DNA from: Flavobacteriaceae bacterium EG-1
GTDB taxonomy: Bacteria; Bacteroidota; Bacteroidia; Flavobacteriales; Flavobacteriaceae
Reading direction: 5' to 3'
DNA: 64,000 nucleotides
Assembly (NCBI RefSeq): GCF_009649685.1
Contig: NZ_WJPK01000001.1
Location: 314,760 to 378,759, forward strand
Shown here: one piece after another, positions 1 through 64,000 of the stretch
How the letters are laid out: each line of letters starts with the position of its first letter
Numbering within the stretch: position 1 is the first letter of the stretch
Made by a program: the position numbers and the translations under genes
The notes under the pieces: generated by a model
The model's database searches: none
Told to the model about the DNA's origin: nothing
What the model saw: only the letters and a program-made list of their open reading frames with translations

Positions 1-446
1 TCGCACATTTTAATACCAGCAATCTTAGCGATAGCATATGGTTCATTTGTATATTCAAGAACATCGGTAAGAAGATAATCTTCTTTCATCGGTTGTGGAC
101 AATTCTTAGGATAAATACAAGTACTACCTAAGAACAATAACTTTTTCACTTTATGAACAAAACTTTGATGAATAACATTGTTTTGAATCATTAAATTATC
201 ATACATAAAATCTGCTCTATATCTGTTATTAGCAACAATACCACCAACCTTAGCTGCTGCTAAGAATACATATTCTGGTTGTTCTTCTTCAAAGAATTGA
301 CTTACAGCCTCAGCGTTGGTTAAATCTAATTCGGAATGTGTTCTTGTAATAAAGTTAGAATAACCCTTAGCTTTTAGGTTTTTCAGAATAGCACTACCTA
401 CAAGTCCGCGGTGTCCGGCGATATAAATTTTTGAATCTTTATTCAT
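1..446 (-). CDS. fcl: GDP-L-fucose synthase, partial (3' end off window)
   Basis: This enzyme (GDP-4-keto-6-deoxymannose 3,5-epimerase/4-reductase) does the last step of GDP-L-fucose synthesis in the cytoplasm. The translation begins [20 protein letters not shown], the Rossmann NAD(P)-binding turn of the family, followed by [21 protein letters not shown] and [10 protein letters not shown], all typical of GDP-fucose synthases. About 148 residues are present; the catalytic Tyr-Lys region has just been reached ([11 protein letters not shown] near the edge) and the rest lies beyond base 1. The ATG at 446 follows the stop of gmd by two bases, so gmd and fcl form one operon. Identification is firm; only the C-terminal half is unseen. 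Confidence 0.95.
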
Positions 447-448
447 TT

Positions 449-1564
449 CTATTCGAAATAATTTAAAGTTCGATAACCACCTACTTGCAGATATCGGTCT
501 TTTTTCATCAGCTTTATATCACTTTCCATCATATCAGCGACAAGGTCTTTTAACTCATATTCTGGCATCCATCCTAATTTATTGTTAGCTTTTGTTGCAT
601 CACCAATTAAAAGTTCAACTTCGGTTGGTCTAAAATATGCAGGATCAACTGCTAGGATTTCTTTACCAATTTCCAATTGGTATTCAGGATTATTACATGC
701 TTTCACATAGGCTTTTTCGTCAACCCCTTTTCCTTTGAACTCTAATTCAATACCAACTTCAGAAAAACTCATTCTAACAAAGTCACGTACAGGGGTAGTT
801 TTACCTGTGGCAATAACCCAATCTTCAGCTTCGTCTGCTTGTAAAATCATCCACATCATTCGCACATAGTCTTTCGCATGACCCCAATCTCGCTGTGCAT
901 CTAGATTACCTAAGAAAAATTTATCTTGTAGGCCAAGTGCAATTCGCGAAGTTGCTCTTGTGATTTTACGTGTAACAAAAGTTTCGCCACGTATTGGTGA
1001 TTCGTGATTAAAGAGAATGCCATTACAAGCATACATATTGTAAGCTTCACGATAGTTTACAGTTATCCAATAAGCATACATTTTAGCAACCGCGTATGGG
1101 CTTCTAGGGTAGAAAGGAGTGGTTTCACTTTGTGGCACCTCTTGAACTTTTCCATAAAGTTCAGATGTTGAAGCCTGGTATATTCTTGTTTTGTCAGTTA
1201 ATCCTAGTAAACGAACAGCGTCTAATATTCTTAAAGTGCCTAAACCATCTGCATTACCTGTATATTCAGGAATTTCAAAAGAAACGTGAACGTGGCTCAT
1301 AGCTGCCAAGTTGTAAATTTCGTCTGGTTGAATCTCCTTTATTAGACGAATTAGGTTGGTGCTATCTGTCATATCCCCATAATGCAATATAAAATTACGA
1401 TTTTCTATATGCGGATCTTGATATAGATGATCAATACGATCTGTATTAAATAAAGAAGACCTTCTTTTTAAGCCATGAACTTGGTAGCCTTTTTTTAATA
1501 AAAATTCGCTTAAATATGCTCCGTCTTGGCCCGTTACGCCAGTTATTAATGCGACTTTTTTCAT
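449..1564 (-). CDS. gmd: GDP-mannose 4,6-dehydratase
   Basis: Converts GDP-D-mannose to GDP-4-keto-6-deoxy-D-mannose, the substrate of the adjacent Fcl, so the pair supplies GDP-L-fucose. The 371-residue length is normal for the family. Visible landmarks are the N-terminal NADP-binding [16 protein letters not shown], the substrate-side [18 protein letters not shown], the catalytic region [14 protein letters not shown] with YxxxK in [12 protein letters not shown], and [16 protein letters not shown]. Expressed on the minus strand ahead of fcl with a 2-bp gap. Upstream lies about 160 bp without a gene and then the tail of a decayed glycosyltransferase, so this pair is probably transcribed separately from the murA-murB operon. 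Very secure call. Confidence 0.97.
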
Positions 1565-1728
1565 GTATTTTACTTATGGGGGGTTAATTGATTTTTACTC
1601 AGCCAAAAGGCCAAACTATTTTAACGTAGATTTGAGATGGCAAATATCGTGTTTAAGATGGCAACCTTAAAATAAATTGGAATAATTGTAGGAAATGGTG
1701 GATGAAGTGCTATTTTAATTAAGTAATA

Positions 1729-2908
1729 TTAATTATAACCTTTTATAATTGACTTGGAATGCTTGTAGCACCTTTTGAAATCTTTTATTATAAGCATTGG
1801 ATCAGAAAATTTTGAAGTTCTCTTATTTGCCGAATATAAAGCGGTCTCATAGACCGTTAGATATTTGTCATAAGCCTTTTTAATATTGAAAAATTCATCA
1901 AATAAATTTTTTAAATACTAGAAATTTGGTTGTAATATTCTTTTTCATTTATAACTTTTAAAACTAAATCTAGATTGTTTTCAAGGTCAAACTTGCTTGC
2001 CACATTTCGTTCAGAAAAATTGGTTGCAAAAAAATCTTGTAATTTATTCTCATTAACCAATAGAGGCATTTTCGATTTAGAAGCTGGAGTAAGTACCGAT
2101 AGGCCTAACGAAGAGGCTTCCATAATTCCTCAACCCGTAGCAATCACAGCATCTGAAAGGTACAACATTTTAGAAGCTTGCTTTGTTAGCTCGCTATTGG
2201 TTATAACGATAATATCTCGCCGTCTGCCAATTGCAGCCATTAATTAGTTATAAACTTCAGTATCTTGTACTGTGCCAATTAGATATAATTTTAGTTTTAT
2301 TCTGGTATGGTTTTTTAAATAATCTAAAAGTAAAATAGAGTCATTTATACTTTCTTTTTACATATGTTTTTCCAATACGAGCAATACGCATTAAGTTAAA
2401 TGTTCCTAAGTCTTTTTTATGTAATGAACTTTCAGATGTTATTATTGTACCTGCTCTATTTGGAATTAAAAAAATATTGGTTGCTTTGTATTTATTTCTT
2501 TTAGAAAACCATTCTTTATTTTCTTTACTAAACAAAACTAAATTATCAACTTTGGGAAAGTTTTTTGGATTTGGTCCTCCACATTTGTTTACTACAATTT
2601 TGATGTTATTTGATAAAAAAGGTCTAATTAAGTTGTATGAAGTACTGTCAAAAAAGTGAACTATGTCAGGCTTATAAGATTTTATAATTCTTGTTAGCTT
2701 GGTATTGAAGTTAACAATACTTATTCCATTAAAATTAAGACGTTCTAAGAAGTTTGGAATGCTTATTATCACCTCACTATTCCCTGGTCCAACAGTAATA
2801 ATTTTAGACGCTAACTTTACGGCAATTAACCTAGAGATATGATCTAAGGAATGAAAGTGGCCACCCTTTTCTAAGGCTCATTACAGAGTTTACAAATTAT
2901 ATTTTCAT
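1729..2908 (-). pseudogene. Decayed GT4-like glycosyltransferase, paralogue of the gene at 8287-9447
   Basis: Reading the minus strand through three frames reconstructs almost the whole intact protein encoded at 8287-9447. From ATG at 2908 the start MKI is followed at once by TAA. After a frameshift the matching text resumes (KGGHFHSLDHISR against KGGHYHSLNHISR), continues through KPDIVHFFDS and KCGGPNPKNFPKVDNLVLFS, then hits another stop after RKYK near 2341. The next part (LKLYLIGTVQD, ASKMLYLSDAVIATG) carries in-frame stops where the paralogue has coding residues. MEASSLGLSVLTPASKS to SSI ends at 1911, and a last frameshift gives FFNIKKAYDKY through to TAA at 1729. At least five lesions exclude sequencing error at one site. 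Its start overlaps the murB stop as ATGA, so it was once the last gene of the murA-acyltransferase-wzx-murB operon. Confidence 0.92.
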
Positions 2909-3762
2909 ATTATTCGTTGTTCAACTTCTAAATCAACACCGAAATAGTCCATCACTTTTGACTTGACGTCTCTTATTATTTGTAATATATCGTTCCCAGA
3001 TGCATTATTAAAATTTATAATAAAGCCTCCGTGCTTTTCTGATATTTTAGCTCCACCAACGGTGTAACCTTTTAAATTTAACTCATCTATAATGGCACCA
3101 ACATAATAGCCTTTAGGTCTTTTAAATACACTTCCAGCATTTGGAAAATCCTTAGGTTGTTTCGCCCAACGTTGTTCCTTAATTCTTTCCATTTTATTCT
3201 TTATTCCCTCTTTAGAACCTTTTTCTAAGTGTAACCATACTTTTAAAACTACCTTGTCTGTGTTTCTTTGAAAAAAGCTATTTCTATATTCAAAATCCAT
3301 ATCTTCTTTATGGATTTCTTTCACATTCATATCTATCAAATCTAAGTATCTAACTTTTACAAGTACATCTTTTATTTCTTCACCACTTGCTCCAGCATTC
3401 ATAACAACTGCACCGCCCAATGAACTTGGTATATCATAAAATATTTCAACACCTGATAATGAATTCGTCTGGGCAATTTCACTAATTTCTAACATAGTAA
3501 TACCTGCTTCCGCTTGAATATCACCGGTTTCTGAACTTATATTTATAGCATTGAAGTTGCCATTGAAAATAATAAATGTAGTGTCGTAAAATTCTTTAGA
3601 AAGGATAATATTGTGACCACTACCTAGAAGGGTAAAAGGTTTTTTTGTTTTGTAAAAATTAATTACATCTTCTTCATTTTCAGGAAAAAAAGCAGTTTTA
3701 CAGCTCGCTTTTATTTTGTACGAATTGTAATTTGTAAGATCAAAATTAGAATAGATTTTCAT
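2905..3762 (-). CDS. murB: MurB family UDP-N-acetylenolpyruvoylglucosamine reductase in EPS operon
   Basis: MurB uses FAD and NADPH to reduce the enolpyruvyl ether of UDP-GlcNAc to the lactyl ether, giving UDP-MurNAc. The 285-residue protein has the short type II layout: FAD-binding PFTLLGSGHNIILS, GVEIFYDIPSSLGGAVVMNAGASG, the YRNSFF motif, NAGSVFKRP containing the proton-donating Ser, GGAKISEKHGGFIIN, and the C-terminal Glu in LEVEQRII. All expected active-site residues are therefore present. It sits one base after wzx and in the same operon as a murA-like gene, inside an exopolysaccharide locus rather than a cell-wall cluster. I infer a role in making a lactyl-ether sugar for the polysaccharide, but a back-up cell-wall function cannot be excluded. 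Confidence 0.9.
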   Translation of the reverse strand: MKIYSNFDLTNYNSYKIKASCKTAFFPENEEDVINFYKTKKPFTLLGSGHNIILSKEFYDTTFIIFNGNFNAINISSETGDIQAEAGITMLEISEIAQTNSLSGVEIFYDIPSSLGGAVVMNAGASGEEIKDVLVKVRYLDLIDMNVKEIHKEDMDFEYRNSFFQRNTDKVVLKVWLHLEKGSKEGIKNKMERIKEQRWAKQPKDFPNAGSVFKRPKGYYVGAIIDELNLKGYTVGGAKISEKHGGFIINFNNASGNDILQIIRDVKSKVMDYFGVDLEVEQRII

Positions 3763-3763
3763 A

Positions 3764-5056
3764 TTAATTTTTAATTTTCTTTACCAATTGAATAAGTGGA
3801 TCAAAATCACTTTTTTTATAATGTAGGATTGTCTTTATTGGAATATCAACTTCTTTACTGTAAAAATGTAAAAACAATACTGCAGCAATACTGTAGCTTA
3901 CTGTTGAAGCAGCAGAAGCGCCATCGGCTCCATAGCTAGGAATCCAAGCATAGTTAAGTAATACGTTCACTATTAGGGCAGGTATCATCGCCTTTAGAGC
4001 CACCCATGGTTTTCCTTTACCTGCTAAATCCATATTCATAACTTTAAAAAATGTCAGCAATAAAACACCCGGTAATAAGATTTTTAAAACACTTGTGCTT
4101 CCTTTAAAAACTTCACCATACATAAGTAATATTATGATGTCAGAGATAATAAAAAGAATGAATGACCCCAAACCGATAGCCAAAATGGACAATCTTAACA
4201 GTTGTGCTATTTTTAAGGAAAATGTTCTTCCATTTTTAGAAACTGCACTCCGAGCAAAAACTATAGTACTCAATAACATAGGTATTTGCCATAGGTATTG
4301 TGTGATTGCTGCACCTTTTGAGTAAATTCCAGTTTCGTATGTTGCACTCATTAGATCCAGTAAAATAATGTCGATTTTGTAATTTAAATTAATAACCAAT
4401 AAAGAAAGGGCATAAATTACTCCTAGACTTAACATTTTCTTTATAACATTCCATTGAAAGGTGAAACTAAAGGCATTAATAAATTTGTTCTTGAAAAGCA
4501 GAACAATAGATATAAAAAGAGGTCCGCCAATCATTGCAATTAAATAGCCCGTGATATCAAGTGATAGCCAGACTACAAAAAACACCGTTAAAATCAATAG
4601 AATTAATGCCGGTATCCAGTTAATTTTATTAAATATGGATAATTGATTCTTCCCTAAAAATATACCGCTATTATAGGTGGCAAATAATGAAAATGGGATA
4701 GGAATTATTACCAAAATTACGTAGACAATATTAGACCCAGAACTACTTAAATAATATATTAGGCAAAAGCAAACAATAACACTTATAATAGAGGTTAAAA
4801 ACCAGATTTGGCTAATTGCTGTTTTAACAACATTTTCTGGATAGATTTCTTTTCCTAAAAAGTATGCAGTTGATTGTCTAATTCCTAAAGATCCAATACT
4901 CATAAATAAAGATGGGTAGACCATCAATGCGGCAATGATACCATTTTTATCTGGGCCAAGTGTTCTAGCAATTATTATAGACGTTGCTATTCCGAAAGCT
5001 ATTATGAGTATTTTTGAAGCGCCAACACCTAATAAATCGGAAAGAAATGATCTCAT
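3764..5056 (-). CDS. wzx: Wzx-type polysaccharide flippase
   Basis: A 430-residue integral membrane protein of the polysaccharide transporter (PST/MATE-like) superfamily, expected to flip lipid-linked repeat units across the inner membrane. The N-terminus MRSFLSDLLGVGASKILIIAFGIATSIIIARTLGPDKNGIIAAL is the classic Wzx start, with the ARxLGPxxxG signature after helix 1. About twelve hydrophobic segments alternate with short loops through the whole protein, including the conserved late region VLKILLPGVLLLTFFKVMNMDLAGKGKP. Its ATG overlaps the stop of the acyltransferase (ATGA, 5053-5056) and its stop is one base before murB, so the four genes are probably translationally coupled. It is the only flippase seen in the window. 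Confidence 0.93.
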   Translation of the reverse strand: MRSFLSDLLGVGASKILIIAFGIATSIIIARTLGPDKNGIIAALMVYPSLFMSIGSLGIRQSTAYFLGKEIYPENVVKTAISQIWFLTSIISVIVCFCLIYYLSSSGSNIVYVILVIIPIPFSLFATYNSGIFLGKNQLSIFNKINWIPALILLILTVFFVVWLSLDITGYLIAMIGGPLFISIVLLFKNKFINAFSFTFQWNVIKKMLSLGVIYALSLLVINLNYKIDIILLDLMSATYETGIYSKGAAITQYLWQIPMLLSTIVFARSAVSKNGRTFSLKIAQLLRLSILAIGLGSFILFIISDIIILLMYGEVFKGSTSVLKILLPGVLLLTFFKVMNMDLAGKGKPWVALKAMIPALIVNVLLNYAWIPSYGADGASAASTVSYSIAAVLFLHFYSKEVDIPIKTILHYKKSDFDPLIQLVKKIKN

Positions 5057-5592
5057 ATTTTAGGTTTAATAATTCTACATGGTATACCTACTGCTACTGA
5101 ATTAGTAGGGACATCAATATTTACCACAGCATTAGTTCCTACAATTGCGTTAGCTCCAATAGTAATTCCTCCAATAATTTTGGCACCAGCATACACTTTA
5201 ACACCATTTTCTAAAACTGGATATTTATTTCTTTGACCAGACTTGCCATGACTACCCAACGTAACTTGTTGAAAAATTGTTACATTATCTTTAATAACAA
5301 CTTTATCTCCAATCACTATTCCAATTGGATGGGGCATTGATAAATTTTCACCAATTGTTGAAGAATATGAAATATCACAATTTCTTTTGGAAACGAGTCG
5401 AGATTTGTAATAAGCAGCCAAATGTCGAAATAAAAAAAATCTACTTTTAGCTAAGTATTTACCAAGATGATGATTCAATAATATTCTAAATTGGGGGCTA
5501 TAGAAATAGTCTAAAAAGAAAGCCTTTAGGAAAAAATTATTTGGCCGAATTTCGTTCTTTATAATTATAAGAGTTTCTTTCAATCTTCTCAT
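5053..5592 (-). CDS. Hexapeptide-repeat acyltransferase, serine acetyltransferase-like
   Basis: A 179-residue left-handed beta-helix acyltransferase resembling CysE/EPS acetyltransferases. After an N-terminal helical part, the repeats run STIGENLSMPHPIGIVIGDKVVIKDNVTIFQQVTLG, with the His of MPHPIGIVIG typical of the SAT subgroup, then GVKVYAGAKIIGGITIGANAIVGTNAVVNIDVP and a terminal GIPCRIIKPK. It lacks the long N-terminal domain of true serine acetyltransferases. Being encoded between murA-like and wzx it most likely O- or N-acetylates a sugar of the repeat unit; it could also acetylate the 4-amino sugar made by the aminotransferase at 29.7 kb, as PglD does, but that is inference. Confidence 0.85.
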   Translation of the reverse strand: MRRLKETLIIIKNEIRPNNFFLKAFFLDYFYSPQFRILLNHHLGKYLAKSRFFLFRHLAAYYKSRLVSKRNCDISYSSTIGENLSMPHPIGIVIGDKVVIKDNVTIFQQVTLGSHGKSGQRNKYPVLENGVKVYAGAKIIGGITIGANAIVGTNAVVNIDVPTNSVAVGIPCRIIKPKI

Positions 5593-5598
5593 TAATGA

Positions 5599-6846
5599 CT
5601 ACTTAATAGTTACGCCTAAATTTTTCAATTTATTTTCTAAATATTCATACCCTCTATGAATTTGCCACGAATTTTCAATTATAGTTTCCCCTTCAGCAGT
5701 AAGTCCAGCAAGTAATAGTGCGATTCCAGCCCTAAGGTCTAAGGCATTTACTCTAGCTCCATTCAATCTGTTTCCTCCATTTATAACTAGCATATCACCA
5801 TCAACATGATAATCCACACCCATTTTAGAAAGCTCTTCTGCATAACCGTATCTTCCAGGGAATCGTAAATCAACAATTTTTGATATGCCATTTGACATAG
5901 CTCCATAAACTGCAAATAATGGCTGCATATCAGAATTAATACCAGGGTAAGGTCCTGTGCTTATTTCAATAGGATAAGCTTCGCCGCCTTTGACTATTAA
6001 ATTTGCCCCCCCCTTATAAAATTTCATGCCGCTCTCTCTTAGATAAACCAAAGGAACTTCTAAATGTTCAAAAGGGAAATTTTCAATTTCGATTTCACCA
6101 TTAGTAATAACAGCTCCAATTGCCCATGTTAAGGCTTCCATGTTATCAGGAATTACACTGTGTTTAACACCTTGTAATTCTTCAACACCTTCAACAACAA
6201 TACATTTTTGACCATAAACTTTAATCTTTGCCCCCATTTTGTTGAGCATATTTATTAAGTCAATTATTTCTGGACGAATATGGGGATTCCATATAGTTGA
6301 TTTGCCTTTTGCAATAGAGGCACAAATAATAGAGTTTTCTGTCGCACCTGTCGAACGCATTGGTAAATGAATATCAGCTCCAATTAGTCCATTATTTACT
6401 TCAGCACAAAGATAATCCCCTTCCTCCCATACTCTGGCGCCTAATTTTTCAAGCAGCATTACGTGCAAATCATATTTTCTTTCACCGAGTTTACAACCAC
6501 CAGGCAATGGTACTTTTCCAGAACCAAAACGTGCAGTTAGGGCTCCTAATATGAGTAAAGTATTTCTAATGGACCTTCCATCCCAATTTAAGGTCGAGAT
6601 ATTAGACTTTACTTCGTTAATTATTACAGTATCATCAGTTGAGGAATATTCTTTGCCAAGAACACTTAACATTTCTAAATGTACCTGAACATCTAGCAAG
6701 CCATTAGGGAAATTATTTAGTTCAATCGTTTCATTTGTTAATATTGAAGCCGCTAATAAACGAAGTGAACTATTTTTAGCACCGCTTACTTTTACTGTAC
6801 CATTTAATACTCCTTTTTGTATCGCAATTGTTTTGTTTTGATCCAT
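5599..6846 (-). CDS. murA: MurA-like UDP-GlcNAc 1-carboxyvinyltransferase in EPS operon
   Basis: A 415-residue member of the EPSP synthase/MurA family, which transfers the enolpyruvyl group of PEP to the 3-OH of UDP-GlcNAc. Catalytic landmarks are kept: GAKNSSLRLLAAS (Lys-Asn near residue 20), the Arg of SIRNTL, PGGCKLGERKYDLH (nucleophilic Cys near residue 118 with the downstream Arg), RSTGATEN, the Asp of YPGINSDMQ, and the Arg of DLRAGIALLLAGL. Elsewhere it departs from housekeeping MurA: the usual ENRF segment reads RFPGRYGYAEEL and the usual REPEI region reads NPHIRPEI. It is the first gene of the operon containing acyltransferase, wzx and murB, with 6 bp to the next gene. I infer it is a dedicated EPS enzyme whose acceptor may differ from plain UDP-GlcNAc. 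Confidence 0.88.
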   Translation of the reverse strand: MDQNKTIAIQKGVLNGTVKVSGAKNSSLRLLAASILTNETIELNNFPNGLLDVQVHLEMLSVLGKEYSSTDDTVIINEVKSNISTLNWDGRSIRNTLLILGALTARFGSGKVPLPGGCKLGERKYDLHVMLLEKLGARVWEEGDYLCAEVNNGLIGADIHLPMRSTGATENSIICASIAKGKSTIWNPHIRPEIIDLINMLNKMGAKIKVYGQKCIVVEGVEELQGVKHSVIPDNMEALTWAIGAVITNGEIEIENFPFEHLEVPLVYLRESGMKFYKGGANLIVKGGEAYPIEISTGPYPGINSDMQPLFAVYGAMSNGISKIVDLRFPGRYGYAEELSKMGVDYHVDGDMLVINGGNRLNGARVNALDLRAGIALLLAGLTAEGETIIENSWQIHRGYEYLENKLKNLGVTIK

Positions 6847-7030
6847 TATTTTATAAGTTATTCTTAATTGAAATCAACATTTTTACATGTCGAAGGTATA
6901 ATTGTCAAACGACAAAACTCGGTAAATATTCTTATTATATAAAAGAATAGACTTTAATATTCGACCAACGATTGAAATCTAAGTATAAAAGGCTAGGATT
7001 AATATTTTACACAAAGCTCCAAAAGTCGGG

Positions 7031-8161
7031 TTATTTGTTCGATGCTATAAAATTCAATATATCTTTAGCTCTTTTTGTGATATCAAATTTTTTAGCATTT
7101 TCAAGTGCATTTTGTGACATTTCTTCTATTTTATTAGCATCACTAATTATATTCGAAATTGCCGATTTAATTTGTTCAACATTAAGAGGGTCTACAAGCG
7201 TGGAGAATGAAGCGTTACATTGTACCTTTATTTCTGGAATATCTGAGGATACTATTGGTAAACCACAAGCCATTGCTTCTACAATGGCATTAGATGATCC
7301 TTCATGATGTGTTGGGAGAGCGAATAAATCAGCTGCTGCTAATAGTTCTGGCACTACATTTGAAGCGACTTTTTTCTCAAATACAATGTGTTCACTTATT
7401 AATTGTTGTTCTCCGCTACCGACCATAATTAAACCAATGTTCTCTAAGTCTTTTGTAGCCTCTAATAATTTAAGCGGTCCTTTAGTTGCTACAAATCGTC
7501 CAACGAAAATAATTAGTTTTTTATCTAGTGGTAATCCATGTTTTTTACGCATTTCGTTCTTGTCCTGTTTAAAAAAAACGCTAAAATCAACCCCATTAGG
7601 TTTCATTATTATTTTATTATTCGGCACACCTAATGAAACTAATTTGTCAACAATTTGTGGAGAAACTGCTACATATCCTTTTACGCGAGTCAGCATTTTA
7701 GAATAATAATTTTTGCTGTAATACGCTCTTCTTACATCAATATTATTGTATTCGCCAACCGCTGCAAAAACAGGTTTGTCATGTTTTGAGGTGGCTTGAA
7801 TAGCTATAAAAGTATTTGACAAAAAATGTGCATAAACAACATCAAATTCTAATTGATATTTTTTTATAGTTCGTTGTACAGCCCATACTTGCCCCTGTTC
7901 ACCAATGCGATACGTGTTATAACCAAATATATTTTTTGCAGATGCAGAAAAATATTGGGGGCGATATACGGTTGCTAATTCTTGACCATATGATTTTCTT
8001 ATATTCTTGGATGATTTTCTCTTTATAATTCCTTCTGGAGATATTACGTGCACTTCATTCCCAAATTTCACAAATTGCTGAACAAGTTTATAAACAAAAA
8101 CTCCTCTTGAAGGGCTCGATTCTGACGGATAATTATTTGAAATTACTAATATTTTCATCAA
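7031..8161 (-). CDS. Glycosyltransferase family 4 (GT-B fold)
   Basis: A 376-residue retaining-type GT4 enzyme predicted to add one sugar to the lipid-linked repeat unit on the cytoplasmic face. The N-terminal acceptor domain opens MMKILVISNNYPSESSPSRGVFV, the hinge precedes IIMKPNGVDFSVF, and the donor domain has KKLIIFVGRFVATKGPLKLLEA and the E-x7-E nucleotide-sugar motif in HHEGSSNAIVEAMACGLP. The first Met is followed directly by a second, so the start may be 3 bp later. Upstream 125 bp separate it from the next glycosyltransferase on the same strand; downstream 184 bp without a gene separate it from murA-like. Sugar specificity cannot be read from sequence. Confidence 0.92.
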   Translation of the reverse strand: MMKILVISNNYPSESSPSRGVFVYKLVQQFVKFGNEVHVISPEGIIKRKSSKNIRKSYGQELATVYRPQYFSASAKNIFGYNTYRIGEQGQVWAVQRTIKKYQLEFDVVYAHFLSNTFIAIQATSKHDKPVFAAVGEYNNIDVRRAYYSKNYYSKMLTRVKGYVAVSPQIVDKLVSLGVPNNKIIMKPNGVDFSVFFKQDKNEMRKKHGLPLDKKLIIFVGRFVATKGPLKLLEATKDLENIGLIMVGSGEQQLISEHIVFEKKVASNVVPELLAAADLFALPTHHEGSSNAIVEAMACGLPIVSSDIPEIKVQCNASFSTLVDPLNVEQIKSAISNIISDANKIEEMSQNALENAKKFDITKRAKDILNFIASNK

Positions 8162-8286
8162 TTTTTAATAGGTTATTAATACTAAGTAATGTGTAAAATA
8201 AGTAGAATTTATTCAATTTAAAATTCTTTAAATCAGGGTTAAGATTGAATTTCAAATATTAAATTTTTGAAAACACAGAAATGGTT

Positions 8287-9447
8287 TTAATTTTTTTTTC
8301 TGCTTAAATTAAAATAATACATTGTTCTTATTTTTAGGTAAATATCTGAGGTTTTTGAAACACTATAGTTGTTCTTAAGTGCTAACTGGTACATTTTATT
8401 ATATTTTTTAGTAGCCCCCTTAATATCAAATTCTTCTTCAAATAATTTTAAAGAAAAATTTGATAAATTTTTATAATAATCCTTGTCGACTAATAATTTA
8501 TTTATGTTTTCAATATTAGCTTTGATGTCTTTTTCACTGGCAATATTGCGCTCTGAAAAATTTGTAGCAAAAAAATTGTCGTAATTACTTGCCTTGAGCA
8601 AGATTGGAATATTAGAGTTTTTTGCCGGTGTTAATACAGGAAGTCCTAAAGATGCAGCTTCCATAACACCTCTTCCTGTTGCAATTACGGCATCTGCTAA
8701 ATACAACATTTTAGAAGCTTCTTTTGTATAGGTGTCATCAGTAAGTAATGTTATTTTTGTGTCTTTACCTATAAGAGTTAAAAGATTTTCATAAGCTAAA
8801 TTATCTTGTATTGTACCTATTATGTAAAGACTTAATTTTGAATTTTTCTTAGTATTTAATATTTTAAATAGATTAACGGTTTGTTCAATGCTTTTATAAT
8901 GAAAATTACTTATACGGGCAATCCGTACAAAGCAAAAAGCATTTTTATTTTTTTTAACTAATGGTTCTGAGGTTACACCGATTTTTGAAACTCGGTTGGG
9001 TATTAATCGTGTTATGGTATTTTTAAACTTGGGGTTTGATTCAAACCATTTTTGGTTTTCTCTACTAAATAAAACTAAGTTTTCAACTTTTGGATGTTTA
9101 TAGGGGTTTGGTCCTCCACACAAATTAGTAACAAATGAGTACTTTTTATTTGAAACTAATACCTTTGTAATGTTGTAAGCGTTATAATCAAAAAAATGGA
9201 TTATGTCAGGTTTAAAACCTGATAAAAGGCTATTCAAGCTTTTATAGAGGCTAAAAATATTTAACCCATCAAAATGTAGGTTACTTAGGAAATAAGGGTT
9301 GTTGGATATAATATGGCTTTCTACTCTACCTATTGTTATCAAGCCAACTGTTTGTTTTTTGGCGACTTCTCTGGAAATATGATTTAAGGAATGATAATGG
9401 CCGCCTTTGCCTTGTTTTAATACTGAAATAACATATAATATTTTCAT
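8287..9447 (-). CDS. Glycosyltransferase, GT4-like; intact paralogue of the pseudogene at 1729-2908
   Basis: A 386-residue GT-B type glycosyltransferase. The N-terminus MKILYVISVLKQGKGGHYHSLNHI and NLCGGPNPYKHPKVENLVLFS are shared with the decayed copy 6 kb away. The donor-binding domain contains KLSLYIIGTIQDN and ADAVIATGRGVMEAASLGLPVL, in which the second Glu of the GT4 E-x7-E motif is kept but the first is replaced, as in some divergent GT4 subgroups. Transcribed toward the GT at 7031 and preceded by 266 bp of AT-rich DNA after the polymerase gene. Because the paralogue is dead, this copy is probably the one used for the present polysaccharide structure. Acceptor and donor unknown. Confidence 0.87.
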   Translation of the reverse strand: MKILYVISVLKQGKGGHYHSLNHISREVAKKQTVGLITIGRVESHIISNNPYFLSNLHFDGLNIFSLYKSLNSLLSGFKPDIIHFFDYNAYNITKVLVSNKKYSFVTNLCGGPNPYKHPKVENLVLFSRENQKWFESNPKFKNTITRLIPNRVSKIGVTSEPLVKKNKNAFCFVRIARISNFHYKSIEQTVNLFKILNTKKNSKLSLYIIGTIQDNLAYENLLTLIGKDTKITLLTDDTYTKEASKMLYLADAVIATGRGVMEAASLGLPVLTPAKNSNIPILLKASNYDNFFATNFSERNIASEKDIKANIENINKLLVDKDYYKNLSNFSLKLFEEEFDIKGATKKYNKMYQLALKNNYSVSKTSDIYLKIRTMYYFNLSRKKN

Positions 9448-9713
9448 ATTCTATTTTAAACCTATTTTTATTTCTTGTAAACTATTCATATAAAATTAAA
9501 TATTTACTGGTCAATTTTAGTAGGTCATTAAGTATTCTAATTGCTCCATAGTTTAACTATTTGGCCCAAAGAAATTAGTATAAATTCATTCTCCTAGGAT
9601 TAGTTTTTTTCCTTTATTTTTGTGCTTTTTAAATGGATTTATTTTGCAGTACTTACTGTACACAGGCTTAAATAAGATTCAATTCTAAAATAAATCTAAA
9701 TTGGAATTAACAA

Positions 9714-10928
9714 TCAATTATTTTTTTTATCAAGTATATGAACGTGGTTATTTGTTATATATTTTGTAGAGAAAGTTGAGCCTATTAAAATAGCGAAGAA
9801 AAACCAAAAGAAAATTTTGCCAATCGCACCTCCCGATTTTGCCATATTAAATAAAACAATTACATACATTACCAAATAAACAATCTCATTATTTATTTTA
9901 AAGTTTTTGTATAAATTTCGAGCCAATGCTAAAATGAACATAAGAAAAAATATTAAGCCTATTATTCCGGTTGTCATTAAAATATATAAAAAAACATTAT
10001 GTGGGTACATCATTCGTCCAGTATAATGAAACATTTCAGGTACAGCTCCAGCTATTCCAACTCCAAAAACTGGATTATCTTGAATGATTAGCCAAGCTGT
10101 ACTCCACAATTCTTCTCTCCCTGTATCTCCCTTATCAATTGTTCGTTCAATTCTATTACTAAAATCTGGATTTACGCTCATGATATAGTTGAATAAAAAA
10201 ACAGAAAAAACTATTCCACCAATAGCAAAAGTTGCTTTTCTCCATATTGAAGTTTTCATATAAAAAATTAAACAAGCTATACCTAAAAAAACGGAAGCCA
10301 AAGCACCTCTAGAACCAGTCATCATAATTAGGTTTAACATTATTAAGGCGAAAACAATGTTTAAAATAAATTTTTTCAATGTAAATTTATTATTAATCAA
10401 CCTTGCAGTAATTATTAAAAATGCTAAAACTACTTTAACTCCCAGACCATTTGGGTTTTCACCGAAAAGCTTAAGACGACCTCCTACAAATTCAGTCCCT
10501 ACTCCTAAAAGTACTAGTGGATAAAGAAGTATAATACTAGCAATATATACACTTAATACTTTAGAAATTAATTTTGGATCATTATATAATTGATTAGCAA
10601 TTAAAATCATTAAAATAACAAGTGTTAAAAATCTTTGATTATAAGTGTTTTGTATTGTTTCTGCATAAATATTATTTATCGCTGTAGAAAGTATACCTGC
10701 CAATGTTAGAAGTAGTAATGGTATTATATACTTTTTTAAAGGTTTTAAGTGAAAATTACTCTTTAATAATGGCAGCCAAGTAAGAATATATAAAATACTG
10801 CCCATATATGTAATTGAAATTATTCCGCCTAAATTAAAGGGGTTCCAATTTTCAAAAGTCACTGTAAATACTAAAACGTATAAACTTATTTTATTTACTT
10901 TTTCTAATTTTTCCATAAACGATAACAA
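9714..10928 (-). CDS. wzy: O-antigen polymerase/ligase family protein (Wzy)
   Basis: A 404-residue polytopic membrane protein with ten or more hydrophobic segments and the O-antigen ligase/polymerase (Wzy_C) signature: TGSRGALASVFLGIACLIF, a long periplasmic loop with NPVFGVGIAGAVPEMFHYTGRMMYPHNVFLYILMTTGIIGLIF including the conserved P-H-N. It would polymerise flipped repeat units in the periplasm, working with the Wzx at 3764-5056 and the Wzc chain-length kinase at 33622-35991. It is the only polymerase-like gene seen. First gene of the leftward block, with a 458-bp gap to the divergent glycosyltransferase; a ligase role is less likely in this context. Confidence 0.88.
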   Translation of the reverse strand: MLSFMEKLEKVNKISLYVLVFTVTFENWNPFNLGGIISITYMGSILYILTWLPLLKSNFHLKPLKKYIIPLLLLTLAGILSTAINNIYAETIQNTYNQRFLTLVILMILIANQLYNDPKLISKVLSVYIASIILLYPLVLLGVGTEFVGGRLKLFGENPNGLGVKVVLAFLIITARLINNKFTLKKFILNIVFALIMLNLIMMTGSRGALASVFLGIACLIFYMKTSIWRKATFAIGGIVFSVFLFNYIMSVNPDFSNRIERTIDKGDTGREELWSTAWLIIQDNPVFGVGIAGAVPEMFHYTGRMMYPHNVFLYILMTTGIIGLIFFLMFILALARNLYKNFKINNEIVYLVMYVIVLFNMAKSGGAIGKIFFWFFFAILIGSTFSTKYITNNHVHILDKKNN

Positions 10929-11386
10929 TAAGTTCTACTTTGCAATGAATTGTTTTTTGAAATAAGTGATTAATACGAAAACTTCATTTTTCATTAATTA
11001 TTGAAGGTTCATATAAAATATTATCAATATAAGGGCAGAAAACCTAATTCAATTACCAAACAAATATACAATTGATTACATAACGCCTCATATTAAAACA
11101 AGAATTTATTGAGTAACTTTATTAGATTTAAATTAACATATAATTGAAAATAAGTTAAATTATCATGAACAAAATATTTATGATTTAATAGAACTAAATG
11201 AAACTATACTAGATTGTTAATCTAAAATACTACAGGATATAACATTAAGTTTTGTAGAGCATATGTTATACGATTATTAAGGAATATCGTTAGTAAATAG
11301 CATACTATTCATGAAATTTATTGATTCTGGTAGCGTTGTACTAGTTGTATTTAAAAATACTAAAGCAATCGATTTATACAATACTT
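10929..11386. other. Divergent intergenic region, no gene seen
   Basis: This AT-rich stretch separates the leftward wzy block from the rightward glycosyltransferase block and so should carry both promoters. Neither strand has an open frame with recognisable protein similarity. A minus-strand TATATTTG (11061-11068) fits the Bacteroidota -7 box TAnnTTTG but lacks a correctly spaced TTG, so it may be chance in such AT-rich DNA. The in-frame TTG at 11345 extends the downstream gene by 14 residues but looks like leader rather than protein. Confidence 0.5.
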
Positions 11387-12505
11387 ATGAAATGCCTACA
11401 TATTTGTAATGATTTTCTCGGGAGTAAAGTGCACTCACAATTGTATTTACATATAGATGAATTAGGGGTAGAACAACATATATTTCACCCCTTACGTAAA
11501 TTCAATACGAATAAAAGGGATGATATCATTTTTGCAAATAGAAACATAAGTATTTATTATTCAAAAATTCTAAAAAATTACCATCGAATATTTTTTAGAT
11601 TGAAAGTGTCATTTTTATATAAAAACCTTTTAAATCAGTTGGATGTAAGTAATATATCAATTGTACATGCAACTACTTTATTTAGTGACGGTGCATTGGC
11701 ATTAAAATGTTTTCAGCAATATAAAATTCCATATTTAGTTACTGTGAGAAATACGGATTTAGATGCATTTAGTAAATATCGACCAGATTTGTTATTTCTA
11801 GGCTTAAGGATATTAAAAAATGCAACAAAAATTGTTTTTATTACTCAGTCATTAAAAAATAATTTTTATAAGCATTACTTTTTTCGAAAGTATAAAGAAC
11901 TTCTATTAGATAAGTCAATTATTGTAACTAACGGAATTAATCAATTTTGGATAGAAAATAAACAAGAGCAAAAAAAACTTACGCCAACAAGAATATTATA
12001 TGTTGGAAGTTTGTTGAGTAGAAAAAACGTATTGGCTCTAATTGAAGCTGTATTGCGATTAAAAGCTACCATTCCTGAAATTGAATTAACTATTGTAGGA
12101 GATAAAGGGGGGCAAAAAGAACAAATAATTTCCTTATCCAAAGCTAATCCAGAGTGCATAAAATTTATTGGTGCAGTTCATAACATAAAGGAGTTATTAC
12201 AATTATATAAAGCGAATCATATTTTCGCTATGCCTTCATTTTCTGAGACTTTTGGATTGGTTTATATTGAGGCATTATCACAGGGATTACCAATACTTTA
12301 TTCTAAAAATGATGGCGTCGATGGAACTTTTTCAATGCGAGTAGGTGAGGGGGTTATTCCAAAATCGGAAGAAAGCATTGCAAAAGGGTTACAAACAATA
12401 ATTAATAATTATGCTAAGTATAAAATTGAAGATATTGACTTTCAGCTATTTTCCTGGGGTGAAATTGCAGGTAGATATGTTCAAATATATGAATCAGTTA
12501 CATAA
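11387..12505 (+). CDS. Glycosyltransferase family 4
   Basis: A GT-B glycosyltransferase of about 372 residues. I place the start at the ATG at 11387 (MKCLHICNDFLGSKVHSQ), because the family normally begins with this short hydrophobic strand; an upstream in-frame TTG at 11345 adds only an unlikely leader. The donor domain shows TRILYVGSLLSRKNVLALIEAV, IELTIVGDKGGQKEQI, and the complete E-x7-E motif in MPSFSETFGLVYIEALSQGLP. It starts the plus-strand glycosyltransferase block; 246 bp without a gene follow before the next member. Linkage and sugar are not predictable from what is seen. Confidence 0.9.
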   Translation: MKCLHICNDFLGSKVHSQLYLHIDELGVEQHIFHPLRKFNTNKRDDIIFANRNISIYYSKILKNYHRIFFRLKVSFLYKNLLNQLDVSNISIVHATTLFSDGALALKCFQQYKIPYLVTVRNTDLDAFSKYRPDLLFLGLRILKNATKIVFITQSLKNNFYKHYFFRKYKELLLDKSIIVTNGINQFWIENKQEQKKLTPTRILYVGSLLSRKNVLALIEAVLRLKATIPEIELTIVGDKGGQKEQIISLSKANPECIKFIGAVHNIKELLQLYKANHIFAMPSFSETFGLVYIEALSQGLPILYSKNDGVDGTFSMRVGEGVIPKSEESIAKGLQTIINNYAKYKIEDIDFQLFSWGEIAGRYVQIYESVT

Positions 12506-12751
12506 TAAAATTGTATTGTTATTTTCAAAAGACACATTAAATAATATTAAGTGTATCATTCTATTTTATTAGGAGATTGGTACTTTATTAATTTATCTTT
12601 ATAGAAAAAAATAATTAAGCAATAAAAAGTATAATGTACATATATTTTATTTTAGGTGCAATGAAACATTTTACTTGTATGATAATTATTGCTAATTGAT
12701 TTCAAAATATTTTCAAATAATCAAAACCAAAATTGAAGAAATATATTTAAA

Positions 12752-13951
12752 ATGAACATTCTTTATATACATCAATATTTTCATACACCTTATCAGGCTG
12801 GTAGTACTCGTTCATATTGGATTGCTCAGGAGTTAATTAAAAAGGGTCATAATGTGACGATGTTGACCATGAACAAAAAAATTGATTCTAAATTAGAACG
12901 TGTTGAAATTGATGGTATTGATGTCATCTATCTTAATGTACAATATGATAGTGGTTCAATGAATTTTTATCAAAGATTAAGGTCCTTTTTAAAATTTGTC
13001 TTAAGGTCAATACCTGTAGCCTTTAAAGAAAAAGATATTAATCTAGTTATTGCAACATCCACGCCATTAACAATAGGTTTACCTGCTCTAGCAATGAGAT
13101 GGTTTAAAAGAAAACCTTTTTTATTTGAAGTTCGTGATTTATGGCCGGAAGTGCCTATTCAAATGGGAGGGTTAAATAATTTTTTTTTAATTAAGATCGC
13201 ATTGTATTTGGAAAAGATAATCTATAAAAATGCTTTGCATATTGTTACTTTATCTCCAGGCATGTATGAAGGTGTTATAAATAGAGCGATAGCCCCACAA
13301 AAAGTATCCATGATTCCTAACATGTCCAAAATAGAGGAGTTTTGGGGTAGAGATAGAAACACAGACCTTATTAACAACTTAGGGTTGAATGAGAAAGCCT
13401 TTCGAGTGGTTTATTTTGGAGCGATGAACATTGCAAATGGGATGCAATATATAATGGATGCTGCTGAAATCTTAAAAGAAGAACCTGATTTAGAGTTCGT
13501 ATTTTTAGGAAGTGGTGCATCTGAGAATGAACTTAAAAATAGATGTAAAGTAGACAAATTAAAAAATGTGACTTTCCTAGGTAATAAACCAATGGAAGAA
13601 CTATCCGAAATTGTCAATATTTGTGATGTCTCTTTAATTACTTTTCAAAATATCCCAATACTTGCAACCAATTCTCCTAATAAATTATTTGATTCACTTT
13701 CGGCACAGAAAGCAATTATTGTTAACTCAGCAGGTTGGACCAAAGACCTGGTTGAAGCTAATAATTGCGGTTACTTTGTTGATCCAGAAACCCCACAGGA
13801 ATTAGCCGATAAGATTCTTTATTTAAAATCCAATCCTAATATTTGTTTAGAAATGGGAAAAAATGCAAGAAAATTGGCCGAAACAACCTATGATAAATCT
13901 ATCCTTTGTGGTCAATTTGCAGATTTAGTTGATTCTTTACCAATTAAATAG
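12752..13951 (+). CDS. Glycosyltransferase family 4, WbuB-like
   Basis: A 399-residue GT-B enzyme of the WbuB/WcaI-like subgroup of GT4. Diagnostic stretches are MNILYIHQYFHTPYQAGSTRSYW at the N-terminus, FEVRDLWPEVPIQMGGL, the donor-side RVVYFGAMNIANGMQYIMDAAE and LATNSPNKLFDSLSAQKAII. WbuB-like enzymes commonly transfer N-acetylated amino sugars such as L-FucNAc, which would fit the amino-sugar genes nearby, but this is family context and not proof. It is followed by a 510-bp gap before the next glycosyltransferase on the same strand. Confidence 0.9.
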   Translation: MNILYIHQYFHTPYQAGSTRSYWIAQELIKKGHNVTMLTMNKKIDSKLERVEIDGIDVIYLNVQYDSGSMNFYQRLRSFLKFVLRSIPVAFKEKDINLVIATSTPLTIGLPALAMRWFKRKPFLFEVRDLWPEVPIQMGGLNNFFLIKIALYLEKIIYKNALHIVTLSPGMYEGVINRAIAPQKVSMIPNMSKIEEFWGRDRNTDLINNLGLNEKAFRVVYFGAMNIANGMQYIMDAAEILKEEPDLEFVFLGSGASENELKNRCKVDKLKNVTFLGNKPMEELSEIVNICDVSLITFQNIPILATNSPNKLFDSLSAQKAIIVNSAGWTKDLVEANNCGYFVDPETPQELADKILYLKSNPNICLEMGKNARKLAETTYDKSILCGQFADLVDSLPIK

Positions 13952-14467
13952 GAACAATAGTTAAATATTTTTAGTCAAAATTTAAATAGCATGTACGCTT
14001 ATTATTCATAATTTCTTGGAGCAATAGTGTTATATTTTTTTTAATCCGCTTTTTTATAGAGCTTTAGAAGCTATGTACTAGTTTTTCAATTCAATTAAGT
14101 AGTCTCTTAGTATTTCAATTCATCATTTTTTAATGAAATATTAAAAATGGTTTTACTACAAAAAGAAGGGATTAAGAAAGATTATATGGTAATCTAATGA
14201 TTTTGTTATGTGAATATAAGATAAGGGTTTTAACGATAAAATGTAGTGTTTTGACTGTAAACAAGTGATATTTGTGAGATATATCTTATTAATTGAGATT
14301 AAATGTTAAATTTATTTTAGCTTTCTTAGAAATATTGAATGTATCAAATCAAGAAAAACATCTAAAATTAAATAGAACCTTCCCATGTTAACCTATGTAT
14401 GCCGCTAACATTAATTGAAAAGCGTTTTAATGTTGTAAATGCAATTGTTGAATAAGAAGTATTGAAC
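13952..14467. other. Long intergenic gap, no gene seen
   Basis: About 510 bp between two co-directional glycosyltransferases. All frames are broken by frequent stops and I find no remnant resembling the flanking genes, no hairpin with a T-run and no convincing TAnnTTTG box close to the next start. Base composition is even more AT-rich than the flanks. It may mark the boundary of an exchanged segment or hold an unrecognised promoter. Confidence 0.4.
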
Positions 14468-15706
14468 ATGAGAATTTTATTAATAGCAAATTATACTGTT
14501 GTTCCTGGTGAAAAAGGAAACTGTCGTGTTACTTATTTAGCGAATATGTTTGCCGAAAAAGGGCATCATGTCACACTTTTAACCTCTTCTTTTGCTCATC
14601 GAACAAAAACACATAGAAATGAGCTCGTCATAAACAGTTTAATAAAAACTAAATATAAAATAAAATTAATTAAAGAGTCTGGGTATATCAGACATCTGGG
14701 ACTAAGAAGAGTATTAAGTCATCATCAATTTGGAATTAATTTAAAAAAATACCTTAATCATTGTGTAGAAAGACCTGATGCAATATATTTTACATTTCCG
14801 ACTTTTAGTTCAGCACGAATAGCATCTAAATTCGCTAAAAGGAATAATCTCCCAGCAATAATTGATATTATTGATATTTGGCCGGAGGCTTTACGTTCAG
14901 TGATAAAGCTCCCCGTTCATTTATTTAATATTTTTGTTTTGCCATTTACAATTCAAGCCAATAATATTTATAAGACAGCTAGTGGAATAGTTGGTGTATC
15001 AAATACATATGTTAACAGAGCTCGAGAAGCAAACAAAATAGCTCCAATTTTACCGATATATTTAGGTGCAGATTTAGAGCTATTTGATAATTTCAAGTAT
15101 TCTAAGATTAAACCTGATGGAGAAATATGGTTAATTTATGTTGGTTGTATAAGCTATAGTTATGATTTGGAGACTGTTCTTCGCTCTTTAATTATCTTGA
15201 ACAATAAATACAATATCTCCCATTTAAAAGTTAAAATATTAGGGTCAGGACCACAAAAATCAAGGCTGGAACAATTTGCAATTGCTAATAATTTACCTGT
15301 ACATTTTGTTGGTTTTGTAGAGTATCCAATTATGGTGAACTACCTTAAAAATGCTGATATTGCCTTAAGTGCAATAGTACAAGGTGCACAACAAAGTTTA
15401 ACGTATAAAATTGGGGATTATGTTTCTGCCGGATTACCCATATTAAATAGTAGTGAAAACAAGGAGTTTAGAAATATCATCAAGAACGAAAAGATAGGCT
15501 TAAATTATGTTGCAGGTAAAGATGTAGATCTTGCGGAAAAAATTTTAAAACTCTTGGAGGATGAGAAAATAATGAAACAATATGGCCAAAACTCAAGAAA
15601 GATTGCTGAAAGTCGATTTAATCGGAAATCAACCAATATCAAAATAGTACAATTAGTTGAGAAACTTGTTGAAGGAAATTTTAAATTAACGTATAAATAC
15701 AGTTGA
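14468..15706 (+). CDS. Glycosyltransferase family 4, WbuB-like
   Basis: A GT-B glycosyltransferase of about 412 residues. The start is set at ATG 14468 (MRILLIANYTVVPGEKGNCR); a TTG two codons upstream is an alternative. Features include HHVTLLTSSF in the acceptor domain, IIDIIDIWPEALRSVIKLP (the D-x-WPE-type segment of this subgroup), IYLGADLELFDN at the interdomain hinge, VKILGSGPQKSRLEQFA, and SLTYKIGDYVSAGLPILNSSENKEFR near the donor site. It resembles the gene at 12752 in plan but is too diverged to be a recent duplicate. Expected to build the repeat unit at the inner face of the membrane. Confidence 0.9.
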   Translation: MRILLIANYTVVPGEKGNCRVTYLANMFAEKGHHVTLLTSSFAHRTKTHRNELVINSLIKTKYKIKLIKESGYIRHLGLRRVLSHHQFGINLKKYLNHCVERPDAIYFTFPTFSSARIASKFAKRNNLPAIIDIIDIWPEALRSVIKLPVHLFNIFVLPFTIQANNIYKTASGIVGVSNTYVNRAREANKIAPILPIYLGADLELFDNFKYSKIKPDGEIWLIYVGCISYSYDLETVLRSLIILNNKYNISHLKVKILGSGPQKSRLEQFAIANNLPVHFVGFVEYPIMVNYLKNADIALSAIVQGAQQSLTYKIGDYVSAGLPILNSSENKEFRNIIKNEKIGLNYVAGKDVDLAEKILKLLEDEKIMKQYGQNSRKIAESRFNRKSTNIKIVQLVEKLVEGNFKLTYKYS

Positions 15707-15781
15707 ATTTATTCCAATTGTTAAACCGATATGCAATATTTTTCCAGACTGTAACAATAATTAAGATGTAATTTTTTTGTT

Positions 15782-16669
15782 TTGAAGAAAAAAGTTAGTG
15801 TAATCATTCCCCATTACAATTCTAAGGATAGCTTAGTGGTCTTATTAAATTCTATTCCAAATGAAAATTGGATAGAAACAATTGTAGTAGATGATAATAG
15901 TGATTTTGATATTTTCACCTTGGTTAAGGCATTCAGAACTGTACTATTTTATAAGTTAAATAAACTAAAAAAAGGAGCTGGAGCTGCTAGAAATAAAGGT
16001 TTGAAGCATGCGACTGGGGATTTTGTAATGTTTGCAGATTCTGATGACTATTTTACAATTAATGCATTTAAGATTATTGAGAATCAAATTAAAAAAAACA
16101 AAGAGGTTGTTTATTTTAAATCAACTAGTATATATTTAGATTCGGGTGAAGTTTCAAATCGCCACCTAAATATTTGTTTCATAATTGAGGATTTTAAAAA
16201 AAATAAGGAGAAAGAAATATTTTTTAAATTTTATGAACCAGTTAGTAAGCTAATTGATAGAACATTTATTTCAAAATACAATATAAATTTTGAAGAGATA
16301 GTAGCTTCTAATGATGTTTTATTTTCATTACAAGTTGCTTATTATTCATCAAAAATTTCGGTTTGTAATAAAGAAATTTATGTTATTACTGATTCGGAAA
16401 ATTCACTTACAAAACAAAAAAGTGAAATAATATTAGATTGTCGTTTTCTGGCTATGACTCGTTATAATGAATTTCTTATTTCAAAGGGACTTCATGAGTA
16501 TCAGGGTGCAATGTTTATGCACTTATGGAGAACAAGGATTTTTGGGTTAAAAAAGGTTAAAAATTTATATCTTTTATGTAAACAAAATAGTTATCCAATT
16601 TTTCATTCAAAAAGAGATTTAAAACGTATTTTAAAAAATATTTATACAAAATCAATCAATCACTTTTAG
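15782..16669 (+). CDS. Glycosyltransferase family 2 (GT-A fold)
   Basis: A 295-residue inverting GT2 enzyme, the only GT-A member in the window. VSVIIPHYNSKDSLVVLL opens the Rossmann-like nucleotide-binding domain, the first conserved Asp pair is IVVDDNSDF, and GAGAARNKGLKHATGDFVMFADSDDYF holds the DxD-type metal site (DSDD). The start is TTG at 15782: no ATG is available close enough upstream and the next internal Met would remove the first beta strand. The C-terminal third is lysine-rich and may contact the membrane. It lies 75 bp after the GT4 gene and ends 66 bp before a convergent lipoprotein gene. Confidence 0.9.
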   Translation: MKKKVSVIIPHYNSKDSLVVLLNSIPNENWIETIVVDDNSDFDIFTLVKAFRTVLFYKLNKLKKGAGAARNKGLKHATGDFVMFADSDDYFTINAFKIIENQIKKNKEVVYFKSTSIYLDSGEVSNRHLNICFIIEDFKKNKEKEIFFKFYEPVSKLIDRTFISKYNINFEEIVASNDVLFSLQVAYYSSKISVCNKEIYVITDSENSLTKQKSEIILDCRFLAMTRYNEFLISKGLHEYQGAMFMHLWRTRIFGLKKVKNLYLLCKQNSYPIFHSKRDLKRILKNIYTKSINHF

Positions 16670-16735
16670 TCATATTGTAATTTTTTATATTAAACTATAT
16701 GTTAAATAATTTAATTTGAGAATATAATAACTACT

Positions 16736-19612
16736 TTAACGGGGATATACAGCTTTACCGTCTGATAAAATTTTAGCATTTAGGGCTGCTATTCCTAAAA
16801 CTTGTGAACCAAAGTAATTTAAATGCGGGTTGGATTGATAGTCATTTTTAATTCTGTTTTGTAAACTTTGATTATAACGAGCTAGGTAGAACCATTCGTG
16901 CAATCTTCCTTTTGATGCGTACCCCCCTGTAGCATCAATATTTTCGGTTATTTTTTCGGCACCTACCCAAATAACATTTACAGTTTTAATTAATGCGTTT
17001 AGGTCAGACTGTTTCCAATACATGCCATTTTCCTTCGCTAAAACCATAAAACTAATAATTACTCCTGCGTGCGAGGTGTCTTGTATGTTTGATCCTTTGC
17101 GTACTCCCCATGTTTGATCCCATGCGTAAGCCGAAGAGTTTTTAGGATTGTCATAAATTTGATCTCTAAGGTTTGACGGTTCGCCGTACATAGTACCATA
17201 AGAAATGTTTTCAAAAACTTCTTTATATTTATTTTTTTTGGTGATTACATAAAGTTCCATTCCTATTCGAGCCCAATGTGAGGCCATATGAGTTCTTGAA
17301 CGATAAAATTGATTAATTCCTGAAGATTCATATCTATCCCAAATATTTTTTTCCGAAAATTCCAAAAGCTTATTATACTGATTTTTATATTTCGAAGAAT
17401 TCTTAATACTTGAAGTTTGAGATATAACTCTAAGTAAAGTGGCAACATGTCTCCAATAATATGAGTCCCATAAGTTATATTTATTTCCATCGCTTGCAGG
17501 CCAACCTAAATAACCACCTCCAACAGATTTTGCGTCATCAACAGTATTGTTTATAAGTTCTAAGGCGGTATCTAAGTAACCATTATCTCCTGTTGCCTGC
17601 CACATGGATGATAATCCATCTATATATAAACCAAGATAATAATACTCTTGATTTCGTCCGCGACTATTAGACATCGAATAAGCTTCTGAACGATCTTTCG
17701 ACCATTGCGAATCGAATTGACCTTGCCAGTACCTTACATCAGCATTTGAAGTTGGCGTAACCAGCTCTTCTTCTTCCACAGTAATGGTTATATAATCGGA
17801 GTCCGTTAATCCTTCGGCATCCTTTACGGTTAATTTAACTTTATACGTTCCGGTTTGACTAAAAGTTTGTATGGGGTTATCGTCCGTTGAGCTTCCATTA
17901 CCATCAAAATCCCAAATATATTGCGTAATTTCTTTATCATCGGTTGATTTATTTGCGGAGAATTCAACTTTCAATGGTGCCTCACCTTTTGTAGTATTTG
18001 CTGTAGCATCTGCATTAGGTTTTTCATTAGCAGGTTCTTTTACCTCAATACTAATAGTTGCTGTATCACTTAATCCTTCATCATCTGTGACTGTAAGCTC
18101 TACTTCGTAAGTGCCAGCTTCATCAAAAGTATGCGTAGGACTAATTGAACTTGATTTACCATCTTTAAAGTCCCACAAATATGTTTTTATTTCATTGTCA
18201 TCGCTGGAATTTTTAGCACTAAATTTGACTTTTAAAGGGACTTCACCAGAAGTTGTATCCGCTGTTAATTTTGCAGTTGGACCTTCATTTTCCGGCTCTT
18301 CTGCTCTAATTGTTACTGTCTTTGTATTTGTTAGACCTTCATCATCTGTAACAATTAACTCAACTTTATAGGTGCCAGCTTTGGTAAATGTATGACTTGG
18401 ATTTTCTGTATTATCTTTTTCACTACCATCTTTAAAATCCCATAAATAACTTTTGATTTCAATATCATCACTAGATTTTTCACCATTAAATGTAATTTTA
18501 AGTGGAATTGTTCCTTCGGTTTTATTAGCTGAAGCAATTGCAACAGGGGCTTCGTTTTCATGTTCACCAACAACAATGGTAATAGTGTTGGAATTGGAAA
18601 GTTCATTTTCGTCCGTAGCTTTTACCTCAACTTTAAAAATACCCTTTTCGTCGAAGATATGTGTTGGGCTTTTTGAATCTGAAGAAGACCCATCTTTAAA
18701 ATCCCATTGGTACGATACAATTTCTGCATTCTCACTGGAAGCTTCAGCGTTAAATGTTACTTCTAAGGGAGCCTCACCTTTAGTAATATCCGATGACGCC
18801 TCTACGTTCAAAGTTATTTCTTCTTCTTCTTCTTCTTCTTCTTCTTCTTCGGAAACTATATTTTCTTCCAATATATATTCTTCTATACTCTCAGCATCTA
18901 TAGCAGTTTCATATGTAATAATTAATTTAGGAGCCTCTTCTGTGGCATGCTCTTTTGAAGCGATTGCTACGTCATCGCCATTAGCTTGTTCCAAAATTAT
19001 TGTAGTATTTTCTGGTAAAATTTCAGAGGCCAATAATTCAACGGATTCTGTTTTTTCTAACTCATATGTTTTGTCTATCGAACCTAAAACTATATTAGCT
19101 TCTGGCGCTGTATCTTCATTTAAATCATCTTCATGCCATTTTAATGTAGATCCTTTATGGATATTTATTTCACCATCACCATCATCTTTATATATGGTAA
19201 ATTGAAATTCCACATTAACTATCGCGCCACCTATGCTATCAATTGGACTCAAATCAAAAAGTAGGTAACTTTTTCTGCTATTTGTTTGTAATCTAATAAC
19301 TTCATGATTAACACCTTCACCATCATGTATATAGGCATCTTGTATTGGAAAAAAAGTAGTTGTGCGACTTTCCAAATATAATTGAGGTTCTTCTTCTTCA
19401 ATCTCAGAAATGTCTTCTGTTTCAGTATCTTCAATAATATTATCTTCAGATTCAGATTCTCGAGAATTACGGTCTTCAATTGATTGTGAAGCCTCATTTA
19501 GAATACTGTCACTTAATATATCACTATCCTTGCCGCAAGAGAGCACCAGAATAAATGAAAAAAGAATAAAACATAAAAATTTAATGTTTAGACGTGTGGG
19601 ATGAAAAGTCAT
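16736..19612 (-). CDS. Multidomain lipoprotein: DNRLRE/CBM96-like, four PKD domains, enzyme-like C-terminal domain
   Basis: A 958-residue surface or periplasmic lipoprotein. The signal peptide ends in the lipobox VLSC with Cys26. Residues about 83-235 resemble the DNRLRE/CBM96 domain (FPIQDAYIHDGEGVNHEVIR, LLFDLS). A run of eleven Glu (255-265) leads to four PKD domains (about 267-617), each with the YxWDFKDG or WDFDGNG core and a TVTDDEGL-type end. Residues about 625-958 match the C-terminus of the neighbour at 20054, sharing GGGYLGWPASDG, YNLWDSYYWR, RTHMASHWARIGMELY, AYAWDQTWG and GRLHEWFYLARYNQ. I cannot assign this last domain to a known family; its aromatic, His and Tyr-rich helical pattern suggests a polysaccharide lyase or hydrolase. 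In an EPS locus it may trim or release the polymer. Confidence 0.85.
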   Translation of the reverse strand: MTFHPTRLNIKFLCFILFSFILVLSCGKDSDILSDSILNEASQSIEDRNSRESESEDNIIEDTETEDISEIEEEEPQLYLESRTTTFFPIQDAYIHDGEGVNHEVIRLQTNSRKSYLLFDLSPIDSIGGAIVNVEFQFTIYKDDGDGEINIHKGSTLKWHEDDLNEDTAPEANIVLGSIDKTYELEKTESVELLASEILPENTTIILEQANGDDVAIASKEHATEEAPKLIITYETAIDAESIEEYILEENIVSEEEEEEEEEEEITLNVEASSDITKGEAPLEVTFNAEASSENAEIVSYQWDFKDGSSSDSKSPTHIFDEKGIFKVEVKATDENELSNSNTITIVVGEHENEAPVAIASANKTEGTIPLKITFNGEKSSDDIEIKSYLWDFKDGSEKDNTENPSHTFTKAGTYKVELIVTDDEGLTNTKTVTIRAEEPENEGPTAKLTADTTSGEVPLKVKFSAKNSSDDNEIKTYLWDFKDGKSSSISPTHTFDEAGTYEVELTVTDDEGLSDTATISIEVKEPANEKPNADATANTTKGEAPLKVEFSANKSTDDKEITQYIWDFDGNGSSTDDNPIQTFSQTGTYKVKLTVKDAEGLTDSDYITITVEEEELVTPTSNADVRYWQGQFDSQWSKDRSEAYSMSNSRGRNQEYYYLGLYIDGLSSMWQATGDNGYLDTALELINNTVDDAKSVGGGYLGWPASDGNKYNLWDSYYWRHVATLLRVISQTSSIKNSSKYKNQYNKLLEFSEKNIWDRYESSGINQFYRSRTHMASHWARIGMELYVITKKNKYKEVFENISYGTMYGEPSNLRDQIYDNPKNSSAYAWDQTWGVRKGSNIQDTSHAGVIISFMVLAKENGMYWKQSDLNALIKTVNVIWVGAEKITENIDATGGYASKGRLHEWFYLARYNQSLQNRIKNDYQSNPHLNYFGSQVLGIAALNAKILSDGKAVYPR
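18818..18850 (-). repeat. (TTC)11 microsatellite coding for eleven Glu
   Basis: Eleven perfect TTC triplets on the plus strand read as eleven GAA codons in the lipoprotein at 16736-19612, forming the hinge between the carbohydrate-binding-like domain and the PKD array. Replication slippage here changes linker length by whole codons without breaking the frame. Confidence 0.95.
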
Positions 19613-20053
19613 TTAATAGCTAAAAATTGAAATTAAAAATTTTGCAATTATACGCAGGTAAAGTTATTTTTCGATAAAAAACCTTATTTTTTCGATGAAC
19701 TGCACATTAATAAATTCTTTTAACGAATTCAAGATTCAATTATTGCGTATGTTGACATAGCAATATACCTTATTGTAGGATAGCTTGGATGTTTGTAACA
19801 CCTTAATTAACATTTTTTTTAGAATAAGATCGATGAAATACGTTTCTTTCATTCTATTTTAAAACCAAAATTATGTAGGTGGCAATTAATTGATTTAGAA
19901 AGGGTTGTTTTTTTATGTATTTCTCACACAAAGAGAAGGATAATTTTTAGACTAATCCTTTACTTTGTTTCTTAATTTTATCAATGAATGTGCTTTTTTA
20001 AGGAAAAATCTATATATAAACAACATTTAAAAATGAATAATTAAAGTGTGTAT
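19613..20053. other. Intergenic region between the two lipoprotein genes with TCGATRAA boxes
   Basis: About 440 bp containing no gene. It is the upstream region of the lipoprotein gene starting at 19612. Three copies of TCGAT[AG]AA are present on the plus strand at 19671, 19692 and 19830; the last extends to TCGATGAAATACG, a 13-mer repeated exactly upstream of the paralogous gene at 21616. No standard TAnnTTTG promoter box was seen near the 19612 start. Confidence 0.55.
19830..19842 (+). promoter_or_regulatory. TCGATGAAATACG box upstream of lipoprotein gene
   Basis: An exact 13-base match to 21616-21628, and near match (CGATGAAATATG) to 59300-59311. All three lie upstream of minus-strand genes for secreted lipoproteins, at about 218, 120 and 60 bp from the start codons. 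Function is inferred from recurrence only; a regulator-binding site is the simplest reading. Confidence 0.4.
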
Positions 20054-21493
20054 CTAGTTCTCTGGATAATACGGACTGCCATCTACAAGGATTTTTGCAT
20101 TTAGAGCAGCAATGCCTATGACTTGAGTGCCATAATATTCAAGATGATTGCCGATGTAATCTTTTTTTAGTCTATTTTGTAATTCTTGATTAAATCTACC
20201 TAAATAAAACCATTCATGTAATCGTCCTTGATTATGATAAAAGCCTCCGGTACCATCAACGTTCGTATGCATTTCTTTAGGTGTTGAATTAGGCCATACA
20301 ATATCTAATGTTTTAATAAATGAATTAATATCTTTCTCGGTCCAATACATATTATTTTCGTAAGCCAGAACCCAAAAACTTATTATTGCCCCTGCATGGT
20401 TAGTATCTTGTATCTCTGAGCCGTTAATTGACCCCCAATGTGAATCCCAAGCATAAGCTGTTGAATTTTTAGGATTTTCATATAATTGTTCTTTCAAGTT
20501 TGAAGTTCTACCTGGCATTTCACCAAAAGATATATTGTCAAAAACTTCTTTATATTTTTCATTACCGGTGACTATATACAATTCCATACCAATTCTGGCC
20601 CAATGGGATGCCATATGCGTTCGTGACCTGTATATTGAACTATTTCCATAAGAAAAGTATCTATTCCATATATTTTTCTCTGAAAAGTCTAAAATTCTTT
20701 CATAATTTTCCTGATATCCAGAAGCTCTAAGGTTTGGTGATTGATATAATTTACGAATTAATGTAGCTACTTGACGCCAGTAATATGCATCCCATAGATT
20801 ATATTCAACACCATCATGTGCAGGCCATCCTAGGTAACCGTTCCCCACTGAAACCGCATCATCCATTGTATTGTTTATAAGTGTTAATGCATCATTTAAA
20901 TAAGAACTGTCACCAGTAGCTTGCCATGTTGATGTTAAACCATCAATATAATAAGCTAAGAAATAGTATTCTTGATTTTTATTAGCACTTTTTGATTTAG
21001 AAATTGCATCAGCAAAGTCACTTTTTTTCCATTTATCATCAAATAATCGTTGCCAATATTTCACCTCATCATTTATTTTTGTCACTGCAACCTTAGTATC
21101 TGTAGTGGTATTTGAACCGTCTTCTTGAGATGTTTGGGTTGTATAGGTGAAATTATCCGTCGTATCTTCTGAATTATTAGAATTAGGAACGTATGTAAGG
21201 GTATTGTCTTCATTAATTTGTATTACTCCATTCTCTGGTTGGGAAGTGGTTAAAATTTCAACATTTTCTTCGTCTGCAATAACATCATTAGAAAGTACAT
21301 CAAGTATAATTGCATCATTACCATTTATGACATAATTATCTTCAATAAAAACACTACTAATTAGATTAGCTTCTAAATTGTCGACCGCTACATATTCAGA
21401 TAGCAAATCACTATCCTTACTGCAAGAAAACAAGGAGAGAATAAATACATAAATTATCATGAATTGATAGTTTTTTAAGCGAAGATAGGTCAT
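20054..21493 (-). CDS. Lipoprotein with cadherin-like domain and the same enzyme-like C-terminal domain
   Basis: About 479 residues from the preferred Met at 21493 (MTYLRLKNYQFMIIYVFILS), which gives a normal lipoprotein signal ending SLFSC with Cys24; an upstream Met at 21529 would give an overlong leader. Residues about 45-140 form a cadherin/VCBS-like tandem domain with DVLSND, NGVIQINEDNTLTYVP and DNFTYTTQ. Residues about 145-479 are closely similar to the last third of the protein at 16736 (WQATGDSSYLNDAL, NGYLGWPAHDG, RTHMASHWARIGMELY, GRLHEWFYLGRFNQ, IGIAALNAKILVDG). The two genes are tandem duplicates with different N-terminal accessory domains. Probably exported to the outer membrane and acting on the locus's own polysaccharide; the reaction is unknown. 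Confidence 0.85.
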   Translation of the reverse strand: MTYLRLKNYQFMIIYVFILSLFSCSKDSDLLSEYVAVDNLEANLISSVFIEDNYVINGNDAIILDVLSNDVIADEENVEILTTSQPENGVIQINEDNTLTYVPNSNNSEDTTDNFTYTTQTSQEDGSNTTTDTKVAVTKINDEVKYWQRLFDDKWKKSDFADAISKSKSANKNQEYYFLAYYIDGLTSTWQATGDSSYLNDALTLINNTMDDAVSVGNGYLGWPAHDGVEYNLWDAYYWRQVATLIRKLYQSPNLRASGYQENYERILDFSEKNIWNRYFSYGNSSIYRSRTHMASHWARIGMELYIVTGNEKYKEVFDNISFGEMPGRTSNLKEQLYENPKNSTAYAWDSHWGSINGSEIQDTNHAGAIISFWVLAYENNMYWTEKDINSFIKTLDIVWPNSTPKEMHTNVDGTGGFYHNQGRLHEWFYLGRFNQELQNRLKKDYIGNHLEYYGTQVIGIAALNAKILVDGSPYYPEN

Positions 21494-21529
21494 AAGTAGG
21501 TTACATTTTGAATCTGATTTGGGAATCAA

Positions 21530-21972
21530 TTCTGATATTATTTAATATATGTTATATAATTGCTTTTAGTGATACGTTGTTATTTTAAACTTAAGACGTT
21601 TAAATGCAGTTAAATTCGATGAAATACGCTTTTTGTTAACATGTATTAACAAGTTGAACATTTCATATTTATTGCGTATTTAGTTCAATACAATAACTTT
21701 TGTGAGTATAATATGTTGTGAAAGTGCTAATATATTGGTTGAAATGCACCTTTGTTGATGTATAGCTTCGATAAAGTACCAACTAGATCGATGAATCGTT
21801 TAAACGCATAAAAAAGACCGATAAACGATTTTATTATTAAAGCATTTGTTTTATCTCTTATATTATAAGTGCTTTTAAGTTTTGATACTATATTCGTTGA
21901 ATTTACTTACTTTCGTAACTTTAATTTTTGCAAATGATAAGATATAATTTTTCAGAAATTTCTATTTAATCA
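21530..21972. other. Divergent intergenic region with repeated TCGATRAA boxes and inverted repeats
   Basis: About 440 bp between the minus-strand lipoprotein and the plus-strand MBOAT gene, without a gene of its own. It holds TCGATGAAATACG at 21616, related TCGATAAAGTACC at 21768, TCGATGAATCG at 21788, and CGATAAACG near 21820. Two inverted repeats are visible: TTGTTAA (21633-21639) with TTAACAA (21646-21652), and ATCGTTT (21795-21801) with AAACGAT (21823-21829). A TACTTTCG at 21908-21915, one base off TAnnTTTG, has a TTG 23 bp upstream and could serve the MBOAT gene. Confidence 0.5.
21616..21628 (+). promoter_or_regulatory. TCGATGAAATACG box with adjacent inverted repeat
   Basis: Second exact copy of the 13-base box found at 19830. 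Four bases after it begins the inverted repeat TTGTTAA-N6-TTAACAA. Position is about 120 bp upstream of the paralogous lipoprotein start at 21493. Proposed as a shared regulatory site; unproven. Confidence 0.4.
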
Positions 21973-23436
21973 ATGATATTTAACTCCATTGATTTTGCAA
22001 TATTTTTACCAATAGTTTTTTCTTTATATTGGTTTGTATTTGATAAAAACTTGAAGTACCAAAATATAGTAATTGTAATTGCTAGTTATTTATTTTATGG
22101 TTGGTGGGATTGGCGTTTTTTAGCATTAATATTTGTTAGTTCGCTAATTGATTTTTCTGTTGGAATAAAACTTGAAAAAGAAAATGGCAAAGGTAAAAGG
22201 AAAATTCTACTTTGGCTTAGTGTTATAGTAAATCTCGGCTTACTCGGTTTCTTTAAATACTATAATTTTTTTCTAGAAAATTTCATATCTACTTTTTCAT
22301 TTTTTGGGATAGGTTTTAAGGCTAATACCTTAAATATCATTTTACCTGTAGGTATTTCATTTTATACTTTCCAAACTTTGAGTTATACTATAGATGTGTA
22401 TAAGGAAAAACTAAAACCTTCGCATAATTTCATTTCTTTCTTAGCATTTGTAAGCTTTTTTCCACAGCTAGTAGCTGGACCTATTGAACGAGCAACAAAT
22501 TTGTTGCCTCAATTTTATAAAAGACGATTATTTTCGTACAAGAAAGGCGTTGACGGTATAAGACAGATTGTATGGGGTTTGTTTAAAAAGATTGTAATTG
22601 CGGACAACTGTGCAAAATTTACAAATGAAATTTTTACCAATTATGCAAGTTTAGATGGAAGTACATTGGTAGTAGGTGCAATTCTTTTTACTTTTCAAAT
22701 TTATGGCGACTTTTCGGGTTATTCTGATATTGCAATTGGAACGGCTCGTCTATTTGGATTTGAATTAAAACAAAATTTTGCTTTTCCATATTTTTCTAGG
22801 GATATGGCTGAGTTTTGGAGAAGGTGGCACATTTCTTTAAGTACCTGGTTTAGGGATTATTTATATATACCTTTAGGAGGTAGTAGAGGTAAAACCATAA
22901 TGAAGGTTAGAAATGTTTTTATAATATTCCTTGTAAGTGGATTTTGGCATGGCGCAAATTGGACTTTCGTCCTTTGGGGTTTATTAAATGCTTGTTATTT
23001 TATACCTATTATGCTTACAAATAGAAATAGGAATAACACAGACACTGTTGCTTTAGGTAAGATCTTTCCAACATTGAAGGAACTTTTACAAATGAGTTTA
23101 ACATTTGGACTAACTACATTCGCCTGGGTGTTTTTTAGGGCAGAAAATATAACTCATGCACTTAGTTATATCAAAAGAATATTTTCAAGCAACAACTTTC
23201 TTAATTTAATCCCCCAAACATGGGGAGGAAGGATGTTAAGTGATTTTGTTTTCACTCTCTGTAGTATCTTAATATTAATGGTTGTAGAATGGTTTGGAAG
23301 AGAACAACAATATGGCATTGAAACTATGTTTGGTATTAAGCATCGATATATAAGATGGATTATTTATCTGGTTCTTCTATTTTATATTATAACCTTTGCG
23401 GGCAGTTCACAAGATTTTATTTATTTTCAATTTTAA
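21973..23436 (+). CDS. MBOAT family membrane O-acyltransferase (AlgI-like)
   Basis: A 487-residue polytopic membrane protein of the membrane-bound O-acyltransferase family, resembling AlgI, which moves acyl groups across the inner membrane for polysaccharide O-acetylation. Evidence: the AlgI-type start MIFNSIDFAIFLPIVFSLYW, LPVGISFYTFQTLSYTIDVY, FFPQLVAGPIERATNLLPQF, the amphipathic FWRRWHISLSTWFRDYLYIPLGGSR, and the active-site His in VSGFWHGANWTFVLWGLLN. About ten hydrophobic segments are visible. It is followed after 8 bp by an SGNH/AlgJ-like partner, the usual two-gene arrangement for periplasmic acylation of EPS. Confidence 0.95.
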   Translation: MIFNSIDFAIFLPIVFSLYWFVFDKNLKYQNIVIVIASYLFYGWWDWRFLALIFVSSLIDFSVGIKLEKENGKGKRKILLWLSVIVNLGLLGFFKYYNFFLENFISTFSFFGIGFKANTLNIILPVGISFYTFQTLSYTIDVYKEKLKPSHNFISFLAFVSFFPQLVAGPIERATNLLPQFYKRRLFSYKKGVDGIRQIVWGLFKKIVIADNCAKFTNEIFTNYASLDGSTLVVGAILFTFQIYGDFSGYSDIAIGTARLFGFELKQNFAFPYFSRDMAEFWRRWHISLSTWFRDYLYIPLGGSRGKTIMKVRNVFIIFLVSGFWHGANWTFVLWGLLNACYFIPIMLTNRNRNNTDTVALGKIFPTLKELLQMSLTFGLTTFAWVFFRAENITHALSYIKRIFSSNNFLNLIPQTWGGRMLSDFVFTLCSILILMVVEWFGREQQYGIETMFGIKHRYIRWIIYLVLLFYIITFAGSSQDFIYFQF

Positions 23437-23444
23437 ATATTATA

Positions 23445-24413
23445 ATGAACAAATTCATATTAAATATAATTGGCTTTATGGTCTTATTGTTTGTTTTTAG
23501 CAAATGTTTTGATGGCATTATAACATATGGTCTGCAGCAAAGTGAAACTAAATTATTTGATAACCTCCGAAAAATAAATAAGGGTGAAATACGATCGGAC
23601 CTAATAATAAATGGAAGTTCAAAGGCTCTAGTGCAAATAGATCCTATAATTTTAGATTCTATCTTGGATATAAATTGTTATAACTTAGGATTAGATGGAA
23701 CTCCATTTATTCCACAAAAAGCGCAATATGAGTTTTACAGACAGAAAAATATAAAACCTAAAATAATAATCCAAGTCGTTAGCAATGGAACATTAAGAAG
23801 TTTAAAGAGTGGTTTTAAGGATCATATTAAATTTGCTCCGTATTTAGACATACCGCAAGTTAATGCTCATATGAAACTAATCGGCAGTTTCGGATATTTA
23901 GATTATCACCTTCCATTGTATCGGTATAGAGGCAAACCTTTTGAAACAATTACTGGAATATTATCCTTTTTTAAGATAAAAATATTTAAAACTAAACATA
24001 TAAAAGGATATTCACCTAACGATAGAAATTGGATAGAAAATAAAAATGAGAAAAAGGAATCAAAGAAAGCTACTATTAATTCTGAAGTAATTGAGAAATT
24101 CACTTCCTTAGATAGTTTGTCGATTGACAATTTTGAAAGTTATTTGGATCGCTGTAAAAAAGAAAATATAATTACATTTTTAGTTTACCCACCAATTTAT
24201 TCGGAATCATTCCGTACCATAAAAAATATTGATTATTATAAAAAAGCAGCCAACAATTATAATGCAATATTCCTTGATTATTCAAAAGACTCAACAATTG
24301 CTAATAAGAAATTATATTTTTATAATTCTCAACATTTAAATAAAAGAGGTGCAACGGTTTTTACAAAAAAAATGGCCAAAGATATCGTGTCACATGTTCA
24401 ATTTAAATTATAA
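23445..24413 (+). CDS. SGNH/AlgJ-like acyltransferase partner, membrane-anchored
   Basis: About 322 residues from ATG 23445 (MNKFILNIIGFMVLLFVFSKCF), one N-terminal hydrophobic anchor followed by a periplasmic domain. A longer in-frame start at 23355 lies inside the MBOAT gene and is rejected. The SGNH-like block I motif appears as LIINGSSKALVQIDP and the C-terminal catalytic-type segment as YNSQHLNKRGATVFTKKMA, fitting a Ser...His hydrolase/acyltransferase fold (block V usually D-x-x-H; here S-x-H). Placed directly after AlgI-like MBOAT, it probably transfers the exported acyl group to the polysaccharide. Assignment rests on motif and context, since similarity to named families is weak by eye. 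Confidence 0.75.
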   Translation: MNKFILNIIGFMVLLFVFSKCFDGIITYGLQQSETKLFDNLRKINKGEIRSDLIINGSSKALVQIDPIILDSILDINCYNLGLDGTPFIPQKAQYEFYRQKNIKPKIIIQVVSNGTLRSLKSGFKDHIKFAPYLDIPQVNAHMKLIGSFGYLDYHLPLYRYRGKPFETITGILSFFKIKIFKTKHIKGYSPNDRNWIENKNEKKESKKATINSEVIEKFTSLDSLSIDNFESYLDRCKKENIITFLVYPPIYSESFRTIKNIDYYKKAANNYNAIFLDYSKDSTIANKKLYFYNSQHLNKRGATVFTKKMAKDIVSHVQFKL

Positions 24414-24442
24414 GTCTTATTAAAGTTGGTATCTAAATAAAA

Positions 24443-25723
24443 TTAAAGTCTTCCATCTATTTTACACTTTAATATGCCTTTTACATCGTATAAAACGCCA
24501 TTATCCGTAAGCATATTTCTTAGGTCTAATTCTAAATATTCGTTATGGGCAACAGTTAATACAATCGCATCAAATTTATTATTTGGAAGCGTGTTGGTGG
24601 TCTCTAAGCTGTATTCATGCCCTACTTCCTCCGGTGATGCCCAAGGGTCATAAATGGTAATATCGCTATCGTAACTTTTAAGATTTGCGATTACATCTAC
24701 AGCTTTAGTATTTCTAACATCAGGACAATTCTCCTTAAAAGTAATTCCTAAAACTAGTATTTTAGCACCTTTTACTTTTATATCTCTTTGCAGCATTAGT
24801 TTCACTACTTCAGATGACACGTATTTACCCATGCCGTCATTCATTCTTCTACCAGCAAGTATAATCTCTGGATGGTAGCCATACTCCTGCGCACGTTGCG
24901 CCAAATAGTAGGGGTCAACACCAATACAGTGACCACCCACTAAACCGGGTTTAAATGGTAAAAAATTCCATTTTGTTCCCGCCGCTTCTAGTACTGCATG
25001 CGTATCTATATTCATTAAATTGAAAATCTTGGCTAATTCGTTTACGAAAGCAATATTTATATCGCGCTGCGAATTTTCAATAACTTTTGCTGCTTCAGCG
25101 ACTTTAATAGTTGGTGCTAAATGCGTTCCAGCAGTAATTACTGAGGCATACAAAGCATCAACTTTCTTTCCAATTTCTGGAGTAGAACCTGAAGTTACCT
25201 TTAAAATCTTTTCAACAGTATGTTCTTTGTCACCCGGGTTTATTCGCTCTGGTGAATACCCAACAAAGAAGTCAATATTAAATTTTAAATCACTAACTTT
25301 TTCTAAAACAGGAACACATTCATCTTCTGTAACACCTGGGTACACTGTTGATTCGTACACAACAACATCACCTTTCTTTAAAACCTTACCAACTGTTTCA
25401 CTAGATTTATACAATGGAGTTAAAACTGGTCTATTGGTGCTATCTACTGGGGTAGGGACCGTAACAATATAATAATTGCAATCAGCAATAGTATCAATTT
25501 TATTGGTGCAATAAAGTCCTTTGTCAAAATTAGGCGTGATTTGGAGAACCTCTTGTAATACATCATCAGAAACTTCGAGTGTACTATCCTTGCCTGCTTG
25601 TAATTCTTTAATTCTACTCTCATTGATATCGAACCCGATAACTGGATATTTTGTTGCAAATAGTCGCGCTAATGGCAATCCTACATATCCAAGACCTATG
25701 ATAGCTATTTTTGGTGTCATCAT
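24443..25723 (-). CDS. tviB: UDP-N-acetylglucosaminuronate/galactosaminuronate-type nucleotide sugar dehydrogenase
   Basis: A 426-residue UDP-sugar 6-dehydrogenase of the TviB/VipA/WbpA type: it oxidises C6 of a UDP-HexNAc to the carboxylate in two NAD-dependent steps. Seen are the Rossmann GLGYVGLPLARLFATKYPVIGFDIN, the TVPTPVDSTNRPVLTPL segment, ESTVYPGVTEDECVPVLE, the catalytic Cys in GLVGGHCIGVDPYYLAQRAQ, and GITFKENCPDVRNTK in the C-terminal domain. It is 3 bp downstream of the WbpP/TviC-like epimerase, the combination that gives UDP-GalNAcA in the Vi antigen pathway. Convergent with the AlgJ-like gene (29-bp gap). Confidence 0.93.
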   Translation of the reverse strand: MMTPKIAIIGLGYVGLPLARLFATKYPVIGFDINESRIKELQAGKDSTLEVSDDVLQEVLQITPNFDKGLYCTNKIDTIADCNYYIVTVPTPVDSTNRPVLTPLYKSSETVGKVLKKGDVVVYESTVYPGVTEDECVPVLEKVSDLKFNIDFFVGYSPERINPGDKEHTVEKILKVTSGSTPEIGKKVDALYASVITAGTHLAPTIKVAEAAKVIENSQRDINIAFVNELAKIFNLMNIDTHAVLEAAGTKWNFLPFKPGLVGGHCIGVDPYYLAQRAQEYGYHPEIILAGRRMNDGMGKYVSSEVVKLMLQRDIKVKGAKILVLGITFKENCPDVRNTKAVDVIANLKSYDSDITIYDPWASPEEVGHEYSLETTNTLPNNKFDAIVLTVAHNEYLELDLRNMLTDNGVLYDVKGILKCKIDGRL

Positions 25724-25726
25724 TAA

Positions 25727-26731
25727 TTAATTTAATTTTAGATTATTCCAATACCAGTGTACAGCCTCTTTTAGACCTTTTTTGATATCAAATTCAGGTT
25801 GATAGTTTAATAATTGTTTTGCTTTGTCTATTGAAGCCAATGAATGCGGCACATCACCTTGTCGTTCTGGTCCATAAATAATTGCTACATCGTTTATTTT
25901 GGTGTCAAATTCCGCCAAGAAAGATTTTAATAACCCTACGAGCTCCTTTAAATTGGTTCGTTCACCATAGGCCACATTATAAACGGTGTTAATTGCCTTA
26001 ATATTGTCTGAAAGTAAGGCTCGAACATTCATTTGTATTACATTGTCGATATATGTAAAATCTCTTGAGAAACTACCATCACCATTAATAGTTGGTGATT
26101 GGTGTTGCAGTAATTGTATAACAAATTTTGGTATTACGGCAGCATAGGCTCCATTAGGGTCCTGTCTTCTGCCAAATACATTAAAGTAGCGCAGGCCTAT
26201 TGTTTCAAGTCCATACGTTTTGGCAAACACGTCGGCGTACAATTCATTTACGTATTTCGTAATTGCATAGGGGGAAAGAGGTTTTCCTATAACATCTTCC
26301 ACTTTAGGCATGGATGTTGAATCCCCATAAGTTGAAGAACTTGCAGCATATACAAATCGTTTAACTTTGGCGTCCCTAGCAGCTACTAACATATTAAGAA
26401 AACCAGATACATTAACATCATTACTTGTTATTGGGTCGTTTATAGATCTTGGCACAGAACCTAAGGCAGCCTGGTGCAAAATATAGTCGATTCCACTACA
26501 TGCACTGTGGCAGGTTGCCAATTCTCGAATATCCCCTTCAATTAAAGTGTAATTCGGATTTGTTAAGAACGGAGTAATATTTTCTTTTTTTCCTGTAGCA
26601 TAATTATCTAAACATACTACTTTATTGCCGTTTTTGAGTAGTGCTTCCGTGAGGTTAGTCCCGATAAAGCCGGCACCACCCGTTACAAGAACTTTAAAGT
26701 TAGAATTGAAATTTAAGTTTTTTAAATCCAT
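25727..26731 (-). CDS. wbpP: UDP-N-acetylglucosamine (uronate) 4-epimerase, WbpP/TviC-like
   Basis: A 334-residue extended short-chain dehydrogenase. VLVTGGAGFIGTNLTEALL binds NAD; LHQAALGSVPRSINDP is the hallmark of the WbpP/TviC subgroup; YAASSSTYGDS with SPYAITKYVNELY supplies Ser and YxxxK; LRYFNVFGRRQDPNGAYAAVIPKF is also characteristic. It interconverts UDP-GlcNAc(A) and UDP-GalNAc(A). Together with the dehydrogenase 3 bp downstream it should yield UDP-GalNAcA for the polysaccharide. Order relative to oxidation (before or after epimerisation) cannot be told from sequence. A 129-bp gap separates it from the next upstream gene. Confidence 0.93.
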   Translation of the reverse strand: MDLKNLNFNSNFKVLVTGGAGFIGTNLTEALLKNGNKVVCLDNYATGKKENITPFLTNPNYTLIEGDIRELATCHSACSGIDYILHQAALGSVPRSINDPITSNDVNVSGFLNMLVAARDAKVKRFVYAASSSTYGDSTSMPKVEDVIGKPLSPYAITKYVNELYADVFAKTYGLETIGLRYFNVFGRRQDPNGAYAAVIPKFVIQLLQHQSPTINGDGSFSRDFTYIDNVIQMNVRALLSDNIKAINTVYNVAYGERTNLKELVGLLKSFLAEFDTKINDVAIIYGPERQGDVPHSLASIDKAKQLLNYQPEFDIKKGLKEAVHWYWNNLKLN

Positions 26732-26860
26732 AGAATTGTCAATGTATAGCTGTGTTTTTTTTATAATTTACTTGGTTTTTAATCAAGAATTATAATTGAT
26801 GTTTTGTTAAATCTATTTTTTTTGATGGTAAGCTAAAGAATTTTGGTGTTGCTGTTTTAA

Positions 26861-27877
26861 TTAGATGTTGTAATAGTTTCTATACCATTTCACAAAGCTA
26901 CCTACACCATCGTTAATATTGGTATTCGGCCTATAATCATAGTCCTGTATTAGGTTGTCAACATCGGCCCAAGTTTTAGTTACGTCCCCGGGTTGCATAG
27001 GCAACATTTCTTTTTCCGCTTTTTTGCCTACTTTGTTCTCAATTGCTTGAATGAAATCTGTTAATTTTACGGAGTTATTATTCCCTATATTGTATATCTT
27101 GTATAATTGTCTATTCTTCAATGGCTTTGTTAATACCCTTACTACACCTTCAACTATATCACCCACATAGGTGAAGTCTCTTTCTAATTTACCATGATTA
27201 AACACTTTTATAGGTCTACCATTCAAAATTGCATCGGTAAAAAGGAATAGTGCCATATCTGGTCTTCCCCACGGGCCATAAACTGTAAAAAAACGTAAGC
27301 CTGTTGTCGCCATTCCAAATAAATGACTATAGGTATGTGCCATTAATTCATTACTTTTTTTACTTGCCGCATAAATGCTTATTGGGTTGTCTACGTTATC
27401 GCTTGTTGAAAATGGCACTTTTTCATTTAAGCCATAAACACTAGAACTACTTGCATAAACCAAATGCTTCACCTGATGATGTCTACAACACTCTAATAAA
27501 TTTAAAAAACCTACGATATTGCTATCTACATAGCTTTCTGGGTTTTCAAGACTGTAACGAACACCAGCCTGTGCTGCTAGATTACATACCGTAACTATGT
27601 TTTCATCTTTAAAAAGCTTTGGTAATTCATTTCTATCTTCCAAATTCATACGAACAAAAGAGAATTTATCACCATGTTTTGAACTGATGGTTTTCGAATT
27701 CCATTGTTCTGCGTCATTACTAGATATGCCAAGTTCTATTAGTCGATTATATTTTAGATGTACATCATAATAATCGTTGATGTTGTCTAAGCCAATAACC
27801 TCAATGCTTCTTTTTAATAGCGCTTCACACAAATGATGTCCAATAAAACCGGCAGCACCTGTTACTAGTATTTTCAT
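26861..27877 (-). CDS. UDP-glucuronate 4-epimerase
   Basis: A 338-residue extended SDR of the Cap1J/LpsL type that converts UDP-GlcA into UDP-GalA. Motifs are [39 protein letters not shown] (diagnostic of uronate epimerases), [31 protein letters not shown] and [13 protein letters not shown] (YxxxK). Its ATG overlaps the TGA of the upstream UDP-glucose dehydrogenase (27874-27877), so the enzyme that makes UDP-GlcA and the one that epimerises it are translationally coupled. The acidic sugar supplied may be GlcA, GalA or both. Confidence 0.95.
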
Positions 27878-29271
27878 GATTGGCCAATTTTGTAATATTG
27901 GAATCCTTTTGATTGCATAGTATCCTTATCTAAAATTCTTCGGCCGTCAAAAAGAAATGCGGGTTTTAGCATTTCTTTAAAAATAGCATCCCAATTATAG
28001 GTTTTAAATTCATCCCATTCTGTTAAGATACCTATGGCATGAGCATCTTTGGCTGCCTCCATGGGGTCTTCAACTACTGTTAATAGTCGTCTGTTTTCTT
28101 CAGGACTTCTTGATCCTAAGTAATCTAAATCACTATAAATTTGTTCTTTCGATACTTTAGGGTCATAAACAACAATCTTTGCTTGTTCGTCTAGTAATGC
28201 ATCGGCAACAAAGATGGCAGCTGATTCTCGTGTATCGTTAGTATCTTTTTTAAATGCCCATCCGTAAAAGGCTATTTTTTTGCCAGAAACTGTATTATAT
28301 AGTGTAGAAATAATATTTTCGGCAAATCTTCTTTTTTGGTAATCATTCATTATAATTACTTGTTCCCAATAATCTGCTACTTCTTGAAGTCCATAACTGC
28401 GAGCAATATAAACTAGATTTAGTATATCTTTCTGAAAACATGAACCTCCAAAACCAACGGAAGCATTTAAGAATTTAGGACCAATTCGACTATCAGCACC
28501 TATAGCACGAGCAACTTCGGCAACATTCGCATCTGTTTTTTCACATAAAGCAGAAATCGCATTAATCGATGAAACTCGTTGGGCTAAAAAGGCATTTGCT
28601 ACTAATTTAGATAGTTCTGAAGACCAAACGTTTGTTTGTAAAATTCTTTCTTTGGGTAACCAGTGCTCATAAATAGCACTTAAAGTATTTTTGGCTGCTA
28701 TTCCAGATTCCGTATCATCACCACCTATCAGAATTCTATCTGCTTTTAGTAAATCTTCAATTGCAGTTCCTTCAGCTAAAAATTCAGGATTTGATAAGAT
28801 TTCAAATTTAACATCATTACCAGTATTGTCTAAGATACTCTTAATAGCACTTGCAGTACGTACTGGTAATGTAGATTTTTCAACAATTATTTTATCATCC
28901 TTTGCTACTTTTGCAATATTTCTGGCACAAAGTTCAACAAATTTCAAATCTGCAGCTTGCCCTTTTCCTTTTCCATAAGTTTTTGTAGGGGTATTAACTG
29001 AGATAAAAATCATTTCTGCTTCATCAATGGCCTTATCAACTTCAGTCGAAAAGAATAGGTTTTTACCACGGCTGGCTGCAACAATTTCTTTTAGACCTGG
29101 CTCATATACTGGAAGTAAATCTAAATCATCATTATTCCAGGCATCTATTCTAACCTGATTTATATCAACAACAGTAACTTTAATTTCAGGGCATTGACTA
29201 GCAATAACAGACATAGTTGGGCCACCTACATAACCGGCGCCAATACAGCAAATTTTTGTAACTTTTTTCAT
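27874..29271 (-). CDS. ugd: UDP-glucose 6-dehydrogenase
   Basis: A 465-residue NAD-dependent dehydrogenase making UDP-GlcA from UDP-Glc. The N-terminus [19 protein letters not shown], the [17 protein letters not shown] loop, [26 protein letters not shown] and the active-site Cys in [19 protein letters not shown] are those of the longer, animal-type UGDH group and differ from the second dehydrogenase at 24443. [18 protein letters not shown] marks the C-terminal Rossmann domain. First gene of the minus-strand nucleotide-sugar operon, with about 410 bp upstream shared divergently with the aminotransferase gene. Confidence 0.96.
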
Positions 29272-29680
29272 TCAGACTTTTTTTAAAAGGGGTGCAAAGA
29301 TTATAAATAATTTTGTAAAATTTCCTCTAATGTGACAAACGAGCATATTTTAACGGTATTGTGATTGTTTAAAATAATTATACTTATTTCGAAGTTAATT
29401 CATGTATTTTAACGAAAAATCGAAATTTATATTTAAGGTATAATATTCTTGGGTAAATTGCTTTTATTCAGGTTGTATAGGTAAATGTGGTTTTAATTAA
29501 CAATAAATTATAACTTTTAATCGAAATAAAGATAGTAGGTTAAAAATTTATATAAGTAATTCATAATTTTGGGTATATCTAAATTATGTGTACGTTTTTG
29601 GCGAATGAACCGTTAGTAGTTTTAAATCGTAAATATAGGGCAAGTACGTTTTAAATATTAATTTATTCCATAGAATAACT
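29272..29680. other. Divergent promoter region between ugd and the aminotransferase gene
   Basis: About 410 bp with no gene in either direction; both flanking genes start at its ends, so it should carry two promoters. On the plus strand TAATTTTG at 29564-29571 matches TAnnTTTG but has no TTG at the usual 17-23 bp. On the minus strand a near match (AATCTTTG, 29295-29302) lies 24 bp from the ugd start, also without a good upstream element. I report these as candidates only. Confidence 0.35.
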
Positions 29681-30817
29681 ATGAGTGTAGTAACAGCAGG
29701 AAAAATATGGCTATCATCCCCTCACATGGGTGAAAATGAACAAGTTTATGTTAAAGAAGCTTTTGACACTAATTGGGTCGCTCCATTAGGACCAAATGTT
29801 AATTTATTCGAAAAGTCTATTGAGTACTATATTGGCAATGGAGTTAACGTAGCTGCACTAAGTGCTGGTACTGCTGCAATCCATTTAGCTTTAAAATTAT
29901 TAGGTGTAACCAATGGAGATGAAGTTATTTGTCAGAGTTTTACATTTTCTGCATCTGCTAATCCAATACTTTATCTAGGTGCAAGTCCTGTTTTTGTTGA
30001 CAGTGAGAAGGATACATGGAATATATCTCCTTACTTGTTGGAAAAAGCAATTTTAGACAGAATTTCTAAAGGGAAAAAGCCCAAAGCAATTGTCGCTGTT
30101 CATTTATATGGCATGCCTTATAATGTTTCAGAATTGAAGCGCATTTCCGAAACCTATAAAATACCTGTAGTTGAAGATAGTGCAGAGGCATTAGGAAGTT
30201 CAGTGAATGGTGTTAAATGTGGTAGTTTCGGTGATATAGGGATATTATCATTTAATGGAAATAAAATAATTACGACTTCTGGAGGTGGTGCTTTGGTGAC
30301 TAAGAATTATGAATATAAAGAAAAAGCTATTTTTCTTGCCACTCAAGCGAGAGATGATGCTCCCCATTATCAACATTCCCATGTTGGACATAATTATAGA
30401 ATGAGCAATGTTTTAGCGGGTATTGGACGCGGACAAATGGAGGTTCTAGATGATAGGGTTGCTGCACGTAGAAACAATTTTGATTTTTATAAATTAAAAT
30501 TGGAACAGTTAGAACAAATTGAGTTTTTGGAAGAACCAGATGGTTACTTTTCAAATAGATGGCTAACATGTATTTTAACTCCTTCATTTGAAATTCGAGA
30601 AAATATTAGAGTTGCATTATTGAATGAGGATATTGAATCACGGCCACTATGGAAGCCAATGCATCTTCAACCTATCTTTGAAAAGTACACTAATTATGCG
30701 GATGGTACTTCATTTGATTTGTTTAATAGAGGTTTGTGTTTACCTAGTGGTTCAAATCTCACAACAAACGACTTAGAAAGAATAACTGACCTAATCTTAA
30801 AGATTTTTAAATCATGA
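29681..30817 (+). CDS. DegT/DnrJ/EryC1/StrS aminotransferase (PglE-like)
   Basis: A 378-residue PLP-dependent sugar aminotransferase. IWLSSPHMGENEQVYVKEAF at the N-terminus, ALSAGTAAIHLALKLLG for the PLP phosphate site, VEDSAEALGSSVNGVKCGSFGD, and the PLP-binding Lys in SFNGNKIITTSGGGALVT fit enzymes that aminate UDP-4-keto-6-deoxy sugars, such as PglE. Its TGA overlaps the ATG of the PglF/WbpM-like dehydratase (ATGA at 30814-30817), so substrate-producing and substrate-using enzymes are coupled. Expected product is a UDP-4-amino-4,6-dideoxy-HexNAc for the repeat unit. Confidence 0.93.
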   Translation: MSVVTAGKIWLSSPHMGENEQVYVKEAFDTNWVAPLGPNVNLFEKSIEYYIGNGVNVAALSAGTAAIHLALKLLGVTNGDEVICQSFTFSASANPILYLGASPVFVDSEKDTWNISPYLLEKAILDRISKGKKPKAIVAVHLYGMPYNVSELKRISETYKIPVVEDSAEALGSSVNGVKCGSFGDIGILSFNGNKIITTSGGGALVTKNYEYKEKAIFLATQARDDAPHYQHSHVGHNYRMSNVLAGIGRGQMEVLDDRVAARRNNFDFYKLKLEQLEQIEFLEEPDGYFSNRWLTCILTPSFEIRENIRVALLNEDIESRPLWKPMHLQPIFEKYTNYADGTSFDLFNRGLCLPSGSNLTTNDLERITDLILKIFKS

Positions 30818-32751
30818 TTCAAAATTATTTATCTAATAACGTGAATCGTTATGCTTCGAAATGGCTCGTATTGTTAATTGATGTAATTACGGTAAGTTTT
30901 TCTTTCTTTTTAGCCTATTGTATTCGATTTGACTTGTCTTTAGATTTCGACGTTGAACAACTATATACGCAATTACCTTTTGTAGCACTTGTTGCTTTGA
31001 TATCGTTTTTGATTGTCGGTTCATATAAGGGTGTAGTTAGACATACTGGTGTGAGAGATGTGTATAACCTTTTTAATGCGATATGTACTTGTAGTATATT
31101 GATGATTGTAATGATTCTAATAAACACTAAGTTAGAATTTATTGAAAAATTTACAATCCCAAGGAGTATTATTATTTTTCATAGTCTTTTAAGTTTTATT
31201 GGCTTGACCGCTTCTAGATATGTTTTTAAATCCCTTTATAATAATTATTTGGCAAAAGATATGAAGGTTAATAAAAATGTATTAATCTATGGGGCGGGAG
31301 AATCTGGTATTTTAACACATAATGCACTTACTAATCATTCCAAAAGTAGAGCTAGAGTTGTTGGTTATATAGATAATGATAATCAGAAAGTTGGTAAACA
31401 GATAAACGGTGTAAATGTATTTGATAAAAAGGTATTGACGGAAGATTTTTTAACGAAAAAAGATATCTCTGAAGTAATTTTTTCAATACAAAATATTGAT
31501 CCTAAGAAACTGAGAAGTTTAGTTGAAAGTCTAGTAGAGTATCCCGTTCAAGTAAAAATTGTTCCACCCGTCGAGGATTGGATTAATGGGGAGTTACGTG
31601 CATCCCAGATTAAGCAAGTACAAATTGAAGATTTATTAGATAGAGCCCCAATTAGTATAAAAAACCAGAAAATTGATAATCAATTAAATGGAAAAGTTAT
31701 TCTTGTGACGGGAGGAGCAGGATCGATAGGTAGTGAGATTGTTCGTCAAATTTGCAGTTATAGTTATAAATCATTGATTATCATCGATCAAGCGGAATCT
31801 GCTCTTTACGATTTGCAACAAGATTTAAAACAAAATGGCTATCATAATTTTATACCTATAGTGGGTGACATTCGCGATAAGAATAGAATGAATGCTATCT
31901 TTCAAGAATACAAACCAAATATGGTTTTTCATGCAGCAGCATATAAGCATGTACCATTAATGGAGTACAATTCTTATGAAGCCATTAAAATAAATGTTGC
32001 AGGAACAAAAACGATTGCTGATTTATCACTAAATCATAAGGTAGAGAAGTTTGTTTTCGTTTCTACAGATAAAGCTGTAAACCCAACTAATGTTATGGGT
32101 GCATGTAAGCGAATTGCAGAGATGTATATCAGTTGTATGCAGCAAGAAAAGAAAACCAAATTTATTACGACTAGGTTTGGTAATGTTTTAGGTTCTAATG
32201 GCTCTGTTATTCCATTATTTAGAAAACAGATAGAAAAAGGTGGTCCTTTAACTTTAACTCATAAGGATGTTACGCGATATTTTATGACTATTCCGGAAGC
32301 TTCGCAATTGGTTTTAGAAGCAGGCTCAATGGGCGAGGGGGGTGAGATTTTTATATTTGACATGGGAGAGTCTGTTAAGATTTTTGATTTGGCCAAAAAC
32401 ATGATAAAATTGTCAGGATTAAATTATCCTGAAGATATAGATATAAAAATTACAGGACTTAGACCAGGCGAGAAATTATATGAAGAACTTTTAGCAAATG
32501 GTGAAAATACATTACCCACTTATCATAAGAAAATAAAGATTAGTAAGGTTCGAGATTTAGATTATGCAGAGGTAAGATCCAAAATTGACGAATTATGTAT
32601 TACGAATATGTTTTTTAGTGGTAATACGGTACGTTTGATGAAAAACATTGTGCCAGAATATGTTTCTAATAATTCCGAATTATGCGACTTAGATGATGAG
32701 AAGAAAAAGTCAGATTCTGATAAACCAACATTAAAGGTAGTACAATCTTAA
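30814..32751 (+). CDS. UDP-GlcNAc 4,6-dehydratase, PglF/WbpM-like membrane protein
   Basis: A 645-residue inner-membrane enzyme of the WbpM/PglF/CapD group. Residues about 15-130 form four transmembrane helices; NVLIYGAGESGILTHNAL near 155 is a CoA-binding-like Rossmann fold; KVILVTGGAGSIGSEIVRQI near 294 begins the catalytic SDR domain. The active site reads FVSTDKAVNPTNVMGACKR near 416, with Met where classical SDRs have Tyr, the Ser-Met-Lys triad known for WbpM-type enzymes. LRPGEKLYEELLANGE closes the domain. It turns UDP-GlcNAc into the 4-keto-6-deoxy sugar aminated by the preceding gene product. Confidence 0.95.
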   Translation: MIQNYLSNNVNRYASKWLVLLIDVITVSFSFFLAYCIRFDLSLDFDVEQLYTQLPFVALVALISFLIVGSYKGVVRHTGVRDVYNLFNAICTCSILMIVMILINTKLEFIEKFTIPRSIIIFHSLLSFIGLTASRYVFKSLYNNYLAKDMKVNKNVLIYGAGESGILTHNALTNHSKSRARVVGYIDNDNQKVGKQINGVNVFDKKVLTEDFLTKKDISEVIFSIQNIDPKKLRSLVESLVEYPVQVKIVPPVEDWINGELRASQIKQVQIEDLLDRAPISIKNQKIDNQLNGKVILVTGGAGSIGSEIVRQICSYSYKSLIIIDQAESALYDLQQDLKQNGYHNFIPIVGDIRDKNRMNAIFQEYKPNMVFHAAAYKHVPLMEYNSYEAIKINVAGTKTIADLSLNHKVEKFVFVSTDKAVNPTNVMGACKRIAEMYISCMQQEKKTKFITTRFGNVLGSNGSVIPLFRKQIEKGGPLTLTHKDVTRYFMTIPEASQLVLEAGSMGEGGEIFIFDMGESVKIFDLAKNMIKLSGLNYPEDIDIKITGLRPGEKLYEELLANGENTLPTYHKKIKISKVRDLDYAEVRSKIDELCITNMFFSGNTVRLMKNIVPEYVSNNSELCDLDDEKKKSDSDKPTLKVVQS

Positions 32752-32808
32752 TTTTTTTATTATTCTTGCATATTTTTAAAAACTTAAATCATAATAAATT
32801 TGAATACT

Positions 32809-33567
32809 ATGCGCTTAAATTTCCTATCTGTTTGTTTGATTGTATTAATTTTTAGTTCATGTGCATCTAAAAAGGATATTGTTTACTTTCAAAATGCTGG
32901 TGATTATGAAACGATAGTAAGTGACAATTCTCACACCAATAAGTTTAAAATTGATGATGTTTTAAGTATACATGTATCTACTTTTGATCCACAAGCAAGT
33001 ATGCCTTTTAATCTGCTAAAAGGAGCTGAAGAAGGGGGTATTAAAGCGGAACAAGTAGATTATATTATTGACAAAAATGGTGAAATTGATTTTCCAGTAT
33101 TAGGTGCAATTAAACTAGTTGGACTTTCACCTGAAGAAGCAAAATTATTTTTAAAAGAAAAACTTTCTCCTTATTTAAAAGATGCAATAGTTAATATTCG
33201 ATTAAAGAATTTTACTGTAACTGTTCTTGGTGAGGTTAATAGACCAGGAACCTATCCGGTAGATGGTGAGCAAATAACTGTGCTAGAGGCAATTGGATTA
33301 GCTAATGACTTAACTATTAAGGGTTTGAGAAAAAACGTGATGGTAATACGCGATTTTAATGGAACAAAAGTGTATACGCGTATAGACCTAACCCAAAAGG
33401 AATCTCTAAATTCACCCGTATACTACTTAACACAGAACGATGTGGTTTATGTTGAACCAAATGAGTCTGCGGTAAACTCATCTGCTTTTGATAGTAGGGT
33501 CTCAGTATGGGTATCAATAGCTTCATTGCTAATCACTTCTACAGTGCTTTTAATCACAAGGTTATAG
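32809..33567 (+). CDS. wza: Polysaccharide export outer-membrane lipoprotein (Wza-like)
   Basis: About 252 residues from ATG 32809 (MRLNFLSVCLIVLIFSSC); a TTG three codons earlier is less likely. The SPII lipobox FSSC places the mature N-terminus at Cys. KFKIDDVLSIHVSTFDPQASMPFN begins the Poly_export domain and VTVLGEVNRPGTYPVDGEQITVLEAIGLAND the SLBB domain; a C-terminal hydrophobic segment (VSVWVSIASLLITSTVLLIT) is common in Bacteroidota homologues. It should form the outer-membrane exit channel paired with the Wzc 54 bp downstream. Confidence 0.94.
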   Translation: MRLNFLSVCLIVLIFSSCASKKDIVYFQNAGDYETIVSDNSHTNKFKIDDVLSIHVSTFDPQASMPFNLLKGAEEGGIKAEQVDYIIDKNGEIDFPVLGAIKLVGLSPEEAKLFLKEKLSPYLKDAIVNIRLKNFTVTVLGEVNRPGTYPVDGEQITVLEAIGLANDLTIKGLRKNVMVIRDFNGTKVYTRIDLTQKESLNSPVYYLTQNDVVYVEPNESAVNSSAFDSRVSVWVSIASLLITSTVLLITRL

Positions 33568-33621
33568 AAATTAAAATAGTTTTATAGTATTAAATTTCTT
33601 TAGTAAAGAATATAGGAAAGT

Positions 33622-35991
33622 ATGGAGTCAAAAGATTTTGCTAATAACACAAATGACCTTAAAGAGGTTTTAATGTCTTATTCAAGACATTGGAAATGGT
33701 TTGTATTATCGATAATAATATGTCTTATATTATCTATGTTGTATGTGCGCTATGCAACGCCCGAATACGCTGCCAAAGCAAAGATACAAATAATCGAGGA
33801 TCAAAATTCTGGTTCCGAACTTTCAGCTTTTCAAGACTTAGATATTTTAGGTGGAGCAAAGAATAAAGTAGAAGATGAGATTGAGATTCTTAATTCTAGA
33901 TCAAATTTTATTGAGGTGGCGAAAACTTTAGGGCTTAATGTTAAGATTACGGCTTTAGGGAATGTAAAAGATTCTGAGATTTACTCGGAGCGGCCAATTA
34001 AGGTTAATTTTATAGAAAAAGACTCAATAATTTATAATTCTGAATTTACTTTTTATTTAGAACTTACTTCCGATTCTAATTTTGGTTACAGTTTGGAACG
34101 GGATAGTCCTGTTAAAATGTATGCTTATGGTAAAAATATACCTACAACTATTGGAGGTTTGGTAATTACTCCAAATATACCTTTTTTTAAAAAATTTCGA
34201 GGTCAAAAAATCATGGTTACTGTTAAGCCTATGGTTCAAATTGCCCAAGCGTATCAGGGTAAGATGATAGTGGCTGTTGCTGATGAATATTCGAATATTA
34301 TTAATATTAGTCTTAATGATCCTGTAAAGCAAAAGGCTATTGATATATTAAATACTGTAATTTATAATTATAATCAAAATGCAATTACAGATAAGAAGAA
34401 TATTGCGGATAAAACTGCAAATTTTATAGACAATCGAATAGCAACAATATCTTCTAGTTTAACAGAGGTAGATGAAGATGCAGAAAAATTATTAACGGGA
34501 AAAGGAATGACTGGAGGAGGCTTAGAGGTTGGGGCCGCAGTACAGGCAAGTTCACAAAGCCGTCAACAACTTGATAATGCAAGAAATCAACTGGATTTGG
34601 TGAGTGGATTAAAAAATTATGTTGCCAGTGATGAAGGTTATGAAATTATGCCAATTGTAGATCTTGGAAATGGTGCTATAACCGCTACCCAGTCAAAATA
34701 TAATGAATTGGTTGCAGAGCGAAATAGACTTTTGAAAAGTGCCGATGAGAAAAACCCAATTATTGTTAATTTAAATGATCAATTGGATCAGTTAAAATCA
34801 ACAATGCAGTCAAGTTTAACCTCTATGGAGCGTAATGTAGGAGCTACGGTAGGGACGCTACAAAATCAAATGGGAAGAATACAAGGGACAATTTATTCTG
34901 CACCAAAAAATCAACGATTATTAACTGATATTACTCGACAGCAACAGACAAGAGAGAGCCTGTATTTGTATTTATTACAAAAAAGAGAAGAATCTCAAAT
35001 TGCTGCGGCTTCAAGTCCTGAAAAATCAAAAATAATTGATAATGCCTATCTCGAAAGTAAATTTCCGGTTTCCCCAAAAAAGCAAATAATTTATTTTGCA
35101 GCTATAATATTTGGTCTTTTTATTCCATTTTCTGTTATATATCTTCAGGATTTGATAGACAATAAAATTCATAATAAAACGGGTTTGGAAAAACTTGTCA
35201 ATAATGTTCCTGTTTTGGCGGAATTGCCTAGTCTGTCAAAAAAAGATGAAATATTGGTCCGTAAGGAAGATCGAAGCGTATTGGGTGAATCACTTAGGAT
35301 TTTACGAACTAATCTAGATTATATCATTAATTCGAAAAGGGCGGGAAGAAACAATATAATTTTTGTAACCTCAAGTGTGCCAGGTGAAGGAAAGACATTT
35401 TTATCATCAAATCTTTCAATGATTTTCGCCAATACCGGTAAAAAAGTATTATTAATTGGCGCAGATATTCGAAACCCCAAACTATATACATTTTTCACTA
35501 GTAAAGATGTCGATAAATTAGGATTAAAGCCAAGTAGAAATAAAGACGCTGGTTTAACCGAATTTTTATATGATGATTCCATATCTACAAAAGATATTAT
35601 AAACCCATTGTTGGTGCATACCACAACTATTGATGTGATTTATTCGGGTAAAATTCCTCCTAATCCATCAGAATTATTAATGAGTGAAAAACTGCATGGG
35701 TTATTTGAAGAAGTTTCTGAAAAATATGACTATGTTATAGTAGATATCGCTCCTTTAATGGTTGTTACAGATACTTTGTTAATAAGTAAGTACGCAAATC
35801 ATATAATTTATGTTACTCGAGCGGGTATTACGGAAACAAAAGTTATTGAATTTCCACTTAAGTTACGTGATGAAGGTAAGCTTGAAGGGTTAGCTTTTGT
35901 AGTGAATGATGTTAGAGATTCTAAGTTAGGTTATGGTGGTAAATACGGCTATGGTTATGGTAAGACTACAAAAAAATGGTGGAAATTTTAA
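33622..35991 (+). CDS. wzc: Polysaccharide co-polymerase and tyrosine autokinase (Wzc-like)
   Basis: A 789-residue Wzz/BY-kinase fusion. The first transmembrane helix is WKWFVLSIIICLILSMLY, followed by the Wzz domain, a coiled-coil periplasmic part (about 250-470) with the GNVR-type hinge QRLLTDITRQQQTRESLYLY, and a second helix near 489-508. The cytoplasmic kinase has Walker A SSVPGEGKTFLSS (about 585), Walker A' LLIGADIRNPKL (about 611) and Walker B VIVDIAP (about 705). The tail GYGGKYGYGYGKTTKKWWKF carries four Tyr, the autophosphorylation cluster. It controls chain length and export with Wza; the cognate phosphatase is encoded at 50678. Confidence 0.96.
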   Translation: MESKDFANNTNDLKEVLMSYSRHWKWFVLSIIICLILSMLYVRYATPEYAAKAKIQIIEDQNSGSELSAFQDLDILGGAKNKVEDEIEILNSRSNFIEVAKTLGLNVKITALGNVKDSEIYSERPIKVNFIEKDSIIYNSEFTFYLELTSDSNFGYSLERDSPVKMYAYGKNIPTTIGGLVITPNIPFFKKFRGQKIMVTVKPMVQIAQAYQGKMIVAVADEYSNIINISLNDPVKQKAIDILNTVIYNYNQNAITDKKNIADKTANFIDNRIATISSSLTEVDEDAEKLLTGKGMTGGGLEVGAAVQASSQSRQQLDNARNQLDLVSGLKNYVASDEGYEIMPIVDLGNGAITATQSKYNELVAERNRLLKSADEKNPIIVNLNDQLDQLKSTMQSSLTSMERNVGATVGTLQNQMGRIQGTIYSAPKNQRLLTDITRQQQTRESLYLYLLQKREESQIAAASSPEKSKIIDNAYLESKFPVSPKKQIIYFAAIIFGLFIPFSVIYLQDLIDNKIHNKTGLEKLVNNVPVLAELPSLSKKDEILVRKEDRSVLGESLRILRTNLDYIINSKRAGRNNIIFVTSSVPGEGKTFLSSNLSMIFANTGKKVLLIGADIRNPKLYTFFTSKDVDKLGLKPSRNKDAGLTEFLYDDSISTKDIINPLLVHTTTIDVIYSGKIPPNPSELLMSEKLHGLFEEVSEKYDYVIVDIAPLMVVTDTLLISKYANHIIYVTRAGITETKVIEFPLKLRDEGKLEGLAFVVNDVRDSKLGYGGKYGYGYGKTTKKWWKF

Positions 35992-36018
35992 TCTAAAATA
36001 AGATATTAAAATAAAACA

Positions 36019-36048
36019 AATCCTGAGATAATATCTTGGGATTTTTTG
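36019..36048 (+). terminator. Rho-independent terminator after wzc
   Basis: Hairpin arms AATCCTGAGAT and ATCTTGGGATT pair over eleven positions with two G-T wobbles and a short AAT-type loop, followed by a run of six T. It ends the aminotransferase-pglF-wza-wzc transcript. Confidence 0.85.
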
Positions 36049-36224
36049 TCTTTAAAATTTTCAGTTATTAGCAATTAATCTTGTTTAAATGCAAGTTGGA
36101 AAAATATTAAAATACTATAATTCCTAATGCTCCGTTTTTGTAGATATGTTATGTAATTAGTCGATTACACAGGATTTTAAACGAAAATGAAGTAGGGTAT
36201 TTCGGCTATAAGTTGTTATTGAGT

Positions 36225-36232
36225 TATCTTTG
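36225..36232 (+). promoter_or_regulatory. Candidate -7 box TATCTTTG for the first giant gene
   Basis: Exact match to the Bacteroidota consensus TAnnTTTG, downstream of the wzc terminator. No clear TTG lies 17-23 bp upstream, which lowers confidence. If used, transcription would begin near 36239, which argues against the in-frame TTG at 36230 as start codon. Confidence 0.5.
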
Positions 36233-36295
36233 TACGTCATTGATTTTTATATGTACCTGTACAGTTTAAGGAAGTTATTAAACACTATGTTGATT

Positions 36296-39200
36296 ATGGA
36301 AAAAAAATACACTAATCATAAGCGAAATTTAGATTCGTTATGCTATGAGAATATTATTGGTAAAAATCATATTTTGTTAAAATCTTATTCTTGGATACTA
36401 CTAATTCTATTGTTTCTTACCACTAGTTCAACAGTACAGGCACAGCTTCCTACATCTTTTCAACAAGTAGATTTGTTAACAGGTTTAACGAATGCCACAA
36501 CCATGCAATTTGCTCCTGATGGGCGTATTTTTATATTAGACCGTGGCGGTGAAATTATAATATATAAAACAGATACTCAAACTTCGGTAAGTGCTGGTAC
36601 CTTACCTGTTTATAACGAATTTGAAGATGGTTTATTGGGTATTGCTTTTGATCCTAATTTTTTAATTAACAATTATATTTATTTACATTATTCTGTAATT
36701 GGAGTGGACAAAAATCGGGTGTCTCGGTTTACAATGAATGGTGATGCGATTGATTTGTCCTCGGAGGCAATCTTATTAGATTGGACCACACAGCGTATTT
36801 TAAGTTTCCATACAGGCGGTGACATGGCATTTGATTCCCAAGGAAATCTTTATATCGCGACTGGAGATAATACCAATCATGGTGGATATAGTAAAATGAG
36901 TCAAACTGAAAATGAAAACAGTGCCGAAAAAAGTTCATCTAACACCAATGATTTGCGAGGTAAAATATTGCGAATAACACCGCTATCCAATGGTACATAT
37001 TCAATACCACCTGGCAACCTTTTCCCTGTAGGCACTGCAAATACAAGGCCAGAAATTTATGTAATGGGTGCTCGAAATCCTTACCGTATATTTGTGGATG
37101 ACTCAAATTCAGATTGGTTGTTTTGGGGAGAAGTAGGACCTGATGCTAACTCCGCAAGTGCCACCTTAGGCCCAGAGGGATTGGATGAATTGAACCTTGT
37201 GAAGCAAGCAGGAAATTATGGTTGGCCCTATTTTTCTGGTGCGGATAATGATGCTTATCAAGTATTGTATAGAACTCCGTCTCCATATTTTTACGACCCA
37301 GCGTCTCCTGAAAATATTTCTAATTTTAACACGGGATTAACGAACTTGCCTGCGGCGCAACCTGCATGGTTAGAGTTTCCTGCTGAATGTTATTTGGCAG
37401 GTCCGCGTTATTATCACAATGCAAGTCTAACAGATTTGCAACGTTTTCCAATTGAATTGGATGAGCATTTCTTTTATTATGACTTTAACACGAGTCAAAT
37501 ATGGGCTGTAGAGATGGATGCTCAAGGAAATATTTTGAACAATGAACAATTTGCACCAACTGTATTTCCCAGTAATAATGATGGATTTATAGATATGGAA
37601 ATGGGACCTGATGGTAAAATGTATATCTTATCTTATGGTGCAGGATGTTGCCCAGATAACGTTGCCACTGGAAAATTACTTCGAGTAGATTATACGGGTA
37701 TAACTTCGAATGCGCCTCCTACAGTTAAGCTGTCAGCAGATGTAACAAGTGGTCAATTACCATTAACAGTTAATTTTTCTAGTGTCGGTACTTCAGATCC
37801 AAACGGAGATTCACCATTAACATATGAATGGGACTTTGATGGCGATGGTTTCGTAGATTCTGTTGGTGCCAACCCAACTTACACATACACGGTTGCTGGA
37901 ACTTTTAATGTTCAACTAAAAGTAAATGATGGTAATGGCGGTGTAGGAGTTAATAATATAACAATTTATGCCGGTAATACTGCGGCTGTTTTTACCTACA
38001 ATAATCCACAAGACGGTGGTTTTATGGATTGGGGTGATGAAATTTCAATTGATTTAACCGTAACTGATGCAGAAGATGGCTCAACAGGTTCTGGCATTGA
38101 TTGTAACGACGTTAATATAGTGCCTGCTTTAGGTCATTTAAATCACTATCATGATTTAGCCACTATAACGGGTTGTCCTAATGATTTTACACTGTCTTAT
38201 GATGGACATGATATTTCTGGAGATATGGATATTTATTATGTTATAAACGCTAATTATACCGACCAAGGCGGACTACTCACATATAACCAAATAGTATTAC
38301 ATCCAAAAAGAAAGGAAGCCGAATATTACGATACAGAAGACGGCACTACAATTATAACGAATACTGATATATTCGAAGGTGGAGCGTCTGCACTTGAAGT
38401 TAATAACAATGGTTATATTTCGTTTTCAGATAGAAATCTGGTGAATATGAGTGCCGTTAAATATAAAGTAGCCTCAACAACTGCTGGAGGGACCATAGAA
38501 TTTAGATTAGGAAGTCCAACAGGCACTTTATTAGCAACTACTGCAGTTCCTAACACTGGCAGTTTAAATAATTGGGAGGCTGTTGAGTCAAACTTTCCAA
38601 CAACGGTAGGCAAACAAGATCTCTATTTTGTATTTAAAAGTTCAAGTGGTTCTCAAGGAATTTTCGATTTAAATTATGTTGAGTTTATAGGCCCTGGTGT
38701 ATCTACCGATAATACTGCACCTGAAATTTCAATCGTAGAAGCTTTAAGTTCGACAGAAGTACAGGTGAAATTCTCTGAATATGTAACGGCTAATACAGCA
38801 AATCAAATATCTAATTATAATATTGACAATGGAGTAACGATTAGTTCAGCAGTATTGCAACAAGATGGTTTAAATGTTTTACTTACAGTATCACCATTAA
38901 GTTCCAGTTCTAGTTATTCCGTAACAGTTAGTAATGTACAGAATATAGCAGGACTCCCAATACAAACAGGTTCATATCCTTTCTCTATAATTAATTCAAT
39001 GCGCATAAATTCAGGAGGAGATGAAGTAGTAAATGATGCAAAAGTATTTACTATGGATGATTACGCCACTGGAGGAAGCAACTATTCAAGGTCAATTGCT
39101 ATTGCCAATACCGATAATGACGCAATATACCAAACTGAAAGATATGGCGATTTTACCTATGAAATTCCAGTTCCATTGTCAGGCGAGTATGATATTCGAT

Positions 39201-42200
39201 TACATTTCGCAGAATTGTATTTTGGAATAGGCAGTACACCTGGGGGCGAAGGTTCTAGAGTATTTAATGTATTGATAGAAGGGAATCCTGTATTAACAAA
39301 TTTTGATATTCTATCAGAAGTTGACCCCGCAACTGCATTACAAAAAGAGCTAAATGATATTAGTATTACAGATGGTTTTGCTACTATAGAATTAGAATCG
39401 ATTACCCAAAATGCAAAAATAGCTGCAATCGAAATATTGCCAAAAGATACTTTTTTATCTACCCCTAATATTTTAATTACTTCTCCCGAAAATGGTTGGA
39501 ATGTAAATCAATCTTTTGACGTGGCCTTTAGAGTAGAAAATTGGACAATATTAGAAGGCGACACACATATCCACTATTATGTTGATGGTGTACTAAGTGG
39601 TCCATATTATAGTCATGAACCTATAACATTTGATAATTTGAGTATTGGTAGTCATACTATTCGTGTAGAATTATTTTATGCTAATCATACCCCTACTGGC
39701 ATTTTTGATGAAGTTATGGTGGCCGTAACAGATCAACAGGTTTGTAATGAAACTGATTTCCCAGATTCATGGGTTGTCCATGAATATGATGCAAATCCTT
39801 ATGTAGTAATATATACTTTTGCGAATTATGATTTAGATGGTGATGGATTAAAAGATATAGTTACTGGAGGTTGGTGGTATAAGAATACTGGAGTAGTTTC
39901 AGATAATTGGCCAAAAAGTACGATTGGTGTAAATTTTGGCAATGTAGCCCATGTTCATGATTTTGATAATGATGGTGATATGGACTTATTGGGTACAACC
40001 TTAGGTCCTTCAGGGTCTGAATATGAAAGTGTTCAACTTATATGGGCTGAGAATGATGGCTCAGGAAATTTTACAATACATACGAATTTACCAACCATTA
40101 CTACTTCATGGTCCGAACCGTTTTTAGCGGGATTAGCGGGAGGTGATTTTGGAACTGGTGGTTTATATCAAATGGCAATAAACTGGAATGGCGCAGAGAA
40201 CACAAACGAACCAGTTCAGTTGCTTACTCCTACAGCAAATCCAACAACCGGAACATGGACAATAGCGGATATAAGTAATAGTTCTACAGGAGAAGATCTT
40301 CAAGCTGCTGATATTGATAATGACGGAGATTTAGATCTTTTTCAGGGTGTTAATTGGTTGGAAAATAATGGGTCAGGAGTATTTACTACACACTTAACTG
40401 GTTTGAGTTACGGAAGTACTCCAGATCGTGCTCAACTTGCAGATTTTGATAACGATGGTGATTTAGATGCTGTTGTAGGTCAATTGGGATATGGAAGTAA
40501 TCCAGATAGATACGATTTATCTTGGTTTGAAGCTCCTGCTGACCCTACTCAAACATGGACAGAACATTTATTATCAGATGATATTCATGGAAGTTTAAGC
40601 GTGTTTGCTTCTGATATTGATTTTGATGGCGATAAAGATATAATCGTTGGTGAATGGTTAGGAAGTCGTAGATTGATTGCTTTTGAAAATAATTTATGTA
40701 GTTCAGATGATTGGGAAATGCTTGTTATTGATGACAGTCCACAGAATTGGGAACACCATGATGGCGCACGTGTTGTTGATATAGATAATGATGGAGACTT
40801 AGATATTGTTTCTAATGGATTTAAAAGTCAAAAAGTAGTTAGAATCTATGAGAACACTACCCCATTAATTGTAAGTAATGACCCAGTTGTTGATGCAGGA
40901 TTGGATCAAACTGTAATCTTACCGAACAATACAATTACTATTTCAGGTTCGGCAACATCGCCAGATGGTAGTACTATTGCTAGTTATTTGTGGACGCAAG
41001 TTGAGGGTCCTAATGCAGCTGTCATGGCTAATGAAAATACTACTACTTTAGGTTTAAGTGAGTTAATATTAGGTGAGTATGTTTTTAGATTAACTGCTAT
41101 TAATGATTCAAATGATTTTGGATTTGATGAAGTGATAGTAACTGTTACAGATGGGGCTGAAGCGATACGAATAAATTCAGGAGGTCCAAATTTAACATTT
41201 AATAATATCGATTGGTCGGCTGACAATTATTTTGAGGGTGGTACTGTTAAAAATGTACCCATGCCAATTGCAAACACGTCTAATGATTCACTATATCAGA
41301 CTGAACGATATCATACATCAGGAACTTTAGTATACAAAATTCCTGTTGCAAATGGCACCCATAATTTAAATCTTCATTTTGCTGAAATATATTTTGGAGT
41401 TCCTGGTGATGGTTCGGATGGAGGAGAAGGGTCTCGTGTTTTTAATATTGATATTGAAAACGGACAAGGAGTTCGTGAAAATTACGATATTATTAAAGAG
41501 TCTGGAGGTCCTGCAACAGCGATTATAGAAAATTTTACCGGAATTAATGTAACCGATGGGGAATTGACAATTACCTTGACATCTGTGGTTGAAAACCCTA
41601 AAATTTCAGGGATTGAAATTGTTAGTGGTGGTACGAGTAGTGTACCAATTGCAGATGCTGGTGAAGACCGTACTATTACGATTCCAGTAGACACTATTAC
41701 TCTAGATGGCTCTGCAAGTGACCCAGATGGAGGATTGATTACGTCTTATTTATGGACCCAAGAAAGCGGACCTAATACGGCAATAATGAATGGTGATAAT
41801 ACAGCGGATATTGGTTTAAGTGGACTAATTGAAGGTGAATATGTTTTCAGATTAACGGTAACAGATGATGATGATGAAGTTGGTTTTGACGAAGTTACAG
41901 TTACTGTTTTAGGAGAACCCGAGACATTTAGAATAAATTCTGGGGGTCCTGAGTTAAGTTTTAATGAAGAAGTTTGGTCTGAAGATAACTATTTTGTTGG
42001 AGGTAGTATTTTTGAGAATATTATTGATATAGCCAATACAGAGAATGATGCGATGTACCAAACTGAACGTTTTCGATCTAGTAATCAACCTTTAGTATAT
42101 GAAATCCCAGTCACGAATGGAAAACATAATGTTAATTTACATTTTGCCGAAATATATTATGGTGTTGCTTCAGGAGGAGCTGCAGGTGGTATAGGTTCCA

Positions 42201-42967
42201 GAGTTTTCAATATTAATATAGAAAACGGACAAGAACAAGTAGATAATTACGATATTGTTATAGCTGCTGGAGGTAGTGCAACAGCTGTTATTGAGAGTTT
42301 TACTGGAATTGATGTAACAGATGGTAAATTGTCAATTACACTAACACCAGTTACAGATACTCCTAAAATTTCTGGGATTGAAGTTATAGAAACTAGACCA
42401 CCAAGTGCAAGTGCAGGTGAAGATATAAGTTTGGAATTACCTGAGAATAGTACCACATTAAATGGTAGGGCTGTCGACCCAGATGGTGGAGAAGTAACGT
42501 TGTTATGGACACAAGTTAGTGGTCCAAATACGGCAACTATTTCAGGAGAGAATTCTCTAGAGTTAGCCATATCAGATTTAGTTGAAGGAGAATACATCTT
42601 TAGACTAACTGCTATAGATGATGAGAATGAAACTATTTTTGATGAAGTGGCTGTATCAGTATATAAGGAAGGAGAATTGCCAACAATAGGTCAAATGGCT
42701 ATAATGTTAGATGAGAACCCAACCAATGATGGAGTTGCTAAAATAAGTGTACTTAATGCTCCAGATGATATGGAGGTGCTTAATATTTATTTACACGATG
42801 TGGGAGGAAGGTTTATAGCACATTATGACCCAAATAATCCAGATATTGTACAATCAGACGGAACATTTCATATTGATGTATCAACTTTAAGAGACGGTTT
42901 ATATTTCATAGGTGTTGGTATGAATCAAGGTAAACCAATATTAATAAAATTATTAGTTGATAATTAG
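36296..42967 (+). CDS. Giant secreted protein 1: dehydrogenase-like propeller, PKD, malectin and FG-GAP modules
   Basis: About 2,223 residues from ATG 36296; ATGs at 36251 and 36287 are alternatives, and a signal sequence ends ...SSTVQAQ. Order by nucleotide: glucose/sorbosone dehydrogenase-like beta-propeller (36440-37695; QFAPDGRIFILDRGGEI, EDGLLGIAFDPNF, GARNPYRIFVD, GPDGKMYILSYGAGCC); PKD (37708-37975); an uncertain beta domain; CBM6-like (38315-38697); Ig-like (38708-38995); malectin (38998-39450); FG-GAP/VCBS repeats with DxDxDGxxD motifs (39745-40870); then PKD-like, malectin, PKD-like, malectin, PKD-like units; and a T9SS-type C-terminal domain (NIYLHDVGGRFIAHYDPNN). Probably exported to the cell surface. 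The propeller could oxidise sugars (PQQ or another cofactor not visible), while malectin and CBM6 units bind glycans. It is a paralogue of the next gene. Confidence 0.85.
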   Translation: MEKKYTNHKRNLDSLCYENIIGKNHILLKSYSWILLILLFLTTSSTVQAQLPTSFQQVDLLTGLTNATTMQFAPDGRIFILDRGGEIIIYKTDTQTSVSAGTLPVYNEFEDGLLGIAFDPNFLINNYIYLHYSVIGVDKNRVSRFTMNGDAIDLSSEAILLDWTTQRILSFHTGGDMAFDSQGNLYIATGDNTNHGGYSKMSQTENENSAEKSSSNTNDLRGKILRITPLSNGTYSIPPGNLFPVGTANTRPEIYVMGARNPYRIFVDDSNSDWLFWGEVGPDANSASATLGPEGLDELNLVKQAGNYGWPYFSGADNDAYQVLYRTPSPYFYDPASPENISNFNTGLTNLPAAQPAWLEFPAECYLAGPRYYHNASLTDLQRFPIELDEHFFYYDFNTSQIWAVEMDAQGNILNNEQFAPTVFPSNNDGFIDMEMGPDGKMYILSYGAGCCPDNVATGKLLRVDYTGITSNAPPTVKLSADVTSGQLPLTVNFSSVGTSDPNGDSPLTYEWDFDGDGFVDSVGANPTYTYTVAGTFNVQLKVNDGNGGVGVNNITIYAGNTAAVFTYNNPQDGGFMDWGDEISIDLTVTDAEDGSTGSGIDCNDVNIVPALGHLNHYHDLATITGCPNDFTLSYDGHDISGDMDIYYVINANYTDQGGLLTYNQIVLHPKRKEAEYYDTEDGTTIITNTDIFEGGASALEVNNNGYISFSDRNLVNMSAVKYKVASTTAGGTIEFRLGSPTGTLLATTAVPNTGSLNNWEAVESNFPTTVGKQDLYFVFKSSSGSQGIFDLNYVEFIGPGVSTDNTAPEISIVEALSSTEVQVKFSEYVTANTANQISNYNIDNGVTISSAVLQQDGLNVLLTVSPLSSSSSYSVTVSNVQNIAGLPIQTGSYPFSIINSMRINSGGDEVVNDAKVFTMDDYATGGSNYSRSIAIANTDNDAIYQTERYGDFTYEIPVPLSGEYDIRLHFAELYFGIGSTPGGEGSRVFNVLIEGNPVLTNFDILSEVDPATALQKELNDISITDGFATIELESITQNAKIAAIEILPKDTFLSTPNILITSPENGWNVNQSFDVAFRVENWTILEGDTHIHYYVDGVLSGPYYSHEPITFDNLSIGSHTIRVELFYANHTPTGIFDEVMVAVTDQQVCNETDFPDSWVVHEYDANPYVVIYTFANYDLDGDGLKDIVTGGWWYKNTGVVSDNWPKSTIGVNFGNVAHVHDFDNDGDMDLLGTTLGPSGSEYESVQLIWAENDGSGNFTIHTNLPTITTSWSEPFLAGLAGGDFGTGGLYQMAINWNGAENTNEPVQLLTPTANPTTGTWTIADISNSSTGEDLQAADIDNDGDLDLFQGVNWLENNGSGVFTTHLTGLSYGSTPDRAQLADFDNDGDLDAVVGQLGYGSNPDRYDLSWFEAPADPTQTWTEHLLSDDIHGSLSVFASDIDFDGDKDIIVGEWLGSRRLIAFENNLCSSDDWEMLVIDDSPQNWEHHDGARVVDIDNDGDLDIVSNGFKSQKVVRIYENTTPLIVSNDPVVDAGLDQTVILPNNTITISGSATSPDGSTIASYLWTQVEGPNAAVMANENTTTLGLSELILGEYVFRLTAINDSNDFGFDEVIVTVTDGAEAIRINSGGPNLTFNNIDWSADNYFEGGTVKNVPMPIANTSNDSLYQTERYHTSGTLVYKIPVANGTHNLNLHFAEIYFGVPGDGSDGGEGSRVFNIDIENGQGVRENYDIIKESGGPATAIIENFTGINVTDGELTITLTSVVENPKISGIEIVSGGTSSVPIADAGEDRTITIPVDTITLDGSASDPDGGLITSYLWTQESGPNTAIMNGDNTADIGLSGLIEGEYVFRLTVTDDDDEVGFDEVTVTVLGEPETFRINSGGPELSFNEEVWSEDNYFVGGSIFENIIDIANTENDAMYQTERFRSSNQPLVYEIPVTNGKHNVNLHFAEIYYGVASGGAAGGIGSRVFNINIENGQEQVDNYDIVIAAGGSATAVIESFTGIDVTDGKLSITLTPVTDTPKISGIEVIETRPPSASAGEDISLELPENSTTLNGRAVDPDGGEVTLLWTQVSGPNTATISGENSLELAISDLVEGEYIFRLTAIDDENETIFDEVAVSVYKEGELPTIGQMAIMLDENPTNDGVAKISVLNAPDDMEVLNIYLHDVGGRFIAHYDPNNPDIVQSDGTFHIDVSTLRDGLYFIGVGMNQGKPILIKLLVDN

Positions 42968-42990
42968 AAAACACTATTAAATATCTATCA

Positions 42991-43018
42991 AGCCCTGGTT
43001 TTTACTAGGGCTTTTTTT
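42991..43018 (+). terminator. Rho-independent terminator after giant gene 1
   Basis: AGCCCTGGT and ACTAGGGCT form a nine-pair stem (one G-T wobble) with a TTTT loop, followed by seven T. It lies 24 bp after the stop codon, so the two giant genes are likely separate transcripts. Confidence 0.9.
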
Positions 43019-43080
43019 ATTATTATAACTTTTATATTGTTTTATTCTATACTGTTTAATAGTAGTTTATCGGTATTCAC

Positions 43081-43100
43081 TGAATTTAAACGTAAATTCA
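43081..43100. promoter_or_regulatory. Perfect palindrome upstream of giant gene 2
   Basis: Arms TGAATTTA and TAAATTCA, each eight bases, flank AACG. The site lies 167 bp before the start codon of the second giant gene in an otherwise featureless 299-bp gap that follows the terminator. It has no T-run and so looks more like an operator than a terminator; function is unproven. Confidence 0.35.
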
Positions 43101-43266
43101 AAAGTTAATTATTTTCTATACAAGAAACTACCTATATTTATATTAACTCCCCTCTATTCGTTAGTTGATATTTCTTGAAGTACCCTCAATTTTAGTTACA
43201 TTAATTAAATAGTTTATTCTATTTGAATATTACATCAAATCATTAAATCGGAAAAACTAAATGTAA

Positions 43267-46200
43267 ATGAATTATTCTATTGGAGAAAAATATAAATCAA
43301 TTTTAAAGTTTCATTATTTTATATTTTTTCTTTTTTTTAGTATTCCATTAAGTGCGCAGTTACCATCTTCTTTTCAGCAGGTTGAATTGTTAACAGGTTT
43401 ATCTAATGCTACAACAATGCGTTTTGCACCAGATGGGCGTATTTTTATTTTAGACCGTTACGGTGAAGTAATAATTTATAAACCAAATTCTCAACTAACA
43501 GTATCAGCAGGAATTATTCCAGTTTTCCATGAATTTGAGGATGGTTTATTAGGTATCGCTTTTGACCCAAACTTTATTACAAATAGTCATATTTATTTAC
43601 ATTATTCTTTACCATCTGTATCCAAGAACAGAGTCTCACGATTTACTATGAATGGAGATCAGATTGATCTTTCTTCAGAAATTACTTTATTAGAATGGGA
43701 AACTCAAAGAACATTAAGTTTTCATTCAGGTGGAGATATGCAATTTGACTCTCAAGGGAATCTTTACATTGCCACCGGAGATAATACGGATCACGGAAAT
43801 TATGCTGCGATAAATGAATCTAATTTAACAAAAAGCGCTGAAAAAAGCTCATCAAACACCAATGACCTACGTGGGAAAATTTTACGGATAACTCCACAGC
43901 CGAACGGCACATACACTATTCCTAATGGTAATTTATTTGCTGTTGGTACAGCGAACACATTACCGGAAATATATGTAATGGGAGCCAGAAATGCTTATCG
44001 GATATTTGTAGATAACCAAAACACTGATTGGTTATTTTGGGGAGAAGTTGGTCCTGATGCAAATGTAGAATCATCTCTTGGGCCAGAGGGCTTAGACGAA
44101 ATGAATTTAGTGAAATCTGCTGGTAATTTTGGTTGGCCCTACTTTTCAGGAGCTGACAATGATCCTTATTTAATTTCGTATGCAAATCCAAATTACTATA
44201 ATAATCCTAATGCACCAGTAAATAATTCGATTTGGAATACAGGCATAAAGAATTTACCATCTGCACAACCAGCTTGGTTAGAGTTTTTTCACAAAAGTTA
44301 CTTTGCAGGTACGCGTTACTACCATGATGGAACGCTAACAGATCAACAAAGATTACCAGTAGAATTTGACGAAGCGTTCTTCTATTATGATTTTAATACG
44401 AGTAAGATATGGGTTGTGAAAATGGATGCCAATGGCACAATTATAAGCAACGATCAACTTGCACCTTCGGTTTTCCCGAGTTCAGCAAATGGTTTCATTG
44501 ATATGGAAATAGGCCCCGATGGCCATATGTATCTTTTGGCCTATGGAACAGGCTGTTGTCCTTCTAATGTAGGTACGGGAAAATTAATTCGAGTGGATTA
44601 CACCGGTGTAATCTCTAACACACCTCCAATAGTGACTATTAATAGTGATGTTACAAGTGGTTCTTTGCCTTTAAAAGTAAATTTCTCAAGTGACGGAACT
44701 TACGATCAAGATGGTGATACACCCTTATCTTTTGAATGGGATTTTCAATCAGATGGAATAGTAGATGCAACAATTGAAAATCCAAACTTCACATTTACTT
44801 CAGCAGGAACATATTTAACACAATTAAAAGTAGATGATGGTAATGGAGGGGTTGGTGTTCAAAATATTAGTATACATGCCGGTAACAATTCTGCGACTTT
44901 TAGTTTTAATTCTCCAGTAGATGGAGGCTTTATGAATTGGGGTGATGATGTTACTTTTGATTTAGATGTTTCTGATGTTGAAGATGGTAGTTTAGCTAAC
45001 GGAATTGATTGCATTGATGTTAATGTAGTCCCATCTTTAGGACATTTGAATCATTTTCATGATGGTGCAACATTTAACGCTTGTTCGGAAAGTCTAGCCT
45101 TGAATCCTGGATCACATGATACCGATGGAGAAATGGATATTTTCTATGTGTTAAATGCAAATTATACGGACCAAGGCGGGCTAACTGCCTTTGACCAAAT
45201 AATATTACATCCTAAACGGAAAGAAGCCGAATTTTATTCAACGAGTTCTGGGGTGAATAAAATGGCTAATACAGATACAGCAGGTGGTGGAAGTCAAGTA
45301 ATACGAGTTGATAATAATGATCATATTTCTTTTGAGGGGAGAAATCTTTTAAACATAAATTCGATTAAATATCGGGTCGCGTCAAACTCACAGGGTGGAA
45401 GTATCGAATTTAGAATTGATAGTCCTACTGGTCAACTATTAGCCGCAACCAATATTCCGAATACTGGAAGTACAAGTAGTTGGATAGATTTGGAATCAAC
45501 CTTTACTGACCCAGGAGGTAAACACGATTTGTATTTTGTTTTTAAAAGTACCACAGTTCAACAAGATATTTTTGACCTTAATTACATAGAGTTTATAGGC
45601 ACTGGAGTATCTATCGATAATTCTCCACCAGAGGTAATCGAGTTAATATCCAACAATAGTTCTTCAACCACTATTAAATTCTCTGAAGATGTAAGTAAAT
45701 CAACAGCAGAGCAAACCACAAATTACAGTATTAATAATAGTATATCAGTATCTTCAGCAGTGCTGCAGTCTGATAATCGAACAATGATTTTAACGCATTC
45801 ACCAATTAAGACTGATGTTAATTATGAAATATCAATTAGTAATGTGCAGAACCTGGCAGGGCTTTTAATAGACCAATCAAGTTATCCGTTATCAGTATTT
45901 AGTCCAATCAGAATTAATGTAGGTGGTAGTGAAATAACAGCAAGCAATAATACTTACGTAGCAGATTCATATAGTACAGGGGGCAACTTATTTAATAGGA
46001 GTATAGCTATTGAAAACACAAGTGATGACCTGCTATATCAAACTGAACGATATGGTAATTTCACGTATGAAATTCCTATTCCAATTGCCGGTGAATATGA
46101 TATTCGTTTACATTTTGTTGAACTATATTTCGGTGTAGCTAATACTGCAGGTGGTGAAGGCTCAAGAGTATTTAACGTGAGCATAGAAGGTAATCCGGTT

Positions 46201-49200
46201 TTAACTGATTACGATATGTCAACTGAAGTATCTCCAGCAACGGCTTTAATTAAAGATTTTGATAATGTTTCAGTAACTGATGGTTTTGCTACAATACAAT
46301 TCTCATCAGTTGTTGAAAATCCGAAGGTATCTGCTATAGAAATATTATCAGCAGATACATTCAATGTTGCTCCAACAATTACCGTGAATTCGCCGGTAAA
46401 TGGAGCAAATGTACATCTACCATTTAGTGTTTCTTTTAGCACTCAAAATTGGGAAATTCAAGAAGGTAGTACGCATATGCATTATTATATTGATGGGGTT
46501 ATGGTTGGTCCACATTATAGCTACGACCCTATAACTTTTGATGATTTAAGTTTGGGAACACATACGATACGATTGGAATTGTATGAGGCTGGACACGTGC
46601 CTACAGGGATTTATGATGAAGTATATGTAAATGTTACATCACAAAGTGTCTGTAATTCTGGAGTATTTCCAGAAAATTGGCAAGTCCATGAAATTGATAA
46701 AGAAGAACTTCCATATCGGCATGTGTATATTATACCAAATGAGGATATTGATGGAGATGGTTTAAAAGATATTATTACGGGAGCTTGGTGGTATAAAAAT
46801 CCAGGTTCTGCATCAGGCGATTGGATTAAAAAAACAGTGGGAGCTCCATTGAATAATATTGCGTTTGCACATGATTTTGATGGAGATGGAGATATAGATT
46901 TGTTTGGAACTCAAGGTACCTATGAAGGTGTTGATATGGCTTGGGCAGAAAATGATGGTTCTGGAAGTTTTACAATTCACACGAACATCCCTTCAGAAAA
47001 TGTACAAACGACATATTGGGAACCTCTTATATCCGGAATTGCTGGAGGTGTTTTTCAGTCTAATGGACCATATCAGTTGGTGATTACATGGAATGGCGCT
47101 GAAAGTGATAAATCGCCAGTACAAATATTAAGTGTACCAACGGATCCCGTTAATATGCCTTGGACACTAATTAATCTTAGTCCAGATTCTCTTGGTGAAG
47201 ATATTATAAAAGGAGATATTGATAGAGATGGAGATTTAGATTTGTTTCAGTCGAGTAATTGGTTACGAAATGAAGGGAATGGTACTTTTACAACTATAGA
47301 GACGGGAATTTCATATGTCTCAACACCAGATAGAGCTCAATTAGCTGATTTTGATGGTGATGGAGACTTAGATGCTGTTGTAGGTCAATTAGGTTTAGAA
47401 TCAGACGATTCCGCTAAAACTGAATTTTCGTGGTTTGAGGCTCCAGCTAATCCCACCCAAAACTGGACTAAACATATATTAGCCACAGATATTAATGGAA
47501 GTTTGAGCGTTTTTGCTTCTGATATCGATTTTGACGGCGATAAAGATATAATTGTTGGCGAATGGAGAGGGGGGCATCGATTAATTGTTTTCCAAAACGA
47601 TTTATGTAACTCTGGAACTTGGATAAGAAAAACAATTGAAGAGAGCGGCAATGAATTTGATCATCATAATGGCGCACAAGTTGTAGATATTGATAATGAT
47701 GGCGATTTAGATATAGTTTCTATAGGGTGGAGCAATATTACTCCCCGGATTTTTGAGAACACTAGTATTATAATGAATAGTGATCCAATTGTAGATCTTA
47801 TAAAAGATCAGATCATAACACTTCCCACATCAAGTATTAGTTTAACGGGGTCTGGAAACGATCCCGATGGCGGTTCCGTTAGTTATTTATGGACTCAAGT
47901 AACTGGCTCGAGTACGGCAACAATAACAGGGAGTACATCATCAAATCTTGAGGTGTCTAATCTTATAGAAGGTAATTATATATTTCGATTAACTATTACG
48001 GACGATGAAGAAGACACGGCGTATGCAGAAGTTACGGTTACCGTTTTACCAGAACCCGTTTTAGGTGATTTTTCATTGCTAATAAACTCTGGGGGATCAG
48101 AAGTAAGTATTAACGAAACTACATTCGAAGCAGATAATTATTATAACACAGGGAGTGTTTTATATAGACCCCAAACAGGCTTAGCTCAGCCATATAGCAG
48201 TATGCGTTTTAGTCGTTCTCAAGAAATGTCATATGATATTCCTTTGGCCGATGGAGACTATACCGTAAAGCTCTATTTTGCTGAATTATGGTTTGGTGCA
48301 ACAGGTGGAGGTTCGGGCGGAGTAGGTAGTAGAATTTTTGATGTAAAACTAGAAAATGAGTTGGTCGAAGATAATCTAGATGTATTTAATGAAGCCGGTG
48401 CAGATAGTTTATTAGAAAAAACATATACAGTAACGGTTTCTGATGGCGCACTCAATATTGACTTTTCTTCATTAGAATCAGATGGAGGCCAACGACATCC
48501 TATTATCAATGCAATTGAAATATTAGGGCACACTTCTGATGATGCAGCTCCAATAGTGGATCACATAGATGATCAGATCATTACTTTGCCAACATCAAGC
48601 ATTAGTTTAAGCAGTAACGGTATTGATCCAGATGGCGGTTCTGTAACTTTTCTGTGGGAACAAAAGAGCGGACCAAGTACAGCTAATCTAATAGGTAATT
48701 TATCAACAAATCTTACGGTTTCTAACCTTACAGAAGGGATGTATATATTCCGTTTTACGGTAACAGATGATGAAGAAGATTCGGCCTTTAAAGAAGTTAA
48801 TATCACAGTTCTACCTGAAACTATTATTACCCAACAACCAATAGTGGATCACATAGAAGATCAAAGCATTACTTTGCCAACATCAAGTATTTCTTTAACT
48901 GGTTCAGGGAGTGATCCAGATGGTGGCTCAGTAAGTTTCTTCTGGACACAAATAAGTGGGCCAACAACTGCGGTTTTAACAGGTAGTTCATCATCCAATC
49001 TAATAGCATCCAATCTAAATCAAGGAGAATACATATTTCGATTAACGGTTACTGACGATGAAGAAGAAACAGCTTATGACGAAGTCCGTGTTAGTGTATT
49101 TCCAGAATCTACAAGTACTAATTTTGCCTTACGTATAAATACTGGAGGGTCAGAAGCTACCTATAATGGAAATTTATTTGAATCAGATAATCATTATGAT

Positions 49201-50649
49201 ACAGGAAATACTTTAAACAGACCGCAAACAGGATTGCCGCAACCGCTAAGTAGTATACGTTATAGTCCATCACAACAAATGTCATATAATATTCCTTTGT
49301 CAAATGGTGATTATACGATTAAATTATACTTTGCAGAAGTATGGTTCGGAGCAACAGGAGGTGGTTCTGGTGGAGTGGGAAGTAGGGTTTTTGATGTTCG
49401 CATGGAAGGTGAATTAGCTGAAAATAATCTTGATATATATAGTGAGGTAGGACCTGATGCTATTTTAATAAAAAGTCATAATATAAATGTTTCCGATGGA
49501 ATATTGAATATCAACTTTTCTTCTTTGTCCTCCGATGGAGGAACACGGCATCCGGTAATAAATGCGATTGAGATTTTGGGAAATATTTCAAGTAACGAGA
49601 ACCCAATAATGGATCTTATAGAAGATCAGATCATTACTTTACCAACATCAAGCATAACTTTAAGTGGTACTGGGAGTGATCCAGATGGCGGTACTGTTTC
49701 ATATGTATGGACACAGACAAGCGGTCCTTCAACAGCAAACTTGTTAGGTAGTACAACATCAAATCTTACAGTTTCAAATCTTTTAGAAGGCGATTACACC
49801 TTTCGTTTAACGGTTACTGATGATGAATTTGAAGTCGTATATGATGAAGTTCTGGTTACCGTTTTACCCGAGCCCAATGTTAGTGAATTTGCAATGCGTA
49901 TAAATACAGGAGGTTCAGAAATGATTTATAATGGAGAAATATTTATAGCCGACACGTATTTTAACACTGGTAAAACATTAAATAGGCCTCAAACAGGACT
50001 AATACAGCCTCATAGTAGTATACGATACAGTCCATCCCAAAAAATGAGTTATAATATTCCAATTTCTAATGGCTCATATATTGTAAGGTTGCATTTTGCA
50101 GAAGTTTGGTTTGGTGCTACTGGTGGAGGTTCTGGGGGAGTAGGTAGTAGAGTTTTTGATGTGTCTCTAGAAGGAGAATTAGCTGAAAACAATCTAGATA
50201 TATATAAAGCAGTAGGAGCTGATAAACTTTTAATTAAATCACATTCGGTTATCGTAACTGATGGCGTTTTAGAAATTGATTTTTCATCACTAACATCAGA
50301 TGGAGGTACTCGACATCCAATTATAAATGCTATTGAAATACTTGAAACCAGCGGGAGTTCTGCTTTAAAAACGCAAGTAAACCGAGAACAGTTGAATGAA
50401 ATGACGCTTCATCCGAATCAAGCGAGAACATTTGTCACACTTAGTTTTGCAAAGCCCATTGAAATTAAGCACGTATTAGTTTTTGATATGATTGGTAGGT
50501 TAGTGGCTTCGTATGAAGCCAATAACATACAAACAGGAGATAATTTCACCATAGACGTTAATACATATCAACAAGGTGCGTATATAGTAAAAACTATTGA
50601 TGCAAATGGAGATAGTTTACAAAAACGTCTCGTAGTGCGTCACGAATAA
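43267..50649 (+). CDS. Giant secreted protein 2: dehydrogenase-like propeller, PKD, four malectin units, T9SS C-terminus
   Basis: A 2,460-residue paralogue of the preceding protein. Signal peptide 1-30 (ending IPLSA). Approximate residues: glucose/sorbosone dehydrogenase-like propeller 31-450 (RFAPDGRIFILDRYGEV, GPDGHMYLLAYGTGCC); PKD 453-545; CBM6-like 657-783; Ig-like 787-882; malectin 883-1030; FG-GAP/VCBS 1130-1500 with six DxDxDGDxD calcium motifs; then PKD-like, malectin, PKD-like, PKD-like, malectin, PKD-like, malectin to about 2360; and a clear T9SS type A sorting domain 2372-2460 (LHPNQARTFVTLSF, VFDMIGRLVASYE, GAYIVKTIDANG). Compared with protein 1 it has gained an extra malectin and more PKD-like units. 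The start ATG at 43267 directly precedes the signal peptide. Likely surface-bound; its substrate may be the exopolysaccharide made here. Confidence 0.88.
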   Translation: MNYSIGEKYKSILKFHYFIFFLFFSIPLSAQLPSSFQQVELLTGLSNATTMRFAPDGRIFILDRYGEVIIYKPNSQLTVSAGIIPVFHEFEDGLLGIAFDPNFITNSHIYLHYSLPSVSKNRVSRFTMNGDQIDLSSEITLLEWETQRTLSFHSGGDMQFDSQGNLYIATGDNTDHGNYAAINESNLTKSAEKSSSNTNDLRGKILRITPQPNGTYTIPNGNLFAVGTANTLPEIYVMGARNAYRIFVDNQNTDWLFWGEVGPDANVESSLGPEGLDEMNLVKSAGNFGWPYFSGADNDPYLISYANPNYYNNPNAPVNNSIWNTGIKNLPSAQPAWLEFFHKSYFAGTRYYHDGTLTDQQRLPVEFDEAFFYYDFNTSKIWVVKMDANGTIISNDQLAPSVFPSSANGFIDMEIGPDGHMYLLAYGTGCCPSNVGTGKLIRVDYTGVISNTPPIVTINSDVTSGSLPLKVNFSSDGTYDQDGDTPLSFEWDFQSDGIVDATIENPNFTFTSAGTYLTQLKVDDGNGGVGVQNISIHAGNNSATFSFNSPVDGGFMNWGDDVTFDLDVSDVEDGSLANGIDCIDVNVVPSLGHLNHFHDGATFNACSESLALNPGSHDTDGEMDIFYVLNANYTDQGGLTAFDQIILHPKRKEAEFYSTSSGVNKMANTDTAGGGSQVIRVDNNDHISFEGRNLLNINSIKYRVASNSQGGSIEFRIDSPTGQLLAATNIPNTGSTSSWIDLESTFTDPGGKHDLYFVFKSTTVQQDIFDLNYIEFIGTGVSIDNSPPEVIELISNNSSSTTIKFSEDVSKSTAEQTTNYSINNSISVSSAVLQSDNRTMILTHSPIKTDVNYEISISNVQNLAGLLIDQSSYPLSVFSPIRINVGGSEITASNNTYVADSYSTGGNLFNRSIAIENTSDDLLYQTERYGNFTYEIPIPIAGEYDIRLHFVELYFGVANTAGGEGSRVFNVSIEGNPVLTDYDMSTEVSPATALIKDFDNVSVTDGFATIQFSSVVENPKVSAIEILSADTFNVAPTITVNSPVNGANVHLPFSVSFSTQNWEIQEGSTHMHYYIDGVMVGPHYSYDPITFDDLSLGTHTIRLELYEAGHVPTGIYDEVYVNVTSQSVCNSGVFPENWQVHEIDKEELPYRHVYIIPNEDIDGDGLKDIITGAWWYKNPGSASGDWIKKTVGAPLNNIAFAHDFDGDGDIDLFGTQGTYEGVDMAWAENDGSGSFTIHTNIPSENVQTTYWEPLISGIAGGVFQSNGPYQLVITWNGAESDKSPVQILSVPTDPVNMPWTLINLSPDSLGEDIIKGDIDRDGDLDLFQSSNWLRNEGNGTFTTIETGISYVSTPDRAQLADFDGDGDLDAVVGQLGLESDDSAKTEFSWFEAPANPTQNWTKHILATDINGSLSVFASDIDFDGDKDIIVGEWRGGHRLIVFQNDLCNSGTWIRKTIEESGNEFDHHNGAQVVDIDNDGDLDIVSIGWSNITPRIFENTSIIMNSDPIVDLIKDQIITLPTSSISLTGSGNDPDGGSVSYLWTQVTGSSTATITGSTSSNLEVSNLIEGNYIFRLTITDDEEDTAYAEVTVTVLPEPVLGDFSLLINSGGSEVSINETTFEADNYYNTGSVLYRPQTGLAQPYSSMRFSRSQEMSYDIPLADGDYTVKLYFAELWFGATGGGSGGVGSRIFDVKLENELVEDNLDVFNEAGADSLLEKTYTVTVSDGALNIDFSSLESDGGQRHPIINAIEILGHTSDDAAPIVDHIDDQIITLPTSSISLSSNGIDPDGGSVTFLWEQKSGPSTANLIGNLSTNLTVSNLTEGMYIFRFTVTDDEEDSAFKEVNITVLPETIITQQPIVDHIEDQSITLPTSSISLTGSGSDPDGGSVSFFWTQISGPTTAVLTGSSSSNLIASNLNQGEYIFRLTVTDDEEETAYDEVRVSVFPESTSTNFALRINTGGSEATYNGNLFESDNHYDTGNTLNRPQTGLPQPLSSIRYSPSQQMSYNIPLSNGDYTIKLYFAEVWFGATGGGSGGVGSRVFDVRMEGELAENNLDIYSEVGPDAILIKSHNINVSDGILNINFSSLSSDGGTRHPVINAIEILGNISSNENPIMDLIEDQIITLPTSSITLSGTGSDPDGGTVSYVWTQTSGPSTANLLGSTTSNLTVSNLLEGDYTFRLTVTDDEFEVVYDEVLVTVLPEPNVSEFAMRINTGGSEMIYNGEIFIADTYFNTGKTLNRPQTGLIQPHSSIRYSPSQKMSYNIPISNGSYIVRLHFAEVWFGATGGGSGGVGSRVFDVSLEGELAENNLDIYKAVGADKLLIKSHSVIVTDGVLEIDFSSLTSDGGTRHPIINAIEILETSGSSALKTQVNREQLNEMTLHPNQARTFVTLSFAKPIEIKHVLVFDMIGRLVASYEANNIQTGDNFTIDVNTYQQGAYIVKTIDANGDSLQKRLVVRHE
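47783..50345 (+). repeat. Tandem PKD-like/malectin coding repeats
   Basis: Within giant gene 2 the PKD-like unit starts near 47783, 48549, 48838 and 49602. The stretch coding DQ(S/I)ITLPTSSISL is nearly identical at DNA level, especially between the second and third copies. The malectin units near 48060, 49115 and 49880 also share long near-identical segments (for example the GATGGGSGGVGSR codons near 48298, 49350 and 50114). This indicates recent intragenic duplication. Confidence 0.85.
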
Positions 50650-50677
50650 TTTAATTTGAAATAAAGATCTAATTGAG

Positions 50678-51418
50678 TTACGAAAAATTCGCAACGGTTT
50701 TCTCAATAATCGGTTGCAATAAATCAAGTGTCTTACCTGAAAGTCGCATGGATTTTAAAGCATTGATTTGTTTCAAATTATGTACATCGGAAGCAACAAA
50801 ATCGAAAAAATCATCTTCTAGTAATTTATGAGCCATTTTTTGCACTTCTTTTCCGTAGAATTCTGAAAGGGATAAAAGATTCAATTGAAATAAGATTCCT
50901 TGATCTTTATACTTTCGATATTTCTTTTTACGACCATGTAGAAATATATATCGTTCTGGATGTGCTAAAATAGGAAATAGTCGATTTTCAGAAATTAATT
51001 TTACCGAATTATCAAAGTTAATGGATGCTTGTAGGTATGACATCTCTATTAATAGGTAAAATTTAGAAAGAGGCATTACTTGATTAGATAGCAAAATAGT
51101 TTCAAAATTAGAATCAATCATATGTTCAGCTGCTGCCTCTATACGGATATCTTCTATGTTCGCCATGGTTAATTCATTTTTTAATAAATCTAATGCTGTT
51201 GTAATTGACACTATATTATTAGGATAATAGTTGTGCATTATATGTGGTGTAGCAATAAATGATGTACAACCAAATTCGGAGAAAGCTTTAATAAGTTCTA
51301 GCGAATCTTTTGTAGTCTTTGCTCCATCATCAATACCCGGTAAAATATGATTGTGAATGTCTACAAAGCCATTAAGGCTATCGATTAAAAATTTTTTCTT
51401 ACTAAAAAATTGGAGCAT
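50678..51418 (-). CDS. CpsB/YwqE-type tyrosine-protein phosphatase (PHP domain)
   Basis: About 246 residues from the preferred Met at 51418 (MLQFFSKKKFLIDSL); an upstream Met at 51451 adds an unlikely leader. PHP metal-binding motifs are DIHNHILPGIDDGAK, IATPHIMHNYYPN, ILAHPERYIFLHG and VASDVHNL. Such manganese-dependent phosphatases remove phosphate from BY-kinases, so the target should be the Wzc at 33622. It is convergent with giant gene 2 (28-bp gap), and therefore not in the wzc operon although functionally tied to it. Confidence 0.92.
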   Translation of the reverse strand: MLQFFSKKKFLIDSLNGFVDIHNHILPGIDDGAKTTKDSLELIKAFSEFGCTSFIATPHIMHNYYPNNIVSITTALDLLKNELTMANIEDIRIEAAAEHMIDSNFETILLSNQVMPLSKFYLLIEMSYLQASINFDNSVKLISENRLFPILAHPERYIFLHGRKKKYRKYKDQGILFQLNLLSLSEFYGKEVQKMAHKLLEDDFFDFVASDVHNLKQINALKSMRLSGKTLDLLQPIIEKTVANFS

Positions 51419-51510
51419 GTAATAAGTTTGTATGCAAAAATAATACTTCAAGTTTAAACTTAAATAAGTTACATTTTATAAGCAGTAAAATCAGTTAGAC
51501 TACTAGTATT

Positions 51511-52695
51511 TTACTTTAGTTTGTCGAAAACTTGAATGGCAATCTCTAATTCCTCATTAGTGGGTATTACTAATATTTTAATCTTAGATTTTTTTGAGTT
51601 TATTTCTTGTATTGAATTTAATTTAATCCTGTTTTTTTTATCATCCAAGTGCAGTCCTAAAAATTCCATATCAGAGCAAATAAGTTCTCTTATAGTATGA
51701 GAATTTTCACCAATACCTGCTGTGAATATAATTGCATCTAAGCCATTCATAGATGCCATATACGCTCCTATATATTTTTTAATTCGGTAGGCGTTCATCT
51801 CAAGAGCTAGTTTACAATCTTCATTACCATTTTCAGCTTCTTTCTGTATGTCTCGTAAATCGCTATAGCCAGTTAACCCGAGCATACCGCTTTCTTTGGT
51901 AAGTAACCCATTTACTTCGTCTAGCGTATACCCTAAATTATTTATGAGATAAAAAATAATAGAATGGTCTATATCACCACTTCTAGAACCCATTATCAAT
52001 CCATTTCCTGGGGCAAATCCCAGAGAATGATCTACGCTTTTTCCATTTATTATAGCTGTAGCACTGCAACCATTACCTAAATGAATAGAAATGATTTTAC
52101 TTTTAGGCTGCTTTAAATAAGCAATTGCTTTCTCCGAAACATATTTATGACTAGTTCCATGAAATCCATAAAGTTGAATACCATGTTTGTTATAAAATGA
52201 GTTCGGAATAGCATATTTTCCTGCTTTTACTGGAATTGTGCGATGAAAGGCGGTATCAAAAACTGCAACTTGATTCGCTTCTGAGAAAAGTTCTTCAGCA
52301 ATAAGAATTCCCTCTAAATTATGGGGGTTGTGTAATGGGGCTAGCGGAGAAAATTCTTTAATTCTTCTTTTAACTTCATTAGTTATTAATGTTGTTTCAA
52401 CAAAATAATCGCCGCCATGTACTACTCGATGTCCTACAGCTTTAATTTCACCGGCAGTTTTTATGGCTCCAACTTCTTTATCCAATAAAATATTAGCGAC
52501 CTTTTGGAATCCTTCTTTGTGCGTTAAAATACTTTCAACTTTTTTAATCGCTGCTTTCTCAGAATTATAAGTTAAAACAGCATCATTACTTCCAATTCGC
52601 TCCACCATTCCTGAGCAAATTACATCTTCAGTGGGCATTAAAATTAATTGATATTTAATAGATGAACTACCCGCGTTTATAATTAATATATGCAT
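51511..52695 (-). CDS. ackA: Acetate kinase
   Basis: A 394-residue cytosolic enzyme converting acetyl phosphate and ADP to acetate and ATP. The start at 52695 gives MHILIINAGSSSIKYQL, the universal AckA N-terminus; an open frame continuing upstream into the pta gene is not part of the protein. Other marks: GHRVVHGGDYF, FDTAFHRTIP, YGFHGTSHKYVSEKA, IHLGNGCSATAI, GSRSGDIDHSI and FTAGIGENS. It follows pta by 52 bp on the same strand, the standard pta-ackA operon. This is core metabolism and marks the end of the polysaccharide locus. Confidence 0.97.
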   Translation of the reverse strand: MHILIINAGSSSIKYQLILMPTEDVICSGMVERIGSNDAVLTYNSEKAAIKKVESILTHKEGFQKVANILLDKEVGAIKTAGEIKAVGHRVVHGGDYFVETTLITNEVKRRIKEFSPLAPLHNPHNLEGILIAEELFSEANQVAVFDTAFHRTIPVKAGKYAIPNSFYNKHGIQLYGFHGTSHKYVSEKAIAYLKQPKSKIISIHLGNGCSATAIINGKSVDHSLGFAPGNGLIMGSRSGDIDHSIIFYLINNLGYTLDEVNGLLTKESGMLGLTGYSDLRDIQKEAENGNEDCKLALEMNAYRIKKYIGAYMASMNGLDAIIFTAGIGENSHTIRELICSDMEFLGLHLDDKKNRIKLNSIQEINSKKSKIKILVIPTNEELEIAIQVFDKLK

Positions 52696-52747
52696 ACAGT
52701 TTGGTTTTTTTGATTGGTTTAATGAAAATTTATCTTTAATAATGTGA

Positions 52748-54841
52748 TTATAAACCTTCTGCTTGTATCGCAGTAATAACCACAGTATTAAAAATATCGT
52801 CAACCGTACAACCTCGACTTAAATCGTTTACGGGTTTATTAAGACCTTGTAACATAGGGCCAATTGCTAATGCATTTGTTTCACGTTGTACCGCTTTATA
52901 GGTGTTATTTCCTGTATTTAAATCTGGAAAAATGAATACAGTTGCCTTACCTGCCACCTGTGAATCTGGTAATTTACTTAGTCCCACTTTTAAATCTACA
53001 GCCGCATCATATTGAATAGGACCTTCAATTTTTAAATCGGGTCGTTTCTCTTTTACTAGATCAGTTGCTTTTCGCACTCGGTCCACATCTTCTCCAATTC
53101 CTGAAGCACCTGAAGAATAAGAAAGCATTGCTATACGTGGTTCAATTCCGAATGCCGCACTAGTATCAGCAGAAGAAATTGCAATTTCAGCCAATTGTTC
53201 TGCAGTAGGGTTTGGGTTGATGGCACAATCACCAAAAATTACAACTCTATCAGGTAAGCACATAAAAAATACGGAGGATACTAATGAAACATCTGGTTTA
53301 GTTTTAACAAACTGTAAAGCAGGTAAAATGGTATGTTGGGTAGTATGTACAGCACCTGAGACCATTCCGTCAGCATGACCTTTGTATACCATCATAGTAC
53401 CAAAATAGGACACATCTTCCATTAAATCTCGTGCCATTATCATATCCACATTTTTATGTTTACGAATCTCGAACAGCGTAGTGGCATAATCTTCAAAATA
53501 TGGAGATTCTACAGGATTTACGATTTCAACTTTTTTTAGGTCTAAGCTTATTTCTAAGTTTTTAAGTTGTTCTTTTATTTTATTTAAATCACCAAGTAAT
53601 GTTATTTTAACTGCATTAATTTCAGTTAGTTTTTTAGCTGCTTTTAAAATGCGTTCATCAGTACCTTCTGGTAATACAATATGCTTTTTATGAGTCTTTG
53701 CTCTTTTAAGAAGATTGTATTGAAACATTCTTGGTGTAATACCTTCTGCGTTGAATGTAATTAAACTTTCTGCTAACTTATCAGTTGAAACATATTTTTC
53801 AAAATCGCTAATTGAAGTTTTAATTTTTTCTATGTTTTCAGCATACATTTTCGATTTTATTCCACCTATTTTATTGGCAATAGCAAATGTGCCGCTTTCC
53901 ACAGAAATTATTGGAACTACATCAGATAGACCTTCAATTAGCTTACAAATAGTATCTTCTGGTGTAATGCCCCCTGTAAGAACAATTCCTGAAACAGCCG
54001 GATAATTGGCAGAAATATTAGCTTGTAGGGCTCCTAAAATTATATCGGCTCTATCACCAGGAGTAATAACCAATCCATTTTCTTTTAAATGTACCAGATA
54101 ATTTCTAAGCTGCATAGCTCCCACACTAAATCCATCAACCTGATTGTTTATATAAGGTTCACCAAAAAGCACTTTTCCTTTTAATGCATCTTTTATTTCT
54201 TTTACGGAAGGGTTAGATAAAGTTGTATTTAAAGGGATGGCATTAACCAAAACTGTTTTTGGTAATTGTTTTTTTAACCCGTCGATTACTAAATCTAAAT
54301 TTTCAGGTTGTACTTTATTTCCGATTACAGCTAATACATTAACACCTTTATCTCTAAAAGAATCATAAGCTATCTGCAAATTACCAATTAAGCTATCTAG
54401 AGATTTGCCGACTCCACTTGCAAGCACTATTGCAGGTATTCCCAAGTTTTTCGCGACTATAACATTAATATCAAATTCAATAATATTTCCTTCACCAGTA
54501 AAACTAGTCCCTTCTACTAAAACAAAATCAAATCGCTCTTCAATTGCCTTATATTTTTCAATAATTTTACTTATAATCTCTTCATCACGATTCTCGTTTT
54601 TCATTTTAATAACCTTAGAACGCATAAATGCGTAAGCATCTTCAGGTTTAATATCTAAATTAAAATACGAGGTTATTGTTCTAGTATGTCCGTCAATTTG
54701 GTCATCTTTTACATCATCTATAATTGGTCTAAAGTAACCTACTTTGGCAGCTTTACCCAGCAAAAGTTGCATTAAGCCTAATGATACTAACGATTTACCA
54801 CTGTCCGGTTCTGTTGTGGCTATATAAATTGCTTTACTCAT
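52748..54841 (-). CDS. pta: Phosphate acetyltransferase, long form
   Basis: A 697-residue three-domain Pta: an N-terminal BioD-like P-loop domain (IATTEPDSGKSLVSLGL), a central DRTGG domain (ITPGDRADIILGALQANIS), and the C-terminal catalytic PTA_PTB domain (VLPEGTDERILKAAKKL, DMIMARDLMEDVSYFGTMMV, GMVSGAVHTTQHTILPALQ, GDCAINPNPTAEQLAEIAI, SYSSGASG). It makes acetyl phosphate from acetyl-CoA for AckA. A well-formed promoter lies immediately upstream at 54864-54891. Confidence 0.97.
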   Translation of the reverse strand: MSKAIYIATTEPDSGKSLVSLGLMQLLLGKAAKVGYFRPIIDDVKDDQIDGHTRTITSYFNLDIKPEDAYAFMRSKVIKMKNENRDEEIISKIIEKYKAIEERFDFVLVEGTSFTGEGNIIEFDINVIVAKNLGIPAIVLASGVGKSLDSLIGNLQIAYDSFRDKGVNVLAVIGNKVQPENLDLVIDGLKKQLPKTVLVNAIPLNTTLSNPSVKEIKDALKGKVLFGEPYINNQVDGFSVGAMQLRNYLVHLKENGLVITPGDRADIILGALQANISANYPAVSGIVLTGGITPEDTICKLIEGLSDVVPIISVESGTFAIANKIGGIKSKMYAENIEKIKTSISDFEKYVSTDKLAESLITFNAEGITPRMFQYNLLKRAKTHKKHIVLPEGTDERILKAAKKLTEINAVKITLLGDLNKIKEQLKNLEISLDLKKVEIVNPVESPYFEDYATTLFEIRKHKNVDMIMARDLMEDVSYFGTMMVYKGHADGMVSGAVHTTQHTILPALQFVKTKPDVSLVSSVFFMCLPDRVVIFGDCAINPNPTAEQLAEIAISSADTSAAFGIEPRIAMLSYSSGASGIGEDVDRVRKATDLVKEKRPDLKIEGPIQYDAAVDLKVGLSKLPDSQVAGKATVFIFPDLNTGNNTYKAVQRETNALAIGPMLQGLNKPVNDLSRGCTVDDIFNTVVITAIQAEGL

Positions 54842-54863
54842 GTTATTTTTATGAATCTAATAT

Positions 54864-54891
54864 CAAAGATAAAGGGGGAATCCTATAACAA
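54864..54891 (-). promoter_or_regulatory. Bacteroidota promoter for pta-ackA
   Basis: On the minus strand TTG (54889-54891) is followed after 17 bp by TATCTTTG (54871-54864), an exact TTG-N17-TAnnTTTG match. Transcription would start about 15 bp before the pta ATG at 54841. Confidence 0.8.
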
Positions 54892-54894
54892 TGA

Positions 54895-55260
54895 TTATAT
54901 TTTAATTATGTCTGTTGGGGTTTCTACTAAAATGGTTTTATCACCTTTTAAGGCAATCGGCTGTTTCATAATTACAGGATTATGTCGAATCATTTTTATC
55001 CAGTCGTTTGAAGAAAAATCGTGATGTTCAAAGTGTTTTTTATATGATGGATGTTCTTGGTTCACCAAATCCTCAATCTTTATTTTCAGCCGTTCTGCAA
55101 GTTCAGCGATTTGCGTTCCAGTCAATTCCGATTTAAGTATATCCACTTCATTAATTGGCAAACCCTCACTCTTTGCGTAGGCCAATGTTTGTTTTGCACG
55201 TACAGACTTTGAACTATAATATAAAGTAATTAATGAATCAGCTGTTCCTATAACGCCCAT
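54895..55260 (-). CDS. ArsC/Spx-family protein lacking the catalytic cysteine
   Basis: A 121-residue thioredoxin-fold protein of the ArsC/YffB/Spx family. The family pattern is seen in SLITLYYSSKSVRAKQTLAYAKSEGLPINEVDI and NPVIMKQPIALKGDKTILVETPTDI. Where arsenate reductases have HNPRCSKSR this protein has YYSSKSVRA, so the nucleophilic Cys appears to be Ser, and there is no other Cys in the chain. Arsenate reduction is therefore unlikely; a binding or regulatory role, as in Spx, is more plausible. It is followed upstream by a small gene (55279) on the same strand, 18 bp away, probably co-transcribed. Confidence 0.8.
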   Translation of the reverse strand: MGVIGTADSLITLYYSSKSVRAKQTLAYAKSEGLPINEVDILKSELTGTQIAELAERLKIKIEDLVNQEHPSYKKHFEHHDFSSNDWIKMIRHNPVIMKQPIALKGDKTILVETPTDIIKI

Positions 55261-55278
55261 ATAACCTAGATTTTAAAT

Positions 55279-55494
55279 TTAGCTATTAATTTTTTGTTCG
55301 TCCAAATAATGTTCTAATAGCTGCTTTAAACTCTCAAGATATTCTTGCATAACATTTTTATCTATTTGTGGATGCGGACTTACTGGCAAAGTCATCGGGT
55401 TTTCATTTAACGAGCGATATAACTCTGGGTAGTTAGTTTCAATATCAGTAGTAAGCTGTGTTATTTCGTTTAAAATTTTATGTAAACTTTTCAT
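55279..55494 (-). CDS. Small conserved-looking hypothetical protein
   Basis: About 71 residues from ATG 55494 (MKSLHKILNEITQLTTDIE); an upstream Met at 55548 would add a less likely hydrophobic leader. Mostly helical and charged, with one proline-rich link (NENPMTLPVSPHPQID) and a C-terminal helix ending EHYLDEQKINS. No signal peptide or membrane segment. I do not recognise a family. It shares direction with the ArsC-like gene 18 bp downstream. Confidence 0.65.
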   Translation of the reverse strand: MKSLHKILNEITQLTTDIETNYPELYRSLNENPMTLPVSPHPQIDKNVMQEYLESLKQLLEHYLDEQKINS

Positions 55495-55751
55495 CCTTTT
55501 TTCTTTAATTTTTGCGAAACCATATGAAAATATGCATATAACTTGCACTAGTTATAGTAGACAAAAAAAATAGCAATCACAAGTTTTATTTTGAATGAGA
55601 TGTTCTGTGATTTTAAAAGTAATTAAATGATAATTATGTTATTAGCATCAATTTATTTGTAGAAATAGTAATCTTGAAATAGATTAATTATTCATACCAT
55701 TATCGTTTTTACTCCATATTTAGGAATGAAAAAATCATAAATTCAAGTTTT

Positions 55752-55886
55752 TTACTCCTGTTTCTTTTTATCATTATTCATCAAGTTTAGAACTACCAGA
55801 ACAAGAGCTAAACATACTACAGCGAAAATGGCAATTAATATAATACCATGACTGTAGTTTACTAAAGGTAAGGTTTTCGAAATCAT
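55752..55886 (-). CDS. 44-residue single-pass membrane peptide
   Basis: A short open frame starting at ATG 55886 and ending at TAA 55752. It translates as a short polar N-terminus (MISKTLPLVNYSHG), one strong transmembrane helix (IILIAIFAVVCLALVLVVLNL) and a basic tail (MNNDKKKQE), a topology consistent with a real small membrane protein rather than noise. It lies alone in a gap of about 600 bp between two genes. Function unknown. Confidence 0.55.
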   Translation of the reverse strand: MISKTLPLVNYSHGIILIAIFAVVCLALVLVVLNLMNNDKKKQE

Positions 55887-56101
55887 AAATCAGTAGTTTA
55901 TTTTGGTCAAATTTATTACGAAATTAAATTTCAAAATATGATAATTGTCACCATTAACGAGGTATTTTTTTTCTCAATTAATTGGTAATCAATTACAATC
56001 TACTCACTGAATTATTATTAGTGTTTGGTTGTTAATAACTCGTAAAACTCTTCTTTTTTTTAAGATAAAACTCCGACTATTTTTATGCGTTTTAATTTCA
56101 T

Positions 56102-56458
56102 ATGAGAGAATTAGTAGTTGGAGATAAATTATATAATGTAAAGCAAAATGGCTTTACTGATTTTGCGAGATATTCTTTTTCAGAAGTAGTTGCCCTCACA
56201 AAAACACTTGCTATTTTAAAAAATGGAGTACGCCTTTACAATAGACCTCGAATTTCCTACATAATGGAAAGTGTTGGCTATTCTGTTGCTCGAAAAAAAG
56301 GTGTGCATTGGCATTTGGTTTCACTTAAAGCCATTCGTAATGCTCAAATTGAAAATCAAAAAATTGAAGTATATGACTGGTTTGAATCAAAAAAATTTAC
56401 TTTAAAAGAGAAGCAAATGATTTATACTCAGTTTAAAAAACTAGAGGAGGTTAAATAG
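56102..56458 (+). CDS. Hypothetical protein, 118 aa
   Basis: A 118-residue soluble protein starting MRELVVGDKLYNVKQNGF. It is rich in Lys and aromatic residues, with a basic middle (RLYNRPRISYIMESVGYSVARKKGVHWHLV) that could bind nucleic acid or another anion. No Cys, signal or membrane segment. I do not recognise the family. Its last 8 bases overlap the end of the convergent aminotransferase gene (56451-56458). Confidence 0.7.
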   Translation: MRELVVGDKLYNVKQNGFTDFARYSFSEVVALTKTLAILKNGVRLYNRPRISYIMESVGYSVARKKGVHWHLVSLKAIRNAQIENQKIEVYDWFESKKFTLKEKQMIYTQFKKLEEVK

Positions 56459-57308
56459 TATGACTAATTTTAAGCTTCAAAAAATGTTGTTGTAATTTTT
56501 TTGTAATCGGACCAATTTTATTGTCTTTAATATATTCATGGTCATCTATTTTTTTTATGGCAGCTATTTGAGTTGAGGTACCAGTTAAAAAAGCTTCATC
56601 TACCTGAGATATATCATTTAATTTGATGGCTTCTTCGCGCACCTCAATATTATTTTCTTTACAGATTTTAATTACGATTAAACGCGTAATTCCATTTAAA
56701 ATATTCTCATCCGCAGGATGCGTAAATACGATACCATCTTTCACAAAAAAAATGTTAGAATGAGAAGCTTCAGTAATATTACCATCCCTATAAAATACGG
56801 TTTCAAAATGTCCATTTTTAATGGCCAAATCGTTTGCCATTACATTTCCTAAGAGAGAAGTCATTTTAATATCGCATCGATGCCATCGAAAATCTTTTTG
56901 CGTAGTAACGGTAATAGGATTGTCATTTATTTCGGGAAGTATATAGGGTAGGGCATAAGCCAATATCGTTGGTTCAATATTTAATGGGAAAGCATGTTTT
57001 CGAGGTGCTATACCTCTGGTAATCTGTAAATAGATTAAACAATCTTTGTGCTGTAAATTAGAAGCTAAGAGTAATTTTTTAAGAATTTCTGGAAGTACAT
57101 TTACATCAAATTCAATGTTAATTTTTGTTAAGCAATCAGAAAGTCTATTGAGGTGTTCTTTACCGAAAAAATAGGTTTCATTAATTTGTAACATTACTTC
57201 GTAGATTCCATCACCGAATAAAAATCCTCTATCAAAAACAGATATTTTTGCCTTATCTGCAGGAATTATTTCGCCATTTAAAAATACTTTATCGGGATAG
57301 TTGGCCAT
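56451..57308 (-). CDS. Class IV aminotransferase (D-amino-acid/branched-chain type)
   Basis: A 285-residue PLP enzyme of fold type IV. VFLNGEIIPADKAKISVFDRGFLFGDGIYEVM is the typical N-terminus, the PLP Lys lies in WHRCDIKMTSLLGNVMAND, EASHSNIFFVKDG and FLTGTSTQIAAI supply cofactor contacts. The RCDIK context and length resemble D-alanine aminotransferase (Dat) more than IlvE, which has a longer chain. Product may be D-amino acids for the cell wall, but 4-amino-4-deoxychorismate lyase-like function is another option within this fold. Candidate promoter at 57337. Confidence 0.88.
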   Translation of the reverse strand: MANYPDKVFLNGEIIPADKAKISVFDRGFLFGDGIYEVMLQINETYFFGKEHLNRLSDCLTKINIEFDVNVLPEILKKLLLASNLQHKDCLIYLQITRGIAPRKHAFPLNIEPTILAYALPYILPEINDNPITVTTQKDFRWHRCDIKMTSLLGNVMANDLAIKNGHFETVFYRDGNITEASHSNIFFVKDGIVFTHPADENILNGITRLIVIKICKENNIEVREEAIKLNDISQVDEAFLTGTSTQIAAIKKIDDHEYIKDNKIGPITKKLQQHFLKLKISHTI

Positions 57309-57336
57309 GTTTTATTAAGTTTTGCAACTGATTGGC

Positions 57337-57344
57337 CAAAGTTA
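57337..57344 (-). promoter_or_regulatory. Candidate -7 box for the class IV aminotransferase gene
   Basis: Minus-strand TAACTTTG matches TAnnTTTG and lies 29 bp before the start at 57308. The nearest TTG upstream is at 27 bp, longer than usual, so it is a moderate candidate. Confidence 0.4.
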
Positions 57345-57451
57345 AAGAAATAGTGATAATCGTTTAACGGACAAATAAACTATGTTGGACTAAATTTGTA
57401 TTGTTATTTATTTTAGCTTAAGTCTATATTCATCTATTATAGTTCTTATCT

Positions 57452-57489
57452 AAGAAGCCACCCATAAATATAAGTATAGGTGGCTTTTT
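57452..57489 (-). terminator. Hairpin terminator after the cadherin-repeat lipoprotein gene
   Basis: AAGCCACC and GGTGGCTT form an eight-pair stem around a loop of about 16 bases, just after the stop of the lipoprotein gene at 57500. The T-run on the minus strand is short; on the plus strand it is better. Confidence 0.6.
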
Positions 57490-57499
57490 AGTTTATTTT

Positions 57500-59239
57500 T
57501 TAAAAATCTGTAAAAGCTCTTACTACTCTTGCTTGAAAGTAACCACTGGCGTTTTTATTTAATCCAGCATCATTTCCATTAATGAAATATTTACACCATG
57601 CTGTATTGTTATTCGATTCGGAGGAACTCCAGTACCTGGTACTAGAATTAGCAATAAATTCAGTCCCACCATTAGCGATGGCAGTTGCGTTTATTTTAGT
57701 TCTCTGCAAATACATTTGATTCAATTCAGATCTACTGGGTAAAAACCAATCTGAAAAAGTACCAATAGTTGTGTTAGAAGCGATATCAGCGGCAATACCT
57801 AAAGTGTTACAACCTGAAACAATGATGGCAGTGTTAGCTGCACCACTACCTATAGCAACTGAAGTGCCCGATATAAAAGTTCCTTGACACCCCCAAGCTA
57901 CATTTGCACCTTCATCAGTTATAGCGCAAACCAAACCTGAATTATTATTGCTTGAAGGGTCTATCCAAAAAATAACACCTCCGTACTTAAATTCTCCTAT
58001 TTCGTTAACATCATTTAGTGCTACAAAAGCATTAGCGGAAACCGATGATACACCATTGTTTACCGAAATAGTAGCTAGCATATTTGGGTTGGTTTCAAAA
58101 TCAAATAAAGTTTCGTCTGCTACTGATATTTCTCCTGTATTCTCATCAATGTTAAAAGCACCTACCGGATTTTGGAAGGTTATGGAATAATTTAAATTTC
58201 CACCACCAGTAGCTGTTATAGTTCCAATAGTAGCTCCGTTTATTAGATTTTCATTTATTGAGACATCTAAATCTTGAACCGTAATTTCATCAACATCAAT
58301 AAGATTAATAGTGGCTACTGCAGTGAGCATATTCCCAGAGTTATCTACATCAATTGTTGCAGTAATTATTGGGTTTGTTTCAAAATCGAACAAGTTAGGG
58401 TCAATGACCGTTAATTCTCCTGTATTTGCATTTATAGAAAGTGCGCCTGTCGGTGTTTGAGATGCTATACTGAAACTAATAGTTCCATCGCCATCAGCTG
58501 TAATTGAACCGACAGATTGGCCGTCAATAGGATTTTCATCTATAGTTGCCTCTAAATCTTCAACAATCAATTCGTTTAAATTATTTAGATTCACAGTAGC
58601 CATTGCACTTTCAATATTACCCGAATTTTCAACGGAAATATTTGCCGTAATCACAGGGTTGACCTCAAAGTCGAATAAAGTAGCATCAGCAACTGTTATT
58701 TCACCTGTGTTCGTGTTAATATCTACAGCACCAACTGGTGTTTGATCTGTTATGCTAAAATTTAATGTTCCATTTCCAGTTACAGCTAAAGTGCCAATAG
58801 TATCACCATTAGTTGGATTTTCATCAAAATCAATAGTTAAATCTTGTACGCTTGTTTCATCTAGATTACTAAGCGTTACAGTAACAGTACTAGTATTTGT
58901 AGCTCCAACGACCGAAATGGTGGCAGTTATTACTGGGTTGGTTTCATAGTCAAATAAAGAAGCATCGGCAACTGATAATTCACCTGTATTTTCGTTTATA
59001 CTTAAAGCTCCTGTCGGTGTTTGAGAAGAAATACTGTAATTTAAAGTTCCGTCACTATTCGTTTGTACCGCTCCAATTACTTGTCCATTCGTTTGGTTTT
59101 CGTCTATTGTTACGTTTAAATTTTCGAGGACAATTTCAGGAGACAAGGTATTATCATCGTCATCGTCATTATTGCAGCTGAAAATTGAGAACACTAATGC
59201 AAGTGCTAATAAGTAGTTTAATTTTAAATCTTTTTTCAT
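57500..59239 (-). CDS. Lipoprotein with four cadherin-like repeats and a DUF1566 domain
   Basis: A 579-residue lipoprotein. The signal peptide ends SIFSC (Cys22), followed by an Asp run (NNDDDDDN), a common surface-export type signal in Bacteroidota lipoproteins. Four repeats of about 95 residues (roughly 34-410) share DENxxNGxxIG, GxLxYSI, TPxGAxxIxxNTGExxVAD and LFDxExNPxxxAxIxV, the cadherin-like pattern with calcium-binding Asp/Glu. Residues about 415-579 match the DUF1566/Lcl domain (GGVIFWIDPSS, DWFLPSRSELNQMYLQR, YWSSSESNNNTAWCKYFINGN). Probably a surface adhesin or glycan-binding protein. It lies just downstream of the LytTR regulator gene (200 bp gap holding a conserved motif), suggesting control by that system. 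Confidence 0.85.
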   Translation of the reverse strand: MKKDLKLNYLLALALVFSIFSCNNDDDDDNTLSPEIVLENLNVTIDENQTNGQVIGAVQTNSDGTLNYSISSQTPTGALSINENTGELSVADASLFDYETNPVITATISVVGATNTSTVTVTLSNLDETSVQDLTIDFDENPTNGDTIGTLAVTGNGTLNFSITDQTPVGAVDINTNTGEITVADATLFDFEVNPVITANISVENSGNIESAMATVNLNNLNELIVEDLEATIDENPIDGQSVGSITADGDGTISFSIASQTPTGALSINANTGELTVIDPNLFDFETNPIITATIDVDNSGNMLTAVATINLIDVDEITVQDLDVSINENLINGATIGTITATGGGNLNYSITFQNPVGAFNIDENTGEISVADETLFDFETNPNMLATISVNNGVSSVSANAFVALNDVNEIGEFKYGGVIFWIDPSSNNNSGLVCAITDEGANVAWGCQGTFISGTSVAIGSGAANTAIIVSGCNTLGIAADIASNTTIGTFSDWFLPSRSELNQMYLQRTKINATAIANGGTEFIANSSTRYWSSSESNNNTAWCKYFINGNDAGLNKNASGYFQARVVRAFTDF

Positions 59240-59299
59240 GGTTTTAATTTAAGGTTAAGGTTGATCTAATTAATGTTTGTTTTATTACCCGATTAGAAC

Positions 59300-59311
59300 G
59301 ATGAAATATGA
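59300..59311 (+). promoter_or_regulatory. CGATGAAATATG box upstream of lipoprotein gene
   Basis: Matches the TCGATGAAATACG boxes at 19830 and 21616 except for one changed base and the first T. It lies 61 bp upstream of the lipoprotein start at 59239. Confidence 0.3.
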
Positions 59312-59361
59312 GGTAGAAGTACTGAAGTATTTGACGGATTTATTTACGGAACAGTATGGTG

Positions 59362-59392
59362 AATAAGCGTAAAACTTAGGGCCATATTCGTT
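59362..59392 (+). promoter_or_regulatory. Bipartite motif copy A next to LytTR system
   Basis: AATAAGCGTAAAAC, ten variable bases, then ATTCGTT. The same two blocks with the same 10-bp spacing occur inverted at 62542-62572. Two half-sites one helical turn or so apart fit the binding mode of LytTR regulators, which is why the adjacent regulator is the favoured ligand. This copy lies between the regulator gene and the lipoprotein gene, 123 bp before the latter's start. Confidence 0.55.
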
Positions 59393-59438
59393 TAAGAGAA
59401 AGGAGGAAATTTAACCGTAAAATTGCTGGAAAGAGGAA

Positions 59439-60176
59439 TTAATGTTTGTTTTTATTTAAAAAAGAAGAAACAAAGGCGTCTTTTTTACGCGAAGAAACAG
59501 GAATTTTTATGCCGTTTTTAAGATGAATAACACCTGATTTGTCATATTTATCAATAAAACCTAGATTGACCATAAATGACTGATGCGGACGAACAAAATT
59601 TGCCAATACCAACCTTTGTTCAAATTCCTTTAAAGTTTTAGAAACCATATGATTTTTACCATTACTACAGTAGAATGTAGTATAACCTTTATCAGATTCA
59701 CAATACATTAAATCATTTAATTCTATTACCTGAAAACTATCATGTAGTGATAATATTAATTTTGAGTTATCATTCTTCCATACCGATTTTGCTGTATTAA
59801 TGTTCTTTCGTTGTGTAGCAACAGGTAAATCGGAAACTTTTTGAATGGCTATTTTAAGTTCGTCCACATCAACTGGTTTTAACAGATAATCAACCGCACC
59901 AGCTTTTAAGGCTTTTAAAGCATATTCTTCATAGGCAGTTATAAAGATAACTTTAAACGGGAGTTGTTCTGTTTGCTCTAAAAAGTCAAAGGCGGTACCA
60001 TCTATTAAATTAATATCTAAAAATATTAGATCAGGCTTACAGGCTTTTGCTACAATAACTGCTTCTTTTACCGATTCACATTCACCGGCAACATCTATTT
60101 TAATATCTAAAAGTTCTAAAAGTCGTTTTAATCCTTCTCTAATTTGTTCTTTATCTTCTACCAGTAATGCCTTCAT
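59439..60176 (-). CDS. LytTR family response regulator
   Basis: A 245-residue two-domain regulator. Receiver residues 1-120: the acidic pair in MKALLVEDKEQIREGLKRLL, the phospho-acceptor Asp in KPDLIFLDINLIDGTAF, Thr in FITAYEEYALKALKAGAVDYLLKP with the conserved Lys. The C-terminal LytTR DNA-binding domain (about 140-245) has LNDLMYCESDKGYTTFYC, SKTLKEFEQRL, FVRPHQSFMVNLGFIDKYDK and IKIPVSSRKKDAF. The start is 2 bp after the stop of the histidine kinase gene, so the pair is one operon. Likely target sites are the bipartite motifs on either side. Confidence 0.95.
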   Translation of the reverse strand: MKALLVEDKEQIREGLKRLLELLDIKIDVAGECESVKEAVIVAKACKPDLIFLDINLIDGTAFDFLEQTEQLPFKVIFITAYEEYALKALKAGAVDYLLKPVDVDELKIAIQKVSDLPVATQRKNINTAKSVWKNDNSKLILSLHDSFQVIELNDLMYCESDKGYTTFYCSNGKNHMVSKTLKEFEQRLVLANFVRPHQSFMVNLGFIDKYDKSGVIHLKNGIKIPVSSRKKDAFVSSFLNKNKH

Positions 60177-60178
60177 AA

Positions 60179-62368
60179 TTAAACAAGATTAACTTTATAC
60201 GGAATTAATAAGGTTACTAATGTACCATGTTCACCAAATTTTTTTCTGTCTTCAATACGAATTTCTCCTTTTGATTTAAAATCTTTCGATATCATTTTTA
60301 ATCGTTCTTCCGTTATTGTCGTTGCCAATGATTTTTTGTTCTTTTTTATTTTTTTATTTTCTTTATTAATACCGATTCCGTTATCAGTAATAGTACATAT
60401 TAAGTCTTTACCTTTTAAAGAAATAACAACCTTTATTTCTTTATTCTCTTTTTTAGCAACGAATGCGTGTTCTATGGCATTCTCAATAAATGGTTGTATT
60501 AGCATTGATGGGATTTGAAAACTAGTTGCGTCTATTTCAGAAGCCACAATAAGGTTATAATTAAATGGGGGCGAAGCATCTAAGTTTTGTAATGCCATAT
60601 AATTATTAATAGCCGACAACTCTTTTGACAGTGCAACGGTTTTATATCTTGAATTTTCTAAAGTAGTTCGTAAAAGTTTTGAGAATTTAGAGAGGTATGA
60701 AATTGACTTTTCTTGTTCTTTATTTAATATCATTCCTTGTAAAACTGCCAGTGAATTGAAAATAAAATGTGGTGTCATTTGCGAACGTAATAACTTTTGT
60801 TCTACTAAGATGTTTTCAATTTTGGCTTTTTCATTCCTCAATTTTAAAACGGAAATAATAAGTCCTAAAATTAGTGACACCACCAAAAAAGCAATAATGC
60901 CTAGTAAAAAGTTACGTTGCGATTTTTCTAAATTTTGTGAAGTGGTCTTTACAGTTTTAGCTAGAATTAATTCTCTTATATTGGCAGAATCTAAAGCTTG
61001 TTTGTATTTATATTCATATTCTAGTTGGGTTATTTTTTCAATGTTTTCTTTATTGAAAAGACTATCATTTAAAATTTTAAACTGCTGGTGGCTTTTAAGG
61101 GCATCTTTATAGTTTCCGGTAGCTTTATAAATTTTAGAAAGAACTTCTAAGGCATCTTTTTGATAATCTAAGAAACCAAATTTTTCGGAATTATTTTTTG
61201 CATTTAACGCATTGGTGAGCGCATGTTTATAATTTTTTTGATTTGTAAATGTATTGGAGAGTCCAATGTAAGCCGCGCATAGTGATTGATTGTCTTCAAT
61301 GGCTATACTACTTAGTTTCCCTTTTATGAAGTATTCATTTGCGGTTTTATAGTCTTTTAGTGCCAAATATACTCCACCAATATTATTAAGATTATTAGGA
61401 ATAGCCCCATTCGCACCAATTTGTTTATTTATTTTTAAAGCTTCAAGATAAAGGTTTAGGGCACTTTTATATTGTCTATTTTTCTCATGTATATTTCCCA
61501 TACCGTTCAATATTGAGGAAACTCCAATTTTACTATCCATCCGTTTGTAAAGTTCTATAGACTTTTTAAAGTAACTCATTGCTTTATCATACTGTTCTTG
61601 AATGCTATATATAGAACCTAAATTGAAAAGGTTATGGGCAACACTTATACTATCACCAAGTTTTTTATTTATGTATAAAGATTTGTTATAATGCTCTAAG
61701 GCTAGTGGATAATTACTTTGGCCTTTATAAATACCGCCTAAATTATTTAGACTATATGCAATTCGTTCTTCATTTTCCTCGGCTTTTGCAATAGTTAGTG
61801 CTTTTTTTAAATAGAAAAGAGCCTCTTGATAATCACCCAATACTTCATATGAAGTCCCCAAATTTAACAGACTTGCAGACAGGTTATCACTTTCTATTTC
61901 CTCTTCTATTTTTATTGCTTTTTTATAGTATGAAACCGATTTTCTTAACTCACCTTTATTTCTAAAGGTTATGCCCATAGCATTGTAACAGTTTGCTATA
62001 CCTTTTTTGAAATTAATTATTTCGTATAATTTTAAAGCTTCATTGTAATATTGAAGTGCTTGTCTGAAATTTGATTGAATCGCTTCGGTTATTCCTTTTA
62101 TGTAGGTGTTTCTAGCCTTTCCCTTATCAAATTGAATGGTTTCAGCGATAGTTTTTGCTTCATCCAAATACTCCAGGGTTTTAGCCATGTCTTTACTGAA
62201 ATGAGAAAATGCCAATTCATTTAAGACATTCACTCTTGTTGAATCCTTTATTGTTAGGTTTTGTAATTCAACTTTAAGACTATCAATTTTAGTGTTTTGG
62301 GAATGTAAGTTTATCGAAATAAAAAGGAAGTAGAATATAAAAAATATGGTTTTCTCATTGAAATTCAT
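60179..62368 (-). CDS. TPR-containing sensor histidine kinase, LytS-like His kinase type
   Basis: About 729 residues from Met at 62368 (MNFNEKTIFFIFYFLFISINLHS), which gives a clean signal peptide; Mets at 62398 and 62410 are alternatives. The periplasmic part is a long array of about ten TPR units (for example ALQYYNEALKLYEIINFKKGIANCYNAMG, ALFYLKKALTIAKAEENEERIAYSLNNLGGIY). One transmembrane helix (FLLGIIAFLVVSLILGLII) precedes the kinase: H-box LRSQMTPHFIFNSLAVLQ, N-box PFIENAIEHAF, G-box ITDNGIGINKENKK. It should phosphorylate the LytTR regulator encoded 2 bp downstream. The signal sensed by the TPR part is not evident. Confidence 0.94.
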   Translation of the reverse strand: MNFNEKTIFFIFYFLFISINLHSQNTKIDSLKVELQNLTIKDSTRVNVLNELAFSHFSKDMAKTLEYLDEAKTIAETIQFDKGKARNTYIKGITEAIQSNFRQALQYYNEALKLYEIINFKKGIANCYNAMGITFRNKGELRKSVSYYKKAIKIEEEIESDNLSASLLNLGTSYEVLGDYQEALFYLKKALTIAKAEENEERIAYSLNNLGGIYKGQSNYPLALEHYNKSLYINKKLGDSISVAHNLFNLGSIYSIQEQYDKAMSYFKKSIELYKRMDSKIGVSSILNGMGNIHEKNRQYKSALNLYLEALKINKQIGANGAIPNNLNNIGGVYLALKDYKTANEYFIKGKLSSIAIEDNQSLCAAYIGLSNTFTNQKNYKHALTNALNAKNNSEKFGFLDYQKDALEVLSKIYKATGNYKDALKSHQQFKILNDSLFNKENIEKITQLEYEYKYKQALDSANIRELILAKTVKTTSQNLEKSQRNFLLGIIAFLVVSLILGLIISVLKLRNEKAKIENILVEQKLLRSQMTPHFIFNSLAVLQGMILNKEQEKSISYLSKFSKLLRTTLENSRYKTVALSKELSAINNYMALQNLDASPPFNYNLIVASEIDATSFQIPSMLIQPFIENAIEHAFVAKKENKEIKVVISLKGKDLICTITDNGIGINKENKKIKKNKKSLATTITEERLKMISKDFKSKGEIRIEDRKKFGEHGTLVTLLIPYKVNLV

Positions 62369-62541
62369 ATTGATTAGAAACAATTTTATGGAAATCATAT
62401 TTGAAAACACATGAGGTTTTAAGATTGGGTAATAGATAGTTTATTTAACAAGTTTATTAATAAAAAAAGGATTTCATAGATTTTTAAAGTTTACAAAAGA
62501 AAATTTGAGGATGATTTACAATAAAAATCAAATATATTTTG

Positions 62542-62572
62542 AACGAATAAGGAGTAATGTTTTACGCTTATT
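62542..62572 (-). promoter_or_regulatory. Bipartite motif copy B upstream of the kinase gene
   Basis: On the minus strand AATAAGCGTAAAAC (62572-62559), ten bases, ATTCGTT (62548-62542), identical in both blocks and spacing to copy A at 59362. It lies about 175 bp upstream of the histidine kinase start and may mediate autoregulation by the LytTR protein. Confidence 0.55.
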
Positions 62573-62793
62573 TATTCTAAGTTGCCAAATATAGATTAAC
62601 AACAATTTTTATATTTTTTTTACAAAAACATTGAGTTACACCATGCTAATCGGTCTAATTTAAAGGTAGATCATAAAAAACCTACAATTATTAACTACCC
62701 ATTATCCTTATAAATCTATTTATAAGGAAATGTAAATCAGTTGAATTAAGTAATAAGCCAGAAAGGTTATGAAGCAGCTTGGCATTTTAACTA

Positions 62794-62823
62794 TTGTATG
62801 ATGTATCGGTTGTTTTATCTTTG
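62794..62823 (+). promoter_or_regulatory. Bacteroidota promoter for the propeller sensor gene
   Basis: TTG (62794-62796), 19-bp spacer, TATCTTTG (62816-62823): a full match to TTG-N17-23-TAnnTTTG. The ATG follows 14 bp after the box, giving a very short leader. Confidence 0.75.
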
Positions 62824-62837
62824 TTTTTTGATCTTCT

Positions 62838-64000
62838 ATGAAAATAAAGCTATTCTTATTACTTCTTTTAAACACTATCTACAGTACCAATTTTATAAAC
62901 GCGCAACAACTAGATTATGACAATTTAAGCTTTGTCGATATTCATCAAAATATAACAAAAAAGCCTATTTCGAGTATAATAGAAGATGATTTAGGATTTA
63001 TTTGGATTGCAACCCAAGGCGACGGAATATTTCGTTTTGATGGCGTAAATTATAAGAATTTCACTTACCATTTTGAAAATCAAAATTCACTTGAATCTAA
63101 CATAATTTATTGTCTTTATATAGATTCTAATAATCAGCTGTGGGCTGGATCTAATAGTGGGATTAGTTATTACAACAAAGATTTAAATAGATTCGAACGC
63201 ATCAATTTTATAGGAATTGGTGCTATAGCAGATAGTGCTGAGGTTATGTGCATAGTAGAAGATAATAACAATAATTTAATTATTGGAACGCATTATAAAG
63301 GAGCCTATAAAATGCCCATTTATGCTACTAAGGCTTCAAGAATTAAAACTGATGCCAAAGACGACGAAGAATTGTTTTTCAGAAGATTTATCAAAAGTTC
63401 TGATGGTACTATTTATGCCGGTACAACTGAAGGGCTTTTTATTCTTGATTCGAATACTGAAATTTTTGAAAATAAATTTTCTGATGAATTTGATGATTAC
63501 ATTACAAGCTTGGCCATAGATAAAAATAGCAATCTCTGGTTTGGAACGATAAAAGGCGGCATTTATAAGTTAGACAAGAATAGTAAAAAGATTATTCCAA
63601 AATTAGAGTCAGCCAATAGAAGAATTTTTTCATTATTTTTTATTGATAATCAATTATTAGTAGGAACGGAATTAGACGGGCTTTGGGCTTACAATCTAGA
63701 CACTCAAATATTACATAAATACATCTCCAATAGGCTTATTGAAAATAGTCTAGGTTCTTTTTCTATATGGCAAATTTATGGCGATAGCAATAATAGATTA
63801 TGGGTTGGTTCATTTGATCAAGGTATTCAACTGGTGGATAGGTTTAATAGTAAATTCAATTCAATTGAACATACACCCGGCAATCCAAACTCATTACAAG
63901 AGGCGTCAGTAGCAGGTATTCAACAAGATAATGAAGGAAAAATTTGGATTGGTGTGCCGGGTGGGGTAGACATTTATGACCCGAAAACAAAGCACATAGA
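62838..64000 (+). CDS. Two-component regulator propeller sensor, N-terminal part (runs off window)
   Basis: The open frame from ATG 62838 stays open to the window end (387 codons). It begins with a signal peptide (MKIKLFLLLLLNTIYSTNFINAQ) and then repeated Reg_prop blades: SSIIEDDLGFIWIATQGDGIFRFDG, LYIDSNNQLWAGSNSGISYYN, SLAIDKNSNLWFGTIKGGIYKLD, IYGDSNNRLWVGSFDQGIQLVDRF, GIQQDNEGKIWIGVPGGVDIYDP. This is the periplasmic input of hybrid two-component systems or of related Y_Y_Y-domain sensors that often control polysaccharide use; kinase and output domains would lie beyond the window. Divergent from the TPR kinase. Confidence 0.88.
   Translation, partial: MKIKLFLLLLLNTIYSTNFINAQQLDYDNLSFVDIHQNITKKPISSIIEDDLGFIWIATQGDGIFRFDGVNYKNFTYHFENQNSLESNIIYCLYIDSNNQLWAGSNSGISYYNKDLNRFERINFIGIGAIADSAEVMCIVEDNNNNLIIGTHYKGAYKMPIYATKASRIKTDAKDDEELFFRRFIKSSDGTIYAGTTEGLFILDSNTEIFENKFSDEFDDYITSLAIDKNSNLWFGTIKGGIYKLDKNSKKIIPKLESANRRIFSLFFIDNQLLVGTELDGLWAYNLDTQILHKYISNRLIENSLGSFSIWQIYGDSNNRLWVGSFDQGIQLVDRFNSKFNSIEHTPGNPNSLQEASVAGIQQDNEGKIWIGVPGGVDIYDPKTKHI

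Follow-up and report, generated by a model that had tools for sequence, protein, structure and literature searches.

Divergent MurA and MurB homologues in a flavobacterial exopolysaccharide locus: a putative module for lactyl-ether sugars

MurA and MurB normally place the lactic-acid group on the cell-wall sugar, converting UDP-GlcNAc to UDP-MurNAc. Which sugar, and which polymer, do these enzymes serve when their genes lie within an exopolysaccharide (EPS) locus? We address this question for a 64,000-nucleotide stretch of flavobacterial DNA (the window), in which murA, an acyltransferase gene, wzx and murB form a single compact unit on the minus strand, the strand that also carries all further window features described below.

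The gene unit and its surroundings

The unit begins with murA (5599–6846, 415 aa), followed after 6 bp by a hexapeptide acyltransferase gene (5053–5592, 179 aa) that shares a 4-bp ATGA overlap with the flippase gene wzx (3764–5056, 430 aa; PF01943, PF13440), and ends with murB (2905–3762, 285 aa), 1 bp beyond wzx. An earlier note on this DNA had described the four genes, with gaps of 1–6 bp or ATGA overlaps, as one unit with the flippase, and our re-measured gene positions bear out its coordinates and spacing throughout. The MurA scores above the cut-offs of NF006873 (406 bits, cut-off 297; 1e-121) and, barely, of TIGR01072 (393.8 bits, cut-off 392.7), while the type II MurB reductase exceeds those of NF010480 (263 bits, cut-off 259) and TIGR00179 (215 bits, cut-off 144.5). 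The acyltransferase (PF00132) is EpsC/CysE-like, and members of its family occur in many loci with this cassette. A serine enzyme was considered for it; its top NCBIfam match is the EpsC model NF041874, below cut-off, and we name it acyltransferase only. It probably O-acetylates a sugar or the repeat unit. Compared with Aurantibacter crassamenti of the same genus, dN/dS is about 0.05 for murA and murB and spans 0.05–0.08 for murA, wzx and murB, values that are averaged over both lineages and come with a dS near saturation; the three genes are under purifying selection.

The surrounding locus has the composition of a Wzx/Wzy-dependent EPS locus, comprising Wzx, a Wzy-type polymerase (9714–10928; PF04932), glycosyltransferases and a priming transferase family, the last encoded at L009:8484–9086 of the window genome (PF02397 in the A. 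crassamenti homologue). Upstream of murA lies a TuaC-like GT4 glycosyltransferase (7031–8161), 79% identical to its A. crassamenti counterpart in the same position, and a GDP-mannose 4,6-dehydratase (Gmd; 449–1564; TIGR01472 above cut-off) belongs to the same locus. In other loci, murB is followed by a glycosyltransferase of the GT4-type family F4. The corresponding gene in the window, just downstream of murB (about 1753–2868), is a pseudogene that the earlier note had missed: tblastn with the intact A. crassamenti gene recovers it in three pieces at 53–66% identity, and its reading frame shifts twice and is cut by two in-frame stops. An intact family F4 paralogue (8287–9447; GT-B fold, GT4-like) is 47% identical to the A. 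crassamenti cassette glycosyltransferase and 63–64% to those of two relatives, G770 and G619, and is the candidate transferase for the lactyl sugar. Further away, a TviB-like UDP-HexNAc 6-dehydrogenase (24443–25723) and a TviC-like epimerase (25727–26731), whose top NCBIfam matches (NF011729 and NF011728) both fall below cut-off, could supply UDP-HexNAcA and thereby an acceptor. A GalE/RmlB-like epimerase (26861–27877), the type of which NCBIfam leaves unresolved, and a UDP-glucose 6-dehydrogenase-like gene (27874–29271; TIGR03026 above cut-off, top equivalog TuaD below it) could likewise supply UDP-hexuronate.

Extra copies, separate lineages and recurrence

According to the earlier note, the window genes would simply be the housekeeping copies if the genome held no other murA and murB. 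A genome search recovered separate housekeeping copies of both genes elsewhere in the source genome, and each of the 11 genomes that carry related loci likewise has housekeeping copies of both; together with the separate clades in our trees, these copies rule out that the window pair is the housekeeping one. The EPS MurAs form one clade of 24 members (support 100/100) apart from housekeeping MurA. The note had suggested testing for a clade of EPS copies across Flavobacteriaceae, and the MurA clade exists; that frame was too narrow, however, as its members come from Bacteroidota, Alphaproteobacteria and an Alteromonadaceae-type family. Flavobacteriaceae have it only here and there, in 6 of 400 genomes, and 5 of 399 genomes of the Alteromonadaceae-type family carry it. 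The EPS MurBs, too, fall outside the housekeeping MurB clade, but a single EPS MurB clade was not recovered (p-AU 0.028): two distinct lineages of MurB have each been joined to the same EPS MurA clade, and the housekeeping MurBs of these genomes belong to a different, type I-like clade. Plasmid matches in Paenibacillus and Bacillus proved to be ordinary cell-wall clusters.

In 20 loci, the EPS murA has a murB no further than 2.6 kb away, on the same strand in 19 of them, and the two are usually accompanied by wzx (59–73% identical to the window wzx in the cassettes of other loci), an acyltransferase and a glycosyltransferase. At L015 and L105, the murA and murB of one genome are apart; three relatives (G770, G619 and G568) have a murA–acyltransferase–wzx–glycosyltransferase arrangement, with the housekeeping copy as their only MurB. 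Because of the proximity of murA and murB in 20 loci and their dN/dS of about 0.05, the arrangement exceeds chance.

Catalytic and acceptor-side residues

The residues for PEP binding and catalysis, K22, N23, C115, R120, D305, R331, R371 and R397, are kept in all 24 EPS MurAs, the window enzyme having them as K24, N25, C118, R123, D306, R332, R372 and R398. In the same way, the catalytic Tyr187, Arg188, Ser238 and Glu308 of MurB (S. aureus positions, counted along the 1hsk chain) are kept in 21 of 21 EPS MurBs, so that the earlier note was correct in seeing the expected residues in both enzymes. What is new is that the acceptor side of EPS MurAs carries fixed changes despite this conservation. 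Positions 92, 161, 163, 188, 232, 303, 304 and 327 differ from the canonical enzyme, and the window MurA has N95, R164, T166, R191, N235, N304, S305 and R328 as its acceptor-side changes. E188R, P303N and T304S are fixed in the main group (21/21) and I327R in all 24 EPS MurAs; the numbering of position 327 is anchored on H. influenzae MurA, Arg191 and Arg328 of the window enzyme being E. coli-type 188 and 327. The main group departs from the canonical acceptor residues A92, E188, R232, P303, T304 and I/V327, with N92, R188, changes of the N304 type and R327 fixed. Housekeeping Bacteroidota MurA also differs at some of these positions (G92, M232, M327), but keeps E188. In the window, the signature of the EPS MurAs reads WNPHIRPE, PGINSDMQ and VDLRFPGRY. 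An AlphaFold prediction of MurA from one sequence gave no usable model (mean pLDDT 32). Since the acceptor-side residues are systematically altered, UDP-GlcNAc may not be the acceptor of EPS MurA, and another sugar could take its place. Finally, EPS MurA has Cys115, where Bacteroidota housekeeping MurA has Asp, which rules out that the EPS gene is a fosfomycin-resistance copy.

A putative lactyl-ether module and its product

The explanation that we favour, with a probability of roughly 75%, is that murA–acyltransferase–wzx–murB constitutes a horizontally mobile EPS module making a lactyl-ether (1-carboxyethyl) nucleotide sugar for the repeat unit. From the identity of the genes, the intact catalytic residues, the extra copies and the recurrent association with EPS genes, we infer the following reactions, step order and product: MurA would transfer enolpyruvate from PEP to a hydroxyl of a UDP-sugar; MurB would reduce the enolpyruvyl to a lactyl ether; the lactyl sugar would then be attached to the repeat unit on its undecaprenyl carrier by a glycosyltransferase (for the window, probably the one at 8287–9447); the acyltransferase might O-acetylate the sugar; and Wzx would flip the repeat unit. 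The earlier note had proposed that the set gives an activated 3-O-lactyl sugar to the polysaccharide, and that the polymer receives a lactyl-ether sugar is indeed the best reading, given the extra copies, the separate MurA clade and the company of wzx, acyltransferase and glycosyltransferase genes; its identification of this sugar as UDP-MurNAc does not stand equally well, given the altered acceptor side and the uronate genes beside several copies. Points against the favoured explanation are the narrowly passed TIGR01072 cut-off, the broken glycosyltransferase next to murB, the three genomes lacking an extra murB and the separated pairs at L015 and L105.

As a special case of this explanation, to which we give rather less than even odds, the pair would convert UDP-GlcNAc to the usual UDP-MurNAc, kept apart from peptidoglycan synthesis, and MurNAc would enter the EPS. 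This agrees with the MurA and MurB family membership and with known surface glycans: muramic acid occurs in the capsule of Vibrio vulnificus ATCC 27562, and MurNAc in the LOS of Psychrobacter arcticus and the O-antigens of Yersinia ruckeri O1 and Proteus penneri (PMC7247339, PMC4515632). These share a lactyl ether, theirs on GlcNAc, with the product predicted for the window module; the two papers tie no gene cluster to their MurNAc. Relatives without an extra murB could, moreover, use housekeeping MurB if the intermediate were the usual one. The clade-wide acceptor-side changes in EPS MurA, however, argue against this product, and a housekeeping UDP-MurNAc pool is already present, so that a further pair of enzymes for it would call for a reason. 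As base sugar, UDP-GlcNAc is no more likely than some other UDP-sugar, a UDP-hexuronate being one example. It is possible, if somewhat doubtful, that a UDP-hexuronate (UDP-GlcA, UDP-GalA or UDP-HexNAcA) is the acceptor, which would yield a diacidic lactyl-uronic acid, again as a special case of the favoured explanation. The arginines gained at 188 and 327, together with the loss of E188 and R232, are consistent with such an acceptor, as are the uronate dehydrogenase and/or epimerase genes that lie directly upstream of murA in L011, L117 and L118 and close by at several further loci; yet EPS loci in general often contain uronate genes, and several cassette loci have none within 20 kb. A precedent for the product is 3-O-(1-carboxyethyl)-D-GlcA, reported from the EPS of Alteromonas HYD657 and Alteromonas 1644 (PMC2901825). 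These are marine polymers that bear a lactyl ether, as predicted for the EPS of the marine-type window bacterium; the EPS MurA clade occurs in genomes of the Alteromonadaceae-type family, some with adjoining uronate genes, which would link it to these polymers only indirectly.

In G770, G619 and G568, with their MurB-less cassettes, the EPS might instead carry an enolpyruvyl (1-carboxyvinyl) ether, MurB being an optional second step; we consider this unlikely, as most loci have a dedicated murB, two MurB lineages became joined to the clade, and housekeeping MurB could serve in these three strains. The pseudogene after murB, with its several lesions, could mean that the module is decaying in the source genome and that the polymer has lost the sugar, an improbable reading in view of the intact murA, acyltransferase, wzx and murB genes, the low dN/dS of murA, wzx and murB (an average over both lineages, as noted) and the intact paralogous glycosyltransferase in the same locus. 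A further reading sees the pair as a back-up for peptidoglycan synthesis, spare or for times of stress, that lies in the EPS locus by position only; it fits the shared enzyme families and models but is very improbable given the recurrent linkage to wzx and glycosyltransferase genes in three taxa, the separate clade with its altered acceptor site, and Cys115.

Among known systems, the window MurA resembles MurA proper (UDP-N-acetylglucosamine 1-carboxyvinyltransferase, EPSP synthase superfamily) in fold family, as judged by sequence, and in the PEP and catalytic residues; it differs in clade, acceptor positions and EPS-locus setting, and has not replaced the housekeeping copy. The MurB has the catalytic Tyr, Arg, Ser and Glu of type II MurB (UDP-N-acetylenolpyruvoylglucosamine reductase), unlike the housekeeping MurBs in belonging to either of two EPS lineages. 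NikO (PDB 4fqd), which transfers enolpyruvyl in nikkomycin biosynthesis, is another MurA-like enzyme outside peptidoglycan synthesis, acting in a nucleoside antibiotic pathway, but as a distant match (1e-30) it is much further from EPS MurA than true MurAs are. An ATP-grasp/HAD pair near the locus was considered as a means of ligating an amino acid to the lactyl carboxyl, with the MurNAc-serine of V. vulnificus as comparison case, and was dropped because the pair, present in the window genome and a few relatives, is missing from most cassette loci.

Lactyl-ether sugars have been known for decades in EPS, capsule and LPS, and we found no genes for them in the open-access literature; with the clade motifs and the cassette, the link from gene to polymer can be tested wherever both the genome sequence and the EPS structure of a strain are known. 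As annotation labels the EPS genes plain murA and murB, caution is needed when reading such labels. Because housekeeping MurA has Asp and EPS MurA Cys at the fosfomycin site, fosfomycin might selectively block the EPS step in culture. If the favoured explanation is true, peptidoglycan enzymes were recruited to another polymer. More tentatively, a distinct, horizontally spread MurA subfamily may have shifted to an acceptor other than GlcNAc, with a UDP-hexuronate as the most plausible one, and together with separately recruited MurBs would make diacidic lactyl-uronic acids for the EPS of Bacteroidota, Alphaproteobacteria and the Alteromonadaceae-type family, which would then be the genetic basis of the 3-O-lactyl-glucuronate of deep-sea Alteromonas EPS.

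A murA/murB pair in an exopolysaccharide locus

Four minus-strand genes were assigned by family scans to MurA (5599-6846), an EpsC/CysE-like hexapeptide acyltransferase (5053-5592), a Wzx-type flippase (3764-5056) and a type II MurB (2905-3762). The acyltransferase gene follows murA after 6 bp and overlaps wzx by 4 bp, and 1 bp lies between wzx and murB; together the genes form the tightly spaced unit described in the earlier note, within an exopolysaccharide (EPS) locus where family scans also identified a Wzy-type polymerase, a GDP-mannose dehydratase and several glycosyltransferases. An EPS-dedicated MurA/MurB pair yielding a lactyl-ether nucleotide sugar is, with a probability of about three in four, the best explanation of this arrangement.

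That the pair represents the housekeeping enzymes of peptidoglycan synthesis is ruled out: the genome (4.45 Mb, 99.94% complete) contains on contig C1 a second murA (C1:440826-442079, 436 aa) and a second, type I-like murB (C1:1838956-1839942, 338 aa). Its two MurAs share only 31-33% identity, and it has aroA in addition to them. All 11 genomes of related loci likewise hold both a housekeeping and an EPS set. The fosfomycin-target Cys115 is replaced by Asp in the housekeeping MurA of 12 of 12 Bacteroidota examined (L005:1483-2793 and 11 other genomes), unlike in the EPS MurAs, which all keep it.

Related loci and trees

Scanning genome contigs with the window MurB yielded ten more Bacteroidota loci (G112 had been found before), while MurA searches contributed alphaproteobacterial plasmids, Flavobacteriaceae genomes, including the congeneric Aurantibacter crassamenti, and five genomes from the family of an Alteromonadaceae MAG. 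The patchy occurrence (6/400 Flavobacteriaceae genomes; 5/399 in the MAG's family) is as horizontal spread would give. At 20 loci no more than 2.6 kb separates murA from murB, and 19 of these have both on one strand; between the two stand wzx, acyltransferase or sulfotransferase genes, with one additional gene lacking a Pfam match in L104. In the Pleomorphovibrio genome the two genes lie apart. At L012 and L018 the intervening genes include one for a sulfotransferase (L012:6524-7414, L018:9114-9977), and these polymers may be sulfated too. Three genomes (G770, G619, G568) have murA, acyltransferase, wzx and glycosyltransferase genes and no extra murB anywhere; here either the housekeeping MurB takes over or an enolpyruvyl ether stays in the polymer.

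In most loci a glycosyltransferase of the GT4-type family F4 or the GT2 family F7 immediately follows murB, F7 doing so in Algoriphagus, Lunatibacter, Sphingobacterium, Qingshengfaniella and R. gallicum; the Qingshengfaniella set (acyltransferase-murA-murB-GT2) is compact, plasmid-borne and without a larger EPS cluster nearby. In the window, comparison with A. crassamenti revealed a pseudogene at this place (1753-2868, minus strand), whose longest piece is 64% identical to the intact A. crassamenti gene in the equivalent position. The intact glycosyltransferase at 8287-9447 may stand in for it, given its 63-64% identity to the cassette enzymes of G770 and G619 and a predicted GT-B, GT4-like fold that matches BshA and HepE among others (mean pLDDT of the model 82).

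Two related minus-strand genes (16736-19612, 20054-21529) encode secreted proteins with PKD/Ig-like domains and a shared C-terminal domain without Pfam match; homologues adjoin the cassette in G770, G619 and G568 as well, and these proteins may act on the polymer. Two very large, related repeat-rich proteins (36230-42967, 2245 aa; 43267-50649, 2460 aa; plus strand) come right after polysaccharide export-like genes.

The expectation that EPS MurAs form their own clade was borne out: all 24 lie on one side of a branch, apart from Bacteroidota housekeeping and other-phyla MurAs, with support of 100/100 in a tree that contains long branches and whose bootstrap had not fully converged. The EPS MurBs split into two groups outside housekeeping MurB: 14 sequences mostly from Bacteroidota, and 7 from Proteobacteria. 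A topology that unites all EPS MurBs in one clade is disfavoured (p-AU 0.028). A plasmid murB of Burkholderia cenocepacia J2315 (L078:7142-8855), beside carbamoyltransferase and NUDIX genes and without murA, groups weakly, on a long branch, with the Bacteroidota EPS MurBs.

Acceptor side of MurA and candidate sugars

MurB keeps its catalytic residues, and K22, N23, R91, C115, R120, D305, R331, R371 and R397 (E. coli-type numbering) are kept in 24 of 24 EPS MurAs. The 21 main-group members share A92N, V161R, V163T, E188R, P303N, T304S and I327R, the last present in all 24, and 20 of the 21 have R232N. In known MurA these positions lie along or next to the UDP-GlcNAc site; as PEP-side residues are kept, the alteration falls on the acceptor side. 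A docking paper, which names Glu188, Arg232, Pro303 and Val327 among MurA ligand contacts, is loosely in keeping with this placement. Judged from sequence, the changes hint at a different acceptor sugar, short of proof, so that MurNAc, the product proposed in the earlier note, is still possible and no longer the default. A second EPS MurA subfamily (L008, L016, L019), 38-40% identical to the window MurA and encoded directly beside murB, has extra acceptor-site changes (T162, I163, Y328) and may act on yet another sugar.

TviB/TviC-like or UDP-glucose dehydrogenase/epimerase genes lie directly or almost directly upstream of murA in L011, L117 and L118 and near it in further loci, and the window carries both types (24443-29271). 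As clues to the acceptor these uronate-type genes are suggestive only, because EPS loci often carry genes of this kind. Each of the two possible products has a precedent in published polymers: MurNAc (PMC7247339, PMC4515632) and, in Alteromonas EPS, 3-O-lactyl-GlcA (PMC2901825).

Follow-up and report, generated by a model that had tools for sequence, protein, structure and literature searches.

A predicted (alpha/alpha)6 toroid domain on tandem lipoproteins of a flavobacterial exopolysaccharide locus as a candidate new depolymerase family

Two neighbouring genes in an exopolysaccharide (EPS) locus of Flavobacteriaceae bacterium EG-1, gene A and gene B, encode lipoproteins ending in a common C-terminal domain, which is predicted to fold as a six-hairpin toroid and belongs to none of the GH105, GH88, GH76 and AGE families. 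We lean towards reading this toroid domain as a new family of depolymerases directed at the cell's own acidic polysaccharide and borne by surface lipoproteins, and hold with more assurance that it probably acts on the polymer of its own locus. The window, i.e., the whole 64,000-nucleotide stretch of DNA that was analysed, contains the following features:

16736..19612, minus strand: gene A, a 958-aa lipoprotein with lipobox, CBM96, four PKD domains and toroid
19535..19612, minus strand: gene A signal peptide and lipobox, Cys26 followed by GKDSD, by direct reading of the translation
18899..19378, minus strand: gene A CBM96 module, residues 79-238 (PF24517 1.2e-8; Foldseek 8wab 2.6e-9, 7vbo 1e-6)
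17777..18805, minus strand: gene A four PKD domains, about residues 270-612 (PF18911, four stretches)
16739..17737, minus strand: gene A toroid domain (P0002), from motifs and alignment to P0001
20054..21493, minus strand: gene B, a 479-aa lipoprotein with lipobox, Big_9 and toroid
21422..21493, minus strand: gene B signal peptide and lipobox, Cys followed by SKDSD
21080..21346, minus strand: gene B Big_9/cadherin-like domain (PF17963 1.3e-7)
20057..21067, minus strand: gene B toroid domain (P0001; AlphaFold2 model, pLDDT 93.8)
20789..20791, minus strand: codon of Asp93 of P0001, Asp or Glu in 28 of 28 members
20405..20407, minus strand: codon of Asp221 of P0001, invariant in 28 of 28
20396..20398, minus strand: codon of His224 of P0001, invariant in 28 of 28
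24443..29271, minus strand: four genes for UDP-sugar dehydrogenases and epimerases, constant neighbours of the toroid gene family

The ORF of gene A (16736-19612, minus strand, 958 aa) has an ATG start, and that of gene B extends over 20054-21529 on the same strand, for a product of 491 aa if translation begins at a TTG codon and of 479 aa if it begins at the ATG of position 21493. An earlier note on this DNA had described them as tandem lipoproteins with a common C-terminal domain, and so they are: the two domains, of about 335 residues, are 61% identical (337 columns, E 2e-153), all five quoted motif blocks are present in both, and the lipoboxes read LVLSC-GKDSD in gene A and LSLFSC-SKDSD in gene B. 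A whole-genome search of the host found no third toroid copy beyond these two. The accessory modules proposed for gene A were likewise recovered, PF18911 matching four times and the CBM96-like module scoring 35.4 bits against a PF24517 cut-off of 26 (its six homologues all matched as well). For gene B the cadherin-like domain stands as Big_9 (1.3e-7), whereas Cadherin_4 itself scored below its family cut-off in the Pfam scan.

Around gene A and gene B the window encodes glycosyltransferases, a Wzy-type ligase, a flippase, UDP-sugar dehydrogenases and epimerases, an MBOAT acyltransferase and Wza/Wzc-type export proteins, which bears out the EPS-locus setting read previously from the same stretch. 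The MBOAT gene and a gene for a 352-aa protein without Pfam match (21973-24413, plus strand) run in the opposite orientation and separate gene B from the dehydrogenases; the pair is missing at the corresponding place in a locus of the same genus (L038) and adjoins the toroid gene in another locus (L004). Two giant proteins of 2245 and 2460 aa, with GSDH, CBM6, Malectin and PKD domains, are encoded at 36230-50649 (plus strand), directly downstream of a Wzc-like gene, and the 2460-aa protein carries a Por secretion tail.

With few exceptions, the relatives of the toroid are encoded in loci for polysaccharide biosynthesis. A UDP-sugar dehydrogenase gene lies less than 7 kb from a toroid member in 17 of the 19 member genomes (14 of the 19 hold only two such genes), and this linkage holds across genera and families. 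The exceptions are G223, where the dehydrogenases are 29 kb off, and G1082, a fragmented assembly in which they are on other contigs and polysaccharide genes adjoin the toroid gene. Weeksellaceae-like genomes encode the toroid as a single-domain secreted protein, within a run of flippase, pyruvyltransferase, glycosyltransferase and Wzy-type genes, and the ends of its gene overlap or abut the flanking glycosyltransferase genes. Relatives were found in 2 of 3 genomes sampled from the genus, 12 of 397 from the family, 7 of 395 from the order, 4 of 395 from the class and 9 of 395 from the phylum (several of the latter only as weak partial matches), in samples that overlap one another and also count the genome from which the window comes. 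Two of the hosts are the named species Maribacter vaceletii and M. halichondriae. Non-lipoprotein toroid paralogues occur in two genomes of one genus (L046, 9634-10818; L050, 16453-18026), outside polysaccharide loci and beside histidine kinase/response regulator-like genes. These paralogues, together with G223 and G1082, count against a depolymerase for the cell's own EPS.

The domain had been noted as unrecognised and guessed to be an (alpha/alpha)n toroid, and on both points our searches agree. AlphaFold2, run on a 22-row alignment, modelled P0001 with a pLDDT of 93.8 and a pTM of 0.93; its five models ranged between 86.8 and 93.8 in mean pLDDT. DSSP reads the model as alternating helices, six inner and six outer, forming six hairpins, and together with the structural matches this identifies the modelled fold as an (alpha/alpha)6 toroid. 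VIA-align comparisons with GH105, GH88, GH76 and AGE structures gave Z 18-21 over 261-303 residues at 7-12% identity, the best being GH105 4xuv (Z 20.8, 277 residues aligned, 3.3 A), followed by YteR (Z 19.8), GH88 4q88 (Z 19.4), GH76 4v1r (Z 19.2) and an AGE-type cellobiose 2-epimerase (Z 18.8); the top Foldseek match was a GH76 protein (3.4e-4). Neither P0001 nor P0002 has a Pfam or NCBIfam model, NCBIfam giving chance-level matches only on 28 members. The profile-to-PDB search returned the six-hairpin glycosidase 6ex6 (E 2.8e-8, in a match spanning one hairpin), GH76 (2.7e-5) and cellobiose 2-epimerase (2.5e-4), mostly via the hairpin repeat, and the search redone with a wider alignment pointed in the same direction, with weak glycosidase and AGE matches.

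Membership of GH76 was rejected, PF03663 matching weakly in just two of the 22 members scanned (best E 0.016) and the adjacent Asp-Asp pair of that family (D136/D137 in 6shd) being absent: over 28 rows, a single Asp or Glu stands at position 93 and its neighbours are never acidic. GH88/GH105 was set aside with no PF07470 match and an hhalign probability of 58.6 over 94 columns only. So were PL5, as PF05426 matched none of 22 members at E<=1, nor P0001 or P0002, and AGE, as PF07221 is not among the six Pfam families matched by any of the 22 at that threshold. PF07944 (GH127) matched weakly in 10 of 22 members scanned singly (best E 3.2e-4); GH127 enzymes have catalytic/zinc cysteines, and no conserved Cys of this kind occurs in the 28 aligned rows. 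The toroid shares with the GH76, GH88/GH105 and GH127 six-hairpin glycosidases their fold and a weak profile similarity in the hairpin repeats, but differs from them in its conserved residues and in having no clear Pfam membership. An A2/A3 profile match to a PF05426 alginate lyase in G635 (L056) spans hairpins 1-3 only and was not used as evidence of homology because these hairpins are repetitive in all toroids; a PF05426 search of 60 genomes was uninformative, its control recovering 0 of 14. The viral contigs scanned held no relative of the domain. Two distant proteins without Pfam family (L073, 432-2699; L057, 2125-3501) have the D-x-(S/T)-H block, match poorly over the rest and possibly belong to a wider superfamily.

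The N-terminal parts of these lipoproteins recur as two types of chassis, Cys-x-Lys-Asp-x-Asp followed either by Big_9 or by CBM96/PKD. In the toroid locus of G379, a second lipoprotein with the N-terminus SCSKDSDLL and Big_9 ends in a beta-helix, and a search of 219 family genomes with this beta-helix protein matched 19 genomes, many at the N-terminus only. In most of nine regions read, chassis proteins with other domains adjoin orthologues of the window's dehydrogenases. We tabulated 34 chassis or toroid proteins, 21 with the toroid and 13 without, the 13 having been found by searching with one beta-helix relative and thus giving a biased estimate of frequency; one chassis protein (L117, 5344-7230), missed by the lipobox pattern, is left out of the table. 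Seven of the 13 carry a pectate-lyase-like domain (in six, type A6, matching pectate lyase 9buj at 8.9e-48 and VexL 6fi2 at 4.4e-15) and four a second beta-helix type (in three, type A8, matching PL6 at 8.3e-7 and a pectate lyase at 2.9e-6), the table rows of G154 and two of G131 being assigned to A8. In the remaining two (L112, 10350-12707; L115, 8009-10072) the cargo is of a third type; among solved structures it comes nearest to a phage tail fibre protein (2.1e-11), which recalls the tailspike-like EPS enzyme WceF. The CBM96/PKD chassis bears a pectate-lyase-like domain in G013, where the N-terminal part is 39.7% identical to gene A over 549 columns, and a beta-helix in G190; in L042 (9357-11129, G058) CBM96 is fused to the toroid without PKD domains.

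An orthologue of the dehydrogenase at 24443-25723 lies within 5 kb of 16 of the 21 toroid proteins and within 8 kb of 9 of the 13 non-toroid chassis, the fetched stretch holding none for the others. If G379 is left aside, the genomes with non-toroid chassis, seven in number, all fall outside the 12 toroid-bearing family genomes. Since the same chassis carries pectate-lyase/VexL-like or beta-helix cargo, the toroid probably does the same job as the modules that replace it, namely cleavage of the cell's own EPS, a polymer that is probably acidic. Repeated swapping of cargo is suggested; on a weakly supported chassis tree, 7 changes account for the toroid label where shuffled labels take 8.2 (143 of 500 shuffles were equally low), and the well-supported branches force only one. 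Copies of the A and B kinds from the window's lineage group in a single clade of the toroid tree (support 97/99), which suggests that in this lineage the domain was duplicated from one chassis onto another inside the locus. The open-access papers searched contained nothing relevant on the toroid family or on chassis swapping.

After the lipid Cys, Lys at +3 and an acidic residue at +4 are found in 32 of the 34 tabulated proteins, and an acidic residue at +6 in 33. A surface rather than periplasmic location is likely for the gene A and gene B lipoproteins, given the resemblance of this pattern to the lipoprotein export signal C-x-K-(D/E)2-x of Capnocytophaga (PMC5080379, in excerpt), although just 4 of the 34 match C-x-K-(D/E)2 strictly, which counts against such a reading. 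As for the ligand, the CBM96 module was modelled with a pLDDT of 86.8 in the best version and 49.5-57.0 in the other four, and its nearest solved structures by Foldseek are a chondroitin-sulfate-binding module (2.6e-9) and an alginate-binding CBM96 module (1e-6). The founding CBM96, TM6-N4 of a Defluviitalea alginate lyase, is alginate-specific (PMC9971899, in excerpt); the gene A module scores above the Pfam cut-off, yet is only 16-19% identical to solved binding modules. That relatives of the module bind uronate-containing polymers is a hint on its ligand.

Conservation was counted over 28 aligned members, with P0001 numbering. W156, D221 and H224 are invariant (28/28) and residue 93 is always acidic (Asp in 12, Glu in 16); R98 and N198 are each kept in 25 of 28 and Y205 in 23, and position 271 is Asp in 25 members and Asn in 3. 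According to the helix map, the conserved residues stand either where inner helices begin, in their opening turn, or in the loops that precede these helices. In toroid folds the active site lies at the face of the loops entering the inner helices, and from this map we infer that the conserved residues sit at the active face. Asp93, at the start of inner helix 2 in a D-x3-W context, might correspond to the GH76 Asp pair, an idea that comes from profile alignment, not from superposition. The domain is under strong purifying selection, with dN/dS of 0.046, 0.056 and 0.062 in three close pairs (the other two of five pairs gave no dS). The Asp/Glu exchange at position 93, unusual for a catalytic residue, and the Asn at position 271 in three members both count against a depolymerase.

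Because the conserved polar residues amount to two carboxylate positions and a His, a hydrolase seems at least as likely as a lyase; in rough terms, we give hydrolysis an even chance, elimination a smaller though sizeable one and any other chemistry a slim one. The strongest rival, if an unlikely one, is that the toroid is a beta-eliminase acting on the uronates of the cell's own EPS and forming a new AlgL-like toroid family of polysaccharide lyases. The locus genes make UDP-uronates, CBM96 relatives bind uronic polymers, and the toroid fills the slot of pectate-lyase/VexL-like and PL6-like modules; the mostly lyase-like nature of the replacing modules argues for elimination, not hydrolysis, and H224 with R98, Y205 and N198 could provide a base and carboxylate neutralisers. 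The active face, however, has no fully invariant Tyr or Arg over the 28 rows (compared with the PL5 His/Arg/Tyr set by residue type, rather than by superposition on a PL5 structure) and presents two conserved carboxylate positions instead, the closest sequence links are to glycosidases, not lyases, and the sole linked PF05426 alginate lyase (L056) matches in the generic hairpin region only. The toroid may work as a lyase, but its conserved residues do not favour that chemistry.

A non-catalytic toroid serving in binding or as a polymer scaffold, or a polymer-level epimerase, appears improbable. AGE epimerases do have the toroid fold and give weak profile matches, but their chemistry relies on a His pair where the toroid has one invariant His only, and both the invariant charged residues at the predicted active face, under strong purifying selection, and the replacement of the toroid by lyase-type modules on the chassis speak against this reading. 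Least probable of all is the digestion of foreign, e.g., algal, polysaccharide for nutrition with an incidental adjacency to EPS genes: marine Flavobacteriia do use surface lipoprotein CAZymes and the founding CBM96 member is alginate-specific, but the scan of window ORFs named no SusC/SusD family, the UDP-sugar dehydrogenase linkage is kept across genera and families, and the Weeksellaceae-like gene overlaps or abuts the glycosyltransferase genes on either side of it.

By role, the nearest known kinds are AlgL, WceF and VexL, and the toroid genes, like those of EPS-locus depolymerases, are encoded in a biosynthesis locus. AlgL is a periplasmic (alpha/alpha)5 lyase of PL5, with H202/R249/Y256, encoded in an acidic-exopolysaccharide biosynthesis locus and proposed to do housekeeping on its own polymer, whereas gene A and gene B encode lipoproteins with CBM96, PKD or Big_9 modules, other conserved residues and no PF05426 match (PMC8829089, in excerpt). 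The AlgL-like role on the cell's own polymer advanced earlier is supported in part, by its setting: linkage to an acidic-polysaccharide locus and lyase-type replacements on the chassis are consistent with it, but a periplasmic-like location is not what the export-like signal indicates. WceF, the stewartan hydrolase of Pantoea stewartii, is encoded in an EPS operon and acts on its own EPS, but is a tailspike-like beta-helix trimer (PMC7949094, in excerpt). VexL, the Vi antigen depolymerase of Achromobacter (6fi2), is capsule-modifying and has homologues riding the same chassis, but its beta-helix fold is unrelated to the toroid (excerpts of PMC9597891 and PMC7949094).

On the preferred reading, the gene A and gene B products would sit in the outer membrane, probably facing the surface, where their Big_9, CBM96 and PKD modules would keep the toroid clear of the membrane and in place on the polymer. 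At its open face the toroid would cut the EPS backbone, most likely by hydrolysis through Asp221 and the acidic residue 93, along with His224 and a subsite lined by Trp/Tyr; the exported polymer would so be trimmed, released or cleared. More tentatively, and at somewhat less than even confidence, we propose that flavobacterial loci hold a depolymerase slot, formed by two chassis beside UDP-uronate genes, in which unrelated cutters (the toroid as a new CAZy family, and modules of the pectate-lyase/VexL-like, PL6-like or another beta-helix kind) replace one another as the polymer changes, so that the cargo would report EPS chemistry, the toroid having been copied from chassis to chassis in the window's lineage.

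A few polymers, Psl, Pel and cellulose among them, are known to have a depolymerase encoded in their biosynthesis locus, mostly in Proteobacteria. The depolymerases for alginate, stewartan and Vi are described in PMC8829089, PMC7949094 and PMC9597891 (each in excerpt). If our reading is correct, many flavobacterial EPS loci would carry their own cutter on a conserved surface-lipoprotein chassis, one more family without a present model would be added, and ready enzymes would be at hand for dissolving or sequencing intractable marine exopolysaccharides.

Follow-up and report, generated by a model that had tools for sequence, protein, structure and literature searches.

Giant propeller and malectin proteins in an exchangeable slot between wzc and cpsB of flavobacterial polysaccharide export loci

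Introduction

How a coat exported by Wza and Wzc is retained on the cells of Bacteroidota is, to our knowledge, little described. The question is raised by a locus of the marine Flavobacteriaceae bacterium EG-1 (genus Aurantibacter, Flavobacteriaceae) in which two giant genes, giant1 and giant2, directly follow wzc. The window referred to below is the whole stretch of DNA that was analysed, 64,000 nucleotides of contig NZ_WJPK01000001.1. A first-pass annotation of this sequence proposed either a surface enzyme that both binds and oxidises the exported polysaccharide (EPS) or a scaffold holding it to the cell. The anatomy of the giants, their conserved position, the scatter of slot types, the substitutions in the propeller pocket and a shared promoter-like element were established by computation, and the scaffold half of the proposal fits better than the oxidase half. 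On balance, the giants of the window are probably T9SS-borne EPS matrix proteins that tether or cross-link the coat, with a glucose/sorbosone dehydrogenase-like (GSDH) head devoid of PQQ chemistry.

The export locus and its giant genes

The locus consists of the following genes.

24443..29271, minus strand: divergently transcribed genes for nucleotide-sugar enzymes, namely two UDP-sugar dehydrogenases and two NAD epimerases (Pfam)
29681..32751, plus strand: DegT/LegC-type aminotransferase and CapD/PseB-like 4,6-dehydratase, the start of the EPS operon
32800..33567, plus strand: wza-like polysaccharide export protein (Poly_export, 5.1e-13)
33622..35991, plus strand: wzc, tyrosine autokinase/chain-length protein (TIGR01007 above cut-off; Wzz, GNVR, AAA_31)
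36296..42967, plus strand: giant1, 2,223 residues, GSDH-headed (type A)
43267..50649, plus strand: giant2, 2,460 residues, GSDH-headed (type A)
50678..51451, minus strand: cpsB, encoding a CpsB/CapC-type phosphatase; convergent, closing the slot on its far side (PF19567 (CpsB_CapC), 2.6e-35)

The two paralogues of about 2,220 and 2,460 residues, annotated earlier between wzc and a phosphatase gene, are thus bounded by wzc and the convergent cpsB. The start of giant1 was taken at the ATG at 36296; an in-frame ATG is also present at 36287, and the mechanical open reading frame begins at the TTG at 36230. Giant2 is 58 % identical to giant1 (query 14-1874). The nucleotide-sugar block recurs in many relatives, in which cpsB also holds the equivalent place. 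The description of the giants as twins is right for the locus but not for the genome, which carries a third copy at C1:1590193-1595514 (71 % identity to giant1 over query 30-1619). Both this copy and the one at locus L204 are surrounded by metal-transport genes, so a giant need not be part of an EPS locus.

Domain architecture and secretion

All domains listed in the first-pass annotation (GSDH propeller, CBM6, malectin, FG-GAP/VCBS and PKD) were matched in the giants by Pfam, which gave GSDH, PKD_4, CBM_6, Malectin (three and four stretches), FG-GAP_3, K319L-like PKD repeats and Por_Secre_tail; a ThuA domain ahead of GSDH was found by Pfam in neither of them. The main parts are as follows.

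36440..37705, plus strand: six-bladed GSDH-like propeller of giant1, residues 49-470 (Pfam PF07995, 9.8e-38, above cut-off; model pLDDT 88.8)
37709..38698, plus strand: PKD, linking domain with an LGHxxHxH motif, and CBM6 of giant1, residues 472-801
38999..39415, plus strand: malectin 1 of giant1, residues 902-1040
39749..40870, plus strand: FG-GAP/VCBS propeller of giant1, residues 1152-1525 (model pLDDT 85.0)
42716..42934, plus strand: T9SS-type C-terminal domain of giant1, residues 2141-2213 (Por_Secre_tail 0.024, or 6.8e-5 with the C-terminus scanned alone; below the curated cut-off)
43348..44616, plus strand: GSDH-like propeller of giant2 (Pfam PF07995, 1.1e-36, above cut-off; pocket residues as in giant1)
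46354..47817, plus strand: Big_7 domain and FG-GAP/VCBS propeller of giant2, 58 % identical to giant1
50410..50634, plus strand: T9SS-type C-terminal domain of giant2 (Por_Secre_tail 1.6e-10, above cut-off; TIGR04183 3.7e-9)

The model of the GSDH propeller of giant1 superimposes on 2ism (Z 39.0, rmsd 2.3 over 327 residues) and 1c9u (Z 34.1), and its CBM6 is close to 2v4v, a CBM6 with xylose (Z 21.2, 32 % identity). The top structural match of the VCBS propeller is the propeller of aldos-2-ulose dehydratase, 4a7y (Z 30.6, rmsd 3.2 over 347 residues), followed by the integrin alpha heads (Z 24.9); by sequence, the likeness to aldos-2-ulose dehydratase is weak (E 0.089 in a profile search).

The T9SS-type ends noted earlier were confirmed, that of giant1 below cut-off. 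Por_Secre_tail matched the C-termini of all ten type A giants examined (of 28), in two of them above cut-off. SprA (TIGR04189) is present in the genome with 2,855 bits, and the N-termini of the giants look signal-peptide-like by eye. Secretion of the giants via the T9SS is the likely consequence of these features.

The pocket of the GSDH propeller

Oxidation of the polysaccharide, as originally stated, is not borne out: none of the 28 heads has kept the three PQQ-carboxylate anchors, and a cytochrome c domain is missing. Pocket residues were located, in sGDH numbering, after PMC6881810 and PMC6881789 (His144, Arg228, Asn229, Gly247-Pro248, Lys377 and Arg408). The expected ligands proved to be kept in part. 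The catalytic His144, Arg228 and Asn229, Pro248 of the calcium loop and an Asp-Glu motif are present in all 28 type A heads, and Gly247 of the same loop in 27 of them, but the equivalents of Lys377, Arg406 (which we take to be the third basic PQQ-carboxylate anchor of sGDH) and Arg408 have become Asn, Gly and Ile/Leu/Met in every one. The ordinary GSDH of the same genome (L001) retains K, R and R at these anchors. Among 17 outgroup sequences, 16 have an Arg one position past Lys377 and ten an Arg or His at 406, neither of which is found in type A; Arg408 is absent from all 17. With the NCBIfam model for PQQ-dependent sugar dehydrogenases, TIGR03606, the giants score 68.2 and 63.7 bits, far below the cut-off of 434.55. 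In their six-bladed propeller, catalytic His, Arg-Asn pair and calcium loop, the giants resemble sGDH/Asd (PF07995) and AA12; they differ from these in the replaced PQQ-carboxylate anchors, the lack of a cytochrome domain and the fusion into a giant surface-type protein. A ThuA-GSDH-PKD relative encoded in the same genome does carry cytochrome c. These substitutions suggest that the GSDH propellers of the window have lost PQQ chemistry. The search for pqqC gave no match in this genome or in any of the control genomes and is therefore uninformative on PQQ supply.

Since the His/Arg/Asn set and the Gly-Pro loop are retained, and Arg408 is absent from the outgroup as well, there is still room for PQQ chemistry, and the giants might be enzymes acting on exported EPS, the GSDH propeller oxidising it with PQQ held differently or with another acceptor and the VCBS propeller acting on the product. 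Such a role would be in keeping with the position of aldos-2-ulose dehydratase ahead of the next structural family, with the galactose-oxidase heads that occupy the equivalent slot in other genera with active-site motifs (see below), and with an AA12 enzyme that, according to an excerpt of PMC6881789, binds PQQ without the sGDH lysine. The uniform loss of the three anchors, the lack of the outgroup's substitutes for them, the low dehydrogenase scores and the missing cytochrome c domain make it unlikely. For the window's pair, an EPS-binding matrix or anchoring protein is favoured over an oxidase.

Conservation of the position after wzc

The tie to an EPS export locus, already proposed from the single sequence, holds in relatives. 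A type A head was found in 18 of 397 genomes (at most two candidates were scored per genome, so that copy numbers are lower bounds), and in 15 of these 18, representing nine of ten genera, it lies directly 3' of wzc. Named cases include Aurantibacter crassamenti, Zobellia, Pseudozobellia, Zeaxanthinibacter and Arenibacter. The wzc of the other eight genera is only 56-59 % identical to that of the window, and the heads with the conserved position in nine genera are 59-76 % identical to that of giant1. Type A giants were also seen at separate EPS loci: two of them adjoin a wza/wzc that is just 28-29 % identical (L213), and one in Cesiribacter follows an initiating sugar transferase (L216). No wzc was found near the giants in three genomes, all from the Gelidibacter-type genus g14, and no EPS gene was recognised by eye in the neighbourhood of the type A giant at L218 (59 % identity). 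A chance neighbourhood of giants and EPS genes was ruled out by the 15 of 18 genomes together with the unrelated loci L213 and L216.

The wzc/cpsB junction as a cargo slot

A wzc was detected at E ≤1e-150 in 168 genomes, and the analysis took in those loci whose wzc shows roughly 47 % identity or higher. The content of the slot was decided for 61 loci in 60 genomes (G235 has two), leaving out G129 (contig edge) and G062 and G234 (partial). In G127, G310 and G201 the contig stops within the slot giant, the contig of G364 ends before any cpsB, and in G081, G236, G225, G392, G028 and G133 the slot was read to the end of the fetched stretch, before any cpsB. Type A GSDH-headed giants fill 16 slots, type B kelch/malectin giants nine and type C galactose-oxidase-headed giants four; 25 are empty and seven hold other genes. 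A giant of one of the three head types thus occupies 29 of 61 slots. In the regions of three locus comparisons, only 7 of 734 open reading frames outside the slot reach 1,400 residues, and the presence of the giants is therefore not due to chance. The 25 loci without any giant in the slot count against the matrix role proposed below.

The slot types are scattered on the wzc tree, with at least 18 changes against a shuffled mean of 31.6; 20 of the 59 inner branches of this tree are open, and for the labels C and O clustering barely exceeds that in shuffles, 46 and 120 of which, out of 500, were as low. Two sister wzc rows from a single genus, G105 and G313, have a giant and an empty slot, respectively. 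The junction acts like a cargo slot, with gain, loss and exchange of giants.

The slot is filled in other genera by unrelated giants, some with galactose oxidase motifs, which lay beyond the view from a single sequence. Of the 22 type C heads listed (at most two candidates scored per genome), 18 were examined; all have the HDMFC, RGY and YHS motifs and 16 the His581 motif, positions that correspond to Cys228, Tyr272, Tyr495-His496 and His581 of AA5 galactose oxidase. One such head matched 9g8h at 4.5e-135. With their copper-site motifs intact, the type C giants could carry out true EPS oxidation. They also occur divergently upstream of the EPS operon in G020, G154, G177 and G246, so that more than one junction is used. 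Type B was found, again with at most two candidates scored per genome, in at least 23 genomes, to which G225 (assigned by Pfam) and G392 (assigned by similarity, 86 % to G225 and 48 % to G255) are added; its front end of 960 residues gave no match in Pfam or among PDB sequences.

That giants recur or are replaced at the spot of capsule export suggests a role in holding or processing the coat. The turnover of slot contents would also be expected if the giants were surface adhesins that bind foreign glycans or attach to surfaces such as algae and other cells, and the wzc/cpsB junction merely a permissive landing site, and the type A copies in a metal-transport cluster and, in g14, away from wzc point the same way. 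We give this reading little credence in view of the ties to the unrelated EPS loci L213 and L216, the second place of type C giants upstream of the operon, and the conservation of both head and place over nine genera.

The heads are 33-42 % identical to proteins of Actinobacteria, Planctomycetes and Verrucomicrobia (among the matches listed), and ThuA-GSDH-PKD proteins, with CBM6 or cytochrome c, have a homologous head in the same range. That the giants are ordinary members of this family serving sugar uptake, with no role in the coat, is highly improbable, even with a cytochrome c-bearing relative in the same genome, given that type A is devoid of ThuA and cytochrome c, carries malectins, a VCBS propeller and T9SS parts, keeps its EPS position and is set apart by an identity gap (57-79 % for 20 type A sequences against 33-42 % for 21 other well-covered ones) among the 80 best loci kept out of at least 573 related stretches.

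A promoter-like element ahead of the giants

Three short elements were noted around giant1.

36018..36044, plus strand: terminator-like hairpin after wzc, 12 pairs (consensus match only)
36195..36232, plus strand: 38-nt promoter-like element GGGTA-N16-TTAWTR-N3-TAYMTTTG
42990..43013, plus strand: terminator-like hairpin after giant1, 10 pairs (consensus match only)

The motif TAnnTTTG, found in 10 of the 15 gaps between wzc and a giant (3.7 in shuffles), led to the definition of the 38-nt element. The genome of 4.45 Mb has no exact copy other than that at 36195 (with up to two mismatches allowed, 0.04 sites would be expected in the window), and exact matches in the fetched loci sit just 5' of giants. 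With up to two mismatches, the element lies ahead of 13 of the 15 type A giants that come first in the slot (the exceptions being G185 and G364), three of the nine type A giants located elsewhere (G197_C3, G371_C11 and the first of G015) and two of nine first type B giants, counts that are partly circular, as the pattern was drawn from ten pre-giant sites including 36195. Independent of this drawing are the exact matches before the giants of Zobellia russellii (L215), Z. barbeyronii (L220) and Z. amurskyensis (L241). No element at up to two mismatches was found before three type C giants (two genomes) or before the second-in-tandem giants scanned.

The element is a candidate promoter, and transcription of the giants probably starts at a promoter of their own rather than reaching them by read-through from wzc. 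A regulon behind the element found no support in the window's genome, in which the two extra sites at two mismatches do not exceed a reversed-pattern control. The terminator scan gave five sites against 7.3 in shuffles, so that the two junction hairpins rest on place and length only; a sigma-70 scan (70 found, 71 in shuffles) was uninformative.

Proposed role and comparison with known systems

As matrix proteins, the giants would serve the polysaccharide that the Wza/Wzc system makes and exports. After crossing the outer membrane, they would most likely remain on the cell surface and bind EPS at several points: the CBM6, the three to four malectins, the VCBS propeller and the GSDH-fold propeller, which would retain its central cavity after loss of the PQQ-carboxylate anchors. 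We infer EPS as their ligand, and tethering or cross-linking of the coat as the outcome of such multi-point binding.

In Vibrio cholerae, rbmC is located in a polysaccharide gene region. RbmC and Bap1, as described in an excerpt of PMC10102183, are secreted modular proteins that combine lectin-like modules with a beta-propeller, which binds VPS, the exported EPS; the giants are envisaged, by analogy, to hold their own EPS in a similar way. The giants of the window differ in their T9SS-type end, their size of more than 2,000 residues and the additional GSDH propeller, CBM6 and malectins. Solved Bap1/RbmC chains exist in the PDB. A phmmer search of PDB sequences with the VCBS part, up to E 10, gave CRTAC1 only, and a profile search gave CRTAC1, aldos-2-ulose dehydratase and a fluorescent protein (0.33), with no Bap1/RbmC; neither was among the 50 structural matches listed for the VCBS propeller, though they may rank below these. 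For the window's pair, a matrix or anchoring role on the lines of RbmC/Bap1 is favoured.

Glycan binding by a GSDH fold may have a parallel in HHIP (hedgehog-interacting protein), an animal signalling antagonist. Structures of its GSDH-fold propeller were determined with heparin and with a mimic of glycosaminoglycans (7pgm, Z 34.5; 7pgn, Z 34.1). The type C giants can be compared with GlxA/CslA of Streptomyces, in which, according to an excerpt of PMC3543389, the gene of a surface-bound protein of the galactose oxidase type adjoins that of an exported glycan's synthase. The window's giants, in contrast, have a GSDH-fold head and no copper-radical oxidase, and both the secretion system and the glycan machinery are different.

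A wider picture is put forward tentatively, as possible but somewhat doubtful. Flavobacterial EPS loci would have a standing slot after wzc, and another upstream of the operon, to house giant matrix effectors that can replace one another and act on the cell's own exported polysaccharide: galactose-oxidase heads for copper-radical oxidation in some genera, a GSDH-fold head without PQQ for binding in others, and a kelch/malectin head with its 960-residue front in a third group. Among the open-licence papers listed in literature searches, no title or abstract opening points to such a slot of wzc, giant and cpsB. If the picture is true, lineages that swap giants while keeping the promoter would each glue or cure their coat in their own way. 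The conserved yet exchangeable pairing of export system and giant makes coat retention testable by single-gene deletions, and the slot giants are candidates for EPS-specific lectins and copper-radical oxidases that are as yet uncharacterised. The order of wzc, giant and cpsB can be used as a marker to find further cases.

Giants behind wzc in the Flavobacteriaceae

The EPS locus of the window runs from genes for a DegT/LegC-type aminotransferase and a CapD/PseB-like dehydratase through wza, wzc and two giants with a glucose/sorbosone dehydrogenase (GSDH) head (type A) to a convergent cpsB. The junction between wzc and cpsB is called the slot here.

36195-36232 (+), 38-nt promoter-like element between wzc and giant1
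36296-42967 (+), giant1, 2,223 aa
43267-50649 (+), giant2, 2,460 aa
50678-51451 (-), cpsB

The modules listed for both giants in the first-pass annotation were recovered as Pfam domains. The wzc of the same-genus genome G002 is 85% identical to that of the window, and we infer that the genus is Aurantibacter. The stretch 16736-21529 (-), beyond the nucleotide-sugar genes, encodes a protein of 958 aa rich in PKD domains and one of 491 aa of Big_9/cadherin-like type; several relatives carry the pair close to this EPS locus too. A 352-aa open frame without a Pfam match (23355-24413, +) overlaps the end of an MBOAT acyltransferase gene.

A search of 397 genomes of the family with the giant1 head (801 aa; E up to 1e-130) returned 18 genomes from 10 genera. 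Of these, 15 genomes from 9 genera have one or two giants directly behind wzc, which supports the proposed tie to the EPS export locus. On the far side, cpsB was found in 14 of these 15 loci; the contig of the remaining one, in G364, stops before any cpsB. The wzc proteins of the other eight genera with this order are only 56-59% identical to that of the window, indicating that the order is either old or has been rebuilt repeatedly. The three exceptions all belong to one genus (g14), and no wzc was found in the fetched regions around their giants. A scan of named genomes, of which the best 79 loci were kept, gave 41 well covered sequences: 20 of type A, with 57-79% identity, are separated by a gap from 21 others (33-42%). 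Matches to wza/wzc/cpsB occur in 11 of the 79 loci, all of the type A kind.

Two further cases connect type A giants to EPS loci of another kind. A Bacteroidia MAG (L213) has a wza/wzc pair with just 28-29% identity and, divergent from it, two of these giants; the neighbourhood also contains two initiating sugar transferases and one epimerase. A single type A giant of Cesiribacter (L216) lies immediately behind the gene of an initiating sugar transferase; a family-2 glycosyltransferase is encoded farther upstream. Reading the neighbours by eye revealed no apparent EPS tie in a Cyclobacteriaceae locus (L218).

Turnover of the slot

The gene behind wzc was surveyed in one family, in loci with a wzc of about 47% identity or more. 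In the 61 decided loci the slot holds type A giants in 16, type B giants, of kelch/malectin build and 2,200-3,100 aa long, in nine, giants with a galactose oxidase head (type C) in four and other genes in seven; in 25 it is empty, with cpsB immediately behind wzc. As a background, 7 of 734 other ORFs in the regions compared reach 1,400 aa. Pfam detected no GSDH in the type B giants of the four genomes scanned, to which the remaining five type B loci were assigned by similarity. Placed on a quickly built tree of 62 wzc proteins, the five slot states require no fewer than 18 changes (31.6 on average after shuffling, minimum possible 4). Counting well supported branches only, six changes are forced for type A, three each for types B and C and eight for the empty state. 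The sister wzc sequences of G105, with a giant, and G313, without one, come from the same genus.

Type B is present in at least 23 of the 397 genomes, not always in the slot. In the type B giant of G255 (L171) the N-terminal 960 aa form a well kept front, which has relatives in these genomes and for which neither a Pfam nor a PDB sequence match was found. Among the 397 genomes, 14 carry type C heads; by comparison of coordinates, eight of these have such a head no more than about 5 kb from the surveyed wzc, and six (G069, G405, G251, G213, G411, G013) have it elsewhere. The type C giant occupies the slot in G419, G160, G310 and G201 and stands ahead of the operon in G020, G154, G177, G246, G160, G310 and G201, a placement read gene by gene in G246, G154, G020, G177 and G160.

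Terminator-like hairpins lie 3' of wzc and 3' of giant1, and the gap between wzc and the giant measures 169-422 bp (15 loci). The 38-nt element in this gap, GGGTA-N16-TTAWTR-N3-TAYMTTTG, ends 63 nt 5' of the ATG at 36296 and has its only exact match in the genome there. TAnnTTTG is the -7-like element of Bacteroidota promoters. Across 335 sequences that total 3.86 Mb and often overlap, exact elements end between 19 nt past and 67 nt ahead of the first possible start of a giant's open frame; several of these frames are cut by the locus end. With up to two mismatches, the element precedes 13 of 15 slot-first and 3 of 9 non-slot type A giants, and also two type B giants (G255, G236). The same element before unrelated coding parts suggests that giants have been swapped as cargo behind a retained promoter-like sequence.

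The heads

The AlphaFold2 model of giant1 aa 49-801 is confident (mean pLDDT 88.8). Its propeller matches 2ism (Z 39.0), HHIP with heparin (7pgm, Z 34.5) and PQQ-bound sGDH (1c9u, Z 34.1), and its CBM6 resembles xylose-containing 2v4v (Z 21.2, 32% identity). The sGDH functional residues mapped onto the heads were those described in PMC6881810 and PMC6881789, with Arg406 added. They were transferred via the ordinary GSDH of the genome, which itself can be aligned to PDB enzymes. The oxidation of the polysaccharide envisaged earlier is not supported in that form: His144, Arg228, Asn229 and Pro248 are kept in all 28 type A heads and Gly247 in 27, but in all 28 Lys377 is replaced by Asn, Arg406 by Gly, and Arg408 by Ile, Leu or Met. 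In an outgroup of 17 sequences, Arg stands one position past Lys377 in 16 and Arg or His at 406 in ten; none has Arg408. Retention of the former residues together with uniform replacement of the anchors points to a pocket that is strongly constrained but lacks the PQQ grip of known bacterial enzymes, which makes PQQ chemistry by type A heads less likely. Between PKD and CBM6 of giant1 (aa 600-640, window 38093-38215) lies a domain with a nearly invariant LGHxxHxH, also found in 33-42%-identical relatives from other phyla, that could bind metal.

Unlike the GSDH-fold type A heads, type C heads carry the active-site motifs of their namesake: the Cys, Tyr and Tyr-His motifs are present in all 18 examined (of 22 listed) and the last His motif in 16. 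The one type C head searched matched galactose oxidase at 4.5e-135. For the type C genera, a precedent is the galactose-oxidase-type protein GlxA, paired with the neighbouring glycan synthase CslA (PMC3543389; PMC4736821).

Possible action on the exported polysaccharide

All three malectins of giant1 contain YQTER[YF] and AE[LI]Y[FY]; in giant2 the first has YQTERY and the remaining three AE[LV]WF. In animal malectin, tyrosines of this kind bind sugar. Together with the Ig-like domain ahead of it, the FG-GAP part is likewise well kept, with a mean column identity of 68% across 21 sequences. The model of the giant1 FG-GAP/VCBS propeller (pLDDT 85.0) most closely resembles the aldos-2-ulose dehydratase propeller (Z 30.6; by sequence profile, E 0.089 only), followed by integrin alpha heads (Z 24.9). 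Propellers of this kind belong to the VCBS superfamily, which includes enzymes, lectins and integrin heads (PMC8023676).

The closest parallel in mode of action is Bap1/RbmC, in which the propeller directly binds exported VPS (PMC10102183), and the giants would most likely act on EPS in the same manner. They would be exported by the T9SS, remain on the cell surface and retain the EPS by means of several lectin-like modules. All ten C-termini tested resemble a T9SS sorting domain, two of them above the cut-off, and SprA is encoded in the genome.

Further copies

A 1,102-aa open frame of the same genome (C7:159453-162566, L061), in which no GSDH match was found, has an FG-GAP/VCBS part 75% identical to that of giant1 and a counterpart in G002 (C1:1783k). 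A third giant (C1:1590193-1595514, L059/L060), 71% identical to giant1 over query 30-1619, has metal-transport genes as neighbours, namely P-type ATPases with heavy-metal domains, CusA-like RND efflux, HlyD and OEP. For the copy of 'Cytophaga sp. FL35' (L204), the flanking genes encode P-type ATPases on one side and CDF efflux on the other, and the neighbours of the G197_C3 giant have lengths like those of the metal-transport cluster. These positions hint at carriage on a resistance island.
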